Assembly (NCBI GenBank): GCA_021773035.1
Contig: JAJFKU010000017.1
Location: forward strand, 1 to 64,000
DNA: 64,000 nucleotides
From: Woeseiaceae bacterium
GTDB lineage: Bacteria; Pseudomonadota; Gammaproteobacteria; Steroidobacterales; Woeseiaceae
Reading direction: 5' to 3'
In this document: piece after piece, positions 1 to 64,000 of the stretch
How the letters are laid out: each line of letters begins with the position of its first letter
How positions within the stretch are numbered: position 1 is the first letter of the stretch
The notes under the pieces: generated by a model
What the model was told of the DNA's origin: nothing
The model's input: only the letters and a program-made list of their open reading frames with translations
The model's database searches: none
Position numbers and translations under genes: made by a program

Positions 1-436
1 GGGTTTTGGGGTGGGGTTTTTTTTGTGTTTTTTTGGGGGTGGGCCGTTTGCGTGCCCTTTTGGTGCTTGCCGCGGGATGCGCCCCTCCCGGATCAACACC
101 GGATTAAGAACTACACCGGCAATTACAGCTAGCCCCAAAACGACGCGTCAAAGACGTCAACCACGCCTGAACGATAGTTGAGTCCATCGACATGGTCGCG
201 TTTGAGCAGCAAGGGGCCGTCTATATCAACAAAGTCGCACAGCTGCGCGATCACGAACGACGGTGCCATGCTCTTCGAACTCGCTGGTATCGAGACACGA
301 CTCGTCCGCTGCCAGTGGGATGGGCGATTCGAAACGGTCGCTTGAGCGGCCACTCTTCCATGTGCGCACTGAATTTCATCAAAGACTCCCTCACTGGCCC
401 GGCTGTATCGGGTCGCGAGGCGGAAGACCGTTAACT
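1..436. other. Gene-poor window edge with low-complexity start
   Basis: The first ~45 bases contain almost only G and T in homopolymer blocks, unlike anything else in the window, which suggests a contig-end or assembly artefact. From about 60 to 436 the sequence looks ordinary, but no reading frame on either strand has a recognisable domain. A 74-codon minus-strand frame (129-353) lies downstream of the pqiC homologue and could be a remnant or small gene; I cannot support it. Confidence 0.4.
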
Positions 437-1054
437 TTATGGGTCAATCTCGACGTCATCGGACTCGGACGCCGATGCTTTTCCTTCACATCCGCCAGCC
501 GCCGTGATCGCCTCGTCTATCTCGCTCGCGAGATCGTTCAACGATAAACGCAACTGAATAACCGACTTGCCATAACCACCCACTGGCAGCGCCCGCGAGG
601 CATCAAACCCACGGCTAGTGACAGCGCCGTTCGCGACAAGCGAGTAGCGACCACTCGCAAGCACCTCGCCTTTGGCGGCTGCATGGAAGCGGTCGAAGCG
701 TAACTCGAGCTGACAAGCGGCGTCTGTAGCTTCAGTAATTGCGAGCTTCGGCCGCTCGTCAACGAGCATCAATTCGAGTACTCGAGCGATCGAATTGTCG
801 AGACGATCCGTCCATGAATGGTATCGCGCCGAGACGATTTCGTTCTCGGCCACCTGCATAGCCAACGCGCGTGTTTGGAGGAAGGCGGGCAAATCGATGC
901 GTCGAATATTGAGTGTTTCAGTCTTTTCGGCAGCCACGACGCCTGATGTCGGCAATGCACCCAGCATCAGACTGTATTCGTGATTTTGCGGCGGAGTCGA
1001 CGAACAGGCAGCGGTGAATAGGAGTACGCCCAGTAGCAACGATACTTTACTCAT
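437..1054 (-). CDS. pqiC: PqiC-like outer-membrane lipoprotein
   Basis: A 205-residue lipoprotein of the PqiC/YmbA family (ABC-type transport auxiliary component), the outer-membrane partner of the PqiABC lipid-transport machine. Residues 1-16 form a short hydrophobic signal and Cys17 is the likely lipidation site (FTAAC-SS). The fold-typical segments follow: a YSLMLG start of the mature domain, the RIDLPAFLQTRALAMQ strand, and SWTDRLDNSIARVLELML. Its start overlaps the end of the upstream MCE-protein gene by 4 bp (1051-1054), so the two are translationally coupled. The position as last gene after pqiA-pqiB supports the call. The C-terminus is acidic (SESDDVEIDP) and probably disordered. Confidence 0.85.
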   Translation of the reverse strand: MSKVSLLLGVLLFTAACSSTPPQNHEYSLMLGALPTSGVVAAEKTETLNIRRIDLPAFLQTRALAMQVAENEIVSARYHSWTDRLDNSIARVLELMLVDERPKLAITEATDAACQLELRFDRFHAAAKGEVLASGRYSLVANGAVTSRGFDASRALPVGGYGKSVIQLRLSLNDLASEIDEAITAAGGCEGKASASESDDVEIDP

Positions 1055-2721
1055 TCGTTCTCTCCCCGCGGTTCGATGTCCGGCTGATCGCTGCCGCCAA
1101 ATATCAGGCTGTTGGGTTTATCGCGCACCTGTCTCAGCACAGGCTGCAGCTCATCCAATGTCCGTTGCAGTGACTCAAGACTCTTCTGCATTTCCTCATT
1201 GGTTTCCGATCCTTCTGCGTAGTCACGCGCCAGTTTTCGAAACTCCGCCAACGTCGTATTGATATTGGCGAACATGGCGCGACTTTCTTCGTCATCGAGG
1301 ATCTCGTCTAATTGCGCTAGTGTCGCCGCCATTTGGTCTAACGCTTTCTTTACGCTCACAACCATGTCGTCGAGTGGCAGCTCGGACAATGACGCTGCTG
1401 TTCTTGCAACACTGTCCATCAATCGCCCGACTCGACTGCTCACCGACGGAATCACTGTGTAATCGGCAAAGCGGGCCGACTCCGCTGCGTCGCGTTGTAC
1501 GTAATCGAGCTCGACAAACTTCTGCCCGGTCAACAGATTTCCGTTAGCGATCGATGCGTGCAGCCCGCTTTGCAGCAGTTCATCAATGCGCAACTTCGCC
1601 AGATTTCGGCCAGCCTCGGTATCCTCGTACCCCAATCTTGCAGGTTCGATCTCGATCAATACCGGTACGCGCGAGTTCGGGTCGAGCAGGTTAATGACTT
1701 CCTCATAGTCGATGTCGGTGCGCTGCACCTCACCAACTTTGACACCACGAAACTCGACCGGTGCGCCGGGGCTCAAACCACGAATCGACTCTTCAAACAG
1801 CAGCATGTAGTCAATTGAATGCCCGTAGACGCGTTCATTGATCGCATTCTTATGCGCATAGATAGTGAAGATCGTTCGTTCGCTAATGCGCTCACCCACC
1901 GGCTGGCCCTGCGGAACGTCGAATGCAACACCCCCACCGATAATCGACTCTAACGAATCCACTTGCACGCGTATACCATCAGCGGAAAGATTGAAAGCAA
2001 TACCGTTCGCAAACCAAAACCGCGTGTTCGTTGTAACCAATCGATCGTACGGTTCCTCAATAAACGCATTGTAGTAAGTCCGCCTCTCAATGGTATTGAA
2101 GTGCACGTATTCAATGCGGCCTACTTGAGAGCCGTTAAACAAAATGGGTTGGCCCTCAACCAGCGGCCGGCTGCCATCACTTGCCAGCGTAACGTGCAGG
2201 CCAGGTGTGCCGATGGCCGTTACGGGTGGCTTTTCAAGACCCTCAAATACGCGCGCGGAGTCATCGGCAATCCCGCGGGAGATTTCGATGTAGGCGCCGG
2301 ACAATAAGGTGCCTAGTCCCGTCACGCCACCCCGACCAATGCGTGGTCGCACGATCCAGAACTTGCTGTCCTCACGAATGAGGTCGGTGTATTCCTTGCG
2401 AATGCGCACGGTCGCGATAACCTTCTGCGCATCGTCATCGAGGCGTAGCGTTTCAATTTCGCCAACCTCGACATTACGACGTTTGACTTTGGTTTTGCCT
2501 GCCTCGATGCCGGCCCCATCCGTAAACGTAATCTCGATCACCGGTCCCTGGCTGGCCCAGTTGGCGTATACCATCCATAAACCAACGCCAAATGCGGCGA
2601 TCGGCACCAGCCATATTTTGTGGATGCGCGGGTTTTTCGACACGCCAGCTTTCACGGTTGCATTATTTTCCGCCACGAGTGTCCTGTTGGGCATTGAGAG
2701 CCCAAATGAGTCGAGTGTCAA
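1051..2721 (-). CDS. pqiB: PqiB-like MCE/MlaD-domain protein
   Basis: A 556-residue inner-membrane-anchored periplasmic protein with three successive MCE (MlaD) domains, roughly residues 57-150, 170-260 and 295-400, after one N-terminal transmembrane helix (about 34-53). A long helical C-terminal stretch (about 430-545) follows. In E. coli PqiB (546 residues) the MCE rings and the helical needle form a channel between the two membranes, and length and layout match here. The start is uncertain: the first ATG (2721) overlaps pqiA by ~58 bp, while a second ATG (2694) and a GTG (2676) give shorter overlaps. The gene lies between pqiA and pqiC, with overlaps on both sides. Confidence 0.9.
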   Translation of the reverse strand: MTLDSFGLSMPNRTLVAENNATVKAGVSKNPRIHKIWLVPIAAFGVGLWMVYANWASQGPVIEITFTDGAGIEAGKTKVKRRNVEVGEIETLRLDDDAQKVIATVRIRKEYTDLIREDSKFWIVRPRIGRGGVTGLGTLLSGAYIEISRGIADDSARVFEGLEKPPVTAIGTPGLHVTLASDGSRPLVEGQPILFNGSQVGRIEYVHFNTIERRTYYNAFIEEPYDRLVTTNTRFWFANGIAFNLSADGIRVQVDSLESIIGGGVAFDVPQGQPVGERISERTIFTIYAHKNAINERVYGHSIDYMLLFEESIRGLSPGAPVEFRGVKVGEVQRTDIDYEEVINLLDPNSRVPVLIEIEPARLGYEDTEAGRNLAKLRIDELLQSGLHASIANGNLLTGQKFVELDYVQRDAAESARFADYTVIPSVSSRVGRLMDSVARTAASLSELPLDDMVVSVKKALDQMAATLAQLDEILDDEESRAMFANINTTLAEFRKLARDYAEGSETNEEMQKSLESLQRTLDELQPVLRQVRDKPNSLIFGGSDQPDIEPRGENE

Positions 2722-3310
2722 AAGAAATCGCCGCCAGCATTGTGGTCACCACCATCGCCGCAAATGCGAGTGCCGCCGGTCCCGGCAAAATCGTCATGAT
2801 GTTACCCAACTGTATCAAGGCCGCGAGAATGCCGACGACAAAGACATCAACCATCGACCAGCGACCGACAAGCTCAGTCGCGCGATAAAAGAGCGTTTTG
2901 TGCCGCTGTGCCAAATGGCTTTTCAGTTGGACTGAAATACACAGCCAAGCGAGGATGATGATCTTGCTGATGGGCACGAATACACTCGCGATAAAAATAA
3001 CAGCGGCGATCGGGTAAGAGTCGTGGTGCCACAACGTGACTACACCACCGAGAATCGTGTTTGGCGTCTCGTTCCCAAGAAAGCGCGTGTACATGATCGG
3101 CAATACATTGGCAGGCACATAAAGAATGACTGATGTAATTAGCCATGCCCAGGTTTTTTCGATGCTGTGTGTCCATTCGCTGTGTAAGTTCGCACCGCAG
3201 TCTTCGCAGTGCTCGGCACCAATGTGACTCACCGCGGTGCACATCGTGCACCCCTGCACGCCCGCAGCACGGCCCGTCGGCAGTGAGAACTCGTTCGCGA
3301 TTTCAGACAT
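2663..3310 (-). CDS. pqiA: PqiA-domain membrane protein, second half of a split PqiA
   Basis: A 215-residue integral membrane protein of the PqiA family. A zinc-ribbon-like cysteine pair set (Cys21, Cys24, Cys35, Cys38) is followed by about four transmembrane helices and the family-typical WSMVDVFVVGILAALIQ segment. In E. coli a single PqiA of about 417 residues carries two such modules; here this module is a separate gene. Its ATG lies 8 bp inside the end of the preceding PqiA-module gene (3303-3310), so the halves are probably coupled in translation and assemble together. It overlaps pqiB downstream. Confidence 0.85.
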   Translation of the reverse strand: MSEIANEFSLPTGRAAGVQGCTMCTAVSHIGAEHCEDCGANLHSEWTHSIEKTWAWLITSVILYVPANVLPIMYTRFLGNETPNTILGGVVTLWHHDSYPIAAVIFIASVFVPISKIIILAWLCISVQLKSHLAQRHKTLFYRATELVGRWSMVDVFVVGILAALIQLGNIMTILPGPAALAFAAMVVTTMLAAISFDTRLIWALNAQQDTRGGK

Positions 3311-3920
3311 TCGGCACCGCGTTGACCTGCCGCCAGAGCTCGCGCCGGTCGATGTTGAGTATCACCAGCATCAGACTGACGGTAAAGAACACATAGGCCC
3401 AGAACGACACCCCGAGTTCGACCCGCGCAAGCGCCACAATCTTGATAAAGCTGACAAGAATACCGATAAGAAAAATCTCGGCCATGCTCCAGGGCAACAT
3501 GCGGAGTGACCATCGCAAAATTCTGTGAGTGCCTGGCAAACGTTTTGACAATCGCAACGAGACAGACACATAAGCAAGTCCCGCAAGCAAGAATCCCGGT
3601 ACACCGATTATTGTGGCAAACACGATGCCCGCAAGCACCGCATGTTCTTCAAACAGAATGTTGACACTGTCGATTAGCGTTACAGTCTGCTCCTGACCGC
3701 TCGCGCTTAAGCTGATAAATGTAAACGAGTTGGCAAGCAGGAGAAACGTCAGCGCCGTCGCGGAAAAAGCCAGAATCTTCTCGGTGGCATTCGGACGATT
3801 GGCGGCTAGCAAATACTCGCAACGCGGGCAGAATGCCTTATCGTGTTCCTCCAATACCGGCACGTCGACGAGTAAATCGCACTCATGACAAACCATTCGC
3901 GACGCATCCAGGTGGCTCAT
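3303..3920 (-). CDS. pqiA: PqiA-domain membrane protein, first half of a split PqiA
   Basis: A 205-residue PqiA-family membrane protein, first gene of the pqi operon. It has CxxC pairs at Cys11/Cys14 and Cys31/Cys34 near the N-terminus, then about four transmembrane helices with the conserved WSMAEIFLIGILVSFIKI segment. It corresponds to the N-terminal module of a standard two-module PqiA. The next gene encodes the other module and overlaps it by 8 bp in another frame. Both parts keep their cysteines and helices, so this reads as a stable split and not as a decaying gene. Its start lies 86 bp from the left att-like repeat of the neighbouring island, so its promoter must lie in that short space or beyond the repeat. 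Confidence 0.85.
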   Translation of the reverse strand: MSHLDASRMVCHECDLLVDVPVLEEHDKAFCPRCEYLLAANRPNATEKILAFSATALTFLLLANSFTFISLSASGQEQTVTLIDSVNILFEEHAVLAGIVFATIIGVPGFLLAGLAYVSVSLRLSKRLPGTHRILRWSLRMLPWSMAEIFLIGILVSFIKIVALARVELGVSFWAYVFFTVSLMLVILNIDRRELWRQVNAVPNV

Positions 3921-4005
3921 AGACGCAGTATGCCAGCCTCCGCAGGTTTCGAAAAACTCCTCTGGCAGAAGCGGGTAAATCGCGGCTTGTTGGGTACGAA
4001 GAATA

Positions 4006-4020
4006 TGGCGGAGAGAGAGG
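4006..4020. repeat. Left att-like direct repeat of the tRNA-Ser island
   Basis: TGGCGGAGAGAGAGG here is identical to 29130-29144, which is the 3' end of the tRNA-Ser gene (encoded CCA, acceptor strand and the start of the T-stem, on the minus strand). Both copies have the same orientation. The left copy sits 387 bp before a P4-type integrase gene. This is the pattern expected when an island integrates into a tRNA 3' end. Confidence 0.8.
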
Positions 4021-4032
4021 TAGTTTCTTTAG

Positions 4033-4160
4033 TATGTGACTAAGTGTGAAGAGGTGTGATAAATGCAATTAAATCAGATCCTTATGCGACTTCTTAGAGT
4101 GTTACGGTGTGTTTAGGTGTGAGTAAATGTGCGTTTCAAGTAGGGACAGAAGTAGGGACA
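4033..4160. repeat. Phased integrase arm-type repeats
   Basis: Heptamers of the form (R/T)(R)TGTG(A) occur at 4033 (TATGTGA), 4043 (AGTGTGA) and 4053 (GGTGTGA). They occur again at 4106 (GGTGTGT), 4116 (GGTGTGA) and 4126 (AATGTGC). Spacing within each cluster is exactly 10 bp and the clusters are 53 bp apart, so all lie on one face of the helix. A tandem AAGTAGGGACA pair follows at 4138 and 4150. Their position between the att-like repeat and the integrase gene fits arm-type sites bound by the integrase N-terminal domain, though accessory-factor or repressor binding is also possible. Confidence 0.5.
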
Positions 4161-4406
4161 CACGTGCCTGTAGCAAAATCGATTTGGGTACAAATTAGCA
4201 AATTGCACGAACAACTCAGATTCAAAAAAAGGGTCGTCTGCACCTATAGAGGCCACCTAGTCCCGCAATAACGGCGCGCACTCATGCGTTAATAGCCGCT
4301 ATGATAACAAACACTTTCCCTGTCTTGGTCCGCTTTCGTTCGATCCGATTAACCGCAATCCGGGCATTCAGTTTGGGCCACAGTAAATGCTACGGAGCGA
4401 AAAGCG

Positions 4407-5711
4407 GTGTACAAGCTAACCGTAATGGCGGTTAAGGCACTCAAGAAGCCTGGTTACTACAACGACGGCTCGGGACTGTATCTGAGAGTTACCAAATCGG
4501 GCACGAAATCCTGGATCTTCCGGTTTCGCGATCGTACGACACGCAAGGTCAGAGACATGGGACTTGGCAGCCTGCGTGACCTTTCGCTGGCCGAGGCTCG
4601 CGATGCCGCAGGGGAGGCTCGCAAGATTGTACGTTCGGGCGCTGACCCTATTACCGAACGGCAACTTGAACGGGCTGAGCGACGGTTAAAGGTAGAGAGT
4701 ATGTTCACCTTCGATCAGGCGGCGGAAAGATACGTCGCGATGGTGGTCGAACCGGTGTCCAAGAATTCAAAGCACTTGGAACAATGGAAAAACACGCTTC
4801 GCACCTATGCATCGCCGGTGATGGGTGCCCTTCCGGTGGCCGCGATCGATACCTACCATATACTGTCGGTGCTCGATCCAATCTGGCACACAAAGACCGA
4901 AACTGCTTGCCGGTTACGGGCCCGCATAGAGAAAGTTCTGGATTGGGCCAGAGCAAGAAAACACCGTGAAGGCCCAAACCCAGCTCGCTGGAGGGGTCAC
5001 ATGCAGGTACTACTGGTCGCACCCAACAAGATAAAGCGAGTGAGGCACTTTGCTTCGCTGCCCTACGCACGACTGCCAGAACTCATCGTGGAGATTCGGG
5101 GGCGTTCCGGCCACGCGGCACGGTGTCTGGAGTTCACTATTCTAACGGCAACTCGGACGGGGGAGTCTACTGGCGTGCAATGGCATGAAGTGGACTTGGA
5201 CCGAGCTGTATGGACCATTCCCGCCAGCCGTATGAAGACGCAGCGGGAACACCGCGTACCTCTGAGTAGTGCCGCAGTCGACATACTGAAGGGTCAGCAA
5301 GGCCAGCATGAACACCTCGTGTTTCCCAGCAAGAAAGGGCGGCACCTGCCACGTATGGCGATGCTGGATTTGCTCAATAATCTGGACACCGCCTACGAAG
5401 ACGGGGATGGACGCCCGATTACCGTGCACGGGTTTCGTAGCAGTTTCCGGACATGGGCAGCTGAGATGACAGCGTTTCCCCGCGACATTTGCGAAGCAAG
5501 CTTGGCGCATGTCACCAAGAGCAGGAGCGAGGCGGCTTATAACCATTCGGACCTTCTGGAGAAACGCGCAGAACTGATGAATGCGTGGGCAACGTACATC
5601 AACAACGAGGCTGAAGGGGCAGCTAAACAACAGAAAACGCCCACGGCAATTACCTGGATCCCACGGTACAGTGACGACCTGACCGTCACCTCCAAAAAGG
5701 AAACGCCTTGA
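4407..5711 (+). CDS. P4-type tyrosine-recombinase integrase of the island
   Basis: A 434-residue site-specific integrase with an N-terminal arm-binding domain (DUF4102 type, residues 1 to about 85, with the YNDGSGLYLRVTKSGTKSWIFRF signature), a core-binding domain and a C-terminal catalytic domain. The catalytic set is visible: Arg250 (TATRTGE), Lys277, His341 and Arg344 (HGFR), His368 (LAHV) and nucleophile Tyr378. The start is GTG at 4407 with an ACGGAG ribosome site about 10 bases upstream. It reads inward from the left island edge. Integrases of this family usually recombine into tRNA 3' ends, in agreement with the tRNA-Ser repeat. The downstream gene starts on the overlapping TTGA. Confidence 0.95.
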   Translation: MYKLTVMAVKALKKPGYYNDGSGLYLRVTKSGTKSWIFRFRDRTTRKVRDMGLGSLRDLSLAEARDAAGEARKIVRSGADPITERQLERAERRLKVESMFTFDQAAERYVAMVVEPVSKNSKHLEQWKNTLRTYASPVMGALPVAAIDTYHILSVLDPIWHTKTETACRLRARIEKVLDWARARKHREGPNPARWRGHMQVLLVAPNKIKRVRHFASLPYARLPELIVEIRGRSGHAARCLEFTILTATRTGESTGVQWHEVDLDRAVWTIPASRMKTQREHRVPLSSAAVDILKGQQGQHEHLVFPSKKGRHLPRMAMLDLLNNLDTAYEDGDGRPITVHGFRSSFRTWAAEMTAFPRDICEASLAHVTKSRSEAAYNHSDLLEKRAELMNAWATYINNEAEGAAKQQKTPTAITWIPRYSDDLTVTSKKETP

Positions 5712-6088
5712 AACAAAACATAGAAGACGTCGTTGCAGAGATGTCCGATGCTATTGAAGCGGCTGACGAGGCCCTGATAATGGGTGTGGCAGGCGTGGTC
5801 CACTCGATGACTGACCTGAGAACGGCTCTATCCAGCCTCGATAGCCTCCTGAGTCAGCGAAGATTCGAAAAGGCCGCTTCGCTGGGATACCGTGATATCA
5901 GTTCGAACTACGTTTTCCTGCAACGCACATTGGGCGCATTGCAGAAGGCAGACGACAACAAGGCGAAGATAATCCAGGACGTCGCCATGAAAACGCAATT
6001 GCCCTACGAAGAAGCGGCGCCATTCGTTGATCGCTTAATGGAATCCTCGATACCCAGGGGCCCAACGACAACACTTCGCGGCGACTAA
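5708..6088 (+). CDS. Small hypothetical protein coupled to the integrase
   Basis: A 126-residue soluble protein that I do not recognise. It starts at TTG (5708), and that TTGA overlaps the integrase stop, which suggests translational coupling; an ATG 11 codons inside is the alternative start. It is predicted to be almost all helical and acidic (IEDVVAEMSDAIEAADEALI at the N-terminus), without cysteines or membrane segments. The position next to the integrase suggests an excision or maintenance role, but it lacks an obvious winged-helix or helix-turn-helix motif typical of excisionases. Function unknown. Confidence 0.6.
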   Translation: MKQNIEDVVAEMSDAIEAADEALIMGVAGVVHSMTDLRTALSSLDSLLSQRRFEKAASLGYRDISSNYVFLQRTLGALQKADDNKAKIIQDVAMKTQLPYEEAAPFVDRLMESSIPRGPTTTLRGD

Positions 6089-6103
6089 TGGCAAAGTCGG
6101 TCC

Positions 6104-6185
6104 GTAGACAATCTGCCGCTACGACGAGAACTGCATTCCGGAACTGGGTAGATCATGATCTCAAACACGGTATAACTAGCGATAA
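6104..6185. repeat. Left direct-repeat block of the nested recombinase module
   Basis: This intergenic block holds ACAATCTGCCGCT (6108-6120) and ACTAGCGATAA (6175-6185). Both words recur, in the same order and orientation, at 10583-10595 and 10615-10625 on the other side of the recombinase/ParB-like/methylase/nuclease-like module. GTAGACAATCT (6104-6114) also recurs at 9539-9549, at the end of the methylase gene. Chance pairing of both words in two short intergenic regions is unlikely, so they probably mark recombination sites of the nested module. Confidence 0.55.
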
Positions 6186-6233
6186 ACTCAATTCTCACTA
6201 GTAATATCTGACTGAATTTTATACGCTTCTCGC

Positions 6234-7226
6234 ATGGAAAATTCTGTAACGTTTCCGAGAAGCGCCCTCGCCCAAATTGTGCTCGACAATGCCCTCGAAG
6301 CTGCCAAACGCTATTCGAAAAAGAGTCGAGCCGATTCTACCTGGCGAGCTTACAAGTCCGATTGGCGGCAGTTTGAAGCTTGGTGCCAAACCGTTTCGCT
6401 ACCAAGTATGCCTTCCGATCCGGATTGCGTAGCGATGTTTATCGCTTCTCAAGCGTCCGACGGTCTGAACCCTTCGACACTTAACCGCCGCCTCGCTGCA
6501 ATCCGACTTGTGCATCTGGGCGCTGGCCATCCCTCGCCGCACAACGCACTCAAGGTAGTCGAGGTTATGCGAGGCATTCGACGTGACTGGGCTCAGCCAC
6601 CAGCCAAGAAAGCCGCTGCGATCGACGAAGATATTAGGATAATGGCAGATGCTGTCGATCCAGAATCGGCGATGGGCCTGCGAGATCGCGCCCTTCTCCT
6701 CTTTGGCTTTGCTGGCGCGTTCCGGCGTTCCGAACTCGTGGCTCTCAACACCTGGAATCTCGAGGAGCGCGAGGAAGGCCTCAGAGTGACTATTGAGAAG
6801 TCGAAAACGGATCAGGAAACACAGGGCCAGGTGATTGCGATCGTTCGGCAGCCCGATTCACCGTACTGTCCGGTGCAGGCGCTTCAGGACTGGTTAACTG
6901 TGGCGGAGATTGATCAAGGCGCCCTCTTCCGTCGTATGTTCCGCGGCGACAAAGTCGGCGCATCACGGCTATCGGGACAAAGCGTCGCGTTGGTCGTCAA
7001 GGAATACGCTAGTCGGGCTGGGTTAGACTGGGAAAGGTATGCAGGCCATAGCTTAAGAAGTGGGTTCCTGACTAGCGCCGCGCGAAATCGAGCAAGTATT
7101 TTCAAAATGGCCGACCAGTCGCGGCACAAGTCTCTAGATATTTTGCGAGAATACGTGCGTACTGAGGAATTGTTTGACGACAATGCAGGCGAAACATTGC
7201 TGACCAACACGCAATCGGAAGGATAG
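6234..7226 (+). CDS. Second tyrosine recombinase (XerC/integrase-like)
   Basis: A 330-residue tyrosine recombinase with a SAM-like core-binding domain (about residues 25-115) and a catalytic domain. Catalytic residues visible are Arg164 (AFRRSEL), a Lys in EKSKTDQE, His272 and Arg275 (GHSLR), His298 (SRHKSLD) and Tyr307. It lacks the DUF4102 arm-binding domain, so it belongs to a different branch from the integrase at 4407. Only four bases separate it from the ParB-like gene, so the two are likely one operon with the methylase. Direct repeats on either side suggest it mobilises, or once mobilised, this module. Confidence 0.9.
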   Translation: MENSVTFPRSALAQIVLDNALEAAKRYSKKSRADSTWRAYKSDWRQFEAWCQTVSLPSMPSDPDCVAMFIASQASDGLNPSTLNRRLAAIRLVHLGAGHPSPHNALKVVEVMRGIRRDWAQPPAKKAAAIDEDIRIMADAVDPESAMGLRDRALLLFGFAGAFRRSELVALNTWNLEEREEGLRVTIEKSKTDQETQGQVIAIVRQPDSPYCPVQALQDWLTVAEIDQGALFRRMFRGDKVGASRLSGQSVALVVKEYASRAGLDWERYAGHSLRSGFLTSAARNRASIFKMADQSRHKSLDILREYVRTEELFDDNAGETLLTNTQSEG

Positions 7227-7230
7227 AAGA

Positions 7231-8688
7231 ATGGCCCGAAAAGACGAATGGAAATCAAAGCAATTGGCTGTAGCCAGCCTGCATTTGGATGCAAGAAACC
7301 CCCGTCTCGGCCGAGAGACGTCGAATCGTGCTCCGCGCGACATCATCCAGTATTTGTTTGAGCACGATAAAGCGCTTGAAGTCGCGCAGAGTATAGTCAC
7401 TTTGGGCTACTTTCCCAATGAACCGCTGCTGGTGATCGAAGAAAAGGGACAATACGTGGTGGTGGAAGGGAATAGAAGGCTTGCGGCGCTGAAGGCGCTG
7501 CGCGAACCAGGACTTCTCGACGGGGCGTATAGCGCCAAGGTCGCAAGGCTATCGAAGAAGGTTCGCGATCCTGAATCATTGAAGCGCGTGCCGGTAATCA
7601 TTGCACCCTCGCGTAAGGCAACTGACCAACAAATAGCGGGTAGGCATCGTGGCAGCCCGGTTTTGGCATGGGTCAAAGAAAACAGAGCAAGTTTCATATT
7701 GGACAAACTGTCGGAAGGTTACACAAACGATGCGCTTCGTGACGAGCTAGGATTCACTCTGAAAGATATCCAAGAAGCACGCCAGACACGGGCAATAGCA
7801 GACATGGCGCGTTCGCTGAAGCTATCAGATGAGGTGCAGGCGAAGCTAAACAACCCACGAGGCAATATTTTCTCTACTATTGAAAGGGTGTTCGATTCGT
7901 CTTCTGGGCAAAAGCACTTACGCGTGGAACGTAGTGCTGAATTTGGAATTCAGGGTACAACGACAAAGAAGGAGTTCTTGAAAGGATTCGAAAGGCTTGT
8001 TTCAGATATAGCACTGAAAAAGCAATCGTCGCGATCATTAAACAAGAATGATGACATAGAGGCGTATTTCAAGTCTTGGAAACCTAGCGAGCGGCCAGCC
8101 AAAAAGCGCGGTTCATTTGTTCCAGATGACGTCATCAAGAATACAACTGGCACACGCACTAGTGGCACCAAGAAAAAACCGCCTGCCAAGAAAAGAACAG
8201 CAAAGGCGAGCAACACGGTCATTCCGAAGAGTTTTGTCATTCGAGATCAAAACGACCGGCTGATAGATATTCGATCCGAGTTGGTTAAGTTGAAACGAGA
8301 GGACTATCCGAATGCGGGCGCCACTCTTTTGCGCGTTTTTCTTGAACTGTCAATAGTCCATTTCCTAGAGAAAATCGGCGAAATGGACAAATTGGTTAAG
8401 ACGCTAAAAGCTAAGAACGCCCTTCAGTTCGGGACGCCAACAATGAGACAAATGATGCCGGTTGTCGTGCGTATAGCCAAGAAGCACCTTCCCGATTCCC
8501 AATCGAAAAGTGTTCAAAAGGCCGTGAGGTACGACAAAGCTGCGCCGTTCTCTATAAGTGATATGCACTCTTTCGTGCATCAATCTTCCGAATTGCCCAG
8601 CGAGCGAGACATACGACAATTCTGGATGAGAACCGAGCCTTTGTTCAAACTAATGCTTGACGAAACGCCGGAGGACCTCCTCAAGTGA
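7231..8688 (+). CDS. ParB/Srx-domain DNA-binding protein paired with methylase
   Basis: A 485-residue protein with an N-terminal ParB/Srx-fold domain (about residues 10-115). The nucleotide-binding motif reads VVVEGNRRLAALKAL (EGNRR at 79-83, in place of the usual GERR). A helical middle part follows (about 140-270), then a basic, Lys/Pro/Thr-rich linker (about 300-330). The C-terminal helical domain (about 340-485) is unfamiliar to me. No partner ParA is encoded nearby, so a partition role is unlikely. The stop overlaps the GTG start of the adenine methylase by 4 bp, so the two proteins are made together. Similar stand-alone ParB-domain proteins occur in phage and defence islands; the function here is unproven. 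Confidence 0.75.
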   Translation: MARKDEWKSKQLAVASLHLDARNPRLGRETSNRAPRDIIQYLFEHDKALEVAQSIVTLGYFPNEPLLVIEEKGQYVVVEGNRRLAALKALREPGLLDGAYSAKVARLSKKVRDPESLKRVPVIIAPSRKATDQQIAGRHRGSPVLAWVKENRASFILDKLSEGYTNDALRDELGFTLKDIQEARQTRAIADMARSLKLSDEVQAKLNNPRGNIFSTIERVFDSSSGQKHLRVERSAEFGIQGTTTKKEFLKGFERLVSDIALKKQSSRSLNKNDDIEAYFKSWKPSERPAKKRGSFVPDDVIKNTTGTRTSGTKKKPPAKKRTAKASNTVIPKSFVIRDQNDRLIDIRSELVKLKREDYPNAGATLLRVFLELSIVHFLEKIGEMDKLVKTLKAKNALQFGTPTMRQMMPVVVRIAKKHLPDSQSKSVQKAVRYDKAAPFSISDMHSFVHQSSELPSERDIRQFWMRTEPLFKLMLDETPEDLLK

Positions 8689-9542
8689 GAGGATCCAGCC
8701 CGCTCCGCTATCCAGGCGGGAAATCTTCGCTATCTAGCCTCCTTCAACAAATTCGAAGTATTAACGGACTTGGTTCGACTGCGGTTGCTGAGCCGTTCGC
8801 AGGCGGGGCCGGTGCCGCACTTTCTCTCCTATTCTTAGAAGAAACGTCCAAGATTTACATTAACGACGTTGACGAATCGATTCATGATTTTTGGTGGACG
8901 CTTGTTAACAGGCCACTGCCATTCTTAAAGCTGCTGAAGTCGAAAAGAGTCAGCATGGCGGAATGGCGAAGACAAAGGCAAACATACAGGTCTACCGGTT
9001 ACGTCTCACGATTAAGACGAGGATTCGCAGCGTTCTATCTGAACCGATGCAACCGGTCAGGAATTATCATGAATGGAGGCCCAATCGGCGGAGTAGCTCA
9101 AGCCGGGAACTGGAAAATAGACGCCCGATTTAATAAGAAGGATCTCTTGGAAAGATGCGAACGTATTTCAGAGTATTCGGACCGCATCAGTGTCTCAAAG
9201 TTGGACGGGGTCGACTTTATTCGGTCGATGAGTTCGAAGAATACTATGCTCTTCATCGATCCGCCGTATTTTGAGAAAGGTCAAACACTTTACTTAAACT
9301 CACTCGATTCAGACTACCATTCTTCTCTTGCAGGAGAGCTCAGGAAATTAGATAGGGAACCTTGGGTTCTTACCTACGACGATTGCCCAGAAATTAGAGA
9401 TTTGTATAGTGCTTGGGCAAACGTTCACTCTTTCGGATTATCCTATGCGGCCGCACAAAAAAGGCGCGGACGGGAAATCCTAATCACACCAAAATGGATG
9501 AGTGTTCCGACTGAACAAGATTCTGCAGCTATTGAATGGTAG
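8685..9542 (+). CDS. Dam-type (D12 class) DNA N6-adenine methyltransferase
   Basis: A 285-residue adenine-specific DNA methyltransferase of the D12/Dam family. Motifs in order are RYPGGK (8-13, SAM-binding motif X), EPFAGGAG (36-43, motif I), INDVDE (59-64, acidic ribose-binding motif II) and the catalytic DPPY (192-195, motif IV) followed by FEKGQTLY. Length fits the family. The start is GTG at 8685 in a GTGA overlap with the ParB-like gene. The TAG stop lies inside a GTAGACAATCT word shared with the left repeat block. It could protect DNA from the convergent nuclease-like protein or act as an orphan epigenetic methylase. The target sequence cannot be read from the gene. Confidence 0.9.
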   Translation: MRGSSPLRYPGGKSSLSSLLQQIRSINGLGSTAVAEPFAGGAGAALSLLFLEETSKIYINDVDESIHDFWWTLVNRPLPFLKLLKSKRVSMAEWRRQRQTYRSTGYVSRLRRGFAAFYLNRCNRSGIIMNGGPIGGVAQAGNWKIDARFNKKDLLERCERISEYSDRISVSKLDGVDFIRSMSSKNTMLFIDPPYFEKGQTLYLNSLDSDYHSSLAGELRKLDREPWVLTYDDCPEIRDLYSAWANVHSFGLSYAAAQKRRGREILITPKWMSVPTEQDSAAIEW

Positions 9543-9549
9543 ACAATCT
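9539..9549. repeat. Third copy of the GTAGACAATCT word
   Basis: GTAGACAATCT at the methylase stop codon is identical to 6104-6114 and shares ACAATCT with the copy at 10583. It is followed by ACGATC, where the left copy has GCCGCTACGAC. It lies between the methylase and the convergent nuclease-like gene, so the repeats may divide the module into two units. Confidence 0.35.
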
Positions 9550-9554
9550 TACGA

Positions 9555-10526
9555 TCAGTTATCCAGAGATAGAAAACTCGAAAGTCCGTAAAGAGTCCGT
9601 ATCCAGAAAAGCCGTACTAAAGTAATAGCCCTATCCATTAAACCGCTTGACGCAGCGTAGTCTAGCCTGTGCAGCTGATCACCAATCGCGACGTACTCAA
9701 CACCTCGACATGTCGCGCCAACTTTCATTCGCACACTTGCCCTCGGATTATGTAGGCACACAAAATCATCGCCCATTCGTTTCGGGTAATTAGCGGAATC
9801 TACCCTCGAGTAGACTACAGCCGAAATCTCTTTAAGATCTTCTCCGAGGAATCCAGTTGTGTTGATCTCAGTTCCAGACGCTTTCCTCACAGATGTACGA
9901 AGCTGATAGCTTGTGCGCACTATATCTCCGCTATCGCGATTGACGGTTACGACTTGGTTGCCGATCGGGAAAAATGCTTTAACAATACGTTCTGGAACAA
10001 GATCACTGATACTGGAAGGAATGTTGCGACCATTTATGCAAACGACAAAACTGTCCTGGCTAGTCGCGATGCCACTGTCTATCGCGTTCTGAAATTGGAT
10101 CTTCTTGGCCGAAACGGCACCTGTCAGTCTGAGAATAATTTGCTTCTCAGGAACGGAAGAAAATCGCCCTTCCCTGGCTTCTGGGACCTTGTCGGCCCCC
10201 TCCCCGGCTGACGGTGCAGTAGCCTCAAACCAAGTGCGCATTCCGCCAATTGTGGAGTACAAATCGGGCCCACTATCGCCTGGTGTCGCTGGTTTCAAGT
10301 TGCAGTCTAGTAGAGTGCAACCCAAGTACATCTCCCAAAATCGCTCCGTGTAATTGTCCTTGGCTTCAGCCAAGAACTGAGTGTCTGCCAAATGTCGGAA
10401 GCGCTCCCAAAGTTCTTCCGTGTATTGCCTTGCCCCTAGGCAAAAACCATCAGTGGCATCGCGAACGTTGATGTACCCCTGATCGCTACCGTCACCGGCA
10501 CTAAAAAATGGAGAATTTTCGGTCAT
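9555..10526 (-). CDS. Putative PD-(D/E)xK-type nuclease of the methylase module
   Basis: A protein of about 323 residues, convergent with the methylase and only 12 bp from it. I choose ATG 10526 because an upstream extension to 10586 would run into the right repeat block. I do not recognise the family with certainty. Visible features are ERFWEMYLGC (61-70), then GPDLY (Asp88) and, 13 residues later, WFEATAP (Glu101-Ala-Thr). That is the spacing of a PD...ExK-like restriction-nuclease core, with Thr103 where Lys is usual. An Arg-rich helical segment and a C-terminal hydrophobic helix follow. The place next to a methylase suggests a restriction enzyme, but this is inference. Confidence 0.55.
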   Translation of the reverse strand: MTENSPFFSAGDGSDQGYINVRDATDGFCLGARQYTEELWERFRHLADTQFLAEAKDNYTERFWEMYLGCTLLDCNLKPATPGDSGPDLYSTIGGMRTWFEATAPSAGEGADKVPEAREGRFSSVPEKQIILRLTGAVSAKKIQFQNAIDSGIATSQDSFVVCINGRNIPSSISDLVPERIVKAFFPIGNQVVTVNRDSGDIVRTSYQLRTSVRKASGTEINTTGFLGEDLKEISAVVYSRVDSANYPKRMGDDFVCLHNPRASVRMKVGATCRGVEYVAIGDQLHRLDYAASSGLMDRAITLVRLFWIRTLYGLSSFLSLDN

Positions 10527-10582
10527 TACACTAGCAGGATAGTCGCAACGGCATCGCTTATCAAAATGCGGTAGCTGAGGAA

Positions 10583-10625
10583 ACAATCTGCCGCTGATCG
10601 TGAGCGACTGAAATACTAGCGATAA
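10583..10625. repeat. Right direct-repeat block of the nested module
   Basis: ACAATCTGCCGCT (10583-10595) and ACTAGCGATAA (10615-10625) repeat the two words of the left block (6108-6120 and 6175-6185) in the same order, with a shorter spacer. Seventeen bases further is GTATC-TAC-GATAC (10642-10654), a perfect inverted repeat of the kind that could form a recombinase core site. Confidence 0.55.
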
Positions 10626-11005
10626 TGCCGCTTACCAAATGGTATCTACGATACGTCAGACAGGAAATTGATGCGCCCTGCCATTGATCAGCGAGTCCTC
10701 AGCAACATAGCGTGTTAGGTGGTCACCACGTCCCTCACCCGCGGAATCGGACCCTCGCGTATAAGTGTCACGACGGGACCACCGCGGGCGAACGGGATCA
10801 GTGCAGAACATGGACGTCGCCGGTACTTTCGTCTCCCAGTACGCGAACCCCTTCGACATCGTGCTGCTCGAGGTCGGCTCTGCAACCTCCAAACGCACCT
10901 ACGAGAGCCACCTGGCGTGATATCGCCGTGGTGGGCCTTCTGTATATCTGACGCCTGAGACTGGTCGAGATCGCGTCGATCGATATCGAACACTACGGTG
11001 ATGCG
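10626..11005. other. Intergenic stretch without supported genes
   Basis: This 380-bp stretch lies between the nuclease-like gene and the TPR-sulfotransferase. It is richer in G and C than the module to its left and contains several short overlapping frames on both strands, one of which (from ATG 10810, 36 codons) reads like a protein fragment (FVSQYANPFDIVLLEVGSA). None has a recognisable domain or a convincing start. It may be a scrap of an older gene. Confidence 0.35.
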
Positions 11006-12604
11006 TTATCTCGAAACGCTATCTTTGTAGCATCCAAGTTCTCCGCGTAACGGCTGAAGTTGCTCTTGAAAGTTCTTCCACTTCCCAATCGAGGACGAAT
11101 AGATCTTTTGGCGAACTTGAACTGCACTCGCCGTCGACGATGCGGCTGAACTTTGATGAAAGTCGAGCACGCCTTCTTCCCACGGAAGGCCTAAAAACTC
11201 GACTATGCGACGACACTCCAATTCAGTGTTTTCGACGAGGTGTTCGTAGGAGACCTCTAGGAAGCTCTCGGCCGGGAGTACTGACTTCCAGTGCTCAACG
11301 AGCTTCCTGAACGCGACGAAGTATTTTCCCATTTCAACCTGATCGTATGTAAAAGGATAAGGCCCCGTTAGATACGATTTGTAGGCTGCATAACATGAGT
11401 CCATTGGATCCCTTTTGAGCACGATGATTTTCGACTTAGGCAGTGCCGCGTGAATGAGACCACAGTAGAGATAGTTAATTGGCATCTTATCGATGAATTT
11501 TGGCGTCGCCCCGGTTCGCGGTCGCGTAGCGTCGACGTAGCGTCTCCCCAGTTCCTCCATTGGGAGACTCAATCCAATTTCGATCAGCTCGTCGCGTCGG
11601 ACATTAGGCTTGTTTTCTGACGCAAGCCGCACGAGCTCTACTGCGAAGTCGTTAAGCTCTCCCGCCGACTCTACCAACGAATGGCTCTGTATAATTCTTT
11701 CAACAAGTGTCGTTCCGGATCGCGGAAGTCCTAGTACAAAAACGGGTTCTTCCGATCCATACCCAGGTCGAGCAGCAACTATTGCATCCTTCGTGTTGTT
11801 AGCGATGATTTTCTCAATCACCGCAATATCAGTTCTTACATCGTATCTCGTGTTCATTCGCTGGGTGTCAGCACCCAGCTTCAGATGCTGAAATGACTTG
11901 TCAAACGCCTGAATATCCTCGCATTCCTTGGCCAAGGCATAACAGATTAAGACCTTGCCACGCCAGTCCGTTATGCCACGCTCCAGGAGTTTCTCCATTT
12001 GCGTGATGTGATTTTGGTCAGCGGTCTGGCGACGCAGGTCCGAGCGCGTGTAATAAGCTTGATAGTCACTCGGGTTTAGCGTTATCACGCGGTTGCAGGT
12101 TTCCTCCGCCTCTTCGATACGACCCAGCATTCGCTGTACCGCGCCAAGGTTATACTGGAAATTGGAATTCTCTGGCTGTGCGCTTACTGCTTTCTCGAAC
12201 AGTGGAACAGCCGCTTCGAATGCACCACAAGCGCTGTAGACGCCCCCGAGGGCATCTAGGAGGTCAGCGTCTCTGACATTTAGTTCAGAAGCCGACTCTG
12301 CGGCGGCGTGCGCCTCTTTGCGACGTCCGAGCAGCGCCAAACACTTCGCTCGCTGAACCTGAAATCTCGCCTCTAGCGGATTAAGTTCCGCCGCCTTTTG
12401 CGCACACTCCGCCGCTTGCGCCGTGTGTCCGTTGCGCAAACAAATTTCGCTCATTAGCCACCATGCTTCTGAAGCGTCCTTATTTTCTTTTACAATTGCT
12501 GCGCAGACGCGTCCAGCTTCAGCGAGATTTCCCGCGGCGATAAATTCGTGGACTCGGTCAAGCTTGGATAACTCAAATTGATCGGACGGGTTTTGCATTT
12601 CCAT
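11006..12604 (-). CDS. TPR-domain sulfotransferase
   Basis: A 532-residue two-part protein. Residues about 15-245 are tandem tetratricopeptide repeats (for example NGHTAQAAECAQKAAELNP and GAFEAAVPLFEKAVSAQPEN). Residues about 285-530 are a PAPS-dependent sulfotransferase domain with the 5'-phosphosulfate loop LGLPRSGTTL (291-300) and the 3'-phosphate motif VLKRDPMDSCYAAYKS (395-410). It should transfer sulfate from PAPS to a hydroxyl or amine acceptor in the cytoplasm; the acceptor is unknown. It lies downstream of the TonB receptor gene on the same strand, with a strong hairpin between them, so it may be separately transcribed. Confidence 0.9.
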   Translation of the reverse strand: MEMQNPSDQFELSKLDRVHEFIAAGNLAEAGRVCAAIVKENKDASEAWWLMSEICLRNGHTAQAAECAQKAAELNPLEARFQVQRAKCLALLGRRKEAHAAAESASELNVRDADLLDALGGVYSACGAFEAAVPLFEKAVSAQPENSNFQYNLGAVQRMLGRIEEAEETCNRVITLNPSDYQAYYTRSDLRRQTADQNHITQMEKLLERGITDWRGKVLICYALAKECEDIQAFDKSFQHLKLGADTQRMNTRYDVRTDIAVIEKIIANNTKDAIVAARPGYGSEEPVFVLGLPRSGTTLVERIIQSHSLVESAGELNDFAVELVRLASENKPNVRRDELIEIGLSLPMEELGRRYVDATRPRTGATPKFIDKMPINYLYCGLIHAALPKSKIIVLKRDPMDSCYAAYKSYLTGPYPFTYDQVEMGKYFVAFRKLVEHWKSVLPAESFLEVSYEHLVENTELECRRIVEFLGLPWEEGVLDFHQSSAASSTASAVQVRQKIYSSSIGKWKNFQEQLQPLRGELGCYKDSVSR

Positions 12605-12697
12605 TCCATATCATAGAAGAAAACACCCTGACAGAATCACGTTCTCACTTCTATCATTCGATAGTGTTGTTGTCATTCACCTAATTGTTTGAGAACT

Positions 12698-12731
12698 CAT
12701 TGGGTTGGGGTCGGACTGCCCCAACCCAATG
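12698..12731 (-). terminator. Hairpin after the TonB-receptor gene
   Basis: A perfect 13-bp inverted repeat (CATTGGGTTGGGG at 12698-12710 and its complement at 12719-12731) with an 8-base loop lies 33 bp downstream of the receptor stop codon. No clear U-run follows on the minus strand, so it may be an imperfect intrinsic terminator or an mRNA-stabilising hairpin. Confidence 0.55.
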
Positions 12732-12764
12732 AAGCGGCTGACGGTTGCTACACTCCGTCGCCGC

Positions 12765-15365
12765 TTAGTTCGTCTTCCACCCAAACCTAATGCCGGCAGT
12801 TCTTGGTCGAGTCACAAAGGAAATTGCGCCGCGCGTACCCCACTGCGTTGCCGGAACGCCGCCTGTCGACCCTAACGAATTGCCGATATTGTCGACAAAC
12901 AAGCTGGCATACCAATTCTTGGAGTCGCTGGCGAGCGTGACCGATGCATCCCAGATCGAGAATCCCTTGCTTTCAAAGAAGTTGCGTCCTGCGGACGTAA
13001 TATCGTTGAAATTTGATAGTGCAGCGCTTCGATAAGAACTGTTAACGTGCCAATTCAGACTCAGATCCGACGAACTGCCCAACGAGTGAAAATAGTCAGA
13101 CGAGAGTGATAGGCTGTGCCGAGGGACGCCAGGCAACCTGTCGCCGTCATTGCCGGTGATCAAGGCGGCTGGGGGCAGTCCGATACCCTGAACCAGATCC
13201 TCAATGACGAACGACTGGCTAAGTTCCGCATCCGTGAACGTGTATCCAAACGAATATGTCAGTCCGTCACGTAGTCGGCCGGCCATTTCCAACTCAACAC
13301 CTTGGCTCGTCGCCTCACCGCCGTTGACCGCAATTACTGCGCCCGCTGAATTGAAATCATCGAATTGGAAGTTGTCCCATCGAATATGAAAAACGGCGGC
13401 CGTGAAATACTGATCGGCCAACGTGCCCTTAAGGCCAACCTCGTAGTTTTGCGTTTTGTCGGGCGTGTAGGTAATGATCTCTGGAAGAGAAGCAAACGGG
13501 CCGACTGTCGATACGCCATTCGCACCCCCCCGCCTGAATCCTTCAGCGTAGGTGAAATACACCTTCATATCGTCATTGAAATCGTAGGACGTGTTCAGCT
13601 TGAAAATTTGGTCGTTGACGTCGACGGTGTTTAATAAGCTGGTTGCCCCAAAAGGATTGACGCCATCATCAGAGCAAAAAACACCGCAAAACGGAATGAC
13701 TTGACTAAATGTATTCGTGAATTCCTGCCAGAATGCTCGTACGCCACCAGTTACCTGCCAACGATCAGAGATGTTGTAGGTTACCTCGCCAAAAACGGCG
13801 ATGTCCTCAAAATCAAATACGCGATCATTCGTAAACACTAAGTCGCCGAATGTATCTGGGTTTGCGTGGAATCCGACGCCTACCGGCGACTGGTCAAACT
13901 CAGTTACCCCAGCGTTGAATTGTTCGGTGTTAAAATTGATTTCGAGATCCTGATAGAACGCGCCAATCACGTACTGAAACTGAGAATCTGTAGTGGACGC
14001 TAGTCGAATTTCTTGAACGAACCCTGTTTCTTCTGTTCTCGCTTCGTCGTAGGCAAGGAGCCTCGGATAAAAACCATAGTAGTACGCCAAGCTCGTTGAG
14101 CCGGCCCCCGGCGTCGCGTTAAAAAGCGCGGTAATGTCTCGAAGATAGTCTGCGTCATTCTCATAATAGGATGACGCCGATGTCAAGGTTGCGAATCCCA
14201 GCTCTAAATTGGCGTCGACCTTAATCAGATTGACGTCGCGCTCATATGGCTGATCGATCAACTGACTTACGTCGTAATTGTCGTTTCCTGGAAAGAATGT
14301 TCCGCCATTTGGAAACTGTCCGCCGACAACTCCGTTGGCGTTATCATGGAGCGCACCCGGAAAATCCACGACGCTATTGTCGACGAATACACCGTTATTG
14401 TCGGGGTTGTGGACTTGCGGATTGTCAACTTCGTCGTGCTGATAAATATAGCTCACTTGCACATCGAAGGTGTCCGTGACATCAAGTGCCAGTCCCGCTC
14501 GTAAGTAGACGGATTCCGAGTCGTTCACATCATCCACTGGCGATCGAAGCACAAAGCCGCTGGAGAGATCGCCTGGAACGGAGGGCGTCGGAATATCCAG
14601 CGATCCACCGGCCGCAGTGCCACCGCCAAGCTCTACTAATCCGTTGTGATCAATAAAACCACCTAAGCGCTTGTATCCGCCCGAGGCCCGGAATGCCGAT
14701 CGACCTTCAACGATGGGAATATTAACAACTGCGTCGAATGAGCCATTGGCCTCGTCTGAGTCGTCGGTCACTGACCCTTCCGCATTAAGCTCCGCGTACA
14801 ATTCGCTTGAGTCCGGCGCCTTCGGAATGACGCGAATGGTTCCACCCAATGCGCCGGAGCCGTACAACGTACCCTGCGGTCCGCGAAGAACCTCAACACG
14901 CTCTATGTCGGACAGTTGCATCGGGAAAAAGATTGGCGTTTCGCCCAGATAGGTAGAAACAGGCGCAACTGTCTGATTTGGAAACGCAAGACCGTTTGAC
15001 GTTTGGTTCGCGTTGATGCCTCGCAAGATGAAGTTGTTGTTGTTGCCGCGCACAGCCGGCCCAACGTCGGTAAGCGCCAAGCCCGGAACAAAGCTACCCA
15101 AGCTTGCAAAGTCGGCAACACGACTATTCTCAAGCGTTGCGCCCGTGTAAGCGGAAATATTGTACGGCACTTCCTGAATGCTCTGCTCGCGTCGCTGAGC
15201 GGTTACTACTATTTCCTCGAGTTCTTGTGCGGTCACGACCCCACACGCAGTGAGGGCGGTGGTCCCAGCCAATACCTTAGAAATAGTGCTTGCGAGCACC
15301 GTTTTCGTGAAAGTTGGCGTCCGAGTTGGTTTAACGGTCGTCTTGGTTTTTCCCCTGCCCATCAT
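12765..15365 (-). CDS. TonB-dependent outer-membrane receptor
   Basis: An 866-residue TonB-dependent receptor. I choose the start at ATG 15365 because AGGAGACAG lies directly upstream; an in-frame ATG at 15413 has no such site. After a basic N-terminus and a signal peptide (ending near ACGVVTAQ), the TonB box EEIVVTAQRRE is followed by the plug domain (VPYNISAYTG, NFILRGI, IERVEVLRGPQGTLYGSGALGGTIRVIPK). A 22-strand-type barrel runs to the C-terminal FGWKTN. Such receptors import siderophores, cobalamin, glycans or other bulky solutes; the ligand is not evident. It stands with a TPR-sulfotransferase, an IclR regulator and catabolic genes, so it probably imports the substrate of the nearby operon. 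Its promoter carries a copy of the CATATTATG palindrome. Confidence 0.93.
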   Translation of the reverse strand: MMGRGKTKTTVKPTRTPTFTKTVLASTISKVLAGTTALTACGVVTAQELEEIVVTAQRREQSIQEVPYNISAYTGATLENSRVADFASLGSFVPGLALTDVGPAVRGNNNNFILRGINANQTSNGLAFPNQTVAPVSTYLGETPIFFPMQLSDIERVEVLRGPQGTLYGSGALGGTIRVIPKAPDSSELYAELNAEGSVTDDSDEANGSFDAVVNIPIVEGRSAFRASGGYKRLGGFIDHNGLVELGGGTAAGGSLDIPTPSVPGDLSSGFVLRSPVDDVNDSESVYLRAGLALDVTDTFDVQVSYIYQHDEVDNPQVHNPDNNGVFVDNSVVDFPGALHDNANGVVGGQFPNGGTFFPGNDNYDVSQLIDQPYERDVNLIKVDANLELGFATLTSASSYYENDADYLRDITALFNATPGAGSTSLAYYYGFYPRLLAYDEARTEETGFVQEIRLASTTDSQFQYVIGAFYQDLEINFNTEQFNAGVTEFDQSPVGVGFHANPDTFGDLVFTNDRVFDFEDIAVFGEVTYNISDRWQVTGGVRAFWQEFTNTFSQVIPFCGVFCSDDGVNPFGATSLLNTVDVNDQIFKLNTSYDFNDDMKVYFTYAEGFRRGGANGVSTVGPFASLPEIITYTPDKTQNYEVGLKGTLADQYFTAAVFHIRWDNFQFDDFNSAGAVIAVNGGEATSQGVELEMAGRLRDGLTYSFGYTFTDAELSQSFVIEDLVQGIGLPPAALITGNDGDRLPGVPRHSLSLSSDYFHSLGSSSDLSLNWHVNSSYRSAALSNFNDITSAGRNFFESKGFSIWDASVTLASDSKNWYASLFVDNIGNSLGSTGGVPATQWGTRGAISFVTRPRTAGIRFGWKTN

Positions 15366-15735
15366 CTGTCTCCTGTACTCCGATCGATTGAGAATTGCTT
15401 CCCCCGACTGCAATGGTCGGAATTTGAGTTGAGCGTAGCACAGAAATCTACTATCTGATAATGAATGACTTATTACTCCATATTATGAGAGTAAGAAAAA
15501 GCAGCAGCTTTTAAAAACAATGCCTTATGACTATTTAGGATGCCGACAGAAATTGAGGTCGTGGGTTACTTCGCGGCAAGAAGGAACATGCGAATGGTAT
15601 TTCATCGCGGCTGTTCGCAAGACCCTCGCGACAGCTTAGGCACCGTTGATGAGTTCTCTCGGGGTTGTGGACTCTATTCGAGCTGCAATTCGTTCGGTGG
15701 TCAGAACAAACTTATTTTGGGTCTTGGTATCAACC
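15366..15735. other. Promoter region of the TonB receptor
   Basis: No gene is supported in this gap between the receptor start and the end of the alpha/beta hydrolase gene. It includes the ribosome site of the receptor, the CATATTATG word at 15479-15487 and an AT-rich tract around 15450-15530 suited to a promoter. Short frames inside it show no domains. Confidence 0.5.
15479..15487. promoter_or_regulatory. CATATTATG candidate operator, TonB receptor promoter
   Basis: The 9-bp palindrome CATATTATG lies about 115 bp upstream of the receptor start. The same word occurs in the promoter regions of the oxidase operon (26278) and, inverted, of the MFS gene (27942), which suggests a shared regulator, perhaps the IclR protein of the cluster. 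Confidence 0.45.
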
Positions 15736-16608
15736 TCACCGCATAGCTTTCAAGTAGTCGTCGAAGACTCGGTTAAACTCTTCGTGACGCTCCCAGAACA
15801 TCATGTGTTGTCCCATCTCAACGACAGTCGCGCTTGGCGTATGTTTTCCGGCCCAAGCCGACACGATTTCGCCCCACCCCTCATGAACGACGTACAACAA
15901 CGGCACTTTTCCTTCCAGTGCAATTAGGTCCGGTTCAAAATCGTAGTAGTTGAATGCGGCATACTTTAATGCCGTCACAAAATCCGGCGTTTGATCGGAT
16001 ATATCCGAGAACCACTGAATGTTCTCTTCCGATTTATTCTCCAGCACCGCTTTCGCGGCCTCCCTGTTGAACGTTTGCCGGTCACGCATTGGTTCTAGAG
16101 TATGAAACTTCATTAGGCCGTCCGCATCATCACGTCTATACCAAACCCACTCTAGGGCATTATCCTCGCCGATCGCCTTTGGGGAGCCGTCCAACAGAAC
16201 CACGCCTCGTACGTTGTCGATGCCACATTCACGGATATAGGCAAGCATGTCGTAGGACCCAGCAGACCACCCGACTAAGACCGCGTCTTTCAAGTCTAAT
16301 TCTCGAATAACTGCGCTTAAGTCCCGACCGTGCTGCTCGTAGTAATGGCCTTCGGTCGTCTTCGTCGTCAATCCTTGACCACGTGGGTCGTAGGAGATAG
16401 CTCGAAACTGCGAAGAATCTGCGTAGTGTTCCAGCTGACGAACAAACACCTTCGTCGACATTGTAAGGCCGGGTATGAAAATAATAGGTATATCACCGTT
16501 GCCCGATTCCTCGTAGTGAATTGTCAGCGAATCCGACAGTTTGAGGTATTGCCCGGCGTGGCTGGCGCCTATTGGCTTTCTCATGAGCAAATCACTGCAA
16601 TTGCCCAC
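15736..16608 (-). CDS. Alpha/beta hydrolase of the catabolic cluster
   Basis: A 290-residue alpha/beta-hydrolase-fold enzyme. The oxyanion region reads IIFIPGLTM, the nucleophile elbow is GWSAGS (Ser115), and the catalytic His is His268 (MGQHMMFWE); the acid is likely the Asp or Glu after the LLYVVHEG strand. DPRGQGLT is typical of the enol-lactonase/haloperoxidase-like branch. No signal peptide is seen, so it is cytoplasmic. It follows the IclR gene by 29 bp on the same strand and is probably co-transcribed with it. The substrate is unknown; a lactone or ester intermediate of the neighbouring pathway is plausible. Confidence 0.85.
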   Translation of the reverse strand: MGNCSDLLMRKPIGASHAGQYLKLSDSLTIHYEESGNGDIPIIFIPGLTMSTKVFVRQLEHYADSSQFRAISYDPRGQGLTTKTTEGHYYEQHGRDLSAVIRELDLKDAVLVGWSAGSYDMLAYIRECGIDNVRGVVLLDGSPKAIGEDNALEWVWYRRDDADGLMKFHTLEPMRDRQTFNREAAKAVLENKSEENIQWFSDISDQTPDFVTALKYAAFNYYDFEPDLIALEGKVPLLYVVHEGWGEIVSAWAGKHTPSATVVEMGQHMMFWERHEEFNRVFDDYLKAMR

Positions 16609-16637
16609 AGGAATGACCCGAGATTAACCTAAGGACT

Positions 16638-17447
16638 TTATCCTCGAGTGGAGACGATGGTGTCCAGCGGATTGATGCGTGCTTCAATCTTCCTGGCCTC
16701 TTGGTTAAGTAGCTCAATCAATTCTACCTGTCGTTTTTTGGTTAACCGGGCGCTTGTCATGTTGACAGCGAGCGAGCCGGTGACTTCGTAGCCTTCTGGC
16801 CTTATGGCGACGGAAAGTGCCGATATGCCATCTACCAATTCGCCGTCGTCTATCGCGTAACCCTGGTCGCGAATATCGGACAAACGACTTCGAATCTTCG
16901 TGCTGGACAATCCGGCGTAGCGTCGATAGATCGAAGTGTTCGCTTTCAGTACCGCGTCAATCGACTCAGAATCCAAGTGCGCAAGAATTGCCTGACTCGC
17001 AGGGCCTACGCCCAGGGGAATCTGTCCACCAACGCCGCCCGACAGGCTGTCTATGACATAGTTGCCCTGTTGGCGATCAATACACACGGCGTTAAAACCA
17101 TTGTGAGCCATGAGAAATGCAGTGTCGCCCGTTTTTGCGGCAATGTTCAGAACAGAGGGATGTCCGATCTTCCGCAGTCCACTGGCATCGGCCGCTCGCG
17201 AACCGAGAACAAAAAAAGTGAGTCCAAGCCGGTAACGCTTAGTCGATTCCTCTTTCGCGATAAGGCCATGTCGCTCCAGGCTTGCGACAATACGATGTGT
17301 CGTCGACATCGTAAGCCCAATGGTTTTTGCGAGCTGGCCGACCTTCGCGCCTTCGTGGCCTGCCTGTCCGAGCGCGTCTAGAATTGCTATCGCCCGGTCA
17401 AGAAGTTGGGTGCCTGTCGATTTGTCTGTCACTGTTGTCTTACTCAA
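16638..17447 (-). CDS. IclR-family transcriptional regulator
   Basis: A 269-residue IclR regulator. An N-terminal winged helix-turn-helix (about residues 12-75, with LLDRAIAILDALGQAG and TIGLTMSTTHRIVASLERHGLI) is followed by the effector-binding GAF-like IclR domain (about 85-255), which includes QIPLGVGPASQAILAHL and GYAIDDGELVDGISALSVAI. Family members control catabolic operons and respond to small acids or aromatic compounds. It is followed by a hydrolase and preceded by the MmgE/PrpD gene, all on the same strand. It is the only regulator in the cluster and so the first candidate to bind the repeated CATATTATG palindromes. Confidence 0.92.
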   Translation of the reverse strand: MSKTTVTDKSTGTQLLDRAIAILDALGQAGHEGAKVGQLAKTIGLTMSTTHRIVASLERHGLIAKEESTKRYRLGLTFFVLGSRAADASGLRKIGHPSVLNIAAKTGDTAFLMAHNGFNAVCIDRQQGNYVIDSLSGGVGGQIPLGVGPASQAILAHLDSESIDAVLKANTSIYRRYAGLSSTKIRSRLSDIRDQGYAIDDGELVDGISALSVAIRPEGYEVTGSLAVNMTSARLTKKRQVELIELLNQEARKIEARINPLDTIVSTRG

Positions 17448-17597
17448 CGTTTGGGTATTCGCGATTTAGTAGGGATCGGAACAGTATAACAGTGCCGTTG
17501 GTGGCGATGATCCGTGGAGTAATCGACCCTAAAGAACCACATTCTACTCACGCGAAAATGAGCATTCTATAAGAGCATGTCTCGCGCGCGCTGCACC

Positions 17598-18956
17598 TTA
17601 ACATCGCGGCGACCCGGTCTTTACATCCAGGGGCAGGGCCAGCGCGTCTAACATTGGTTTGGAATCTCCGTGCCGAAGTGAGTCAATTGCGCCTACTAGA
17701 TAATCCACTTTCTCGACAGCGACCGTATCGCTGGCGACCACCCGCAGCTTCTCCACCAACTCGTCCCACACCATCGGATTATCTGGCTCACCTTTCGGTA
17801 CGAGTACCGTATTGGCGAACACACTTGAGCGAGTTTTGACCTCTATACGTGCAGGCACTGCCTTTGAAAACATCGCATCCAGCTTGGGATCCACCGCAAG
17901 GGTGACTCGGCTTGTCAGGGCCAGAACCTCGCGATCGTTTAGCCAGCGTTCGGTCAACGGTAAGAGTGACTTCACGCCTTTGAGCGCCGCCAATGCGACG
18001 CAAAATGGAATACTGTACTGCGCAGCCTCGAGATTTTTGGGCGCCAGGTCGTTGTTCAATCTAAGCGCCCTAGAGAATGTGTGAATGTTGATTTCGTGCA
18101 CGTCCTCAAGGTCGAACTGCTCCCGTGCTCGCAACTCAAGAAACGCGTCCATCGCCGCATGTGACCAGCGACAACAGCCATACGGTTTGAAATACACACT
18201 GTCGATCAGCCACGTCGACCCCAACTCTGATGTGAGCTTGTCGCGATCGTAGATGTGTTCATTATCCATGAGGTCCATTGGACCGGTAAAGCCCGCTGCG
18301 GCCAGTTCAACGGCAGCAATTCCCGTCGCAGTCGCCCACGGAATCCCTTCCTTGACGTGATTTCCCATCATTTGAGAATATGCGATCGCCGCGAGGTTCG
18401 GAGCACTGGATCCAGCGATCGATATGGCCTGTGCGACTTGTAGTGGCGGTAATCGCCGTAGCCACGCGGACGCTGCTGCCGCGCCTTGGCCACACCACGG
18501 ACCCGTGACAAGCGTGTCGAGTTTATTGATATCGCGAGACGCGGCAATGCGAATGGCAATTTCATAGCCGATAACGGTGGCAATCAGTATCTCTTCCGCC
18601 GTCGATTCGAAAGCGTCCGCGGTCGCCAGCACGGCCGGTATTATGGACGCCCCGGGGTGACCCGCAGCTGCGCGATGTCCATCATCGAGATCCAGCATCG
18701 ACGCGATCGCAGCGTTTGAAAACGCCGCGCCGGTTACGGTGAGCTTAATATCTGAAAACCAACACTCTGCCGGTCCGGCTCCCCAGATCGTCGGCGCGGC
18801 CGTTGCTGCAGCCTTTCCACCTCGACTGAAGTAGCCGCCGATAGCGGCACCTGCCAAGTCGAGAATCGCACAAACAGCAATGTCCTGACTCGCTTGTGGC
18901 ACTTGCTTGGTTTCCACAACGAAACCAGCCAATTCCTGAGCGATCGTCACGTGCAC
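17598..18956 (-). CDS. MmgE/PrpD-family dehydratase or isomerase
   Basis: A 452-residue cytoplasmic enzyme of the MmgE/PrpD family, whose known members include 2-methylcitrate dehydratase, cis-aconitate decarboxylase and an iminodisuccinate epimerase. Typical segments are LDLDDGHRAAAGHPGASIIPAVLA (about residues 67-90), IAASRDINKL, the HVKEGIPWATATGIAAVELA helix and YFKPYGCCRWSHAAMDA. It is the last gene of a run of same-strand catabolic genes, about 110 bp after dhaL. No methylcitrate-cycle partners (prpB, prpC) are nearby, so a role in propionate use is not supported. The reaction is unknown. Confidence 0.85.
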   Translation of the reverse strand: MHVTIAQELAGFVVETKQVPQASQDIAVCAILDLAGAAIGGYFSRGGKAAATAAPTIWGAGPAECWFSDIKLTVTGAAFSNAAIASMLDLDDGHRAAAGHPGASIIPAVLATADAFESTAEEILIATVIGYEIAIRIAASRDINKLDTLVTGPWCGQGAAAASAWLRRLPPLQVAQAISIAGSSAPNLAAIAYSQMMGNHVKEGIPWATATGIAAVELAAAGFTGPMDLMDNEHIYDRDKLTSELGSTWLIDSVYFKPYGCCRWSHAAMDAFLELRAREQFDLEDVHEINIHTFSRALRLNNDLAPKNLEAAQYSIPFCVALAALKGVKSLLPLTERWLNDREVLALTSRVTLAVDPKLDAMFSKAVPARIEVKTRSSVFANTVLVPKGEPDNPMVWDELVEKLRVVASDTVAVEKVDYLVGAIDSLRHGDSKPMLDALALPLDVKTGSPRC

Positions 18957-19067
18957 CCTCCCGGAACTCTCGAATCAGGTTTGAAAACGCAATACAGAAC
19001 CACGTTCGTTTCGTAAATCGGCCGGTGATATACACCTGTTGTGGCTGCCATATAGGAATTCTCGCCG

Positions 19068-19745
19068 CTAATGAGCATCAACGCCGCCGGTGAAATCACT
19101 GCCAGAATCGTGCGATCCATTGATGGCCTCAATCATGTGCTTCAGCGCCGTCATGCCTGGATCATCAAGGCCGATACTGCGGTCGCCTGCCAGACGTGCG
19201 CGACCGATTTTGCACGGCTTGCTCTTGAAGTCTTTCATGATGCGTGACAAGGCTTCGTCTGCCGCAGAGGCCAGTTTGGTGTGATCGGTCTCTCGATCAA
19301 TCGCATCTGCAATCCCGTTAAGTCCGTCAAGCACGGTCTTGTCGCCCAAGTTAGCGCCGCCGGCGCCCATCATAGATTCCATCGCTAGACGAATTAGGTC
19401 AGAAATCTGCGTGGATAAAAGCGTATTTTGCCCATTCGTTTCAGCAGCAACTCGATTCACCCCGGCCATCATGATCGCGCTGAAGCTCGAGCCGGACACG
19501 CCGGCGATGATCTGCGAGATTTTTTCCATGAAGTCGCTGATGGGAAGCGGCATGTTGCAAAGTTCACCCTGTAAGGCTGTCGCGACCGCCCGCAGCGTGG
19601 TGCCGAGGTCGCCGTCACCCAGTTGCGCATCCAGTTCATTCAAGTGTGGAGCCGCATCAATCAGCCTCTCGCAGACCTTTGCGAAGATCATCGACAGATC
19701 GGCGGAATCGTATTCTTGGGTCAAAGGTTTCTCCAAAATGGGCAT
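19068..19745 (-). CDS. dhaL: Dihydroxyacetone-kinase-type nucleotide-binding subunit DhaL
   Basis: A 225-residue DhaL-domain protein, the ATP/ADP-binding half of dihydroxyacetone-type kinases. The metal-phosphate binding loop ELDAQLGDGDLGTT carries the three ligand Asp residues (39, 44, 46). GVSGSSFSAIMMAG and GAGGANLGDKTVLDGL follow, as in the family. It overlaps the end of dhaK by about 25 bp. No DhaM phosphotransferase subunit is encoded in the window, so either ATP is the direct donor or the PTS partner lies elsewhere. Confidence 0.9.
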   Translation of the reverse strand: MPILEKPLTQEYDSADLSMIFAKVCERLIDAAPHLNELDAQLGDGDLGTTLRAVATALQGELCNMPLPISDFMEKISQIIAGVSGSSFSAIMMAGVNRVAAETNGQNTLLSTQISDLIRLAMESMMGAGGANLGDKTVLDGLNGIADAIDRETDHTKLASAADEALSRIMKDFKSKPCKIGRARLAGDRSIGLDDPGMTALKHMIEAINGSHDSGSDFTGGVDAH

Positions 19746-20722
19746 GCCGCAGGTTCACGCATCAGAGACTCGAGTTCGTCGTCTAACGTCATTACAGAGA
19801 CCGTAATCCCGGCCATTTCCATTGATGTCGTGTAATGGCCGATCATAGGCAAGGCGATATCGACACCCGCAGATGACAGTCGCTGTGCGAGTCGCCGATA
19901 GAAAATAAACAGCTCGTCAATCGGTGTAGCACCCAGGCTGTTACACAGCAGTGCAATGCGCTCTCCCGATGCGATCGGATTGTCCTCCAACACCCTGTCC
20001 AGCATCTCGTCAGCTAGATCGTCCGCGCTCTTGAGCCCGCCTCGCCATACGCCCTGCTCTCCATGAATGCCCATCCCCATCTCGATGGACTCATCATCGA
20101 TCTCGAAGGTTGGTTTGCCGGCCTGCGGAATCGTGCACGACGAAAGCGCAACACCAATGGATCGGCAGTTGTTCATTGCCCGTTCGGTAATGGCTGCCAC
20201 GTCGTCAAGAGTGCGGCCACGTTCTGCCGCCGCTCCAGCAATCTTAAAGGCAAACGTAAGACCGGCGACACCGCGTCGTTTGCTGTGTTCTAGCGGCGGA
20301 GCGCTGGCGACATCGTCGGCAACAATGACCAGTTGGTTACGTACGCCTTTGCTTTCGAGCGCATCCTTCACCATGTTGAACACCATGCGGTCACCACCGT
20401 AATTACCAATGATGGACAAGACGCCACTGCCAAAATCAGCCGCCTCGATCGCCTCGGTGACGTCGTTCGCCGATGGGCCCGCAAACACATCGCCAACGGC
20501 ACAACTGTCGAGCAATCCTTCGCCGACGTAGCCCGCAAATAGCGGTAGATGCCCAAAGCCGCCGCCGGTCGCAAGGCCCACTTTCCCCGACGCCTTGCTA
20601 TCAGGACGAACCACGACTCGCTTATTTGCGCCGATGCACTCGAACTCGCTGGGGTACGCGAGCACCAAACCCTCAAGGGACTCGTCTACGTAATTCTTAG
20701 GATCGTTGATAATTTTCTTCAA
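19721..20722 (-). CDS. dhaK: DhaK-like keto-sugar kinase subunit with altered active-site loop
   Basis: A 333-residue DhaK-domain protein, the substrate-binding half of a dihydroxyacetone-type kinase. The His that binds the substrate covalently in the family is kept (His220, GMGIHGEQG), as are His58 and Asp111 (NYGGDR). The usually invariant loop GGGSGHEPAHAG reads GGGFGHLPLFAG here (residues 53-64), so Ser, Glu and a second His are replaced by bulky or hydrophobic residues. That suggests a substrate other than dihydroxyacetone, such as a larger keto-sugar. It lies 46 bp after the amidase gene and overlaps dhaL, within the long catabolic operon. Confidence 0.85.
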   Translation of the reverse strand: MKKIINDPKNYVDESLEGLVLAYPSEFECIGANKRVVVRPDSKASGKVGLATGGGFGHLPLFAGYVGEGLLDSCAVGDVFAGPSANDVTEAIEAADFGSGVLSIIGNYGGDRMVFNMVKDALESKGVRNQLVIVADDVASAPPLEHSKRRGVAGLTFAFKIAGAAAERGRTLDDVAAITERAMNNCRSIGVALSSCTIPQAGKPTFEIDDESIEMGMGIHGEQGVWRGGLKSADDLADEMLDRVLEDNPIASGERIALLCNSLGATPIDELFIFYRRLAQRLSSAGVDIALPMIGHYTTSMEMAGITVSVMTLDDELESLMREPAACPFWRNL

Positions 20723-20768
20723 GAATGTTCTCCAAATTCTCTGTTCGTCGTTGCAGATCCGTTAGGGA

Positions 20769-22199
20769 CTAGTTCTGCATCCCCAGTCCAGCCGGAATCA
20801 TCGGATCTTCACCGCGTGAACGCTCAAAGGCGCGCGCGATTCGGAGCGCAAGCGCGTCGTCGAATTGACGCACCATGATTTGCATCCCCGCCGGCAAATG
20901 ATTTTGAGTCAGACCGATCGGTACTGATACGCTCGCTAGGTCGAGGTAGTTCACCAGGCGTCCAAACAAATTGGGTGGCGTGTTCTCGTCAACCGCATCG
21001 ATGCGAATAGGAGCTTGGTGACAAGCAGGAACAATCACCGCATCCAACCGATCCATGTTGGTTAGAAACTGCGATTGTGTTGCGCACCGCTCGCGCAGCA
21101 CTGCCAGGTAGGTGGCCGCCGAGATGTGCTTGCCGTCCATTATGCGCTCCTGGATCACGGCCGTGACCGGACTGTTTTTTTTCTCAATATAAGAGCCCCA
21201 ATGGGCATAGCTTTCCGCACTCATGATGTCTCCACCGCGACTCAGAAACTCATCGATCGGCAAAGGAAGTTGAAACTCCACCAAGTGTGCGCCCAGACCC
21301 TCCAGATCCTTTAGGGCTTCGTTCAGCAATCGGTGGATCTCCGGCTCGACGCCACCGAGGTCGTTGTCGGCAAGAATCCCGATTCGAATTCCCTCGACAC
21401 CACGTTCGAGGTCCGTCAGTGGATCGATGACGGAGGCTGAAATCGTGGTCGGGTCACCGGCCTCATGGGCAACCAGTTTCTGCAGGAGGTATGCGGTGTC
21501 TCGAACCGTACGAGCCAACGGCCCAACCGTGTCGTGCGTATCGCTTAGAGGCAATACGCCTTTGCGACTAATGAGGCCACTCGACGTTTTTAGACCGACG
21601 ACGCCGCACCAGCAGGCCGGCGTGCGCACCGAGCCGCCGGTGTCGGTACCCAGTGCGGCAGGAGCAAGGCCCGCGGCAACCGCGACCGCTGATCCGCTGC
21701 TTGAACCACCTGGCACACGATGGGTTTCCAGATCCCAGGGATTCCACGGTGTCCCTTTAACCGGATTGGTGCCCCACCCGCCAAATGCAAATTCGACCAT
21801 GTGTGTCTTACCCAGCACGACCATGCCGGCCGATTGCAGCCGTGACACAACGGACGCGTTTGTCGCGGCGATATTGCCGGCCAGCGCGTTTGACCCGCCC
21901 CCAGTTTCGAATCCCGCATAGTCAAAGATGTCTTTGATGGCTACCGGGATGCCGTGCAATGGGCTTAACGTACGCCCCGCTGCCCGGGCGTCATCAGCAG
22001 CTCGCGCAAAGAGTATCGCCTCTTCTTCAAACACCAATGAGTACGCGTGCAAGTGATCGTCGAATCGCGCGATTCGTGCAAGGTAGATCTTCGTGATCTC
22101 TTCAGAACTGATCTTTTTCGAGGTCATGAGATCAGTCAAGTAATCAAATGACGCGAACGCCACGTCGTCCGATGTTGCTGCAATATTTCTACTTGTCAT
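20769..22199 (-). CDS. Amidase-signature hydrolase
   Basis: A 476-residue amidase-signature enzyme with a complete Ser-cisSer-Lys triad: Lys89 (PVAIKD), cis-Ser166 (GGSSSGS) and nucleophile Ser190 (GTDTGGS). It should hydrolyse a C-N amide bond in the cytoplasm. The absence of GatB or GatC neighbours argues against a role in tRNA-Gln amidation. Its start overlaps the stop of the M24-like gene by 4 bp and DhaK follows 46 bp downstream, so it is one step of the same pathway. The substrate is unknown. Confidence 0.92.
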   Translation of the reverse strand: MTSRNIAATSDDVAFASFDYLTDLMTSKKISSEEITKIYLARIARFDDHLHAYSLVFEEEAILFARAADDARAAGRTLSPLHGIPVAIKDIFDYAGFETGGGSNALAGNIAATNASVVSRLQSAGMVVLGKTHMVEFAFGGWGTNPVKGTPWNPWDLETHRVPGGSSSGSAVAVAAGLAPAALGTDTGGSVRTPACWCGVVGLKTSSGLISRKGVLPLSDTHDTVGPLARTVRDTAYLLQKLVAHEAGDPTTISASVIDPLTDLERGVEGIRIGILADNDLGGVEPEIHRLLNEALKDLEGLGAHLVEFQLPLPIDEFLSRGGDIMSAESYAHWGSYIEKKNSPVTAVIQERIMDGKHISAATYLAVLRERCATQSQFLTNMDRLDAVIVPACHQAPIRIDAVDENTPPNLFGRLVNYLDLASVSVPIGLTQNHLPAGMQIMVRQFDDALALRIARAFERSRGEDPMIPAGLGMQN

Positions 22200-23338
22200 T
22201 TCAGAATCAGCTCTCGCGGATTTGAGGGCGTCAATCGCTCGATCCCCGTTTCTGTAACCACTACGGTCTCACTGATACCGAAGCCTTCTGCCAGCGCGAG
22301 CATATGAAAGACCATCCCTTCTTTAAGCTCCCAGTCTTCTTGCTCATTGAAGTCCAGCACATCCCATTCTGCGGTACGCGGCGGAAAGCCGATGCCCGTC
22401 GAATACCCACTGCGGTTGAAATAGTCGGGACGAATCTTGCGGATGGGCGCACGCACAAGCGCGTCGATTTCTACGCTCGACGCGCCCGCTTTCATTGCAG
22501 CAAGCTGAGCATCTTGTGAAGCGATCACCAAATCAACCGCCTCTCGCAGCTTGTCCGCCGGCTCGCCGAGCAAAACGGTGCGCATTTGCGTAGCGTGATA
22601 CCGCTCTCTGCAGCCGTAGAGTTCCGTGAACACCAGCTCACCGCGTTCGATCAGTTTTGGGCCCCAATTTGCGTGGCAAACGTTGTATCGATAACCGGAC
22701 ATGATGTGATGCGGCAAGCCGGTGTACTCGCAGCCGGCGCCGACACCGGCATTGAGCACGGCGGCGGCCACGGTTGCTTCGGTTATTCCTGGGTTGATCG
22801 TTGCTTGAGAGGCGCGCTGTTCAATTTCTGCAATAGCCCCAGCCTCGCGGATGTACCCGATTTCCGCTGGCGATTTAGCAACTCTGATTCTGTCGACAAG
22901 ATACGAGGCATCTTTAACCGTAAACCGGCCTAGGCCTGCAACGATCTGCTCTGCGGCCAAGGCCGTCAAGAACCAACAACGTTTTTCGAGTCCCAGGTTT
23001 CCGGGGCCGTCGTGAAGACTGTTGACGACCTCAGCGGTACGATCAATCACATTGTCGCCTTCCCGCCAAGTCTCTGCATCATCGAGCCACGAATACTCAT
23101 CAACGTTGCCCCTCTCCAGGTAACGGAGCAACAGTGTTGGATCCTCGTGCTCTTGTGTCACTACGAGAACCTGATACGCGAAGTATCCGGACGTTTGGTG
23201 TCCGGTCAGGTAATAGATGTTCTCCGGCGAATGAATAAGCAGTACATCAAGTCCCTGCTTTTCCATGTTGGCCTTTACATTTCGAACTCGACCGCGAAAC
23301 TCCTCGGTCGAGAACGCTTGAACGTTGCCTGTCATCAA
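22196..23338 (-). CDS. Creatinase/ectoine-hydrolase-like M24 protein without metal ligands
   Basis: A 380-residue protein with the creatinase N-terminal domain (about 10-145) and a pita-bread M24 domain (about 150-375). The metal ligands of true aminopeptidases (two Asp, His, two Glu) are not all present: the first Asp-containing strand reads VFTELYGCRERYHATQMRT, and the His region reads GYSTGIGFPP. Loss of the metal site is a feature of creatinase and of ectoine hydrolase DoeA, which cleave small C-N substrates without metal. It therefore probably hydrolyses a guanidino, amidine or cyclic-amide compound rather than peptides. It starts 40 bp after the FAD oxidoreductase gene and overlaps the amidase. 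Confidence 0.85.
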   Translation of the reverse strand: MMTGNVQAFSTEEFRGRVRNVKANMEKQGLDVLLIHSPENIYYLTGHQTSGYFAYQVLVVTQEHEDPTLLLRYLERGNVDEYSWLDDAETWREGDNVIDRTAEVVNSLHDGPGNLGLEKRCWFLTALAAEQIVAGLGRFTVKDASYLVDRIRVAKSPAEIGYIREAGAIAEIEQRASQATINPGITEATVAAAVLNAGVGAGCEYTGLPHHIMSGYRYNVCHANWGPKLIERGELVFTELYGCRERYHATQMRTVLLGEPADKLREAVDLVIASQDAQLAAMKAGASSVEIDALVRAPIRKIRPDYFNRSGYSTGIGFPPRTAEWDVLDFNEQEDWELKEGMVFHMLALAEGFGISETVVVTETGIERLTPSNPRELILK

Positions 23339-23378
23339 ATATGCCTCTTGCTTTATCTGCTATTGATTGGCGCGATCT

Positions 23379-24512
23379 TCAAGCGTTCCCGCTCGCCGCC
23401 ACATCAAGTTGATCGAATCGACCGATCGACAGTTCGTCGATTTCTGTATCGGTCCCGCCGTCCAAAACTAATTCGCTGGCCACGGCTCCAACACCTAGAC
23501 CTAGCTGAAAACCATGGCCGGAAAACCCAAATGTATGCACCAGACCGGGGGTTGTCCTACTGCGGCCAACAACCGGTAAACCATCGGGCATCACGCCTTC
23601 GATGCCGGACCACGTGCGTATCACTTGTGTGTTCGCGAGGTCGGGTACCAGCGATACCGCGGCTCGTATCGCCGTTGCGGTGACGGCAGATTGAGGATAA
23701 GAACGAATGGCGTCTCGGTCAGCAATGCCCTCGCCACCACCAAAGATGACGTTCCCTCGTTCAATTTGTCGAATATAGATATCACCCCCGCAAACGCCCA
23801 AGTTCGGCCAGATAAAATGCGGGATGGGTTCTGTGACGCACATATTGGGCGCCATGACGTCCTCTGGAACGGGTTCACCGAACGCCGCCGATATGTGAAA
23901 TGCCCAAGCACCGGCCGCGTTAATGAGTCCACGCGACTGGACATGCTGACCATCAGATAGCGTTGTCACGAACGTTCCATTGCGATGCTCGACTCGTGTC
24001 ACCGTTACTCTTTCGCAAACATCGGCACCGCAATGGCGCGCCGCACACATGACCGCTGGCGCTACTAATCGGGGGTTCGCATGTCCGTCTTCCGCACACA
24101 AGGAACCGCCGACAACGTCATTGCTAAGCCAGGGATAGGTTCTTCGAATCTGTTCAGCCGGAATGAGCTTGAGACTTAATCCATGCGTTTCGGCATGTGC
24201 TGCGTACGTATTGAGCTCCTCGTATTCTGAATCGCTGCGAGCGAGTTTAAGGTGTCCACTTACTGAAAACTCACAATCGGTACCAACCAGAGATTCCAAC
24301 TTAGACCAGAGCGCCCGACTGCGGCGTGCCAGCGGCAGTTCTGCGGGATGACGCCCTTGTTGGCGCACGCCACCGTAGTTGACCCCGCTTGCTTCACTGC
24401 CACAACTTTTCCGCTCTAACAGAACAACCGAAGCACCGCGCTGCCGCAGATGCAACGCCGCCGAACAGCCTGCAATGCCTCCTCCCACGATCGCGACGTC
24501 GGCGACAGTCAC
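23379..24512 (-). CDS. FAD-dependent amine oxidase, beta-type subunit (OoxB/HcnC-like)
   Basis: A 377-residue DAO-family flavoprotein with an N-terminal Rossmann motif (VADVAIVGGGIAGCSAALHLRQRGASVVLLER, shown in part). NYGGVRQQGRHPAELPLARRS and the C-terminal HTFGFSGHGFQLGLGVGAVAS follow, as in glycine/sarcosine and D-amino acid oxidases. In three-part enzymes such as octopine/nopaline oxidase, HCN synthase and D-hydroxyproline dehydrogenase, this subunit oxidises the C-N bond. The gene overlaps the alpha-type subunit gene by 4 bp (24509-24512), matching that three-subunit layout. Confidence 0.88.
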   Translation of the reverse strand: MTVADVAIVGGGIAGCSAALHLRQRGASVVLLERKSCGSEASGVNYGGVRQQGRHPAELPLARRSRALWSKLESLVGTDCEFSVSGHLKLARSDSEYEELNTYAAHAETHGLSLKLIPAEQIRRTYPWLSNDVVGGSLCAEDGHANPRLVAPAVMCAARHCGADVCERVTVTRVEHRNGTFVTTLSDGQHVQSRGLINAAGAWAFHISAAFGEPVPEDVMAPNMCVTEPIPHFIWPNLGVCGGDIYIRQIERGNVIFGGGEGIADRDAIRSYPQSAVTATAIRAAVSLVPDLANTQVIRTWSGIEGVMPDGLPVVGRSRTTPGLVHTFGFSGHGFQLGLGVGAVASELVLDGGTDTEIDELSIGRFDQLDVAASGNA

Positions 24513-25897
24513 GACTTACTGGCCTCAGCAAATGCGCGCATTGAAATGGGTTTGACCGGCGCTTGACCTCGGATTCTCCCAACTTTCTCTATAGAAACAT
24601 CCAGACACTCGGCAAGCACTTCGGCCGCGATCTCGCCGCAAACTCGCCCTTGGCATCGGCCCATACCCACGCGACAAAAAGCTTTAGCACGATTCACTTC
24701 CGTTGCTCCAAGCTCCTTGCCGATACGTCGCAACTCTCCTGCGGCTACTCCTTCGCAGCGACAGAGAATTGTAGCATCGTCAATGGCTGCGGCTAACCGG
24801 TGCGGAAATGGAAATGCAACGCGATCCAGCGCATGACGGAACGTGCTCATTCGCTGGATCCGGCGATTGATGTTCGCTAGTAAACGACCACTCTCGGCAT
24901 GGCCGAGATCAAGCAACAGTGCGTGTGCTGCACGCCGACCGAGCAACTCGGCTGCATCCGCACCCTTTACGCCTGCGCCGTCCCCAGCAAAGTAGATACC
25001 CTCGATATCTTCCGCCCGTCCGGCGCTATCTTGCGCCGGTAGCCATTGCCGCTGTCCCTTGTCGTATGCGAACGGCACGCCGCACAAGTCGGCAAGTTGT
25101 GTCTCAGACCGCAACCCAAATCCGACAGCAATGGAGTCACAAATCGCCGATCTCATCTCACCACTGTGGTCGAGCCAACTAAAGTTCGAAACGCTGCCGT
25201 CCTCGCCAATGTTTGCTGCCAACGGCCTTATCCCTGACGCAATGCGAACACCGGCGCGCTTGAGCTGCGCGATGTACAAAAGACCTTTCAAGAAAGTCCG
25301 CCCTCCCCTCATCAAACCGACTATGGCTCGCCGTTGTGCCTTCGGTGGAGATGTATCAAGGACCGCTTTAGGACGCACACCTGCCAACAGGTATTGATAC
25401 GCCACCAGATAAAGAAGAGGACCTGTACCCACGAAAACCGGACACTCACCGATAGCACAGGCTTGGCCCTTTAATGCGACTTGCGATCCTCCCAGCGTAA
25501 ACACTCCGGGTTGTGTCCACCCTTTAAAAGGGATAACGCGATCCATCGCTCCTGTTGCCAGTATCAATCGGTCCCAATGAACATCTTTCGTGCCGGATTC
25601 GGATAAAACGCATAACTTGTTTTCACTTGCGTCCCACACGGTTGAGGCTGGGCGATAGTCGATGGCATCAAGAATACTTGCAAACGACTCGTGTAAGTTG
25701 CTCGCCTTTTGGGCTTCGAAACCATATAGCGCTTTCGGCGACCGCCGAATGCCCGATGGCGGTTGTCGATAAATCTGTCCACCACATTGATCACCTTCAT
25801 CAACGACCGTTGGACGATAACCCGCCTGGATAATCGTTTCCGCTGCACGGATACCCGCTGGACCCGCGCCGACTATCACGATACTGGGAGGTTTCAT
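24509..25897 (-). CDS. FAD/NAD(P)-binding amine oxidase, alpha-type subunit with BFD-like domain
   Basis: A 462-residue pyridine-nucleotide-disulfide-type flavoprotein. I choose ATG 25897, which forms an ATGA overlap with the stop of the [2Fe-2S] subunit gene; an upstream ATG at 26011 would overlap that gene by over 110 bp. The FAD motif is IVIVGAGPAGIRAAE (residues 5-19) and a second Rossmann site lies at VFVGTGPLLYLVAYQYL. The C-terminus (about 370-440) is a BFD-like [2Fe-2S] region with ILCRCEGV and CRVGMGRCQGRVC. This layout is that of OoxA/HcnB/SoxA-like subunits, which pass electrons from the amine-oxidising subunit. Confidence 0.88.
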   Translation of the reverse strand: MKPPSIVIVGAGPAGIRAAETIIQAGYRPTVVDEGDQCGGQIYRQPPSGIRRSPKALYGFEAQKASNLHESFASILDAIDYRPASTVWDASENKLCVLSESGTKDVHWDRLILATGAMDRVIPFKGWTQPGVFTLGGSQVALKGQACAIGECPVFVGTGPLLYLVAYQYLLAGVRPKAVLDTSPPKAQRRAIVGLMRGGRTFLKGLLYIAQLKRAGVRIASGIRPLAANIGEDGSVSNFSWLDHSGEMRSAICDSIAVGFGLRSETQLADLCGVPFAYDKGQRQWLPAQDSAGRAEDIEGIYFAGDGAGVKGADAAELLGRRAAHALLLDLGHAESGRLLANINRRIQRMSTFRHALDRVAFPFPHRLAAAIDDATILCRCEGVAAGELRRIGKELGATEVNRAKAFCRVGMGRCQGRVCGEIAAEVLAECLDVSIEKVGRIRGQAPVKPISMRAFAEASKS

Positions 25898-26208
25898 TCG
25901 TCGGCACCAGTCAGTATTGCCATGCCATTTACGACTCGCGTGGTGCACGCGCGGATCCTCGGACCGCCGTGTTGGGAAATCCAACAATCTTGACAAGCGC
26001 CCATTAAACAAAACCCGGCCCTTAACTCGGCGCCGAATTCGAACCGGCGGAGGAATTTTCGGTTTGTAAGGATAGCGGTCAGGACGGTATCGCCGTCACG
26101 GGCGACTAATCGAACGCCGTCAACTTTGAATGTCACAGTCGGTCGGTCGAACGCTGCTACTCGGCGCAGCTGTCCCGCCGATCTGCGGATCGATTTCGAT
26201 TCACTCAT
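25894..26208 (-). CDS. [2Fe-2S] subunit of three-part amine oxidase (OoxC/HcnA-like)
   Basis: A small ferredoxin-like subunit of about 104 residues. Its cluster cysteines are Cys67, Cys72 and Cys75 (CLMGACQDC) and Cys88 (RACTT). It is the first gene of the long operon. An in-frame ATG lies 5 codons upstream (26223), but the start at 26208 (MSESK) is preferred because the broken paralogue at 28016 begins with the matching MSDSK. With the two flavoprotein subunits that follow in ATGA overlaps, it forms a membrane- or quinone-linked amine dehydrogenase of the octopine oxidase/HCN synthase type. Confidence 0.85.
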   Translation of the reverse strand: MSESKSIRRSAGQLRRVAAFDRPTVTFKVDGVRLVARDGDTVLTAILTNRKFLRRFEFGAELRAGFCLMGACQDCWISQHGGPRIRACTTRVVNGMAILTGADE

Positions 26209-26658
26209 AGAGGCTAGATTCAAGTACTCGAACAGCGATCAGAGTACTATGATATGAGAGACTTTGTCCAATACTACCATATTATGGTGTTCTTGGAGCG
26301 CGACAAAGGCGCATAGTTTGCTTGCGCGGACCAGCCTGTGTACCCCCGCACGCGATAGCTAGGCACCTCTCAAATGCGGCGGCGTGCGTACCGACTCAGA
26401 TTAGAGAAAAAATGTGAAAGGTGGTTAGTAAGGCTTGCAGATTCGCTTGCAATAGTCCGCTCCAGTCAAGCAACAACACATACGTAGGAGTCGACGAGCG
26501 TATTCGTAACCAGTCTGGGCAAACCATCAACCACCCTCACGAGCTGTGACGCTTTGCCATCAAAAATCCGGGCTGCCTGTGCTCCGCCGATTCACCCAAT
26601 TGTTCGCTAGGTGCCAACGGAATCTATCGTCTCCTCAGAGCGAGCGTATTGTCGTTGA
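26209..26658. other. Promoter region of the oxidase operon
   Basis: No gene is supported in this region of about 450 bp between the oxidase operon and the end of the MFS gene. It holds the 13-bp palindrome ACCATATTATGGT (26276-26288) and a TATGATATG word at 26248-26256 (also seen just upstream of the sulfotransferase gene). The rest shows only short frames without domains. Confidence 0.5.
26276..26288. promoter_or_regulatory. ACCATATTATGGT candidate operator of the oxidase operon
   Basis: A perfect odd-centred 13-bp palindrome lies 68 bp upstream of the [2Fe-2S] subunit start. Its 9-bp core CATATTATG is the same as at 15479 and (inverted) 27942, with a one-mismatch copy at 27972. Confidence 0.5.
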
Positions 26659-27852
26659 TCAGTGCGACGCAGCTGATGCAGGGATTCCTTTCTTGTTCGC
26701 ATCCAGTATCGCCCATGCCACTAGGAGCACGCTGACTATTGTCGCGGACAACGTGAAGTACCCTAACGCAGACGCACCACCCCACTCGGTCAGAAAGCCC
26801 GCGACAGCGGGACCCGCCGCATATGCAAGCAAGAGTGAGCCGCTACAGGCCGCTATGACGCGACCTTTTTGGTCAATCTTTGCTGCGACTCCCATCAGTA
26901 GCGGCATAGTGAAGAAATAGACGAAGCCCCACACTAAAAGCATCGCGCCAAATTGCAATTGATTGCCGGCTGTAACAATCGCATATGTGATCAAACCCGA
27001 CAGAAAGGTGCCGATAACTGCCGGACGCGCGACGCCGACAACGTTCCGAACGTAAGTGGCTACAATCGGACCGGCCAGGCCAACAATACTGCCCAGACCG
27101 AGTAACAAGCCAACGAGTTCTCCGCTCATTGATAGGCCTGATCCGATTCGTTCAGCAAAAGCCCACGCGAGCGCCTCACGCACTGAAAATATAGCCAATG
27201 CCGAGACCAGTGCGATGATTGCTATGATCGGGACTCCAGGGCGAATGCCGCGTCTGTCGACGCGCGCGGTCGGCTCTTCAGCTATTTTTCCTTCGTGGTT
27301 CGGTAGTCGAATGACTAACGGGATCAACAGCAAACTCAACCCGGTAAGACCGGCAAACAAGCCTCTGATGCCAAATATCCTTACAGTAAATGGCGCCAGG
27401 AGCGTTACGACGAGCAGCGTAAGCCCGAACAGCACCATCTTGTGCTCGTAGAGGCGCTCCGGCCTTCCAGAACTACTCACCGAAGCATTGCCGGCGGCGA
27501 GGGCCAGACCATAGCCAAGACCGGCAATGCCGCGACACGTCGAGATTTGCCCAAAGCCTTCCGCGTAAATACTCAGCAAATTCCCAAGCATGGCGATTAA
27601 GGCACCCACCACGGCAAGTTTGCTTCTCGAGATGTTGCCCATCAAAGGTGAAACAGCTAATGCAACAACTGATAAAACACCCATCTCAATTGAAAGCACC
27701 AACCCCGCACTCGCCAATCCGAAATTAAGATCTGTCACCAGCGCGCCTATCATAAAAGGCATTACCAGCAGCGTAATTTGGCCTAGTCCATCCGCCGCCG
27801 CCCATACCGGGATAAGCAACCCGAATTGAAAGTTGTTCTTTGTATTAACCAA
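26659..27852 (-). CDS. MFS transporter of the catabolic cluster
   Basis: A 397-residue major-facilitator-superfamily permease with about 12 transmembrane helices and a charged central loop (NHEGKIAEEPTARVDRRGIRPG, about 195-215) after helix 6. The helix 2-3 loop reads SPLMGNISRSKLAVVGA, a variant of the family motif. It lies on the inner membrane and probably imports the substrate of the adjacent operon, though efflux of a product cannot be excluded. It is transcribed in the same direction as the oxidase operon but is separated from it by about 435 bp, and its own promoter region carries two copies of the CATATTATG-type word. Confidence 0.88.
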   Translation of the reverse strand: MVNTKNNFQFGLLIPVWAAADGLGQITLLVMPFMIGALVTDLNFGLASAGLVLSIEMGVLSVVALAVSPLMGNISRSKLAVVGALIAMLGNLLSIYAEGFGQISTCRGIAGLGYGLALAAGNASVSSSGRPERLYEHKMVLFGLTLLVVTLLAPFTVRIFGIRGLFAGLTGLSLLLIPLVIRLPNHEGKIAEEPTARVDRRGIRPGVPIIAIIALVSALAIFSVREALAWAFAERIGSGLSMSGELVGLLLGLGSIVGLAGPIVATYVRNVVGVARPAVIGTFLSGLITYAIVTAGNQLQFGAMLLVWGFVYFFTMPLLMGVAAKIDQKGRVIAACSGSLLLAYAAGPAVAGFLTEWGGASALGYFTLSATIVSVLLVAWAILDANKKGIPASAASH

Positions 27853-27941
27853 AATTCTGGACCCCTGCGAATCAATCAGCTGGCATCACGTCCTGCGAAC
27901 AGACATTCGTCCATCGGTCCGACTGTAAGCTTACTTGAATG

Positions 27942-27980
27942 CATAATATGGTTATAATATATTCAAAATGCCATATTGTG
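27942..27980. promoter_or_regulatory. Paired CATATTATG-type candidate operators, MFS promoter
   Basis: CATAATATG (27942-27950, the reverse complement of CATATTATG) and CATATTGTG (27972-27980, one mismatch) are 30 bp apart, about three helical turns. They lie between the MFS gene start and the broken oxidase-subunit gene that diverges from it, which is where an operator controlling both would sit. Confidence 0.45.
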
Positions 27981-28015
27981 GTAGCTTTATTTTGTTCGAA
28001 TTATGGTCGTCGAAA

Positions 28016-28206
28016 ATGAGTGACTCAAAACTGTTAGACCGATAATTGGGGAAACCCCTTTGTATTCCGGGACTCGACCGACGGTCATCTATTAATCAGC
28101 CAACATTCTGTTTCTTGCCCGTGACGGCGATACCATGCTGAATGCTTTCCTGAAAAACCGAAAACACATCTACGAATTTGCGTTCTTCGCCAAACGTTCG
28201 TATGAA
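28016..28206 (+). pseudogene. Broken second copy of the [2Fe-2S] oxidase subunit
   Basis: The plus strand starts with MSDSK (ATG 28016), like the MSESK start of the intact subunit. After a frameshift it continues as TRPTVIY-stop-SANILFLARDGDTML and then NAFLKNRK. The intact protein reads DRPTVTFKVDGVRLVARDGDTVL and then TAILTNRK. The alignment is collinear, with a TAA (28093-28095) replacing a Lys codon and a net loss of about 4 nt near the start. The frame ends at 28206 before the cluster cysteines. This is a nonsense- and frameshift-disabled paralogue in divergent orientation to the MFS gene. Confidence 0.75.
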
Positions 28207-29129
28207 CGTTTTTGACGTAATGACTCAGACTTTGCCATTTTACGCACAGGTTTCCTTTGCACTACGAGAGGACGCCAACGGGCAATCGATGATGGTTGAC
28301 GCAGCAGCAAAGAACGACAATCGCTCGCTCGGCCTACTTTTCACATGCTTTCCAACCAAAGCGATACCCATACGCACTAGTACCCCGGCGGGAGTCCCTT
28401 GCAGGCGAAAACCATATCATGTGTAGCGAAAATTCTGATCCGAATTCCGACCGGGATTGTCCACGAGAATCGACACGACACGGTCCAACGAATAGTCCGA
28501 GCGAATTTGACAATCGTCCGGTCGATATCAAGGATTCGGATGAAGAAATAGAGGCGTGCTTCATTCTCGGCTACAACTGACTCCGGAATTCTGAACAGAT
28601 CGCCGTCACCGCGATTGGATCGAGTAGATGCTCGTAGTCCAACACTGAAAGTACGCGAAAGTGCAATGTCGCAATCATCTAAGATCGCTTATGTGACCAA
28701 AGCTTGCCGGAACTATCGAGAAGGACCGTTATCACTACAATCAGTAATCGCCCTTATCGCTTGTGAAACCACGAGCCAGTTGGCGAATAGCTTCTTCCGG
28801 ACCATCTGGTAACAACTATCGGTGAGATAAAACCTCTCAAGACTGTGCTATCGCCAACAACCAATGGGCCGGGCGGAGTATTCCTCCTCCAAAATAGTGT
28901 GACGTACTTACGCTAGCCACCGCCCAAGTGTCGTCCCTTATTCTCGAACGGTACTGAAACGCTTGGTAGGCCTCTATTTTTGTGGATTCTCCAATCGCCA
29001 CTATCGAGACGCTGTCGAGCAGCATCAAGCGCACGGAATCTAATACGATCCTGAGAGTGGGCTAAAGTATGGGCTGAAGTTGGGTGGTGAGAGAAATATT
29101 CTATTAAAATCAACGAATTATGAAAAAGG

Positions 29130-29144
29130 TGGCGGAGAGAGAGG
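29130..29144. repeat. Right att-like direct repeat, inside tRNA-Ser 3' end
   Basis: TGGCGGAGAGAGAGG is identical to the left copy at 4006-4020. It covers the encoded CCA, the 3' acceptor strand and the first T-stem bases, so insertion left the tRNA intact. Confidence 0.8.
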
Positions 29145-29220
29145 GATTCGAACCCTCGAAGGGGTATTAGCCCTTACTCCCTTAGCAGGGGAGCGCTTTC
29201 GACCACTCAGCCATCTCTCC
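29130..29220 (-). tRNA. tRNA-Ser(GCU)
   Basis: On the minus strand the acceptor stem GGAGAGA pairs with TCTCTCC, followed by G and an encoded CCA. The anticodon arm is CTCCC-CTGCTAA-GGGAG, giving anticodon GCU (Ser, AGC/AGU codons). A long variable arm (TAAGGGCTAATACCCCTT) and the GGTTCGAATCC T-loop are typical of tRNA-Ser. The gene lies just downstream of csrA in the same direction, as in other Gammaproteobacteria. Its last 15 bases, including CCA, are repeated at 4006-4020, marking it as the integration target of the island. Confidence 0.97.
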
Positions 29221-29385
29221 GATTGTTAACGCTATCTGGACCTCGTGGTCGTGGCCACGACGCCCGAATACTTGCAGCACTAAAGGTCAGTCGGAACCCG
29301 ACATCGGCGCTACCGCAAGGTCTGCCTATCGACTGGGCCGCACATAGTACTGTCAGCGGTAGACGAGGTAAAGCAGAAATCGGGC

Positions 29386-29598
29386 CTAATCCACCTTGCT
29401 ATCGCCCGTTGCGGCGGCATCGCCGCCGTCGGTCTTCTCGCTTTGAATTCGCTCGAAGATCTCTTCCCGGTGAACGGCAACGTCCTTAGGTGCATTGATC
29501 CCGATACGAACCTGGTTTCCCTTGACTCCGAGGACGGTGATCGTGATATCGCTCCCGATCATTACCGTCTCGCCCGCTCTTCGCGTCAGAATCAGCAT
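29386..29598 (-). CDS. csrA: Carbon storage regulator CsrA
   Basis: A 70-residue RNA-binding global regulator. The conserved [15 protein letters not shown] start, [22 protein letters not shown] and residues Arg44 and Leu4 typical of CsrA/RsmA are present; the tail (about 58-70) is a variable acidic extension. I choose ATG 29598 because AGGAGAGGAAG precedes it. An upstream ATG would add a non-conserved 10-residue leader that overlaps this ribosome site. CsrA binds GGA motifs in mRNA leaders to repress or stabilise them. Its place between alaS and tRNA-Ser is the standard gammaproteobacterial order. Confidence 0.96.
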
Positions 29599-29700
29599 GA
29601 CTTCCTCTCCTGCCTGACAGGACTCCAACCAAGCCCCGTTCCTATGCGCGTACTACTCCATAAACCGTTGTTATTCTAGCTGATTTTTGCGCTCACTGCC

Positions 29701-32346
29701 TTATTGAGCCAGTTGCTGTGTCACCCAGGCCGGAACCGATTCTAGCGCCTGGTCAAGAGCGCCGATCTCGGTGCCGCCCGCCTGCGCAAAATCCGGCCGT
29801 CCGCCGCCCCGGCCACCCACTTGTTCGGCCACCGGTTTGATCAGGTCGCCCGCCTTGATCTTGCCGATATTATCCTTCGTCACGCCCGCGGCCAGATGCA
29901 CTTTGCCGCCGTCTACGGAGCCGAGGACGACGATCCCGCTCTGGAGTTTGTCCTTGAAACGGTCAACGGCATCGCGAAGCGTCTTCGCGTCGGCACCGTC
30001 CATTCTCGCCGTCATCACCTTGATCCCGGCAATCTCCTGAACGCTGTCGGTGGGGTCTGAACCCGCACCGCTAATCAAGGCCTGCTTGGCCGCCGCCACC
30101 TCTTTTTCGAGTTCCTTGCTACGTTTCAACAGCTGTTCGACCTTCGTCAGCTGCTGGCCCGGCTGGCTGCGCAGCAGGGCCGCCAGATCGACCAGCGCCT
30201 GCTGGTTCCCGGCTATCCATTCCATTGCGCCTTTGCCGGTCATCGCCTCGATACGGCGCACCCCGGAAGCGACGCCGCCTTCGGAAATAATCTTGAAGAC
30301 GCCGATGTCGCCACTGCGCTCGACGTGCGTGCCACCGCACAGTTCGACCGAAAAATCGCCGAAACGCAACACCCGAACCTCGTCGCCGTACTTTTCGCCA
30401 AACAAGGCCATGGCGCCGGAGTTCATGGCGTCGTCATAGCTCATCAGTTTCGTTTCGGCCGGTCGGTTTGCACGAATCTCGTCGTTGACCATAGTCTCTA
30501 TTTCGAGCAGCTGATCCTGCGTCAGGCTTTCGTCATGCGAAAAATCGAAGCGCAGTTTCTCGGGCGCAACGAGCGAACCTCTTTGCTTTACGTGCTCGCC
30601 GAGCACGCTACGAAGCGCCGCATGCATCAGATGGGTCGCGGAATGGTTAAGGCGAATCGCCTGCCGACGTTCCGCATCGACAATCGCTTCGACGACATCG
30701 TCTTTTTCGAAACTGCCCTCCTCGACTTCGCCGATGTGCAGGTGTGCTTCCGCTATCGTTCGTGTTTCGCTGACCCGAAATATTTTCCCCGGCGCAAACA
30801 ATATCCCGGTGTCGCCGACCTGTCCGCCGCTTTCCGCGTAGAAACTGCTTGCTGACAACACGATCGAGCCACCTTCGCCGGCCGACAGGCTGTCCACAGG
30901 TCCGCTGCTCTTGAGCAGTGCGATGACTTTGCCGGAACACTCGACAGTCTCGTAACCGAGAAACTCGGTATCGAGGTCCGCGCCGAACGCCGGTTTGTCC
31001 GTCGTCGCGACAAGCGTTTTGAATGTTGCAGCGGCGCCGCCGCCGAACTTGCTGGCCGCCTTCGCGCGCCTTCGCTGCTCGGCCATTGCCCGCTCGAAGC
31101 CTTCCTGATCGATCGTCAATCCGCGTTCACGAGCGATATCGGCCGTCAGATCGACGGGAAAGCCGTAGGTGTCATAGAGCTTGAACACGACTTCACCGGG
31201 AATCTGCGTGCCATCGAGATCGGCGATGACGGACTCCAGAATCTCCATGCCCTGATCCAGAGTTTCGGCGAAACGTGCCTCTTCTTTTTTCAGCACTTTC
31301 TCGACATGGGCCCGCGCTTTGGCCAGTTCCGGGTAGGCATCGCCCATCTCCGCGATCAGGGGTGCCACGAGTTTGTGAAAAAAGGCGTCGCCGGCACCGA
31401 GCTTGTTGCCGTGTCGAACAGCGCGGCGAATGATGCGGCGCAGCACGTAGCCCCGACCGTCGTTACCTGGCAATACACCGTCAACAATCAGAAAAGCGCA
31501 GGCACGAATATGATCCGCAATCACGTTCAGCGAATTCGAGCCGTCTTTCTCGACGCCGAGCACATCGGCGCTCGCCTGAATCAGCTTTGCGAACAGATCG
31601 ATGTCGTAGTTACTGTGCACACCCTGCATCACGGCCGCAATGCGTTCGAGACCCATGCCGGTATCGACGGAGGGCTTGGGCAGTGGGTTCATTTCACCAT
31701 CGGCCGTGCGATCGAACTGCATGAAAACGAGATTCCATATTTCGACATAGCGATCGCCGTCTTCGTCGGCCGATCCCGGGGGACCACCGGGCACATCCTC
31801 GCCGTGATCGAAAAAGATCTCGCTGCAGGGGCCACAGGGACCCGTGTCGCCCATGGCCCAGAAATTGTCTTTCGCACCCAGGCGCGAAAAACGGCTGGGG
31901 TCGATCTGCATCTCATTGAGCCAGATGTCGGCCGCTTCGTCATCGTCTTCGAAAACGGTAACCCAGAGTTTTTCTGCGGGAAGGCCCAGTGTGCCGGTCA
32001 GGAAGTCCCAGCCGTATCGAATAGCTTCACGCTTGAAGTAGTCGCCAAAGCTGAAGTTCCCGAGCATCTCAAAGAAAGTGTGGTGGCGCGCTGTATAACC
32101 GACGTTTTCGAGATCGTTGTGCTTGCCGCCGGCGCGCACGCAGCGCTGCGACGAGGTCGCACGACTGTAGCCGCGTTTGTCGTCGCCGAGAAACACGTCC
32201 TTGAACTGCACCATGCCCGCGTTGGTAAACAACAGCGTCGGGTCGTTGCCAGGTACCAGCGGAGAACTCGCGACAATCTCATGGTCCTTGTCGTGAAAAA
32301 ACTCCAGGAAGGCCTGGCGCAGCTCGTTGCTTGTCGTCGGTTTCAT
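29701..32346 (-). CDS. alaS: Alanyl-tRNA synthetase
   Basis: An 881-residue class II synthetase that charges tRNA-Ala. The N-terminal catalytic domain (1 to about 240) includes the [19 protein letters not shown] start, the GRYS-like motif region and GMGLERI (motif 3). The editing domain carries the zinc-type [11 protein letters not shown] site (about 563-573) and [13 protein letters not shown]. The C-terminal DHHA1-type domain has [15 protein letters not shown] (about 843-857). Length is as expected (about 876 in E. coli). It is followed by csrA and preceded by recX. Confidence 0.98.
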
Positions 32347-32417
32347 CGTCTAATGCCGGGGTCACGCGGTGATTTCAACCGCGCTAGTGTACGGGGTTTA
32401 AGCGCCGGGATTAAGCG

Positions 32418-32918
32418 TTATTCGCCGCGGAACGCGGCCTGCACCTGGTCTTGCTCGAAGCCCCGGTATTGCAGGAATCGCATCTGCCTCGCCTTGGCTT
32501 TGAAGTCCGCAGGCAAGCCGGCGCCGAACTTCCGTTGCCGAACCTCGCGGGCGAGCGCAGTCCAGTCGACCGGGGACGCCCCGATAGCATCCTCGATAAG
32601 CGTATCGACAACACCGCGTTGCCCGAGATCGAGGCGAATTCGAACCGGCCCCTTGCCCTGATTGATACGGGATTGCACAAAGGCCTCGGCGAAGCGCTCG
32701 TCGCTCTGCAGACGCTCATCGCTGAGCTTCTGCACCGCCTGCGCCGCGATATCGCGATCGTAGCCCTTATCAGCCAGTTTCCTGATCAGCTCGGTCTGCG
32801 CATATTCACGCCTTGCGAGGAAGTCCATCGCCTTCTTGCGTGCCTCAACGGGGCAAAAAAAACGATCTTCCCTCCCACTGGAGAGAAGATCGCTGATTTC
32901 TTCGCGGAGTGTACTCAA
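32418..32918 (-). CDS. recX: Regulatory protein RecX
   Basis: A 166-residue RecX that inhibits RecA filament extension. Typical repeats of three-helix units are visible: [68 protein letters not shown] and the terminal [16 protein letters not shown]. The start is TTG at 32918, which overlaps the recA stop (TTGA), so translation is coupled and probably weak. That suits an inhibitor needed in a lower amount than RecA. Confidence 0.94.
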
Positions 32919-33976
32919 GCCTGCGCGGCAGCCTCGCCGTCGTCGGCAGCGCCTTTCTTCGTCGCATCTTCAACCGCTTCAAGCTTCGGTGGCATCAGTA
33001 TGGCGCGAACCTTTCTCTCGATTTCATCCGCCATCTCAGGATGCTGTTTCAGAAATTCGCGGGCATTGTCCTTGCCCTGGCCAATGCGATCGTCACCGTA
33101 GCTGTACCACGAGCCGGCCTTTCCGACGATGTCGTGCTGCACACCCAGATCGATGAGTTCGCCGAGGCGGGAAATACCGTGGCCATAAAGGATTTCGAAC
33201 TCAGCCTGTTTGAACGGCGGTGACACTTTATTCTTGACGACCTTGACGCGTGTCTGGTTGCCGACCACTTCGTCGCCCTTCTTGATGGCGCCGATACGGC
33301 GGATATCCAGGCGCACCGAGGAGTAGAACTTGAGCGCGTTACCGCCGGTTGTTGTCTCCGGGCTGCCGAACATGACGCCGATCTTCATGCGGATCTGGTT
33401 AATGAAGATCACCATGACATTCGACCGTTTGATGTTACCGGTCAGCTTCCTCAATGCCTGCGACATCAGGCGCGCCTGCAAACCCATGTGCGAGTCGCCC
33501 ATCTCACCTTCGATCTCGGCCTTCGGTGTCAATGCCGCAACCGAGTCAATAACGACAACGTCGACGGCGCCGGAGCGGACCAGCATGTCGGTGATCTCGA
33601 GTGCCTGCTCACCGGTATCCGGCTGCGATATGAGCAGCTCATCGACATTGACACCGAGCTTTTCGGCGTAGTTCGGATCGAGCGCATGCTCGGCATCGAT
33701 GAACGCGGCCGTGCCACCGGTTTTTTGTGCCTCCGCTACGACCTGCAGCGTCAGCGTCGTCTTGCCGGACGATTCCGGACCGTATATCTCAATAACGCGG
33801 CCTTTGGGCAGGCCACCGATACCCAGGGCGACATCCAGACCGATGGAGCCGGTCGAAACGGCCTCAATATCGCGGATTGAAGTGCCGTCTCCCATGCGCA
33901 TGACCGAACCCTTGCCGAACTGCTTTTCGATCTGGCCGAGGGCCTGCGCGAGTGCTTTTTTGCGTTGCTCATCCAT
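32915..33976 (-). CDS. recA: Recombinase RecA
   Basis: A 353-residue RecA. Walker A is GPESSGKT (66-73); the [22 protein letters not shown] segment contains Walker B and the start of loop L1; loop L2 is near [37 protein letters not shown]. The C-terminal tail is acidic and Ala-rich. It drives strand exchange and LexA self-cleavage. The upstream region carries an SOS box at 34020-34039. recX overlaps its stop codon. Confidence 0.99.
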
Positions 33977-34019
33977 TATTTTGCCGCCATTTGCCGATTG
34001 TTGAAGAGGTTGATGAAGA

Positions 34020-34039
34020 TACTGTTGATATACACAGTA
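34020..34039. promoter_or_regulatory. LexA (SOS) box of recA
   Basis: CTGTTGATATACACAG (34022-34037) is a CTG-N10-CAG palindrome flanked by TA on both sides, close to the gammaproteobacterial LexA consensus. It lies about 45 bp upstream of the recA start, where it would overlap the promoter. Confidence 0.85.
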
Positions 34040-34127
34040 TTATTTCATGAAAGCCCCGTCAATGGGAGCCTCTGGAGCCTCTAATTTTCAGGCAAAGTGA
34101 CAAGAAACGCGAAAAAACCGCTGGAAG

Positions 34128-34637
34128 CTACTGTTTCAGCGGCAGGTAGCTGACGCCACCCGGTCCGGAGACAGACTCAACTAATTCGAAACCGGACCAC
34201 TCGGTCGTCGCCCGCTGCGCCAATCGCTCGATGGGGAAGGAGCGCGCATGGCGCGACACGGTGATATGCGGCCGGTAGGTGCGATCTTCCGGCACTACGC
34301 CTACGCCTTGCAGTAACAGGTTGAGTTCCGCCACGAGGCGTTGCAACTCCGTTGGAACCGTCGGCGCGACGAGGCAGGCAACTTTCGAGCGCGCCCAAAA
34401 CTCCAGCCGGTCGAAACCAAGGCGAAACGGCGTGACCTCGATCCGACTCGCGTGCTGCAGCAGCTCGGCGGCCTTGCTCTCGTCGACATCGCCGATAAAC
34501 GCCAGCGTGACGTGCCAGTTGCGCCGATCGACCGCCCTGCCCTCGACATTTCTCGCCACTGAATTGACGACATCGCGCAGACGGTCGCGCTGGCGATTAT
34601 CCGGCCACAGGGCGAAAAACAAACGCCTGGTACTCAT
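34128..34637 (-). CDS. thpR: RNA 2',3'-cyclic phosphodiesterase (ThpR/LigT)
   Basis: A 169-residue enzyme of the 2H phosphoesterase family. It has the two HxT motifs His42-Val-Thr44 (WHVTLAFIG) and His124-Ile-Thr126 (RPHITVSRH), and the RLFFALWPD start typical of LigT/ThpR. It opens 2',3'-cyclic phosphates at RNA ends. It lies about 25 bp after the pncC gene in the same direction and before recA. Confidence 0.92.
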   Translation of the reverse strand: MSTRRLFFALWPDNRQRDRLRDVVNSVARNVEGRAVDRRNWHVTLAFIGDVDESKAAELLQHASRIEVTPFRLGFDRLEFWARSKVACLVAPTVPTELQRLVAELNLLLQGVGVVPEDRTYRPHITVSRHARSFPIERLAQRATTEWSGFELVESVSGPGGVSYLPLKQ

Positions 34638-34662
34638 GAGCCAATACCACTCACGATACTAC

Positions 34663-35166
34663 TCACGTCCCGATACGCTCTCTCACGCCCTGTAGCGCAT
34701 GTGCGACCGATGCTTCGCGGATGAGTTCGCGATCGCCAGTGAAATGCTCGCTGGCGGTTTCGATGCGCACATCCGTGCCATCGCGAACGGCCCAGCCGAA
34801 CCAGACCAGGCCCACCGGTTTTTCCTTCGTTGCACCGGTCGGCCCCGCAACGCCGCTGACAGCGACGGCGAAATCCGAGCCGCTGAGGCGCAGCGCACCT
34901 TTGGCCATTTCCCCGACGACCTCCGCACTGACCGACCCGCGATCTTCCAGCGTCTGGTTTTTTACGCCTAGAATCGACTCCTTGGCGCCGTTTGCGTAGC
35001 TCACCACGCCGTAGCCATATACCGCGGAACTGCCCGGAATATCGGTGATGGCTTTCGCCACCCAGCCGCCCGTACAGGACTCTGCCGTCGCGACCGCTTT
35101 GCCAGCTTCTGTAAGCTCGTTGACGAGCGCTTCAGCCAGCTTTCGTATCGCTTCATGATCTGCCAT
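34663..35166 (-). CDS. pncC: Nicotinamide-nucleotide amidohydrolase (CinA C-terminal type)
   Basis: A 167-residue stand-alone CinA C-terminal domain protein that deamidates nicotinamide mononucleotide in pyridine-nucleotide salvage. Motifs are ATAESCTGGWVAKAITDIPGSSAVYGYGVVSYAN (shown in part), DFAVAVSGVAGPTGATKEKPVGLVWFGWA and the C-terminal REASVAHALQGVR. The CinA N-terminal molybdopterin-like domain is absent, as usual in Gammaproteobacteria. It overlaps the upstream glycosyltransferase gene by 14 bp. Confidence 0.92.
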   Translation of the reverse strand: MADHEAIRKLAEALVNELTEAGKAVATAESCTGGWVAKAITDIPGSSAVYGYGVVSYANGAKESILGVKNQTLEDRGSVSAEVVGEMAKGALRLSGSDFAVAVSGVAGPTGATKEKPVGLVWFGWAVRDGTDVRIETASEHFTGDRELIREASVAHALQGVRERIGT

Positions 35167-36244
35167 GTATTACCGATTCGTAGAGTGCAATGTGCTGATC
35201 AGCCATCGTATCGATCGAGAACTCCTTTTGCATCCGCTCCCGACCGGCATCGCCCATTCGCTGCCGCAATTGATCGTCGTCAATCATTGTCGTGATCGCC
35301 TCCTTGAGTTGCGCCACGTTCTCCGGCGTAACCAGCAACCCCGTTTTACCGTGCTCGACAGCCTCATTCAAACCGCCGGCATCGAAGCCGACGACCGGCA
35401 CGCCCGCCGCTGCCGCCTTCAGCGTCGCAACGCCCAGACCCTCGGTCAGCGCCGGGTGTACAAAGAGGTCGAAACAGCCGATGAAGTCGTCAAGATCGCT
35501 GCGAAAGCCGGCAAACTGGACGACATCGCCGAGCCCCAGTGAAGCCGCCTGCGCGCGTAATTCCGTATCGAGGCCGCCTTCGCCAAAGATCACGAGACGG
35601 ACGCGGCGACGCTCATTTGCCAGGCCGGCGATCGCCTGCAGCAGGAATCGGTGCCCTTTGCGGGGAATCAACTGCCCGGCGGCGGCGATGGTAAACACGT
35701 CGTCCTTAACGCCGAACGCCTGCCTGGCGACCTCGCAATCCGGCGGTTTGGCAAATCGATCCGCATCGACGGCACTGCGGATGACCTCAATGCGCTCGTC
35801 TTCGATGCCATGCTCACGCAGGACCTCAGCGATAGCATTCGATATGGCGATGATTTTGTCGAACGGTTTATAGCGCAAGGTCGCCAGCAGGCGCACCTCG
35901 GTATTGTCGACCCGGCGCGAAACCACAGCCGGAACATCGGCAAACGCGGCCGCCAGTCCGCCCAGCACGTCGGCACCGCGGCGACTGTGACAATGCACCA
36001 GATCAGGTGTCTGGTCCTTCAGAAACTGCGCCAGCCGATAGGCAAAGGGTAAATCCAGGTCGCCCGCGCAAAACAGGTTCTGGACGCGGATTCCCGCAAG
36101 CCTCGCGACCCCGTCAATCCCGGAATCGGGCGGGCAGACCAGGGTATTGTCATGGCCGCGCGCTCGTAAGGCATTGATCAGGTAGATAACCTGTTGCGGG
36201 CCACCCAAAAAATGGCGCCCGGTTTCGACATGCAGTATTTTCAC
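35153..36244 (-). CDS. Glycosyltransferase family 4
   Basis: A GT-B-fold retaining glycosyltransferase of about 363 residues. The N-terminal half starts [25 protein letters not shown], with the acceptor-side Gly-Gly loop. The C-terminal half holds the nucleotide-sugar site, [20 protein letters not shown] and [36 protein letters not shown], with the EGLG...E (EX7E-type) motif. I choose GTG 36244; a TTG start at 36259 would add five residues. It probably acts in lipopolysaccharide or other surface-glycan assembly. It is divergent from mutS and overlaps pncC. Confidence 0.88.
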
Positions 36245-36271
36245 GCGTCCATAATACAAAAAAAGCAGCGC

Positions 36272-38839
36272 ATGAAGGCCGAAGTCTCACCCGTCCACAC
36301 ACCGATGATGCGTCAGTATCTCGGTATCAAGTCCGACTATCCGGACATGCTGGTGTTTTACCGCATGGGGGACTTCTACGAGCTCTTTTACGACGACGCA
36401 AAACGCGCGGCATCGCTGCTCGATATCACGCTGACGGCGCGCGGCAAATCCGGCGGCAACCCCATACCGATGTGCGGTGTCCCCTATCACGCCGTCGAAG
36501 GCTATCTGGCGAAACTGGTGCAGAAGGGCGAATCGGTCGCCATCTGCGAGCAGACCGGCGACCCGGCGACCAGCAAGGGTCCGGTGGAACGCAAGGTGAC
36601 TCGTATCGTGACGCCCGGCACACTCACCGACGAAGCCCTGCTCTCTGCGAATCGCGACAACGTCGTCGCGGCCGTGTTTGAGACCGGCAGTGCAACAGGT
36701 ATCGCCTGGCTGGACCTGTCGGCCGGTCGCTTCCGCATGACCGAAGTCCCGGACCGCGAGTCGCTCCACGGGGAAATCGAACGCCTGCGACCCGCGGAAC
36801 TCATCGTCGACGAGGATCATGCGTTCGGAGAATCGCTGGGCGACCGTATCCGCGTGACACGACGCCCACCGTGGCATTTTGAGTTCGACAGCTGCCAGCG
36901 CCTGCTGTGTAACCAGTTCGGCACCCGCGACCTGAGCGGCTTCGGCTGCGAGGGCTTTCCCTGCGGCATCGCGGCGGCCGGGGCCCTGCTGCAATACGTC
37001 AACGACACGCAAAAGGCGTCGCTGCCACACCTGCAATCCATTCGCGCCGAGCTGCGTGACGACGCTGTCATCATGGATGGTCCGACCCGCCGCAATCTCG
37101 AGCTGGAAGAATCCCTGAGCGGACTGCATCAGCATACGCTGGCGGGTGTCATGGACCATTGCCAGACAGCCATGGGCAGCCGCCTGCTGCGCCGCTGGAT
37201 CCAGCGCCCGCTGCGCAACCCGGAGACGCTGAAATCGCGCTATCAAACGCTCGATGCACTGCTCACCGCTGCTGCTATCGACGCCCTGCAGGCATCGCTG
37301 GGCGGGATCGGCGACGTGGAGCGCATACTTTCCCGGGTCGCATTGCGCTCCGCGCGCCCACGCGATTTGCGACAGCTCGGAGAGGCTTTGTCCAGGCTGC
37401 CGGCATTGCAGCAGCAACTGGCGACCATCGACGCGCCATTGCTCGCGGAACTGGCGCTGCAAATCGGCGAACACAAGCCGCAGCAACACCTGCTGGCGAA
37501 AGCCGTTATCGACAATCCGCCCATGCTGATTCGCGATGGCGGCGTGATCGCCCCGGGCTATGACGACGAACTCGACGACCTGCGTGCGATCGCCGAAAAC
37601 GCAGACCAGTACCTGACCGACCTCGAAAAGCGCGAACGGGAACGTACGGGAATCGCGACATTGAAGCTCGGCTATAACCGAGTGCACGGCTACTACATCG
37701 AAATCAGCAAGGCACAGGCGGACAAGGCGCCCGTGGAATACGTGCGGCGGCAGACACTGAAGGCGGCGGAACGTTACATCACGCCGGAGCTGAAACAGTT
37801 CGAAGACAAAGTGCTGGGCGCCCGCGAGCGAGCGCTAACGCGGGAAAAACTGCTGTATGAGGCGCTGCTCGACAAGCTGCATCTGGTACTCGGGAGCCTG
37901 CAGCTGAGTGCTGCCGGACTGGCGGAGCTGGACGTGCTGGCGTGTTTCGCCGAGCGTGCGCAGACGCTGGCGCTTTCGCGGCCGGAGATCGTCGCCGAAC
38001 CGTGTATTGAAATCGACGGCGGCCGTCACCCGGTCGTCGAACAGGTCATCGATACGGCCTTCATAGCGAATGACGTGTCGCTGGGCGAACAGCAGCGCCT
38101 GCTCGTGATCACCGGCCCGAACATGGGCGGTAAGTCGACCTACATGCGGCAGACCGCGCTGATCGTCATTCTCGCGCATATTGGTAGTTACGTTCCCGCA
38201 ACGCGCTTCAGGGTCGGGCCGGTCGACCGGATATTCACGCGTATCGGCGCGTCCGACGACCTGGCGGGAGGACGCTCGACGTTCATGGTCGAGATGACCG
38301 AAACAGCAACGATTCTGAACAACGCCACCGACCAGAGCCTGGTCCTGATGGATGAGATCGGGCGTGGCACCAGCACCTTCGATGGACTGTCGCTGGCCTG
38401 GGCGGCCGCGCACTACATGGGCGAGAAAGCCCGCGCATTCACGCTGTTTGCAACGCACTACTTCGAGCTGACCGCACTCGCCGACGAACTACCGGAATGC
38501 TGCAATGTACACCTCGACGCCACCGAACATGACGGCCAACTGGTCTTCCTGCACAGCGTCCGGCCCGGCCCGGCGAACCAGAGTTATGGCCTGCAGGTAG
38601 CCTCACTGGCCGGCGTTCCCGGCGATGTCATCCGGCGCGCAAAGATTTATCTGAAAACGCTTGAGTCGCATCAGGCACAACACACGCAGAGCCCGCAGGG
38701 CCAGCTCGCGCTGCACGTTGAGACCGCGCCCGAAGACGACCCGCTGCGAGACGCCATCGATGCACTGGATCCGGACTCACTGTCACCGCGCGAAGCGCTG
38801 GGTGCGCTCTACAAGCTCAAAGACCTGTCGAGAGAATAA
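36272..38839 (+). CDS. mutS: DNA mismatch repair protein MutS
   Basis: An 855-residue MutS. The mismatch-binding motif is [15 protein letters not shown], with the Phe-x-Glu that reads mispairs. The clamp and lever domains follow, then the ATPase: Walker [10 protein letters not shown] (615-623), [14 protein letters not shown] and [12 protein letters not shown] (Walker B and signature). I choose ATG 36272 (MKAEVSP); an upstream in-frame ATG at 36194 would run antisense into the divergent glycosyltransferase. The stop at 38837-38839 is followed at once by a 29-bp piece that resembles the 3' end of the hydrolase gene 4.7 kb away. Confidence 0.97.
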
Positions 38840-38868
38840 TGGCGATCGCTCGTCATGTCTCAGAAATT
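38840..38868. repeat. Left copy of the 29-bp repeat bracketing the sugar cassette
   Basis: This block matches 43520-43548 at 26 of 29 positions in the same orientation (common parts include TGGCGATC and CTCGTCATGTCTCAG). The right copy forms the end of the alpha/beta hydrolase gene (FLRHDE-stop, minus strand). In the left copy the stop codon is changed to Arg, so it is a leftover duplicate of that gene end. Confidence 0.65.
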
Positions 38869-38911
38869 AGTGGGAGGGATATGCCGTCCTTTGACCGAAC
38901 AGGGCCGGTTG

Positions 38912-39970
38912 TCAGGCCGGACGATTCCAGTACAAGTCGGAGTCCAGTGACTTCTGCTCCTGCAGCTGCCGAAGCGTGTTCAATCGCATGAGATGTGACT
39001 TACGAAAGTCCGATAAGTCCAGTTCGGAACTATCGATGCAACTTGACAGGTCGCAAATGGAGTCAGCCAGTGTCCCACGCGGATAACTATCGCCAGCAAG
39101 CGCTTTGTACAGAGAGAAGTCTACCTTATACGATCGCTTGTCTGGCTCAGCATTTTCATTGATCTCTATCTCAATGTTGGGGAAACTCTGCTTCACGCAA
39201 TGCGCAATTTCCAGAACCGAAAAATTCCACTCATTACAACCAACGTTGACGACTAAATCAGGCCCGCCAGATTCGACCGACCTTCCCATCGCCCAGAATA
39301 TTGCCTGAGACATGTCCTTTACATCGATCAATGGTCGTAGAGGAGAACCGTCTGACAGGATCGTTATGCGTGAATTCAGTAGCGCACAGGCAACGAAATC
39401 ATTCAGAACCAGATCGAGCCGCAGACGCGGGCTAGCGCCGCACGCAGTCGCAAATCGAAGGCAGCTGACTCGGAACTTTTCTGTCGCAATCCTGCTTAGC
39501 TCAAGTTCGGCACCCACTTTGGATTTCGCATAAGCGGTAAGCGGGTTCACACTATCGCCTTCGGATTTGGCGTCATCACCACCAAAACCGTATGTCGAGC
39601 AGGAGCTGGCGAATACAAAACTCTCAACGCCAGCTTCCTTGGATAGCCTCGCTATATCGACTGCACAATCCTTGTTAATAGCCAAGGTCTGCGCTTCAAA
39701 AACGTTTCCCATCGGATCATTGGAAATGGCCGCCAAATAGACAACCGAAGAAACGCCATCAAGCAAGGACGGGTCGAATGAACGAACGTCACCGTATATC
39801 TGCACATCCGCCTTGAATCGATTCTCAAACAAATGGTTTACGAGGCAGCCCTCAAAAAATCCTGTGTCGTAACCGACGATCTGCATATCCGATCTGTGCA
39901 ACCTGAGAAAATCGGTGAGAACCGGGCCTATATAGCCCAGATTTCCGATAATGAGAACTTTCTCCTTCAA
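38912..39970 (-). CDS. NAD-dependent sugar epimerase/dehydratase
   Basis: A 352-residue extended-SDR protein. The cofactor motif is IIGNLGYIG (GxxGxxG at 10-16), the catalytic Ser lies in FASSCSTYGFG, and Tyr and Lys are in AYAKSK. I prefer ATG 39970; an earlier ATG at 40006 would overlap the acyltransferase gene by 20 bp. It should modify a nucleotide-linked sugar (epimerisation or dehydration) in the cytoplasm. It is the last gene of a three-gene cassette with an O-acyltransferase, between mutS and the hydrolase. Confidence 0.85.
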   Translation of the reverse strand: MKEKVLIIGNLGYIGPVLTDFLRLHRSDMQIVGYDTGFFEGCLVNHLFENRFKADVQIYGDVRSFDPSLLDGVSSVVYLAAISNDPMGNVFEAQTLAINKDCAVDIARLSKEAGVESFVFASSCSTYGFGGDDAKSEGDSVNPLTAYAKSKVGAELELSRIATEKFRVSCLRFATACGASPRLRLDLVLNDFVACALLNSRITILSDGSPLRPLIDVKDMSQAIFWAMGRSVESGGPDLVVNVGCNEWNFSVLEIAHCVKQSFPNIEIEINENAEPDKRSYKVDFSLYKALAGDSYPRGTLADSICDLSSCIDSSELDLSDFRKSHLMRLNTLRQLQEQKSLDSDLYWNRPA

Positions 39971-39986
39971 CATGGTTTCGCTGTCC

Positions 39987-42017
39987 CTAGTTTTCCGTGG
40001 TCGCAATCAACTTTTCGATTTCAACCATAATCTGGTCGTTGATCATTTCAGCACCTCTATAGCTTGGATGTCCTTCATCAGCATAGAACAAGCGCTCATC
40101 ATCGTGAGTCACACACCGCCCCTCGATCTGATTGTCGCAAAACAGTTTGTGTGGATACACCCTGTGCAAATTCTCATGGTCGATACTATCAAGAATTTCT
40201 ATCGCCTCTCTGCTCCTTTCGAGATACAGATCGTAACTTGTAGTAATGGGATTGCTCTTAAGCCAGTCGGCCACTTCCCGCAGACTGGATGGCATATCGG
40301 AGCTTATTTTTTTGGGCACTTTCCAGCCAACTTCCGGGATCGGGTAAACCAGGATCACTCTATGCCCACCGTCCAGCAATCTCGTTACTGAGTCGACTAC
40401 GGCGACTCGAAATGCCGCAGCATCCTCTTTTGTGGCAAATTCCTCGTGGAATACATTTTTTCCGCTGAAGGTTTCGACCCCTCCCTCCTGATTATCAAAT
40501 CCACGCCGGGTTAGATAGAGAGGTAATCGTGCACTGAAGACGATGGTTGAATTCTCAACCTCCATTATTTCGTCAAATCGTTGCTGTTGAAATTCTGCGC
40601 CACAGATTCCGTAGATGGCCATGTTTTCATGATCGCGGTCTCCGCCAGACACCGGCCAGCAACCGCCTCTCGTCCAGGAAACCACGTTGGCCCGAGTTCC
40701 AAGACGGCTCACCAGGTTCGACTGAAGACTTGCCATATGACTGTCCCCCAGGAGCTGTATCCACGCACTGGAGTTATCGTTGGAGAAAACGCAGCGGTTA
40801 TCGAAACAGGTCTTGCCGTCGAGCTTAAGACTGGTCCATGGCCGCTGTAAGAACTCTTCATGCGTCAAGATAGCCGGCATGAAGGCTTTAGTCCTTCCGT
40901 CATAGGACAAAGCCGCCAGTAGTCCACCGACAATAAACAAGACCGAAAGCAATCCAACGATCAGTAGTTTTCCGCGCAAAAACCGCTTGTTCCTGAATGG
41001 CTGTTCTACCCAGAAATAGGAAGCAATTGATAGCACAAGAGTCAGCGCTACCCACGAAACTTTGTCATAAATACCGGGCTCACTGTCGCTGATGCGCGAG
41101 AACGCAAAAATCGGGTAGTGCCAAAGGTACGCAGAGTATGAAATGAGCCCCATGCCGACGAAAGGTTTCGATCCCAGCAATCTGCCGACAAGCCCATCAC
41201 CAGAGGAAAGCCCAATGATCAGCACCACACCGACGACGGGCATTAGAGTTGCGAAACCAGGGTGTGGAGTATCGCTGCCAAACAGGAAGAACGAGAATAT
41301 GATGAAACAGAGCCCGACAACTGTAAGTACCTGGCTCATTGTGGAGCGCTGTGGACGCCCATGCTTTACTTCTATGTACGCCAACACTGAACCTGCGAGA
41401 AGCTCCCAGGCGCGCGACGTTGGCAGATAAAAACTAAGGTCGGCATTTTCGGTGCTCATGTGTACAGCGAACGAAAAGCTCATCAGAAGCATCGCTATGC
41501 ATAACGCGAGCAGGTATTTGCGCAGACGCTGGTAGAATGCCAGCAATAACACCGGAAATATGATGTAGAACTGCTCCTCGATTCCCAGGCTCCACGTATG
41601 CAGAAATGGCCTGAGCAGCGCACTTTCGGCTCCGTACTCGGTGGCATTGAGGTAGAAGAAATAATTTGAACCAAAGAAAACGGCCGAGATTATGCTGTTG
41701 CAGAACTCTTCGAAGTCCGCCGGCAATAACAATCTCCACGCGAATGGAAAGCTGGCCAGAATGACGGTGAACAGCATCGGCAGAATACGCCTTGCCCTTC
41801 TTTCATAGAAGCTCTGAAAATCGAAGGAATCCGTTTCATACAGCTCCGAAAGAATAATTCTTGATATCAGATAACCACTAATGACGAAGAATATATCGAC
41901 GCCAAAGAAACCACCGCTGAACCAATTTTGCCCACTAATGACGATTTCAGCGTGATACATCACAACGCTTAAAATCGCGATCGCTCTTAGCCCATCGATT
42001 TCAGGTCTGTACTTCAA
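39987..42017 (-). CDS. Membrane O-acyltransferase with SGNH domain (OafA-like)
   Basis: A 676-residue two-part protein. Residues 1 to about 370 form an acyltransferase-3 membrane domain of about 10-11 helices, starting YRPEIDGLRAIAILSVVMYH with the catalytic-type His, then FFGVDIFFVISGYLISRII and the LGIEEQFYIIFP motif. Residues about 415-676 are a periplasmic SGNH hydrolase-like domain with LGDSHMASLQ (Ser block) and ADEGHPSYRGAEMI (Asp-His block). Proteins of this build O-acetylate lipopolysaccharide O-antigen or capsule sugars. The epimerase follows in the same direction, which supports a surface-polysaccharide role. Confidence 0.92.
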   Translation of the reverse strand: MKYRPEIDGLRAIAILSVVMYHAEIVISGQNWFSGGFFGVDIFFVISGYLISRIILSELYETDSFDFQSFYERRARRILPMLFTVILASFPFAWRLLLPADFEEFCNSIISAVFFGSNYFFYLNATEYGAESALLRPFLHTWSLGIEEQFYIIFPVLLLAFYQRLRKYLLALCIAMLLMSFSFAVHMSTENADLSFYLPTSRAWELLAGSVLAYIEVKHGRPQRSTMSQVLTVVGLCFIIFSFFLFGSDTPHPGFATLMPVVGVVLIIGLSSGDGLVGRLLGSKPFVGMGLISYSAYLWHYPIFAFSRISDSEPGIYDKVSWVALTLVLSIASYFWVEQPFRNKRFLRGKLLIVGLLSVLFIVGGLLAALSYDGRTKAFMPAILTHEEFLQRPWTSLKLDGKTCFDNRCVFSNDNSSAWIQLLGDSHMASLQSNLVSRLGTRANVVSWTRGGCWPVSGGDRDHENMAIYGICGAEFQQQRFDEIMEVENSTIVFSARLPLYLTRRGFDNQEGGVETFSGKNVFHEEFATKEDAAAFRVAVVDSVTRLLDGGHRVILVYPIPEVGWKVPKKISSDMPSSLREVADWLKSNPITTSYDLYLERSREAIEILDSIDHENLHRVYPHKLFCDNQIEGRCVTHDDERLFYADEGHPSYRGAEMINDQIMVEIEKLIATTEN

Positions 42018-42189
42018 TTTCGGTGACCAGTAGATGCCTTGGATTTCTGATGCGCAAAACTATACACAGATATGCCTGACCGTTTTGCGACCTCCGTCAC
42101 TCAGTTCGACATGCACCGCGTTTCGATAGTTTGCATTCGTGGTGACAACGAGCTCTCCCTGTCTGCCCACAAAAAGCAACAACGTCATT

Positions 42190-43302
42190 TCAGTCGAAAC
42201 CCTGAACGGTCTCCGAAATGCTCTCCGCCAGGGATAGAGAAGCAGTAAGACCTGGAGATTCGATCCCGAATAAGTTGATCAAGCCGCGGACTGAATGCTC
42301 CCGCTCAGTCTGAATACTGAAGTCCACATTCGGCTTGGCATGGCCACCGATTTTCGGTCTGATTCCTGTATAGCCGGGGACAAGAAGAGACTCACGAATA
42401 GCTGGATAATATCGGCGAATCGATGCAACAAATTCGCTTCGGCGATTGTCCTGGAACTTGTAATCAATGCTATCAATCCATCGAATGTCCGGTCCGAATC
42501 GCGTGGCGCCGGACAAGTCCATAGTCGCGTGTACACCTAGACCACCACCCTCCGCAACAGGGTATATGAGGTGCTTGAAAGGTGATTTACCCGATAACGC
42601 ATAGTAGTGCCCAATTGCGAATTCCGTCGTGGGAATGCACGCGCTCGGCGTGTTTACAATATTGCTGGCAACATCTGTTGCCAGCAATCCTGCAGAATTA
42701 ATCACTACACGAGCTGTAACTTCCGATATCTCTTCATTACGGAATTGGCATGCTATCCCGCGGTCAACGAGTTTCGCAGAAATAAACTCCGTCCTTTTGA
42801 CAAACACGCCGCCTTGCCTTTCAAAGTCCGCCAACAGACTCGTCATAAGAGCATGGCTGTCAACTATTCCTGTTTGCGGAGAGTACAGGCCCCCTACCGC
42901 ATCGAGATTCGGTTCCAGGGCGGTTAGCTCGGCTCCGGTTAGTCGCCGGATATCTGCGACGCCATTGTTTCTCGCACCGGTCACATAGGCTTCGAGCGTC
43001 GCAACTTCTCTGTCATTGCCCGCGACAATGAGCTTGCCGATTCGACTGTATGGAACGTTCCTGGACTGACAATAGTCATAAAGCATACTGTTGCCACGCA
43101 CGCAATGAAATGCCTTCAGTGAGTTTTCCGGATAGTAAATTCCGGCATGAATGACTTCTGAATTCCTGGAACTGGTCTCCATCCCGAAGTCTCGACGCCG
43201 GTCGATCAGAACAACCTCGCGACCACAACGAACGAGAGCTCTTGCGACCGCGAGCCCAACCACACCAGCACCAATGACAACGCAGTCCAGGTCAGAACTC
43301 AT
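42190..43302 (-). CDS. FAD-dependent oxidoreductase, L-2-hydroxyglutarate dehydrogenase-like
   Basis: A 370-residue DAO-superfamily flavoprotein. The FAD motif is LDCVVIGAGVVGLAVARAL, followed by ETSSRNSEVIHAGIYYPENSLKA, which closely resembles the family of L-2-hydroxyglutarate oxidases (LhgO). TGIRPKIGGHAKPNVDF and GIESPGLTASLSLAESI near the C-terminus fit that family as well. It may oxidise a 2-hydroxy acid or remove a metabolic by-product. Its place beside polysaccharide genes gives little clue. It is about 170 bp upstream of the acyltransferase on the same strand. Confidence 0.8.
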   Translation of the reverse strand: MSSDLDCVVIGAGVVGLAVARALVRCGREVVLIDRRRDFGMETSSRNSEVIHAGIYYPENSLKAFHCVRGNSMLYDYCQSRNVPYSRIGKLIVAGNDREVATLEAYVTGARNNGVADIRRLTGAELTALEPNLDAVGGLYSPQTGIVDSHALMTSLLADFERQGGVFVKRTEFISAKLVDRGIACQFRNEEISEVTARVVINSAGLLATDVASNIVNTPSACIPTTEFAIGHYYALSGKSPFKHLIYPVAEGGGLGVHATMDLSGATRFGPDIRWIDSIDYKFQDNRRSEFVASIRRYYPAIRESLLVPGYTGIRPKIGGHAKPNVDFSIQTEREHSVRGLINLFGIESPGLTASLSLAESISETVQGFD

Positions 43303-43388
43303 GAGTCATCGGCCAAAAGACTTACTCCCACTTTATGATTGAGGTGACGCGCGATGGTATTCCGTCGGTCTCGATAATTGCAAGGAAA

Positions 43389-43415
43389 CAGGGGCGGAGC
43401 AATGCCCTGCCCCTG
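43389..43415 (-). terminator. Candidate terminator after the hydrolase gene
   Basis: CAGGGGC (43389-43395) and GCCCCTG (43409-43415) form a 7-bp stem with a 13-base loop. On the minus strand it is followed by TTTCCTT. It lies about 110 bp downstream of the alpha/beta hydrolase stop, so it could end the aspS-hydrolase transcript. Confidence 0.35.
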
Positions 43416-43519
43416 CGGATCATAAGATGGCCAGAAGCGGAAACGTGACAAGTTGAGTCAAACCGGCGCCCTGGGAAAGACAGGCGTAAACGCAGGTAAA
43501 AGACCTACCCAAAGCGCAG

Positions 43520-43548
43520 TGGCGATCACTCGTCATGTCTCAGGAACT
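43520..43548. repeat. Right copy of the 29-bp repeat bracketing the sugar cassette
   Basis: This copy spans the last codons and stop of the alpha/beta hydrolase gene. It matches the block straight after the mutS stop (38840-38868) at 26 of 29 positions, with the cassette of 4.65 kb between them. Confidence 0.65.
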
Positions 43549-44197
43549 CTCCACGCCTGATGAAGGCGGCGGCCTGATCGGCGACCGCAGCGGAAACCAG
43601 CATGCCTTTGTGGCTGACCGGCATGATCAGATGATCTTTCGCGCCATCGAGGTGGGTTTCCGATACCGAAACGGTGCCGTCGTTGTCCTCGTTAAAATTC
43701 GCGACAAGACGACCGAAACCCAGGGGAACATTGCCGGCAATCACCCCGATATCTCGACCCGCGGCAACTTCTGACGCCCAGTCGTTAGCTGTCCGATGCA
43801 CCATTGCCTCAGGCACCGACTTGCCGATGATATCTTCCGCCCATTCGAATTCATGCAGGAAAGTGGCCGCACGAGAACCGGTCAACGGCGAACCCAGGCA
43901 GACGACCCTGCCCGGCAGCGAGTCCGGATAGTTAGCATGCATGCGCATAGCCAGAACGCCGCCGAGGCTATGCCCGATGATGTGTGCGCTACTGACACCC
44001 TGCGCCTGAATGAATGCCGCGAGTGCCGCCGCGTTCTGATCGAGCGTACCGCGCACCGACGGGTAATTGAACAGCGCGACGCGCATCGCGTACTCACGCT
44101 CCAGCCGGCGCTTGATCAGGTACATCCCGGCACCGTGAGAGAGGTAGCCGTGAACGCAGATGACCGCCGCTTTGTCGTCCGCTGACCTGTCTGCCAC
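43526..44197 (-). CDS. Alpha/beta hydrolase (lipase/PGAP1-like)
   Basis: A 223-residue alpha/beta-fold hydrolase with the oxyanion-hole segment VICVHGYLSHGAGMYLIKRRLE and the nucleophile elbow GHSLGGVLAM. A late His lies in KDHLIMPVSHKGM. No signal peptide is visible. It resembles small lipase-like esterases often found in Gammaproteobacteria. It starts 4 bp after aspS in the same direction, so it is probably co-transcribed with it. The extreme 3' end of the gene is duplicated next to mutS. Confidence 0.85.
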   Translation of the reverse strand: MADRSADDKAAVICVHGYLSHGAGMYLIKRRLEREYAMRVALFNYPSVRGTLDQNAAALAAFIQAQGVSSAHIIGHSLGGVLAMRMHANYPDSLPGRVVCLGSPLTGSRAATFLHEFEWAEDIIGKSVPEAMVHRTANDWASEVAAGRDIGVIAGNVPLGFGRLVANFNEDNDGTVSVSETHLDGAKDHLIMPVSHKGMLVSAAVADQAAAFIRRGEFLRHDE

Positions 44198-44201
44198 AGC
44201 C

Positions 44202-45974
44202 TTACTCGCTGCGCGGTGCCCGCAGTCGAATGCCCGTTTCCTTGAGCTGCTCGGCCGACACCTCGCCCGGTGCGTTGGTCAATGGGCAACTCGCGGTTTG
44301 GGTCTTCGGAAACGCGATGACGTCACGAATGCTGTCGGCGCCGGCCATCAGCATGACGATGCGATCGAGCCCGAACGCGACACCGCCGTGTGGCGGGCAA
44401 CCATACTGCAGCGCTTCCAGCAGAAAACCAAATTTTTCATCGGCTTCCTCTTCGCTGATGCCGAGCAATTCAAACACCGCCGCCTGAATGGCCTGATCGT
44501 GGATTCGTATCGAGCCACCGCCGATCTCGGAACCGTTAAGCACCATGTCGTAAGCCCGGGACAAGGCATTGCCCGCATCCGCCCTCAGCGCTTCGGCATC
44601 GTTAAGCGCCGGCGCGGTGAACGGATGGTGCAGCGCCGTCCAGCGACCGCTGGTCTTGTCCTTTTCGAACATCGGGAAATCGACAACCCACAGCGGCGCC
44701 CAGCCTTCGCCAACCAGCCCGCGGTCTTCGCCAACTTTCACGCGCAGCGCGCCGAGCGCATCGTTCACGATTCGCGCTTTGTCCGCGCCGAAGAAAATCA
44801 GGTCGCCGGTTTTGGCGCCCGTGCGCTCGACGATGCCCGCTACCGCATCGTCCGGCAGGAACTTCAGAATCGGCGACTGCAGTCCGTCGCGACCCGCCTC
44901 GATATCGTTGACCTTGATGTACGCGAGGCCCTTGGCGCCGTAACGACCGACATAGGCCGTGTAGTCGTCGATGACCTTACGGCTCATCTCAGCTCCACCG
45001 GGCACGCACAACGCGGCAACGCGACCTTCGGGGTCTGAAGCCGGCCCGGCAAATACCTTGAATTCGACCGAACTCATGAGATCGGCGACTTCGATCAATT
45101 CGAGATCGATGCGTAAATCGGGTTTGTCCGAACCGTAACGCTGCATGGCTTCCGCGTAGGTCATACGCGGGAAAGACTCCGCCAGTTCAACGCCCATGGT
45201 CTCGCGGAAGAGACAGCGAACCATCTCCTCCATGGTGCCCATAACCGCCTCTTCGTCAACGAAACTCATCTCGACATCGAGCTGCGTGAACTCGGGTTGA
45301 CGATCGGCACGCAGGTCTTCATCACGGAAACAGCGCACGATCTGGTAGTAACGGTCGAGGCCCGACATCATCAGCAGCTGCTTAAAAATCTGCGGCGACT
45401 GCGGCAACGCGAAAAACTCGCCCGGATGGGTACGGCTCGGAACGATGTAGTCGCGCGCACCCTCCGGCGTGGCCCTCGTCAGCATCGGCGTCTCGACGTC
45501 GATAAAACCGTGGCCGTCGAGGTAGTTGCGCATCGCAACCGTCACCTTATGCCGCAACATCAGGTTGCCCAACATGTTCTCGCGGCGCAGGTCGAGGTAG
45601 CGGTATTTCAGGCGAATATCTTCGTTGGCCTGCTCGTCATGATGAAACGGCGGGGTTTTCGACTTGTTTAGTATCTCAAGCTCATGCGCCAGAACCTCTA
45701 TCTGGCCGGTGCGCATATTCGGGTTTACCGTACCGTCCGGACGCGGTCGAACAACGCCTTTGACCTTCAGTACATATTCGGAACGAATGCGCTCGGCCGC
45801 GGCGAAAATCTGCGGCCGATCGGGATCGAAAACCACCTGCAGCAGGCCTTCGCGATCACGAAGATCGATGAATATGACGCCGCCGTGGTCACGACGCCGG
45901 TGAACCCAGCCGCAGACCTCGGCTTCCTGTCCGTTCAGAGACTCGTTGATCTCACCGCAATAATGGCTACGCAT
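44202..45974 (-). CDS. aspS: Aspartyl-tRNA synthetase
   Basis: A 590-residue bacterial-type class II synthetase that charges tRNA-Asp. The N-terminal OB-fold anticodon domain includes [24 protein letters not shown]. Class II motifs follow: [44 protein letters not shown] (motif 2) and [11 protein letters not shown] (motif 3). The GAD insertion domain (about 290-420) is present, as in bacterial AspRS. Length matches E. coli (590). Confidence 0.98.
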
Positions 45975-46070
45975 TGGATAACCCGGGGAAAAGCCTTTAA
46001 AAAAGAGGCGGAATGGTAAGGGCTGGGAGCCCGCTTATCAAGCGGGTTCGTCCGGCAGCTTGAGGGGCAA

Positions 46071-46712
46071 CTAGCCGGTCGGATCCTTATTCCAGACCGG
46101 CACCACGACGCCGAGCGAGATAATCATCTTCAGCGCCTCATCGACCTCCATATCCAGCTCGGTAATGTCCTTTCGCGGCACTACGATGATGAATCCGGAA
46201 GTTGGGTTCGGCGTTGTCGGCACGAAACAGCAAACGACATCCTCACCGGTTCGCCCCTGTATCTCTCCCAGCTCGGTCGCGGTCTGGAACGCGAGGCTAT
46301 AGAGCCCTTTCCGCGGATACTGGATCAGCAGTACTTTCTTGAAGGACTGGCTGGAATCGGAAAAAACGATCTCTGCAAAGTTCTTGGCGGCGGAATAGAT
46401 CGCCCTCACGACGGGGATGCGATCCAGTAGTGATTCCCATCCGCCGACAAACGCCCGCCCAACGAAGTTGGCAACGAGAACGCCGGTCAGCAAAACAACG
46501 ATAACGATCAGGATTACGCCGAAGCCGGGAATCTGGACAGGGTCCTCGGTACCGAACCAGTTTTGCAACAGCATGCTCGGCTGATACTCAACGGGAATAA
46601 GCCCGATTGACTTGTCCATCTGGCGGACGGCAAAACCAATCAACAGCAGGGTGGCGCCCAAGGGAATCCAGACAAGCAGCCCGGCAACCAGGTATCGCCG
46701 TAAGCGTTTCAA
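46071..46712 (-). CDS. DUF502 membrane protein
   Basis: A 213-residue DUF502-family protein with two N-terminal transmembrane segments (about 7-30 and 58-82) and a C-terminal soluble domain with VRAIYSAAKNFAEIVF, VLLIQYPRKGLYSLAFQT and CCFVPTTPNPTSGFIIVVPRKDI, all typical of the family. The molecular function of the family is not established to my knowledge. Its start overlaps the FmdB-type gene by 4 bp, and aspS follows; this FmdB-DUF502-aspS order recurs in Gammaproteobacteria as I recall. Confidence 0.9.
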   Translation of the reverse strand: MKRLRRYLVAGLLVWIPLGATLLLIGFAVRQMDKSIGLIPVEYQPSMLLQNWFGTEDPVQIPGFGVILIVIVVLLTGVLVANFVGRAFVGGWESLLDRIPVVRAIYSAAKNFAEIVFSDSSQSFKKVLLIQYPRKGLYSLAFQTATELGEIQGRTGEDVVCCFVPTTPNPTSGFIIVVPRKDITELDMEVDEALKMIISLGVVVPVWNKDPTG

Positions 46713-47044
46713 GCGGACGCCGCTTTACTGTCAGTCGACTTCTTCGCTTCTGCTTTCTTCTCGGGCTTGTCCGACTTGTCCGATTTCTCCGATTTCTCCG
46801 ATTTCTCCGATTTCTTGCTATCCGGTTTCTTATCCGAGTCGCCGGCGATATTGCGCTGGTCGCCGGTCTTGAAGTCGGTCTCGTACCAGCCCTTGCCCTT
46901 CAGGCGAAACTTGGGCGCGGACAGCTGCTTTTGCAGCGCAGCCTCGCCACATTCCGGGCAGTCAACCAGTCTGGGTTCACTAATTTTCTGCAAGGCATCG
47001 AACGAATGTTCGCAACTCTTGCAGGCGTATCCATAAATCGGCAT
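46709..47044 (-). CDS. FmdB-type zinc-ribbon protein with Ser/Glu/Lys repeat tail
   Basis: A 111-residue small regulatory-type protein. The N-terminal CxxC...CxxC zinc ribbon has Cys8, Cys11, Cys29 and Cys32 (PIYGYACKSCEH, then VDCPECG), followed by the FRLKGKGWYETDF segment of the family. The C-terminal ~45 residues are low-complexity and charged, with (SEK)n/(SDK)n repeats encoded by 9-bp tandem units. I choose the second of two adjacent ATG codons. It overlaps the DUF502 gene by 4 bp. Function is not established. Confidence 0.88.
   Translation of the reverse strand: MPIYGYACKSCEHSFDALQKISEPRLVDCPECGEAALQKQLSAPKFRLKGKGWYETDFKTGDQRNIAGDSDKKPDSKKSEKSEKSEKSDKSDKPEKKAEAKKSTDSKAASA
46770..46814. 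repeat. 9-bp tandem repeat inside the FmdB-type gene
   Basis: Five consecutive units of TCCGATTTC (the first being TCCGACTTG) encode the repeated Ser-Glu/Asp-Lys tripeptides on the minus strand. The number of units may vary between strains by slippage without breaking the frame. Confidence 0.9.
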
Positions 47045-47107
47045 CAAAAAACTCCGTCTCTACCTGGTCGCCGAAGGTCGCGCATTATATCTCAGAAGCC
47101 GCGCCGG

Positions 47108-49687
47108 TCACGCGGCATTCTGAAACTCCAGCCGGTCGTCCTCGACGCCAACCTCGATCAGATCGCCGGGCTTGAACTTGCCCTGCAAGATCTCCTGAGC
47201 CAGCGGATTCTCGACCTGCTGCTGGATAGCCCGCTTCAGGGGCCGCGCACCGTAAACCGGGTCGAAGCCTGCGTCCGCGAGCTTGTCCCGGGCCGCTTCG
47301 GACAGGCTGATTCGCATATCGCGCTCAGCGAGGCGGTCGTGCAGATAACCCAGCTGAATATCCACGATCTTGCGGATATGCTCGCGCCCCAGCGGGTGAA
47401 ACACGACCAGATCGTCGATTCGATTGATGAACTCCGGCCGGAAATGACTGCCGACGACCTCCATGACCGCGCCCTTCATCGCCTCGTAATTGTCCTCGCC
47501 CGCCATCTCCTGAATCAGCTGCGAGCCGAGGTTTGACGTCATAACAATAACCGCATTGCGGAAATCGACGGTGCGGCCCTGACCGTCGGTCAGCCGCCCA
47601 TCGTCCAGCACCTGCAGCAATACGTTGAATACATCCGGATGCGCTTTTTCCACTTCGTCAAGAAGAATGACGGAATACGGGCGGCGACGAACTGCCTCTG
47701 TGAGATAGCCGCCCTCTTCATAACCGACGTAACCTGGAGGCGCTCCGATCAGCCTCGCCACGGAATGCTTCTCCATGAACTCCGACATATCCAGCCGCAC
47801 CATCGCCTCGTCCGTATCGAACATGAAGTCGGCGAGTGCTTTGGTCAGCTCGGTCTTACCGACACCGGTAGGACCAAGAAACAGGAATGAACCGATCGGG
47901 CGCTTCGGATCGGACAGGCCCGCCCGCGAGCGACGAATCGCGTTCGCGACGACGGTGACGGCTTCCTGCTGGCCGACGACCCGCTGTTGCACGACCGATT
48001 CCATCTGCAGCAGCTTGTCTTTTTCGCCTTCCAGCATTTTGCTGACCGGAATACCGGTCCACTTCGAGACGATCTCGGCGACTTCTTCCTCTGTCACATT
48101 GTTGCGCAACAGGGTGTTTTCCCTGTGCTCGACCTGCATGGCGTCTTCGAGCTGCTTTTCCAGCTCGGGAATACGGCCGTACTGCAGCTCTGACATACGT
48201 GCGAGATCGTTCGCCCGATGCGCCGTCTCGAGTTCGAGGCGTGCCCGTTCGATCTCTTCCTTTATATGTGTCGCGCCCTGCATCGCGGCTTTCTCGGACT
48301 TCCAGATCTCATCGAGATCGGCGAACTCCCTTTCCAGCCCGCCAAGCTGCGACTCGATATCGAGCAGGCGTTTTGCCGACGCGTCGTCCGACTCTTTCTT
48401 CAAAGCCTCGCGCTCGATTTTGAGCTGAATAATGCGCCGCTCCAGACGGTCCATTTCTTCCGGCTTCGAATCGATTTCGATGCGGATGCGCGACGCGGCC
48501 TCGTCAATGAGGTCGATGGCCTTGTCGGGCAACTGCCGGTCACTGATGTAGCGATGTGACAGGGTCGCGGCGGCCACGATCGCCGGGTCGGTAATTTCAA
48601 CGCCGTGATGAACCTCGTAGCGTTCCTTGAGGCCACGCAGAATCGCGATCGTATCCTCGACCGTCGGTTCTTCAATCAGCACTTTTTGAAACCGCCGCTC
48701 AAGCGCTGCGTCCTTTTCCAGGTACTGGCGGTACTCGTTCAGCGTCGTCGCGCCGACGCAGTGCAGCTCACCGCGGGCAAGCGCCGGCTTTAGCATGTTG
48801 CCGGCGTCCATCGAACCTTCCGCCTTTCCGGCGCCGACCACCGTGTGCAATTCATCGATGAACAGGATGACCTGGCCTTCCTGCTTCGACAGGTCGCTGA
48901 GCACGCCCTTGAGCCGCTCTTCGAATTCACCGCGAAACTTGGCACCAGCGATCAGCGCGCCCATATCGAGTGACAGAATGCGCTTGCCGCGCAGGCCTTC
49001 AGGGACTTCGTTGTTAACGATGCGCTGTGCGAGGCCTTCGAGGATCGCGGTTTTGCCGACGCCGGGCTCACCGACAAGGACCGGGTTGTTCTTCGTGCGG
49101 CGCTGCAATATCTGGATCGTGCGACGAATCTCGTCATCGCGGCCGATGATCGGGTCCAGCTTTCCCTGTTCCGCCCGCTCGGTCAGATCGATCGTAAACT
49201 TCTCCAGCGCCTGGCGTGTATCTTCTGCGTTGGGGTCGTTCACCTGCTGTCCGCCGCGCAGTTCGTCAATGGCCTTCTCGACCGCGCCCTTCACGGCGCC
49301 GGCCTGTTCCAGCGTTGCCTTCAGCGGCGATTTCGCATCGAGAGCGGCCAGTACGAACAACTCGCTCGAAATGAACTGGTCCTCGCGTTCCTGCGCGAAT
49401 TTGTCGGTGATATTAAAGAGTTTGCTCAGATCGTTACCGATATGAACCTCACCGCCGGCACCCTCTACTTTCGGCAGGCGGTCGATGGCATCGCCCAGCT
49501 GCGAGCGCAGCAGATTCGCGTTGACACCGGCCTTGGTCAGCAGACCGCGGATGCTGCCACCCTGTTGGTCGAGCAAAGCCACCATCAGGTGGGCCGGCTC
49601 AATGAACTGATGATCCTGGCCCACGGCCAGCGACTGCGCATCAGCAAGCGCCAGTTGAAATTTACTTGTCAGTTTGTCCAAACGCAT
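47108..49687 (-). CDS. clpB: Disaggregase ClpB
   Basis: An 859-residue AAA+ chaperone that rescues aggregated proteins with DnaK. It has the N-terminal Clp repeat domain, a first ATPase with Walker A GEPGVGKT, a coiled-coil middle domain (about 405-525, with [25 protein letters not shown]) and a second ATPase with GPTGVGKT and a sensor-2 [10 protein letters not shown]. The middle domain distinguishes ClpB from ClpA. Length matches E. coli (857). Confidence 0.98.
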
Positions 49688-49757
49688 CCTGAACTCCCAA
49701 AGCCGTTTATCGGCATCGCCCTAAACTGCCCCATAAATTGCGGCTGCGAGGTCGATT

Positions 49758-50414
49758 TCAAGGGGCCTGCAGTCCAATGAAACTCACCAGGCGACCGCAA
49801 TCGGGATCGCGTCGATACGAATAAAAACGGTGTTCATCGATAAAGGTACAAAATCCACCGCCATAGACTTCGCTCACACCGGCGGCGACCAGCCGAAGGC
49901 GCCCAAGGCGGTACAAATCTGCCTGCCAACGACCCTTGTCGTTGACCTCAAAACAGGACTCGGCCTCTGTGTGGACGGCGAGAAACGCGTCCCTGACCTC
50001 GCCCCCGACTTCGAACGAAGGCTGAGATATCGCCGGCCCGAGCCAGGCCAGCACCTCGCCCGGACTCACCGCCATCTTCGCCACCGCATTCTCGATAACA
50101 CCGGCGGCCAGCCCGCGCCAGCCGGCATGCACGGCGGCAACCGTCCCGCCGTCTGTCGAACACAGCAGGACCGGCAGGCAATCGGCGGTCCTGATAACAC
50201 ATACGGTTGCCGCGGAACGGCTGACGGAGCCATCCGCAGCAGGTGGGGCCTTGAAAGCGCCGGCTGTCACGACGTCGGCGCCGTGCATCTGTTTAAGCCA
50301 ACAGGGATCACCCGGCAGGTTTACGTCGTCGATACCGCCGTTGCGCAGGGTCGTGCCGGCAACGATGTTTTCCGGTGCCGGCCAGTCGGCGATAATGCAA
50401 TCAGACTTCACCAA
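49758..50414 (-). CDS. pgeF: Peptidoglycan editing factor PgeF (YfiH family)
   Basis: A 218-residue YfiH-family purine nucleoside phosphorylase/laccase-like enzyme, known as PgeF. The metal-site residues are in KQMHGADVV (His), IRTADCLPVLL (Cys) and AAVHAGWRGLAAGV (His). In E. coli it keeps L-Ser from replacing L-Ala in muropeptides. It overlaps rluD by 14 bp; the order rluD-pgeF-clpB is the classical one. Confidence 0.94.
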   Translation of the reverse strand: MVKSDCIIADWPAPENIVAGTTLRNGGIDDVNLPGDPCWLKQMHGADVVTAGAFKAPPAADGSVSRSAATVCVIRTADCLPVLLCSTDGGTVAAVHAGWRGLAAGVIENAVAKMAVSPGEVLAWLGPAISQPSFEVGGEVRDAFLAVHTEAESCFEVNDKGRWQADLYRLGRLRLVAAGVSEVYGGGFCTFIDEHRFYSYRRDPDCGRLVSFIGLQAP

Positions 50415-51354
50415 AGCCCCGGCGCATGATGTCGATCAGCGTTTGGAAATCTTTCGGCGGATCGATCTCCAGATCGAGTACCTGCCCGCTGACCGGATGC
50501 TCGAAGGTCAGCCGTGCTGCGTGCAGCGCCTGTCGTTTGAAGTGTCGCAGCACCTGGATCAGTTCATCGGTCGCGCCCTTGGGCAGGGCCAGCCGGCCGC
50601 CATAGACCTGGTCGCCGACGAGCGCGTGGCGGCGGTGGGCGAAATGCACCCGAATCTGGTGGGTGCGCCCGGTTTCGAGCTGCACGCTGACGTAGGTGAA
50701 GGCGGCAAAGCGCTCTTTCACCGTGTAATGCGTCACGGCAGGTTTGCCGTTCTGCTGCACACTCTGTCGTTTGCGGTCGACGGGATGCCGGGCAAGCGGC
50801 TCGCGGATCGTACCGCCGCCGGTCAGGACACCGTTGCAAACGGCAAGATAGTGTCTGGATATGTCGCGATCGGCGAGCAGTCGAACAAGTGCCGTATGCG
50901 CCGTCAGGGTCTTCGCCACCAGCAGCAAACCGCTGGTGTCCTTGTCCAGGCGGTGCACGATACCCGCACGCGGCACTTCCTCGAGCGCCGGAGCATGGTG
51001 CAAAAGCCCGTTCATCAGGGTCCCGGCGGCGTTCCCGGCCCCCGGATGAACCACCAGACCGGCAGGTTTGTTGACCACCAGCAAGTCGTCGTCTTCGTAG
51101 CTGATAGCAAGCGTAATCGGCTCTGCTTCGGCCCTGACATTGATCTCGGCCTGCGGCTCCAGGCTGACCCGCTCACCGCCGGAAACAGCGTCACGTGGCC
51201 GTTTCGGCCCATCCTGCACCGTGATCGCGCCGCTCAGGAGCCAGTCCTTGAGGCGACTCCTCGAATACTCAGGAAACATACGCGCCAGCGCCTGGTCCAA
51301 TCTCAGGCCAGCGAACTCGGCGGGTATCGTGGCAATTTGCTTTTCGGCACTCAT
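50401..51354 (-). CDS. rluD: 23S rRNA pseudouridine synthase RluD
   Basis: A 317-residue RluA-family pseudouridine synthase. An N-terminal S4 RNA-binding domain (about 16-75, LRLDQALARMFPEYSRSRLKDW) precedes the catalytic domain, whose nucleophile Asp137 lies in GIVHRLDKDTSGLLLVAK. RTHQIRVHFAHRRHALVGDQVYGG follows. RluD modifies helix 69 of 23S rRNA (positions 1911, 1915 and 1917). It is divergent from bamD, as in E. coli. Confidence 0.95.
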   Translation of the reverse strand: MSAEKQIATIPAEFAGLRLDQALARMFPEYSRSRLKDWLLSGAITVQDGPKRPRDAVSGGERVSLEPQAEINVRAEAEPITLAISYEDDDLLVVNKPAGLVVHPGAGNAAGTLMNGLLHHAPALEEVPRAGIVHRLDKDTSGLLLVAKTLTAHTALVRLLADRDISRHYLAVCNGVLTGGGTIREPLARHPVDRKRQSVQQNGKPAVTHYTVKERFAAFTYVSVQLETGRTHQIRVHFAHRRHALVGDQVYGGRLALPKGATDELIQVLRHFKRQALHAARLTFEHPVSGQVLDLEIDPPKDFQTLIDIMRRGFGEV

Positions 51355-51447
51355 GATTAGGCTCTAGTTTACGGTATACTCGCCGACCTTAAATCTCCAA
51401 GACAATCGCCCCGACGGCTTTGGCGACACCCAGAGAAAGACGACAGT

Positions 51448-52233
51448 ATGCAACGTAAAGCACGACTCAACCCGGTATTTTTTCGACACGCGCGGCGACT
51501 CCCAAGGTTGCTCGTAGTCGCCCTGCTTAGCGGCAGCCTGCTGGCCTGCGCCGGCAACGACGAGGTCCAGACCGAGGTCCAGAACATCACCGAGGCCTAC
51601 GAAACTGCGCAAGAATCCATTGCCCGCAAAAACTATCGCAAGGGCATTCAGATTTTCGAAGCTATCCAGGCCCGCTACCCATTCAGCGATCTTTCCCGCC
51701 AGATCCAGCTTGAGCTGTTACACGCCTATTACCAGAGCGGCGAGCGTGAGCAGGCGATTGAAACTGCCGACACTTTTATCCGGGAAAACCCCATACACGC
51801 GCGCGTCGACTATGCACTCTATATCAAGGGGCTCTCTTACTATGAGAGTCAGGCCGGATTCCTGGAACGCTGGTTCAAGCGTGATACGACCAAGCGCCCG
51901 CCCATCGAGGTGGATCTCGCCTACACGACACTGCGGCGCCTCGTCGAGCGTTATCCGGACAGCGAATACTCGGCCGATGCCGAACAGCGCATGCTCGCGA
52001 TCAAAGAACGCCTGTGCGACTACGAGAACCACGTTGCCGACTACTATTTGCGCCGCGGCGCTTACATCGCGGCGGCAAATCGGGCCAGGGCCGCGCTCGA
52101 AGCCTACAATGGCGCTACCGGCAACAGAACATCGCTGCAGATCATGGTAGCGGCCTACGACAAACTCGGCATGACCGATCTGGCGGCGGACGCACGACGA
52201 GTCCTGGACAGCAATTTCCCCAACGATGGCTAG
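51448..52233 (+). CDS. bamD: Outer-membrane assembly lipoprotein BamD
   Basis: A 261-residue BamD (ComL/YfiO), a lipoprotein of the beta-barrel assembly machine. The N-terminus is an unusually long and basic signal sequence (residues 1-30), with lipobox LLAC and lipidated Cys33 or so. Five tetratricopeptide repeats follow, including AQESIARKNYRKGIQIFEAIQARYPFSDL (shown in part) and the LERYPDSEYSADAEQRM-like unit. Length is close to E. coli (245). It is divergent from rluD and convergent with nadE. Confidence 0.95.
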   Translation: MQRKARLNPVFFRHARRLPRLLVVALLSGSLLACAGNDEVQTEVQNITEAYETAQESIARKNYRKGIQIFEAIQARYPFSDLSRQIQLELLHAYYQSGEREQAIETADTFIRENPIHARVDYALYIKGLSYYESQAGFLERWFKRDTTKRPPIEVDLAYTTLRRLVERYPDSEYSADAEQRMLAIKERLCDYENHVADYYLRRGAYIAAANRARAALEAYNGATGNRTSLQIMVAAYDKLGMTDLAADARRVLDSNFPNDG

Positions 52234-52248
52234 CCGTCAACGGCCGGT

Positions 52249-53883
52249 TTATGTACGCGGAAATCTGTAACCGGAGGTAATGGGATAGCGCCAGTCGCGA
52301 CCGAACGCCCGGCCGCTGATACGCACTCCGGGCGGCGCCTGACGCCGCTTGTATTCATTGCGCTTCACCATTTCCAGAACGCGCACGACGGTATCGCGAT
52401 CGAAGCCTCGCCGGGTAATTTCCGCTACCGATAGATCTTCTTCGATAAAAGCCTCGAGAATAGGATCGAGAATGGCGTAGTCCGGCAGCGAATCGCTGTC
52501 CTTCTGATCCGGTCTCAGCTCAGCCGAGGGCTCGCGCGTTATGACCCGCTCAGGAATAGCATCGCCAAGGCTGTTGCGATAGCGTGCGAGTCGATAAACC
52601 ATCGTCTTGCTGCAATCCTTAATCGGCGCAAAGCCGCCCGCCATATCGCCGTACAGGGTTGCATAGCCGACCGCCATTTCGCTCTTATTACCCGTCGAGA
52701 GCAGCATACGGCCGGTCTTGTTCGAGATCGCCATCAGCAGCAAACCGCGACACCGCGCCTGAATATTTTCCTCCGTCGCATCCGGCTCGCGCTCACCGAG
52801 TACGGGGGCCAATTGCGCGATAGTGGCTTCATACATCGGCCCTATCGGTATGACGTCGTAACCGAAACCCATCGTCCGCGACTGTTTCGCCGCGTCTTCC
52901 TGGCTCATATCCGATGTGTAGCGAAACGGCATCATCACCGCACGCACACGATCCGCGCCAACGGCATCGCAGGCGATTGCCGCAACCAGCGCCGAGTCGA
53001 TGCCACCGGAAAGGCCGAGGACCACGCCGGGGAAACCGTGTTTACGTATGTAGTCGCTCGTGCCCGTAACGAGTGCCTTGTAGACACTGGCCTCGACACC
53101 GAGATCGGCCTCGCAGGAACCGGACTCGGGAATCACACCGGATGCTGAGGCCCTGAGCGTAATGGCATGCAGTCCTTCGTCAAATGCCGGCGCTCGAAAA
53201 CATATCTCGCCATTGGCGTCCATGACGAACGAACCGCCATCGAACACCAGTTCGTCCTGACCCCCGACCATGTTGACGTAGACCACGGGAATCTGGGTCT
53301 CCGAAATGCGCTGCCGAAGCTGCGACTCCCGGTTCGACTGAGCGCCCAACTCGTAGGGGGAACCGTTGATCGCGATGATGCATTCGGCGCCCGCGCTCCG
53401 ACTCGACGCCAGTGGCCCCCGACTCCATACATCCTCGCAGATGTTCAGGCCGATACGAACCCCATTGAGCGCAAATACGGCCGCCTCCTTACCGCGCTTG
53501 AAGTAGCGCTCCTCGTCAAAAACGCTGTAGTTCGGCAACAGTTGTTTACGGTAATGCGCGAGGACTTTGCCGTCATTGAAAACGGCACAGGAATTGTAGA
53601 TGTCGTCGCCTTTATACTCGGGAAATCCGATCAACACGGCGATCCCGAATACGCGATTGCGAATCTCAGCGACGGCTTTTTCGACACCGTGTCTGAGTCC
53701 GGCGTGCAGCAGCAGGTCTTCGGGCGGGTAGCCGCAAACACTGAGCTCCGGGAAAACCACGAGATCCGCGCGCATCTCGTCGCGCGCGCGCGCGGCGTAG
53801 TCGACAATCTTCTGCACATTACCCGCAACATCGCCAACGGCCAGGTCAACCTGGGCCAGTGCGACTTTGACATTAGGGTTCAT
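52249..53883 (-). CDS. nadE: Glutamine-dependent NAD+ synthetase
   Basis: A 544-residue two-domain NAD synthetase. The N-terminal nitrilase/glutaminase domain (1 to about 250) has the Glu of VVFPELSVCGYPPEDLL, Lys in YRKQLLPNYSVFDE and Cys in IGLNICEDVW. The C-terminal ammonia-dependent synthetase domain has the PP-loop LGLSGGIDSALVAAIA and STGNKSEMAVGYATLYGDMAGGFAPIKD. It makes NAD+ from nicotinate adenine dinucleotide with glutamine as the nitrogen donor. It stands alone between bamD and sucD. Confidence 0.96.
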   Translation of the reverse strand: MNPNVKVALAQVDLAVGDVAGNVQKIVDYAARARDEMRADLVVFPELSVCGYPPEDLLLHAGLRHGVEKAVAEIRNRVFGIAVLIGFPEYKGDDIYNSCAVFNDGKVLAHYRKQLLPNYSVFDEERYFKRGKEAAVFALNGVRIGLNICEDVWSRGPLASSRSAGAECIIAINGSPYELGAQSNRESQLRQRISETQIPVVYVNMVGGQDELVFDGGSFVMDANGEICFRAPAFDEGLHAITLRASASGVIPESGSCEADLGVEASVYKALVTGTSDYIRKHGFPGVVLGLSGGIDSALVAAIACDAVGADRVRAVMMPFRYTSDMSQEDAAKQSRTMGFGYDVIPIGPMYEATIAQLAPVLGEREPDATEENIQARCRGLLLMAISNKTGRMLLSTGNKSEMAVGYATLYGDMAGGFAPIKDCSKTMVYRLARYRNSLGDAIPERVITREPSAELRPDQKDSDSLPDYAILDPILEAFIEEDLSVAEITRRGFDRDTVVRVLEMVKRNEYKRRQAPPGVRISGRAFGRDWRYPITSGYRFPRT

Positions 53884-53907
53884 CGTGTTGTTCGGGCCGG
53901 GTTTTCT

Positions 53908-54780
53908 TCAGTCGCCGATAACTTCCTGCATTTTCGAACCCAGTTCTGCCGGCGATCTCACGGTCGCAACGCCGGCAGCATCCAGCGCCTTGAACTTGTC
54001 TTCGGCCGTGCCTTTGCCGCCGGCGATAATCGCGCCCGCGTGTCCCATGCGTTTGCCGGGAGGCGCTGTGACGCCCGCGATGTACGCAACGACCGGCTTG
54101 CTCACGTTGCTTTGAATAAACTCAGCTGCGGCTTCCTCATCCGTACCGCCGATTTCGCCGACCATGATGATGCCGTCGGTATCCGGGTCGGCCTGGAACA
54201 ACTCGAGGCAATCGATAAAGTTCATGCCACGCACCGGGTCGCCACCAATACCGATACAGGTGCTCTGCCCCAGACCGTTCGTTGTCGTTTGATAGACCGC
54301 TTCGTAAGTCAGCGTTCCCGACCGCGAGACAACACCGATACGCCCGCGCTGGTGAATAAAGCCCGGCATGATGCCAATTTTGCATTCTTCCGGCGTAATG
54401 ATGCCCGGGCAATTCGGACCGATCAGGCGACAGTCGTAATCGCGCAATGCCGACTTCACTTTGACCATGTCGTTAACAGGGATGCCTTCCGTGATGCAGA
54501 CAACCAGTTCGACACCGGCGTCGGCCGCCTCGAGAATCGCGTCGGCTGCAAATGGCGGCGGTACGTAGATCATGCTGACATTCGCGCCGGTTTCGGCAAC
54601 CGCCGTCTGCACGGTGTTGTAAACCGGTACACCGAGATGCTCAGAGCCGCCGCGCCCCGGCGTTACGCCGGCAACGACTTTGGTGCCGTACTCGATACAC
54701 TGCTCAGTGTGAAACGAGCCCTGATTGCCGGTGATGCCCTGGCAGATAATCTTGCTGTCTTTGTTGACCAAAATACTCAT
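53908..54780 (-). CDS. sucD: Succinyl-CoA synthetase, alpha subunit
   Basis: A 290-residue TCA-cycle enzyme subunit. It has the CoA-binding Rossmann domain ([19 protein letters not shown]), the [11 protein letters not shown] segment and the phosphorylated His in [21 protein letters not shown]. With SucC it converts succinyl-CoA to succinate and makes ATP or GTP. It follows sucC by about 25 bp. Confidence 0.98.
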
Positions 54781-54805
54781 TAAAACGTCTCGTCAGAACT
54801 TGTTG

Positions 54806-55966
54806 TCAGGCAGCCGAAGCAACGGCTTTCTTGGCGGCGTCGGTCAGATCCTCGGCGGCGATGATGTCGAGTCCGCTGTTTGCCAGCAGCTCACGACCCT
54901 TGTTTACGTTGGTACCTTCCAGGCGCACGATGACCGGCACGCTGACACCCACATCCTTCACGGCACTGATAATGCCCTCGGCGATCAGGTCGCAGCGCAC
55001 GATACCGCCGAAGATGTTGACGAGGATTGCCGCAACGTTGTCGTTCGAGAGAATCAGCTTAAAGGCCTCGGAGACCCGCTCTGCCGTCGCACCACCACCC
55101 ACATCCAGAAAGTTGGCCGGCTCGCCACCGTGCAGCTTAATCAGGTCCATCGTTGCCATCGCGAGACCCGCACCGTTCACCATGCAGGCGATATTGCCGT
55201 CGAGAGACACGTAGTTGAGGTCGTGCTCGGCCGCCTTGCGTTCCGCCTCGTCTTCCTGGCTCGGGTCGCGCAGCTCGGCTATCGCGGGCTGACGGAACAG
55301 CGCGCTGCCATCGATATTGATCTTGCCGTCAAGGGCAATGACATCGCCGGCTTTATTGGTAATCAGCGGGTTTACCTCGATAAGGCTGGCATCGGTATCG
55401 AGATACAGCTGGTAGAGTTTTTTCAACAGATCGCCAAACTGGCGCATCTGCCGCTTGTCGAGTTCCAGGCCGAAAGCAAGCTGGCGCGCCTGATAGTCCT
55501 GTAAGCCGGCGTCCGGCGATACGCTCACCGAGAAAATCTGCTCCGGTGTTTCTTCGGCGACCTTCTCAATGTCCATGCCGCCCGCTGCGGACGCTATGAA
55601 CGATATGCGGCTCACCTCACGGTCGACCAGCATACTCAGATACAGTTCGCGATCGATCTCGGAACCTTCCTCGACGTACACCACATTGACAGGCAAGCCT
55701 TCCGGACCCGACTGGTGTGTCACCAGCTGAATCCCGAGCATGCCGGCCGCATAGTCGCGAACTTCGTCGAGTGTCCTGGCGAGCTTGACACCGCCCGCCT
55801 TGCCACGACCACCGGCATGAACCTGTGCCTTGACGACCCAGAGATCGCCGCCCAGTTCCTCAGCCGCTTTGACGGCCGCGTCTGCGGACTCGGCCGGTAT
55901 CCCGCGCGGTACAGCAATGCCGTAATCGGCAAACAATCGTTTTGATTGATATTCGTGAAGATTCAT
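54806..55966 (-). CDS. sucC: Succinyl-CoA synthetase, beta subunit
   Basis: A 386-residue ATP-grasp subunit. The start is ATG 55966 ([17 protein letters not shown]), the family-standard start; the open frame continues upstream but without homology. It has [38 protein letters not shown] and [17 protein letters not shown], all typical. Length is near E. coli (388). No sucAB genes are within the window, so sucCD are a separate unit here. Confidence 0.98.
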
Positions 55967-56070
55967 TGCTTTTCTTATGTAGGTAGAGGGGTTTCGCGGT
56001 CGCCGCGAAAAAGACGGCGTATTTTGTAGGTTTGCGGGACCGAAGTCCATATTCAGTCTACAATTCGCGC

Positions 56071-57753
56071 ATGACCGAGGCACAGATCGACCCTCCCCTG
56101 AAACGGACCCTCCGCAGCAGCCGGGACGCGCTGATACAAAAGGCAACAGAAGAACCGGACCTGAGCTGGCGGGTACTCGTCACGCTCAATGGCTTTCGGA
56201 TACTGATCTGCGTTGCGCTGCTCGGCCTGTTTTTCGCGAAGTCCGATCCGCGCTTCTTCGGCCATGCGAATCCCACCCTGTACCTGGCAACGGTGGCCGG
56301 CTACCTCGTTTTCGCTGTTTTATCCGCTGTATCGCTACGACAGCGCTGGGTTCCGTACTCCGCCCTTGCTATCGCCTCGATCATCGTCGATATCCTCGCG
56401 ATTGTTTCGATTTTGCATGCCAGCAACGGCGTTTCAAGTGGTATCGGCGGCCTGCTCATCATTTTTGTGGGCGCCGGCAGCCTGGTATTGCCGCCGCGAT
56501 ATCCGACACTGCTGGCTGCCCTTGCGACCTTTGCGATTCTCGGCCAGCAGGCGCTGTCTCAGCTCTCTGGCCTTGCCGCACCGACCAATTACCCGGCTGC
56601 CGGGATTCTGAGTGGCATTATTTTTGCGATGGCCCTCGCCGCACAGCCGCTGGCGCGCCGAATCCAGGCCAGCGAAGCGCTGGCGCGTCAGTTTGGCGTC
56701 GATCTCAAGAACCTGTCCGAACTGAATCAGTACATCGTGCAGCACCTGCGCGAGAGCATCGTCGTCGTCGATGCCAACGACGATGTCAGGCTGATCAACA
56801 GCTCAGCCAATCGCCTGCTGGGTTCCGAGAGCACCGTCGCCGGCACATCGATCGTGGACGCCTTCAAGCCGCTCGGCGAGTACATACAGGACTGGCGCAC
56901 GAAAAACACGATGTCTTCGCACCCGGAGTTCACGCTTATAACAGAAGGCGAAAACGCTCGTATCACCGCGCATCTGGCGCCGCTGGGACGAGACGGCCAA
57001 CGCATCGGTCCTATATTGATCTTTCTGGAAGATGTCAGCCTGATGAACGCCCGGGTACAGCAGTCAAAACTCGCTTCGCTGGGTCGCCTCAGTGCGAGTA
57101 TTGCGCACGAAATCAGAAATCCGGTCGGTGCCATGAGCCATGCGGCACAGCTACTCAGTGAATCTCGGGCCCTGAGCGAGGACGATATTCGCCTCACGGA
57201 GATCATTCAGACGCATTCCAGCCGAGTCAGCCATATCATTGACAATGTGCTGCAACTGTCGAGAAGAGAATCAGGCCAGCCGGAGCTTCTGGAGCTAAAG
57301 CAGTGGCTGGACGATTTCGGCGAAGAGTTCACGAAGACGCTGGAACTGCAGGAAGGCGAATTCACGATTGGCAGAATACCGGCCGAGATCGGAGTACGAA
57401 TGGACCGCAGCCATCTGCGCCAGATCCTGTGGAACCTGTGTGACAACGCCGTCAAGTATGCCAGCGAGACCGGCGGCATACTGGTCGAGGTCCAGGGAGG
57501 GCGTATGCCCGGCCAGGGACGCCCCTATATAGAGGTGCTCGACTGCGGTCTCGGCGTCGACAAAGCAACCGCGGACAAGATATTCGAACCCTTCTTTACG
57601 GCGCGTTCCGGCGGTACCGGACTGGGGCTTTATATATCCCGGGAATTGTGTGAATTGAACCGCGCGACGCTTGTCTACCTTGACCGGCCCGGCGGAGGCA
57701 GTATCTTTCGTATCGTATTTGCCGACCCTGATCGCTGGGATACACAGGATTAA
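56071..57753 (+). CDS. pilS: Sensor histidine kinase PilS
   Basis: A membrane sensor kinase of about 560 residues. The N-terminal third has six transmembrane helices (about 35-205), then comes a PAS-type domain ([26 protein letters not shown] region, shown in part), a HisKA domain with phospho-accepting His346 (SIAHEIRNP) and an HATPase domain ([18 protein letters not shown] and [13 protein letters not shown]). It phosphorylates PilR to control pilA. I choose ATG 56071 (MTEAQID); an upstream ATG at 56032 adds 13 residues. It is divergent from sucC and two bases before pilR. Confidence 0.94.
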
Positions 57754-57755
57754 TA

Positions 57756-59048
57756 ATGAATCAGCCACTTGCCCTGATCATCGACGACGAGCCGGATATC
57801 TGCGAACTGCTGAGCCTGACTCTGGAGCGCATGGACGTGCGGACCGAAACCGCCGCGGACGTCGCCGGCGCTAAAGCACTGTTGAGTAGCCGGCAGTTCG
57901 ATATCTGTCTGACCGACATGCGGCTGCCCGATGGCGACGGCCTTGAGCTGGTCGAGTGGATGCAAAATCAGGCTCCGGGCGTTCCGGTCGCGGTTATTAC
58001 AGCCCACGGCAACGTCGAAACCGCCGTACAGGCACTGAAGCTTGGAGCCTTCGACTTTGTTTCCAAGCCACTGGATCTCGGCAATCTGCGCAACATTGTC
58101 GAAAACGCGCTGCGAATCAACAGCGCTTCGGATCAGGACTCCCAGCTCCTCGGCGAATCGTCGCGCATGCTGGAGCTGCGCGGCATGATCGAACGGGTAG
58201 CCCGGTCGCAGGCTCCGGTACATATTTCCGGCGAATCCGGCACCGGCAAGGAACTCGTCGCCAGGCTGATTCACGACAGCGGCCCCAGGGCGGGTGGACC
58301 CTTCGTTCCCGTGAACTGCGGTGCCATTCCGGCTGAACTGATGGAAAGCGAGTTTTTCGGCCACCGCAAAGGCAGTTTCACCGGCGCCATCAATGACAAG
58401 GCCGGCCTGCTGCAGTGCGCCGAGGACGGTACGCTGTTTTTGGACGAAATCGCGGATCTGCCGCTTGCCATGCAGGTCAAGCTGCTGCGTGTCATACAGG
58501 AGAAAACGGTGCGGCCGGTGGGTGCGTCCAAGGAAGAACTCGTTGACGTTCGCATACTCTCGGCGACCCACCAGAACCTCTCGGCCATGGTAACGGCCGG
58601 CGAGTTCCGAGAAGACCTTTATTATCGCATCAACGTCATAGAGCTGAACGTCCCGTCGCTGCGCGAACGCGGTGACGACGTTTTGCTGCTGGCCGGGCAT
58701 ATTCTCGAGCGGCTCAACGCCTTAGTCTCTCTTGGAGACGACGCCCGCGACGCGCTGCTCACTTACTCGTTTCCGGGTAATGTTCGGGAGCTTGAGAACA
58801 TGCTCGAACGCGCTGTGACCTTGTGCACCAGCGGCGTCATTCAGCCCTCGGACCTGCATATGCGGGAGTCTGCAGAAAAAGGCGCTACCGTTTCGGGAAA
58901 ACTGGGCGAACAGGTGGAGGATGTGCAGCGCCAGGCGATTGTTGAGGCGCTCGAGAAAACCCGCTATAACAAGACGGCAGCCGCCAAGCTGCTGGGCCTG
59001 TCGTTCAGGCAGTTGAGATACCGCATCAAAAAGCTCGGCATCGACTGA
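57756..59048 (+). CDS. pilR: Sigma-54 response regulator PilR
   Basis: A 430-residue NtrC-type activator. The receiver domain carries the phospho-accepting Asp54 (CLTDMRLPDGDG). The AAA+ domain has Walker A GESGTGKE (159-166) and the sigma-54-contacting loop GSFTGA, where GAFTGA is usual. The C-terminal Fis-type HTH is NKTAAAKLLGLSFRQLRYRIKKLG. It activates pilA transcription. Its stop codon overlaps the first of a phased series of TGACA/TGTCA half-sites that lie upstream of the pilA sigma-54 promoter. Confidence 0.96.
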   Translation: MNQPLALIIDDEPDICELLSLTLERMDVRTETAADVAGAKALLSSRQFDICLTDMRLPDGDGLELVEWMQNQAPGVPVAVITAHGNVETAVQALKLGAFDFVSKPLDLGNLRNIVENALRINSASDQDSQLLGESSRMLELRGMIERVARSQAPVHISGESGTGKELVARLIHDSGPRAGGPFVPVNCGAIPAELMESEFFGHRKGSFTGAINDKAGLLQCAEDGTLFLDEIADLPLAMQVKLLRVIQEKTVRPVGASKEELVDVRILSATHQNLSAMVTAGEFREDLYYRINVIELNVPSLRERGDDVLLLAGHILERLNALVSLGDDARDALLTYSFPGNVRELENMLERAVTLCTSGVIQPSDLHMRESAEKGATVSGKLGEQVEDVQRQAIVEALEKTRYNKTAAAKLLGLSFRQLRYRIKKLGID

Positions 59049-59102
59049 CAATAATTGTCAGTAACTGACAACAAAGTGACAATCCGTACTCGCTCTTTGT
59101 CA
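59046..59102. promoter_or_regulatory. Phased PilR-type binding sites upstream of pilA
   Basis: Five TGACA/TGTCA half-sites lie at 59046, 59056, 59066, 59077 and 59098, spaced 10, 10, 11 and 21 bp, so all face the same side of the helix. The first two form a palindrome (TGACAATAATTGTCA). Known PilR sites in Pseudomonas contain TGTC cores placed upstream of the sigma-54 promoter, as here (about 80-135 bp from the -24 element). Confidence 0.7.
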
Positions 59103-59179
59103 GCTATCGCAGACGCCGCTCATGGTTAAGAAACGAAAAAGCACAATGAAACAAAGAGTTATGCCAACACAGCAAAAAC

Positions 59180-59195
59180 TGGCACGACGCTTGCT
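59180..59195 (+). promoter_or_regulatory. Sigma-54 promoter of pilA
   Basis: TGGCACGACGCTTGCT fits the -24/-12 consensus TGGCACG-N4-TTGCW at every specified position, with correct GG-to-GC spacing. It is 68 bp upstream of the pilA start codon. The preceding gene encodes the cognate sigma-54 activator PilR. Confidence 0.92.
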
Positions 59196-59262
59196 TTATC
59201 TCCCGTACAGGCGATTTCGCCGTTCGTTTTTGAATACTCTCAAAATTCATGGAGATTACGAG

Positions 59263-59706
59263 ATGAAGAAGCAACAGGGTTTTACACTTATCGAACTGAT
59301 GATCGTGGTAGCGATCATCGGCATCCTGGCGGCAATCGCTATTCCGGCTTACTCGGATTACACGATTCGCGCACAGGTCTCTGAAGGCATCACGCTCGCG
59401 GGCGGAGCCAAGGCTGCCGTATCGGAGTTCACGATGGACAGGGGAGTCTTCCCGGCTGATAACGCCACGGCGGGTATCTCTGTGGCGACCAGCATCAGCG
59501 GCAAGTACACAGCATCCGTCACGGTAGCTGGCGGAATAATTACGGTGCAATACGGTGCTGCGGGCACCGATGCGCATCCGAATATCCAGGACGGGCTGCT
59601 ACGGCTGTCTCCGGTAACCAATGCAGGCAGCGTCGAATGGTCTTGCCCCGCTGGTGGTGCCGGTGCCTCTATTGCTGCCAAGTACCGTCCGGCAACCTGC
59701 CGATAA
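59263..59706 (+). CDS. pilA: Type IV major pilin PilA
   Basis: A 147-residue type IVa prepilin. The leader MKKQQG is cut before Phe by PilD, and [24 protein letters not shown] is the assembly helix with Glu5 of the mature protein (shown here in part only as a family signature). The C-terminal pair of Cys (WSCPAG and TCR) would form the D-region disulfide. I choose ATG 59263 because GGAG lies 7 bp upstream; the open frame extends upstream across the sigma-54 promoter and is not coding. It follows pilR and precedes a strong terminator. Confidence 0.95.
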
Positions 59707-59757
59707 AGACGGCCCTGTTCGATTGATTTGAATCGTTCAGCCGTAAGAAGATCGACG

Positions 59758-59786
59758 AAAAGCCCCGGTCTTGACCGGGGCTTTTT
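59758..59786 (+). terminator. Intrinsic terminator after pilA
   Basis: AGCCCCGGTC (59761-59770) and GACCGGGGCT (59773-59782) form a 10-bp GC-rich stem with a 2-base loop, extended by A-T pairs and ending in a T run. It separates pilA from the second pilin gene. Confidence 0.9.
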
Positions 59787-59829
59787 CGGTTTTAACGACA
59801 CAGTTCGTAAGCGGGATAAGGAGACAGCC

Positions 59830-60345
59830 ATGCAGACAGGCATTACGGCAAATCAGAAAGGCTTCACGCTGATCGAACTGATGATTGTTGTCGCAATAAT
59901 CGCTATTCTCGCCTCGCTTGCGGTGTCTGCCTACCAGACTTATACGGTGCGTGCGCAGGTCGCCGAAGCTCTCAATATGGCCGCCCACGCAAAGGTACCC
60001 ATCGTCGACGCGTTCAACACCACCGGACGACCACCTGCCGGTCGAGCGGAAGCCGGCATGACAGCCGCACCGACTGACACGCGTGGTCGCTACGTATCGC
60101 AGGTCGATATACTCAATGGCCGCCTCGACGTCATGATGGGCAACGATGCTCATGCCGACGTTATCGGCGATATCATCTCTTTCACCCCTTATCTGATAGC
60201 CGGCGGCGGCATTATCTGGCGCTGTGGGTCAGCAGCGGCGCCTGGCGGCGGCGCTGTCGAACTGACCGATGGGGCGGGGAATTCAGCGGCATACCTGGCG
60301 CCAACCCTTGAAACGCGCTACATGCCATCGGCCTGCCGCCCTTGA
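59830..60345 (+). CDS. Second type IV pilin
   Basis: A 171-residue prepilin with leader [11 protein letters not shown], cleaved before [21 protein letters not shown], with the conserved Glu5. The C-terminal Cys pair (IWRCGS and PSACRP) is kept. The mature body differs greatly from PilA. I choose ATG 59830 because AAGGAGA precedes it. It lies after the pilA terminator and has no sigma-54 promoter of its own that I can see, so it may be expressed by read-through or from a weak promoter. It could be an alternative major pilin or a minor pilin. Confidence 0.9.
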
Positions 60346-60508
60346 TGCCGGGCCGCCGAAAATCGCTTCATCGTCGCCCGCACGGGCAATAATCGCCGTT
60401 TTACTTAATCAAATTCCGTAACTGTGAACGACCGCACAAAATCCAGTTGAATCGGGTACTTGGATCGGTGAGACTGTAACGCTGGGATACTAGCGACAGT
60501 TTTGAAAT

Positions 60509-62227
60509 ATGGCGGCAACAGCTTCACAGACCAATCTTGCGGGCCTGCCCCGGCGCATGGTGCAAGACGGTATTATTTCTGAAGTCCAGCTTCAGGAAGC
60601 CTCTGAGGCCGCCAAGAAGGAACGTATTCCGCTGATCGCCTACCTGGTCAACCAGGAACTGGCCGATGCCCGCGCGATAGCCGTCGCAGCATCCCACGAG
60701 TTCGGCGTACCGCTGCTGGATCTGGACGCTGTCGAAATCGATCTCGACGTCATCCGGGCGGTAGACCAGAAACTGATCAACAAGCACCGGGTCCTGCCGC
60801 TCGTAAAACGCGGCCAGCGGATTTTCCTCGGCATCTCCGACCCGACCAATCTGCAGGCAATCGACGACATCAAGTTTGCGACCAGCCTGCGTATCGATCC
60901 GGTGGTCGTCGAACAGGATAAGCTCGAAGAACGTATCAACAAGGCGATCGAGGCCGTGGATACAAGCATGTCCGGGCTCGACGACGACGACTTCGATCTC
61001 GAAAATCTGGACGTCACGGGCGAAGACGATGATCAGGAAGACGATCATCGCGATGACGTCGAGGACGCGCCTGTCGTTCGCTTCGTCAACAAGGTATTAC
61101 TTGACGCGATCAAACGCGGCGCATCTGACGTTCACTTCGAGCCTTACGAGAAGACCTTCCGTGTCCGCACGCGGCTCGATGGCGTTCTTTCGGAAGTTGC
61201 GCAGCCGCCCGTCATATTGTCCAACAAAGTGTGTGCTCGCCTGAAAGTCATGTCCCGTATGGATATAGCCGAGCGACGCGTACCGCAGGATGGCCGCATA
61301 AAAATGCGTCTTTCCAAGAACCGCGCCATCGATTTCCGTGTCAACACCTGCCCCACCTTATTTGGCGAGAAAATCGTACTGCGAATCCTGGACCCGTCCA
61401 GCGCCAAACTCGGCATTGAAGTGCTGGGTTACGACGATCAGCAGCGGGCACTGTACGAGAAACATCTCGCCAAACCCTACGGAATGATTCTTGTCACGGG
61501 GCCCACCGGATCGGGTAAGACCGTCTCGCTCTACACCGGCCTGAACATCCTCAACACGGCGGACCGTAATATCTCAACGGCCGAAGACCCGGCGGAAATC
61601 AACCTTCCCGGTATTAACCAGGTCAACGTAAACCCGAAAGTGGGCCTGACGTTCGCCTCTGCATTGAAAGCTTTCCTGCGCCAGGACCCGGACGTAATCA
61701 TGGTCGGTGAGATTCGCGACCTGGAAACGGCCGAGATCGCCATCAAGGCTGCGCAGACCGGCCACCTGGTGTTGTCCACGCTGCACACCAACGATGCACC
61801 GAAAACACTAACGCGCCTGGTCGATATGGGCGTCAAGCCCTATGCGATCGCCACGTCGGTCAGCCTGATCATTGCGCAGCGCCTGGCAAGACGCCTGTGT
61901 GACAGCTGCAAGGAAGTCATCGACATTCCGAGAGAAGCGCTGGAAAAAGAGGGTTTCTCCGCGGCGGAACTGGACGCCGGCGTTACGATATTTGCGCCCA
62001 AGGGCTGCAAATCCTGCAACGGCGGTTATAAAGGGCGACTTGGTATTTTCCAGGTGATGGAAGTATCGGAGATCATGGGCCGGATAATCATGGAAGGCGG
62101 CAACGCCATTCAGATAGCCGATCAGGCGTACGAGGAAGGGGTTATCGATTTACGACAGGCCGGATTGAACAAAGTCAAGGACGGGGTTACCAGCCTTGAA
62201 GAGGTCAATCGGGTTACCATTGAGTAG
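60509..62227 (+). CDS. pilB: Type IV pilus assembly ATPase PilB
   Basis: A 572-residue GspE/PilB-type hexameric ATPase that powers pilus extension. The N-terminal MshEN domain (about 10-150) is followed by an acidic linker (about 155-185, DDDDFDLENLDVTGEDDDQ), then Walker A GPTGSGKT (about 331-338), the Asp box and Walker B (LRQDPDVIMVGEIRDLETAEIA), a His box (TGHLVLSTLHTNDA) and a four-Cys zinc site (CDSCKE and CKSCNGG). pilC follows by 37 bp. Confidence 0.97.
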   Translation: MAATASQTNLAGLPRRMVQDGIISEVQLQEASEAAKKERIPLIAYLVNQELADARAIAVAASHEFGVPLLDLDAVEIDLDVIRAVDQKLINKHRVLPLVKRGQRIFLGISDPTNLQAIDDIKFATSLRIDPVVVEQDKLEERINKAIEAVDTSMSGLDDDDFDLENLDVTGEDDDQEDDHRDDVEDAPVVRFVNKVLLDAIKRGASDVHFEPYEKTFRVRTRLDGVLSEVAQPPVILSNKVCARLKVMSRMDIAERRVPQDGRIKMRLSKNRAIDFRVNTCPTLFGEKIVLRILDPSSAKLGIEVLGYDDQQRALYEKHLAKPYGMILVTGPTGSGKTVSLYTGLNILNTADRNISTAEDPAEINLPGINQVNVNPKVGLTFASALKAFLRQDPDVIMVGEIRDLETAEIAIKAAQTGHLVLSTLHTNDAPKTLTRLVDMGVKPYAIATSVSLIIAQRLARRLCDSCKEVIDIPREALEKEGFSAAELDAGVTIFAPKGCKSCNGGYKGRLGIFQVMEVSEIMGRIIMEGGNAIQIADQAYEEGVIDLRQAGLNKVKDGVTSLEEVNRVTIE

Positions 62228-62264
62228 GTTTTTGCCCGGAAAACCGGGATAACGGACGAGAAAG

Positions 62265-63485
62265 ATGGCCAATACAGCAGTAGCAGCAAGCACGCCTTTT
62301 TTGTGGGAAGGAACCGACAGAAACGGAAAAAGAATCAAGGGCAAGAGCCTCGCCAACGACGAAGCTCAGGTACGGGCCGACCTGCGCCGCCAGGGCGTGG
62401 TGCCAACGCGCATCAAAAAACAGAGCAAGGGTCTGTTTGCTGGCGGCGGCAAGATAACGACCGGCGACATCTCGATTTTCAGCCGCCAACTCGCCACGAT
62501 GCTGGCCGCCGGTATTCCGCTGGTGCAGGCGTTTGAAATCGTTGGCAGCGGGCACGAAAACGCTGCAATGCAGAAACTCATTCTCGCGATCAAAAGCGAT
62601 GTCGAAGGTGGTAGTTCACTGGCCGAAGCGCTGAGCAAACAACCGCTGTATTTCGACGATTTGTTCGTAAACCTCGTTGAGTCCGGTGAACAGGCAGGTG
62701 CGCTTGAGTCGCTGCTCGACAAGATTGCCACCTACAAGGAAAAAACCGAGGCGATCAAGAAAAAAATCAAGAAGGCGCTGACTTACCCGGCTGCAGTACT
62801 GGTAGTAGCATTCGTCGTGACGACCATTCTTTTGATTTTCGTTATACCCTCGTTTGAAGATCTATTCCGGGGATTCGGCGCCGACCTGCCAACGTTTACG
62901 CGCATGGTTATTGACCTGTCGGCTTTCGTGAGAGCGAAAGGTTTCTATATCGTAGTCATTGTCGGATCGGCGGTCGCAACATTCCTCTACTTCAGGAAGC
63001 GCTCACGGCCAATGCGGCATTTTCTGGACCGCATGATGCTCAAGACGCCGATAATCGGACCCATTCTGCAAAAGGCATCTATCGCGCGATACTCACGAAC
63101 TCTGTCGACGATGTTCGCGGCCGGTGTACCTTTGGTCGAAGCATTGGAATCTGTCGCAGGTGCGACCGGCAACATCGTTTATGAAACCGGCGTACTCCAG
63201 ATGCGCGACGAAGTGGCAACCGGACAACGACTTCAACAGGCGATGGAAAACACCGACCTGTTTCCGAACATGGTTATTCAGATGATCGCCGTCGGCGAAG
63301 AGTCCGGTTCGCTCGACGAAATGTCGGGTAAAGTCGCCGACTTCTACGAAGCCGATGTCGACGACGCCGTCGACAACCTTTCGAGCCTGCTCGAGCCGAT
63401 GATTATGGCGATTCTCGGCGTGCTGGTCGGCGGACTCGTCGTTGCCATGTACCTGCCTATCTTCAAACTGGGCGCGGTTGTTTAA
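62265..63485 (+). CDS. pilC: Type IV pilus inner-membrane platform protein PilC
   Basis: A 406-residue GspF/PilC-family protein. After a short N-terminal domain (about 10-60, WEGTDRNGKRIKGKS), two T2SSF domains follow (about 70-195 and 275-395) with FSRQLATMLAAGIPLVQAFEIV and YSRTLSTMFAAGVPLVEALESVAG. Three transmembrane helices lie near 170-195, 220-240 and 375-400. It forms the platform turned by PilB. pilD follows by about 95 bp. Confidence 0.97.
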   Translation: MANTAVAASTPFLWEGTDRNGKRIKGKSLANDEAQVRADLRRQGVVPTRIKKQSKGLFAGGGKITTGDISIFSRQLATMLAAGIPLVQAFEIVGSGHENAAMQKLILAIKSDVEGGSSLAEALSKQPLYFDDLFVNLVESGEQAGALESLLDKIATYKEKTEAIKKKIKKALTYPAAVLVVAFVVTTILLIFVIPSFEDLFRGFGADLPTFTRMVIDLSAFVRAKGFYIVVIVGSAVATFLYFRKRSRPMRHFLDRMMLKTPIIGPILQKASIARYSRTLSTMFAAGVPLVEALESVAGATGNIVYETGVLQMRDEVATGQRLQQAMENTDLFPNMVIQMIAVGEESGSLDEMSGKVADFYEADVDDAVDNLSSLLEPMIMAILGVLVGGLVVAMYLPIFKLGAVV

Positions 63486-63578
63486 GAGACTTCAGCCCTG
63501 TTTGCAAATCTGCGGCGTTCGGAGGACACTCCGGACGCCGTTTTCGTATGTTGCCAGATCGTCTGACGGAGGCTTCGG

Positions 63579-64000
63579 ATGCTTGAACTGATCAGCGAGT
63601 CGACCCCGCTGTTTATCGTTATTGTGTTCGCTTTCTCGCTGCTCATCGGCAGCTTTCTGAACGTCGTCATTCATCGACTGCCAATAATGATGGAGCGCGA
63701 GTGGCGCGAGCAGGCCGACGAACTTGCTAAATCGCCGCCCGAACAAGAGCTGCCAGAGGGGCGCTTCGACCTCGCCGCACCACGCTCGCGATGCCCGGAA
63801 TGCGGGTCGCTGATTACGGCGTTACAGAACATTCCGGTGCTTAGTTATCTCTTTCTGAGAGGTCGCTGCGCAAATTGCAGAGCCCCGATCTCCGGCCGCT
63901 ACCCGGCCGTAGAGCTGATGACGGCCCTGCTGGCAGCAAGCTGCGCCTGGCACTTTGGCGCCGGCTGGGAGGCGCTTATGGCTATTGTTCTGACCGTCTC
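63579..64000 (+). CDS. pilD: Prepilin peptidase PilD (5' part, cut by window end)
   Basis: The first ~140 residues of a type IV prepilin leader peptidase/N-methyltransferase. An N-terminal membrane helix with the [12 protein letters not shown] signature is followed by a cytoplasmic loop with the two CxxC pairs (RCPECGS and [11 protein letters not shown]) typical of full-length PilD, and [14 protein letters not shown]. The catalytic Asp residues lie beyond the window. It processes the two pilins encoded upstream. Confidence 0.95.

Follow-up and report, generated by a model that had tools for sequence, protein, structure and literature searches.

Integrons are built from a tyrosine recombinase and serial sites that lie between units of cargo, and the resolution of transposon Tn4651 is assisted by the protein TnpT. 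The PD-lambda-5 defence system of Vassallo et al. 2022 is reportedly carried by a prophage. Mobile elements have fixed hotspots in which defence genes cluster and turn over rapidly, often by a recombination pathway that is not known. In the text available to us, Rousset et al. 2022 (PMC9122126) raise cos ends as a speculative possibility and defer the pathway of exchange to further work. Here, we describe a four-gene module in a 64-kb window, by which we mean the whole stretch of DNA that was analysed, and we present evidence that it is probably a cassette of defence genes that TnpS-type site-specific recombination placed in the cargo slot of an island. The direct basis of this reading is the conservation of site arms, the presence of seams at core sites and the variable defence cargo between cores.

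The module comprises genes for a recombinase, a ParB-like protein, an adenine methylase and a presumed nuclease, here called gene 4 (Table 1). Two words, ACAATCTGCCGCT and ACTAGCGATAA, had been said in a sequence-only reading to flank these genes in the same order, and both are indeed exact at each module end, on the same strand, without another exact copy in the 64-kb window (ACTAGCGATAA at 6175-6185 and 10615-10625); the two words are separated by 54 bp on the left and 19 bp on the right. The described packing likewise holds, with a 4-bp gap between the recombinase and ParB-like genes, a GTGA overlap between the ParB-like and methylase genes, and gene 4 converging on the methylase gene across 12 bp. 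The placement of defence genes next to a recombinase between direct repeats is also supported, and the repeats resemble recombination sites: ACTAGCGATAA is one arm of a near-palindromic 28-bp core site (arms ACTAGCGATAA/TTCTCGCTAGT) with an 11-6-11 arrangement of arm, spacer and arm, which is conserved upstream of the closer relatives of the window recombinase. The 13-bp word ACAATCTGCCGCT was considered as a crossover site and rejected, as it is not core-like, has no matrix match of at least 10 bits and in its left copy belongs to the island backbone, where its distance to the core is 67 bp, as compared with 66 bp in a second island of the same genome (G000:C42).

Table 1. Features of the integrative island and its four-gene module (positions in the 64-kb window).
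Feature	Position	Strand	Evidence or remark
attL repeat TGGCGGAGAGAGAG of tRNA-Ser island	4006-4019	+	14-bp exact repeat with 29130-29143
P4-type integrase	4407-5711	+	Pfam Arm-DNA-bind_3, Phage_int_M, Phage_integrase
orf126, island backbone gene	5708-6088	+	94% identical copy in G000:C42
13-bp word ACAATCTGCCGCT, left copy	6108-6120	+	island backbone; same word in G000:C42
Left core ACTAGCGATAA-ACTCAA-TTCTCACTAGT	6175-6202	+	34.4 bits; seam of backbone and TnpS segment
TnpS-type tyrosine recombinase gene	6234-7226	+	330 aa
ParB-like gene, PD-Lambda-5 component A	7231-8688	+	PADLOC match
D12/Dam-type adenine methylase gene, PD-Lambda-5 component B	8685-9542	+	PADLOC and Pfam matches
Gene 4, PD-T7-5-like presumed nuclease	9555-10586	-	PD-T7-5 and phrog_8571 matches
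13-bp word ACAATCTGCCGCT, right copy	10583-10595	+	exact copy
Right cassette core ACTAGCGATAA-TGCCGC-TTACCAAATGG	10615-10642	+	18.4 bits; right arm (10632-10642) degenerate
Second cargo block	10643-28711		ORF lists, names by inspection
Right-end core TGTAGTGATAA-CGGTCC-TTCTCGATAGT	within 28712-28764	-	24.6 bits
Right-end core ACAAGCGATAA-GGGCGA-TTACTGATTGT	within 28712-28764	-	18.9 bits
tRNA-Ser(GCT), island target	29130-29220	-	attR repeat at 29130-29143

A 25-kb tRNA-Ser integrative island contains the module, which immediately follows int-orf126, and the P4-type integrase adjoins the att repeat of the tRNA 3' end. An 86% identical integrase occupies the same tRNA-Ser locus in G022, where TGGCGGAGAGAGAG also bounds the orthologous island. 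Matches to orf126 were found in 2 of 73 genomes of the genus, its own and, as a fragment, G498; an empty cargo slot was not seen. The second cargo block contains, as named by inspection, sulfotransferase/TPR, TonB receptor, amidase-, kinase-, oxidoreductase- and MFS-like genes.

Judged by homology, the recombinase of the module is of the TnpS type and is kin to the resolvases of Tn3/Tni transposons. Its R-K-HxxR-H/W-Y motifs begin at residues 163, 188, 272, 297 and 305, the expected nucleophile being Tyr307, and it is 31% identical to the TnpS of pWW0 (Tn4651; 1.2e-29) and 63-65% identical to the TnpS proteins beside Tn3 TnpA in L001 and L002. The closest relatives examined are found with Tn3 TnpA and/or a KfrA_N-type TnpT, with TniB, or before CBASS genes (neighbours matching the Tn3 DDE domain at 1.8e-113 and TniB at 1.3e-41). 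Its nearest kin by identity are two G054 fragments beside KfrA_N-type TnpT genes, L030 (N-terminal, 83% identical) and L031 (65%); these are truncated and were left out of the TnpS tree, so we make no claim of a "solo" TnpS clade. Relatives of TnpT (four queries) and of TnpA (two queries) were absent from the 64-kb window at E<=1e-3. The inverted-repeat left core is directly upstream of tnpS, and the DNA upstream of the gene is island backbone, with no divergent tnpT beside it.

Core sites were scored with a weight matrix built from 11 TnpS-associated cores, from which the window's own site was excluded and in which one spacer base was dropped from a site with a 7-bp spacer (L037). In random sequence, 0.024 sites of at least 18 bits are expected per 64 kb; besides the two cassette cores, the window has sites of at least 10 bits only at 28712-28764, where two cores overlap by 3 bp close to the right end of the island. 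Comparison loci totalling 246 kb gave 5 matches of at least 12 bits, as compared with 2.9 predicted from the random-sequence rate, which is therefore somewhat too low for real DNA, and a 16.7-bit match in L153, a PD-lambda-5 locus without TnpS, is another chance-level example. Neither ACTAGCGATAA alone (4 copies in the 5.4-Mb genome and 5 of a reversed control) nor the half-site ACTAGCGATAAN6TT (11 matches and 11 control matches in 73 genomes of the genus) is enriched, and half-site counts were dropped as evidence for this reason. The evidential weight comes from the complete site, from where it lies and from its surroundings.

Sites of at least 16 bits occur within approximately 450 bp upstream of TnpS genes in 16 of 51 distinct regions, including those of 7 of the 9 relatives with at least 50% identity; two of the 35 regions without such a site come from relatives of 57-60% identity. 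Six of the sites are independent of the matrix, being neither members nor near copies (L043, L044, L049, L051, L058 and L228; 17.6-26.7 bits). The first 24 bp of the right cassette core are identical to a site in a G015 core array that has unrelated flanks. No match of at least 13 bits was present in the pWW0 stretch with the Tn4651 rst or within the short flanks of 12 of 14 P4-integrase loci scanned, no exact core was found in viral contigs with two patterns, and among 12 core loci from a pattern search (C59 not counted) only G015 had extra cores of at least 16 bits.

Two comparisons bear on the left core. The second tRNA-Ser island of the genome (GGA; G000:C42) and the window island share the int end, orf126, the 13-bp word and the core at 92%, and homology stops inside the core: the window backbone is 91.8% identical to C42 over 645 bp up to position 6187, followed by 8 matches in 40. 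Conversely, the TnpT-linked tnpS DNA of L030 matches the window from position 6172, with 27 of 28 positions in the core, 8 of 40 to its left and 26 of 40 to its right. In these alignments, the left core is the exact seam between island backbone and TnpS segment. The order in C42 is a core at 3173, an AlbA_2 gene, CapP, CapH, a cyclase (1.1e-147), E2, an HNH-SAVED effector (1.3e-151) and a core at 9728-9755; this first cargo block contains a CBASS operon and ends at another core, and beyond it lie metabolic cargo, a core at approximately 29790 and the tRNA. The spacer GGGCGA is common to right-end cores of three elements, the window island, C42 (15.5 bits) and G000:C70 (17.6 bits). The presence of different defence systems between the same kind of sites in two islands suggests that bacteria can swap defence genes there.

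Similar transitions were found in other genomes. The ICE backbones of G015 and G016 agree at 80% over 2.58 kb and diverge 3 bp past a core, each changing to unrelated cargo within 3 bp of it. In the G015 ICE, type IIG RM, SIR2 and GajB genes are surrounded by a series of cores, the richest core array, in a genome that yields no TnpS homologue at E<=1e-3. A further integrase gene of G016 precedes a core, a (broken) tnpS and CBASS genes. On contig C59, two cores lie upstream of FecI-like sigma genes (named by inspection), and similarity along a 185-bp repeat ends at the cores, inside them or at most 3 bp away.

The remaining genes of the module match known defence families. The ParB-like protein matches PADLOC PD-Lambda-5_A (PDLC03998, 1.2e-55) and, below that profile's cut-off, parB_part (1.4e-7), and the methylase, which possesses a DPPY motif, matches PD-Lambda-5_B (PDLC04018, 9.9e-98) and Pfam MethyltransfD12 (5.2e-13). 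These components are adjacent in one operon with a 4-bp overlap and are, by profile match, a PD-lambda-5-type defence pair; the analysis lends no support to the non-standard restriction-modification system or epigenetic switch first proposed. The methylase adjoins the ParB-like gene in 10 of 12 other genomes that have the ParB-like protein. The sequence-only reading had suggested checking whether the recombinase and gene 4 travel with the pair; relatives of neither lie near the ParB-like gene in any of these 12 genomes (flanks of up to 1.5 kb in all, and of 8.9-19 kb in six). Gene 4, whose likely start judged from its conserved part is the ATG at 10526 (323 aa), matches PD-T7-5 weakly (2.3e-8) and phrog_8571 (1.7e-21), is PD-(D/E)xK-like by motif, with RxWE, GPD and WxEA invariant in 4 sequences, and was not found beside the methylase elsewhere. 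Three gene-4 neighbourhoods, all on plasmids, lack both the pair and a TnpS relative; no gene-4 match was found in phages, and viral contigs yielded relatives of neither gene 4 nor the ParB-like protein. A single-sequence structure model (mean pLDDT 31.7) was set aside. Gene 4 is taken here as an independent PD-T7-5-like presumed nuclease.

We propose that the cargo slot of a P4-type tRNA-Ser island would be bounded by 28-bp cores of the type found upstream of TnpS genes, and that the cassette would have brought its own TnpS gene, directly behind the core, together with the PD-lambda-5-type pair and the PD-T7-5-like nuclease gene. TnpS would recombine a core on an incoming circle or replicon with one in an island or ICE, and cores would be the points where cargo blocks are gained, lost or exchanged, in the way that XerCD handles dif modules. 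The methylase would be expected to mark self DNA, with its ParB-like partner acting as an NTP-dependent arm for restriction or abortive infection. We infer catalysis by TnpS, a circular intermediate, present mobility, phage defence by this copy and the division of labour within the pair. According to the available text of PMC13141974, recombination of dif modules takes place between sites whose spacers are identical or differ at one position; the spacers of the two cassette cores differ (ACTCAA and TGCCGC), which argues against efficient excision today, and the core pair as it stands may not be excisable. It is conceivable, and in our judgement nearly as plausible as its opposite, that TnpS-type recombinases and 28-bp cores constitute a system of their own for loading, stacking and swapping anti-phage cassettes in tRNA islands and conjugative elements. 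If so, arrays of defence systems would be built by site-specific recombination, much like the cassette arrays of integrons.

The locus could instead be the remnant of a Tn3/Tni-type transposon, in which TnpS and a core were left after loss of tnpA and tnpT, the defence genes are independent and the right core is decayed or a chance match. Such an origin would accord with the transposon-borne state of the closest TnpS relatives (Tn3 DDE domain, TniB), with the KfrA_N-type TnpT genes adjoining L030 and L031 in G054, and with the core array of G015 in a genome without a detected TnpS. We consider it unlikely, because the DNA across the core is intact island backbone and not transposon, no TnpA or TnpT relative occurs in the whole window, C42 has cores and a defence block though the genome's TnpS matches lie elsewhere, and right-end sites of three elements have a common spacer. 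It is also rather improbable that the cores are short homologies or operator palindromes that TnpS does not use, with cargo swapped by homologous recombination between islands. The 645 bp common to C42 and the window could serve such exchange, some sites are degenerate, and the two C59 cores preceding FecI-like sigma genes would suit an operator; however, similarity in the island pair, the ICE pair and the C59 repeat is lost at cores, either inside them or no more than 3 bp away, the arms are conserved and the spacers variable, as recombinase sites should be, and tnpS genes of several genera have the site upstream of them.

The sequence-only reading had joined the four genes into one self-mobile defence or epigenetic-switch unit, a view to which the operon-like packing of three genes and the enclosure of all four by the two cores lend some appeal. 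We regard it as very improbable, since the ParB-like/methylase pair, gene 4 and the recombinase are each found independently elsewhere, the observation that this reading had itself named as counting against a unit; the repeats belong to a larger cargo-exchange architecture that extends beyond the four genes. Hardly credible, finally, is service of the cores by host XerCD as dif-like sites. The 11-6-11 geometry is that of pdif sites in the available text of PMC13141974, but the cores are near-palindromic, as for a single recombinase, and their arms ACTAGCGATAA/TTCTCGCTAGT are unlike the dif-type arms CGCATAA/TTATGTTAAAT. A search of five genomes with a dif-type pattern found sites in G000 (2 mismatches) and in G015, G016 and G022 (exact), and none in G608; host XerCD sites were rejected, as the dif-type arms differ in four of the five genomes.

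Because the cargo ends at a definable 28-bp site and a candidate recombinase lies in the cassette, the question of turnover becomes directly testable, and the core offers a sequence handle by which the limits of unknown defence cassettes could be located. The literature searched, which included the available text of PMC4619425 and lay mostly outside subscription journals, yielded no account of defence cassettes delimited by TnpS-type sites. As in Tn4651-type TnpS/TnpT-rst resolution, a TnpS homologue is encoded with a core directly upstream of its gene, but here tnpT and tnpA are lacking and the core is the seam between cargo and the backbone of an integrative island. The predicted system resembles PD-lambda-5 (Vassallo et al. 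2022) in its adjacent ParB-like and adenine methylase genes, both with strong PADLOC matches, and differs in its setting, a chromosomal island with TnpS-type cores in place of a prophage. With P2/P4-like and genomic-island defence hotspots, as presented in the accessible parts of Rousset et al. 2022 (PMC9122126) and PMC12629846, the locus shares variable defence cargo at a fixed place, whereas the cargo ends here coincide with a short recombination site. The dif (pdif) modules of Acinetobacter plasmids, recombined by XerCD, likewise have 11-6-11 bp sites, variable spacers and mobile cargo between sites; the cores described here are near-palindromic with arms unlike the dif-type sites of these genomes, reside in chromosomal islands and ICEs and are accompanied in some cassettes by a TnpS-type gene, and most of the cargo blocks examined beside them contain anti-phage genes. 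Finally, a tyrosine recombinase and serial sites between cargo are also features of integrons with cassette arrays, from which this locus differs in its short 11-6-11 cores, its blocks of several kb with genes in both directions, and its recombinase of another family.

The sequence-only reading had two repeat words flanking the module in the same order, three packed genes and a fourth converging on them, and a check of the window confirmed this layout. The two word pairs are not one long repeat, because the words lie 54 bp apart on the left and 19 bp apart on the right. The second word forms one arm of a TnpS core, a site of two 11-bp arms and a 6-bp spacer: the inverted pair ACTAGCGATAA-N6-TTCTCACTAGT lies immediately 5' of the recombinase gene (tnpS). 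The right copy of the 13-bp first word (10583-10595) lies 19 bp to the left of the right core, and TGCCGC occurs both in this copy and in the spacer of that core.

Matching cores precede tnpS at eight compared loci (L001, L002, L006, L030, L031, L033, L097, L098) and at four whose proteins are only about 40% identical (L034-L037; 7-bp spacer in L037). Among TnpS-associated cores the arms are kept and the spacers vary. A matrix built from 11 such sites scored at least 16 bits in 16/51 distinct upstream regions of TnpS relatives, six of the 16 being neither matrix members nor near copies of member sites; the 35 regions without such a site belong mostly to relatives of at most 42% identity, with two at 57-60% (L072, L073). 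Within the 64-kb window the only matrix sites are those tabulated, plus the same sites on the opposite strand, and none lies outside the island. The full core pattern (up to three mismatches) occurred in 16 of 396 genomes of the order versus 4 with control hits; the half-site alone was not enriched (11 hits versus 11 control hits, 73 genomes). At 12 of the 14 P4-integrase loci whose short flanks were scanned, no core reached 13 bits.

The island extends from 4006 to 29143, with the module as its first cargo block, since TGGCGGAGAGAGAG at 4006 recurs at 29130 as the 3' end of tRNA-Ser(GCT), and since genome G022 carries at the same tRNA-Ser/alaS/recX/recA locus a 9-kb island that has the same repeat and different cargo and whose integrase is 86% identical. 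Immediately behind int in the G022 island is a TnpS C-terminal remnant. Its cargo (L032:8299-14888) comprises, by inspection, Schlafen/AlbA-, RES-, T4beta-, sce7726- and sce7725-like genes; one of six genes scanned gave a clear PADLOC hit (cll, 4.2e-21).

A second island, on contig C42 of the window's own genome, matches window 5555-6187 at 91.8% identity over 645 bp. The match runs from the int end through orf126, a backbone gene, and the 13-bp word into the left part of the core; beyond the core similarity is gone (8/40). TnpT-linked tnpS DNA at L030 matches the window from 6172 onward (core 27/28, then 26/40) and left of the core in just 8/40. The island backbone and the tnpS segment thus meet exactly at the 6175 core. 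Both islands share one plan: in C42 a CBASS operon lies between two cores (G000:C42:3173-9755, L217), and in the window a core is followed by the PD-lambda-5 cassette, a core, a metabolic block, a core and tRNA-Ser(GCT). The spacer GGGCGA is common to the right-end sites of the window, C42 and contig C70 (17.6 bits). Sites, seams and variable cargo are observed.

Core sites and C42 cargo, in the order of each sequence
Feature	Position	Score or remark
Window core, left	6175-6202	34.4 bits
Window core, right	10615	18.4 bits
Window core	28739	24.6 bits
Window core	28764	18.9 bits
C42 SLFN_AlbA_2 gene	start of cargo	4.5e-14
C42 CapP, CapH	after SLFN_AlbA_2 gene	
C42 CBASS cyclase	after CapH	1.1e-147
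C42 E2	after cyclase	9.8e-48
C42 HNH-SAVED effector	after E2	1.3e-151
C42 core	9728-9755	22.8 bits; behind HNH-SAVED effector gene
C42 metabolic genes	behind 9728-9755 core	by inspection
C42 core, then tRNA-Ser(GGA)	~29790	15.5 bits
G015 cores, L198 (C18:310000-326937)	2577, 3547, 9396, 13933, 15355	16-28 bits
C59 cores (L192, L193)	859, 25412, 33867	same orientation

Cores also border cargo in two ICEs (TraG_N 4.6e-71 in genome G015, TraC 9.3e-85 in G016), which share 80% identity across 2.58 kb and diverge 3 bp beyond a core. The five G015 cores lie at or behind this point, against about 0.02 sites of at least 16 bits expected in 17 kb of random sequence, and among them are genes for a type IIG RM (1.9e-104), SIR2 (2.8e-14) and GajB (1.6e-169, truncated where the contig stops). 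The G015 13933 site and the window 10615 site have 24 bp in common, with unrelated flanks. An FRG gene (PDC-S15, 1.4e-93) lies behind the core of the G016 ICE; on another G016 contig an integrase gene is followed by a core, then a broken copy of tnpS and then Cap15, JAB and E1 genes; and in G608 a core adjoins an ApeA-like gene (PDC-S58, 1.8e-78). Among 12 core loci fetched (C59 not counted), several of which stop at the edge of a contig or at an IS element, only G015 has more than one core of at least 16 bits.

On contig C59 of the window's genome a 185-bp direct repeat ends exactly with the two outer cores. Two C59 cores precede, by inspection, paralogous FecI-like/FecR-like/TonB/peptidase-like modules, and a large NTPase-like gene (1444 aa) between cores gave no PADLOC hit. 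A core at G000:C6:138-165 (L063, L109) agrees with the window's left core in left arm and spacer, with 25 bp identical; an IS3-like end apparently interrupts its right arm, and by inspection an AlpA-like gene and a tRNA-like sequence lie close by.

The window recombinase (330 aa; Pfam Phage_integrase 2.2e-12; solved relatives Cre and XerD) is, by its sequence, TnpS-like. Its R, K, HxxR, H and Y motifs are present, as assigned by alignment to Tn4651 TnpS (31% identity, 1.2e-29) and Cre. Relatives at about 55-70% identity occur with a Tn3 transposase (L001, L002, L004; DDE_Tnp_Tn3 about 2e-113 in L001 and L002), with a divergent TnpT (L001, L097, L098; KfrA_N 4e-5 in L097, under its cut-off) and near TniB (L099, 1.3e-41; L100 similar in layout by inspection), and fragments adjoin TnpT at L030 (N-terminal, 83%) and L031 (65%; KfrA_N 2.8e-14). 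In a 28-row tree the window TnpS is sister to the G016 TnpS preceding CBASS genes (support 99/96), within a clade containing transposon TnpS (100/99). The Tni-type gene sets of L099 and L100 are flanked on each side by a different TnpS-like recombinase gene. An AbiEi-type gene follows a truncated close TnpS relative (87%) at L029 in G054 (AbiEi_4 9.1e-10) and, by inspection, a distant TnpS-like gene (L040/L159) in G172.

In PADLOC the ParB-like protein (1.2e-55) and the D12 methylase (9.9e-98) correspond to the two components of PD-lambda-5, for which passages of Vassallo et al. 2022 (PMC9519451), who used a host without the mrr region, report broad protection and describe an apparently compacted RM+Abi system. 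For gene 4 the match to PD-T7-5 is weak (2.3e-8), and there is another to phrog_8571 (1.7e-21); the RxWE, GPD and WxEA motifs common to four aligned relatives would suit a PD-(D/E)xK nuclease with its lysine outside the usual place. The ParB-like protein was found at E<=1e-10 in 13/369 genomes of the class, own genome included, and the methylase adjoins it in 10 of the 12 others. None of these 12 had a gene-4 or TnpS relative nearby (tblastn E<=1e-4; flanks up to 1.5 kb in every genome and 8.9-19 kb in six of them). Gene-4 relatives occurred in 4/72,556 plasmid records and in none of 50,697 phage records; of three plasmid neighbourhoods read, the first had no annotation, the second adjoined a PrlF/YhaV toxin-antitoxin pair and the third lay among prophage genes, and no relative of TnpS or of either member of the ParB-like/methylase pair occurred in any of them. 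The proposal that the four genes form one self-mobile unit is therefore not supported, the pair and gene 4 each occurring without the rest in the neighbourhoods compared.

Site-specific recombination at the cores by TnpS-type recombinases is the likeliest explanation, in which cargo blocks would be loaded between fixed backbone cores. Host XerCD might instead serve the cores, and this is unlikely because dif-type sites carry different arms. We infer TnpS action, circle formation and continued cassette movement, the last of which is opposed by the spacers: work on dif modules finds recombination at identical or one-off spacers (passages of PMC13141974), and the two cassette spacers differ. The state of tnpS in other genomes also counts against present mobility, with a broken gene in G016, only a remnant in G022 and none detected in G015. 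TnpS may therefore act early in moving cargo and disappear afterwards, with the seams persisting.

The listings from our literature search gave no account in which TnpS-type cores form the cargo seams of islands carrying defence genes. TnpS/rst resolution is established (passages of PMC7157771 and PMC4619425), as are dif modules, the PD-lambda-5 system and hotspots for defence genes.
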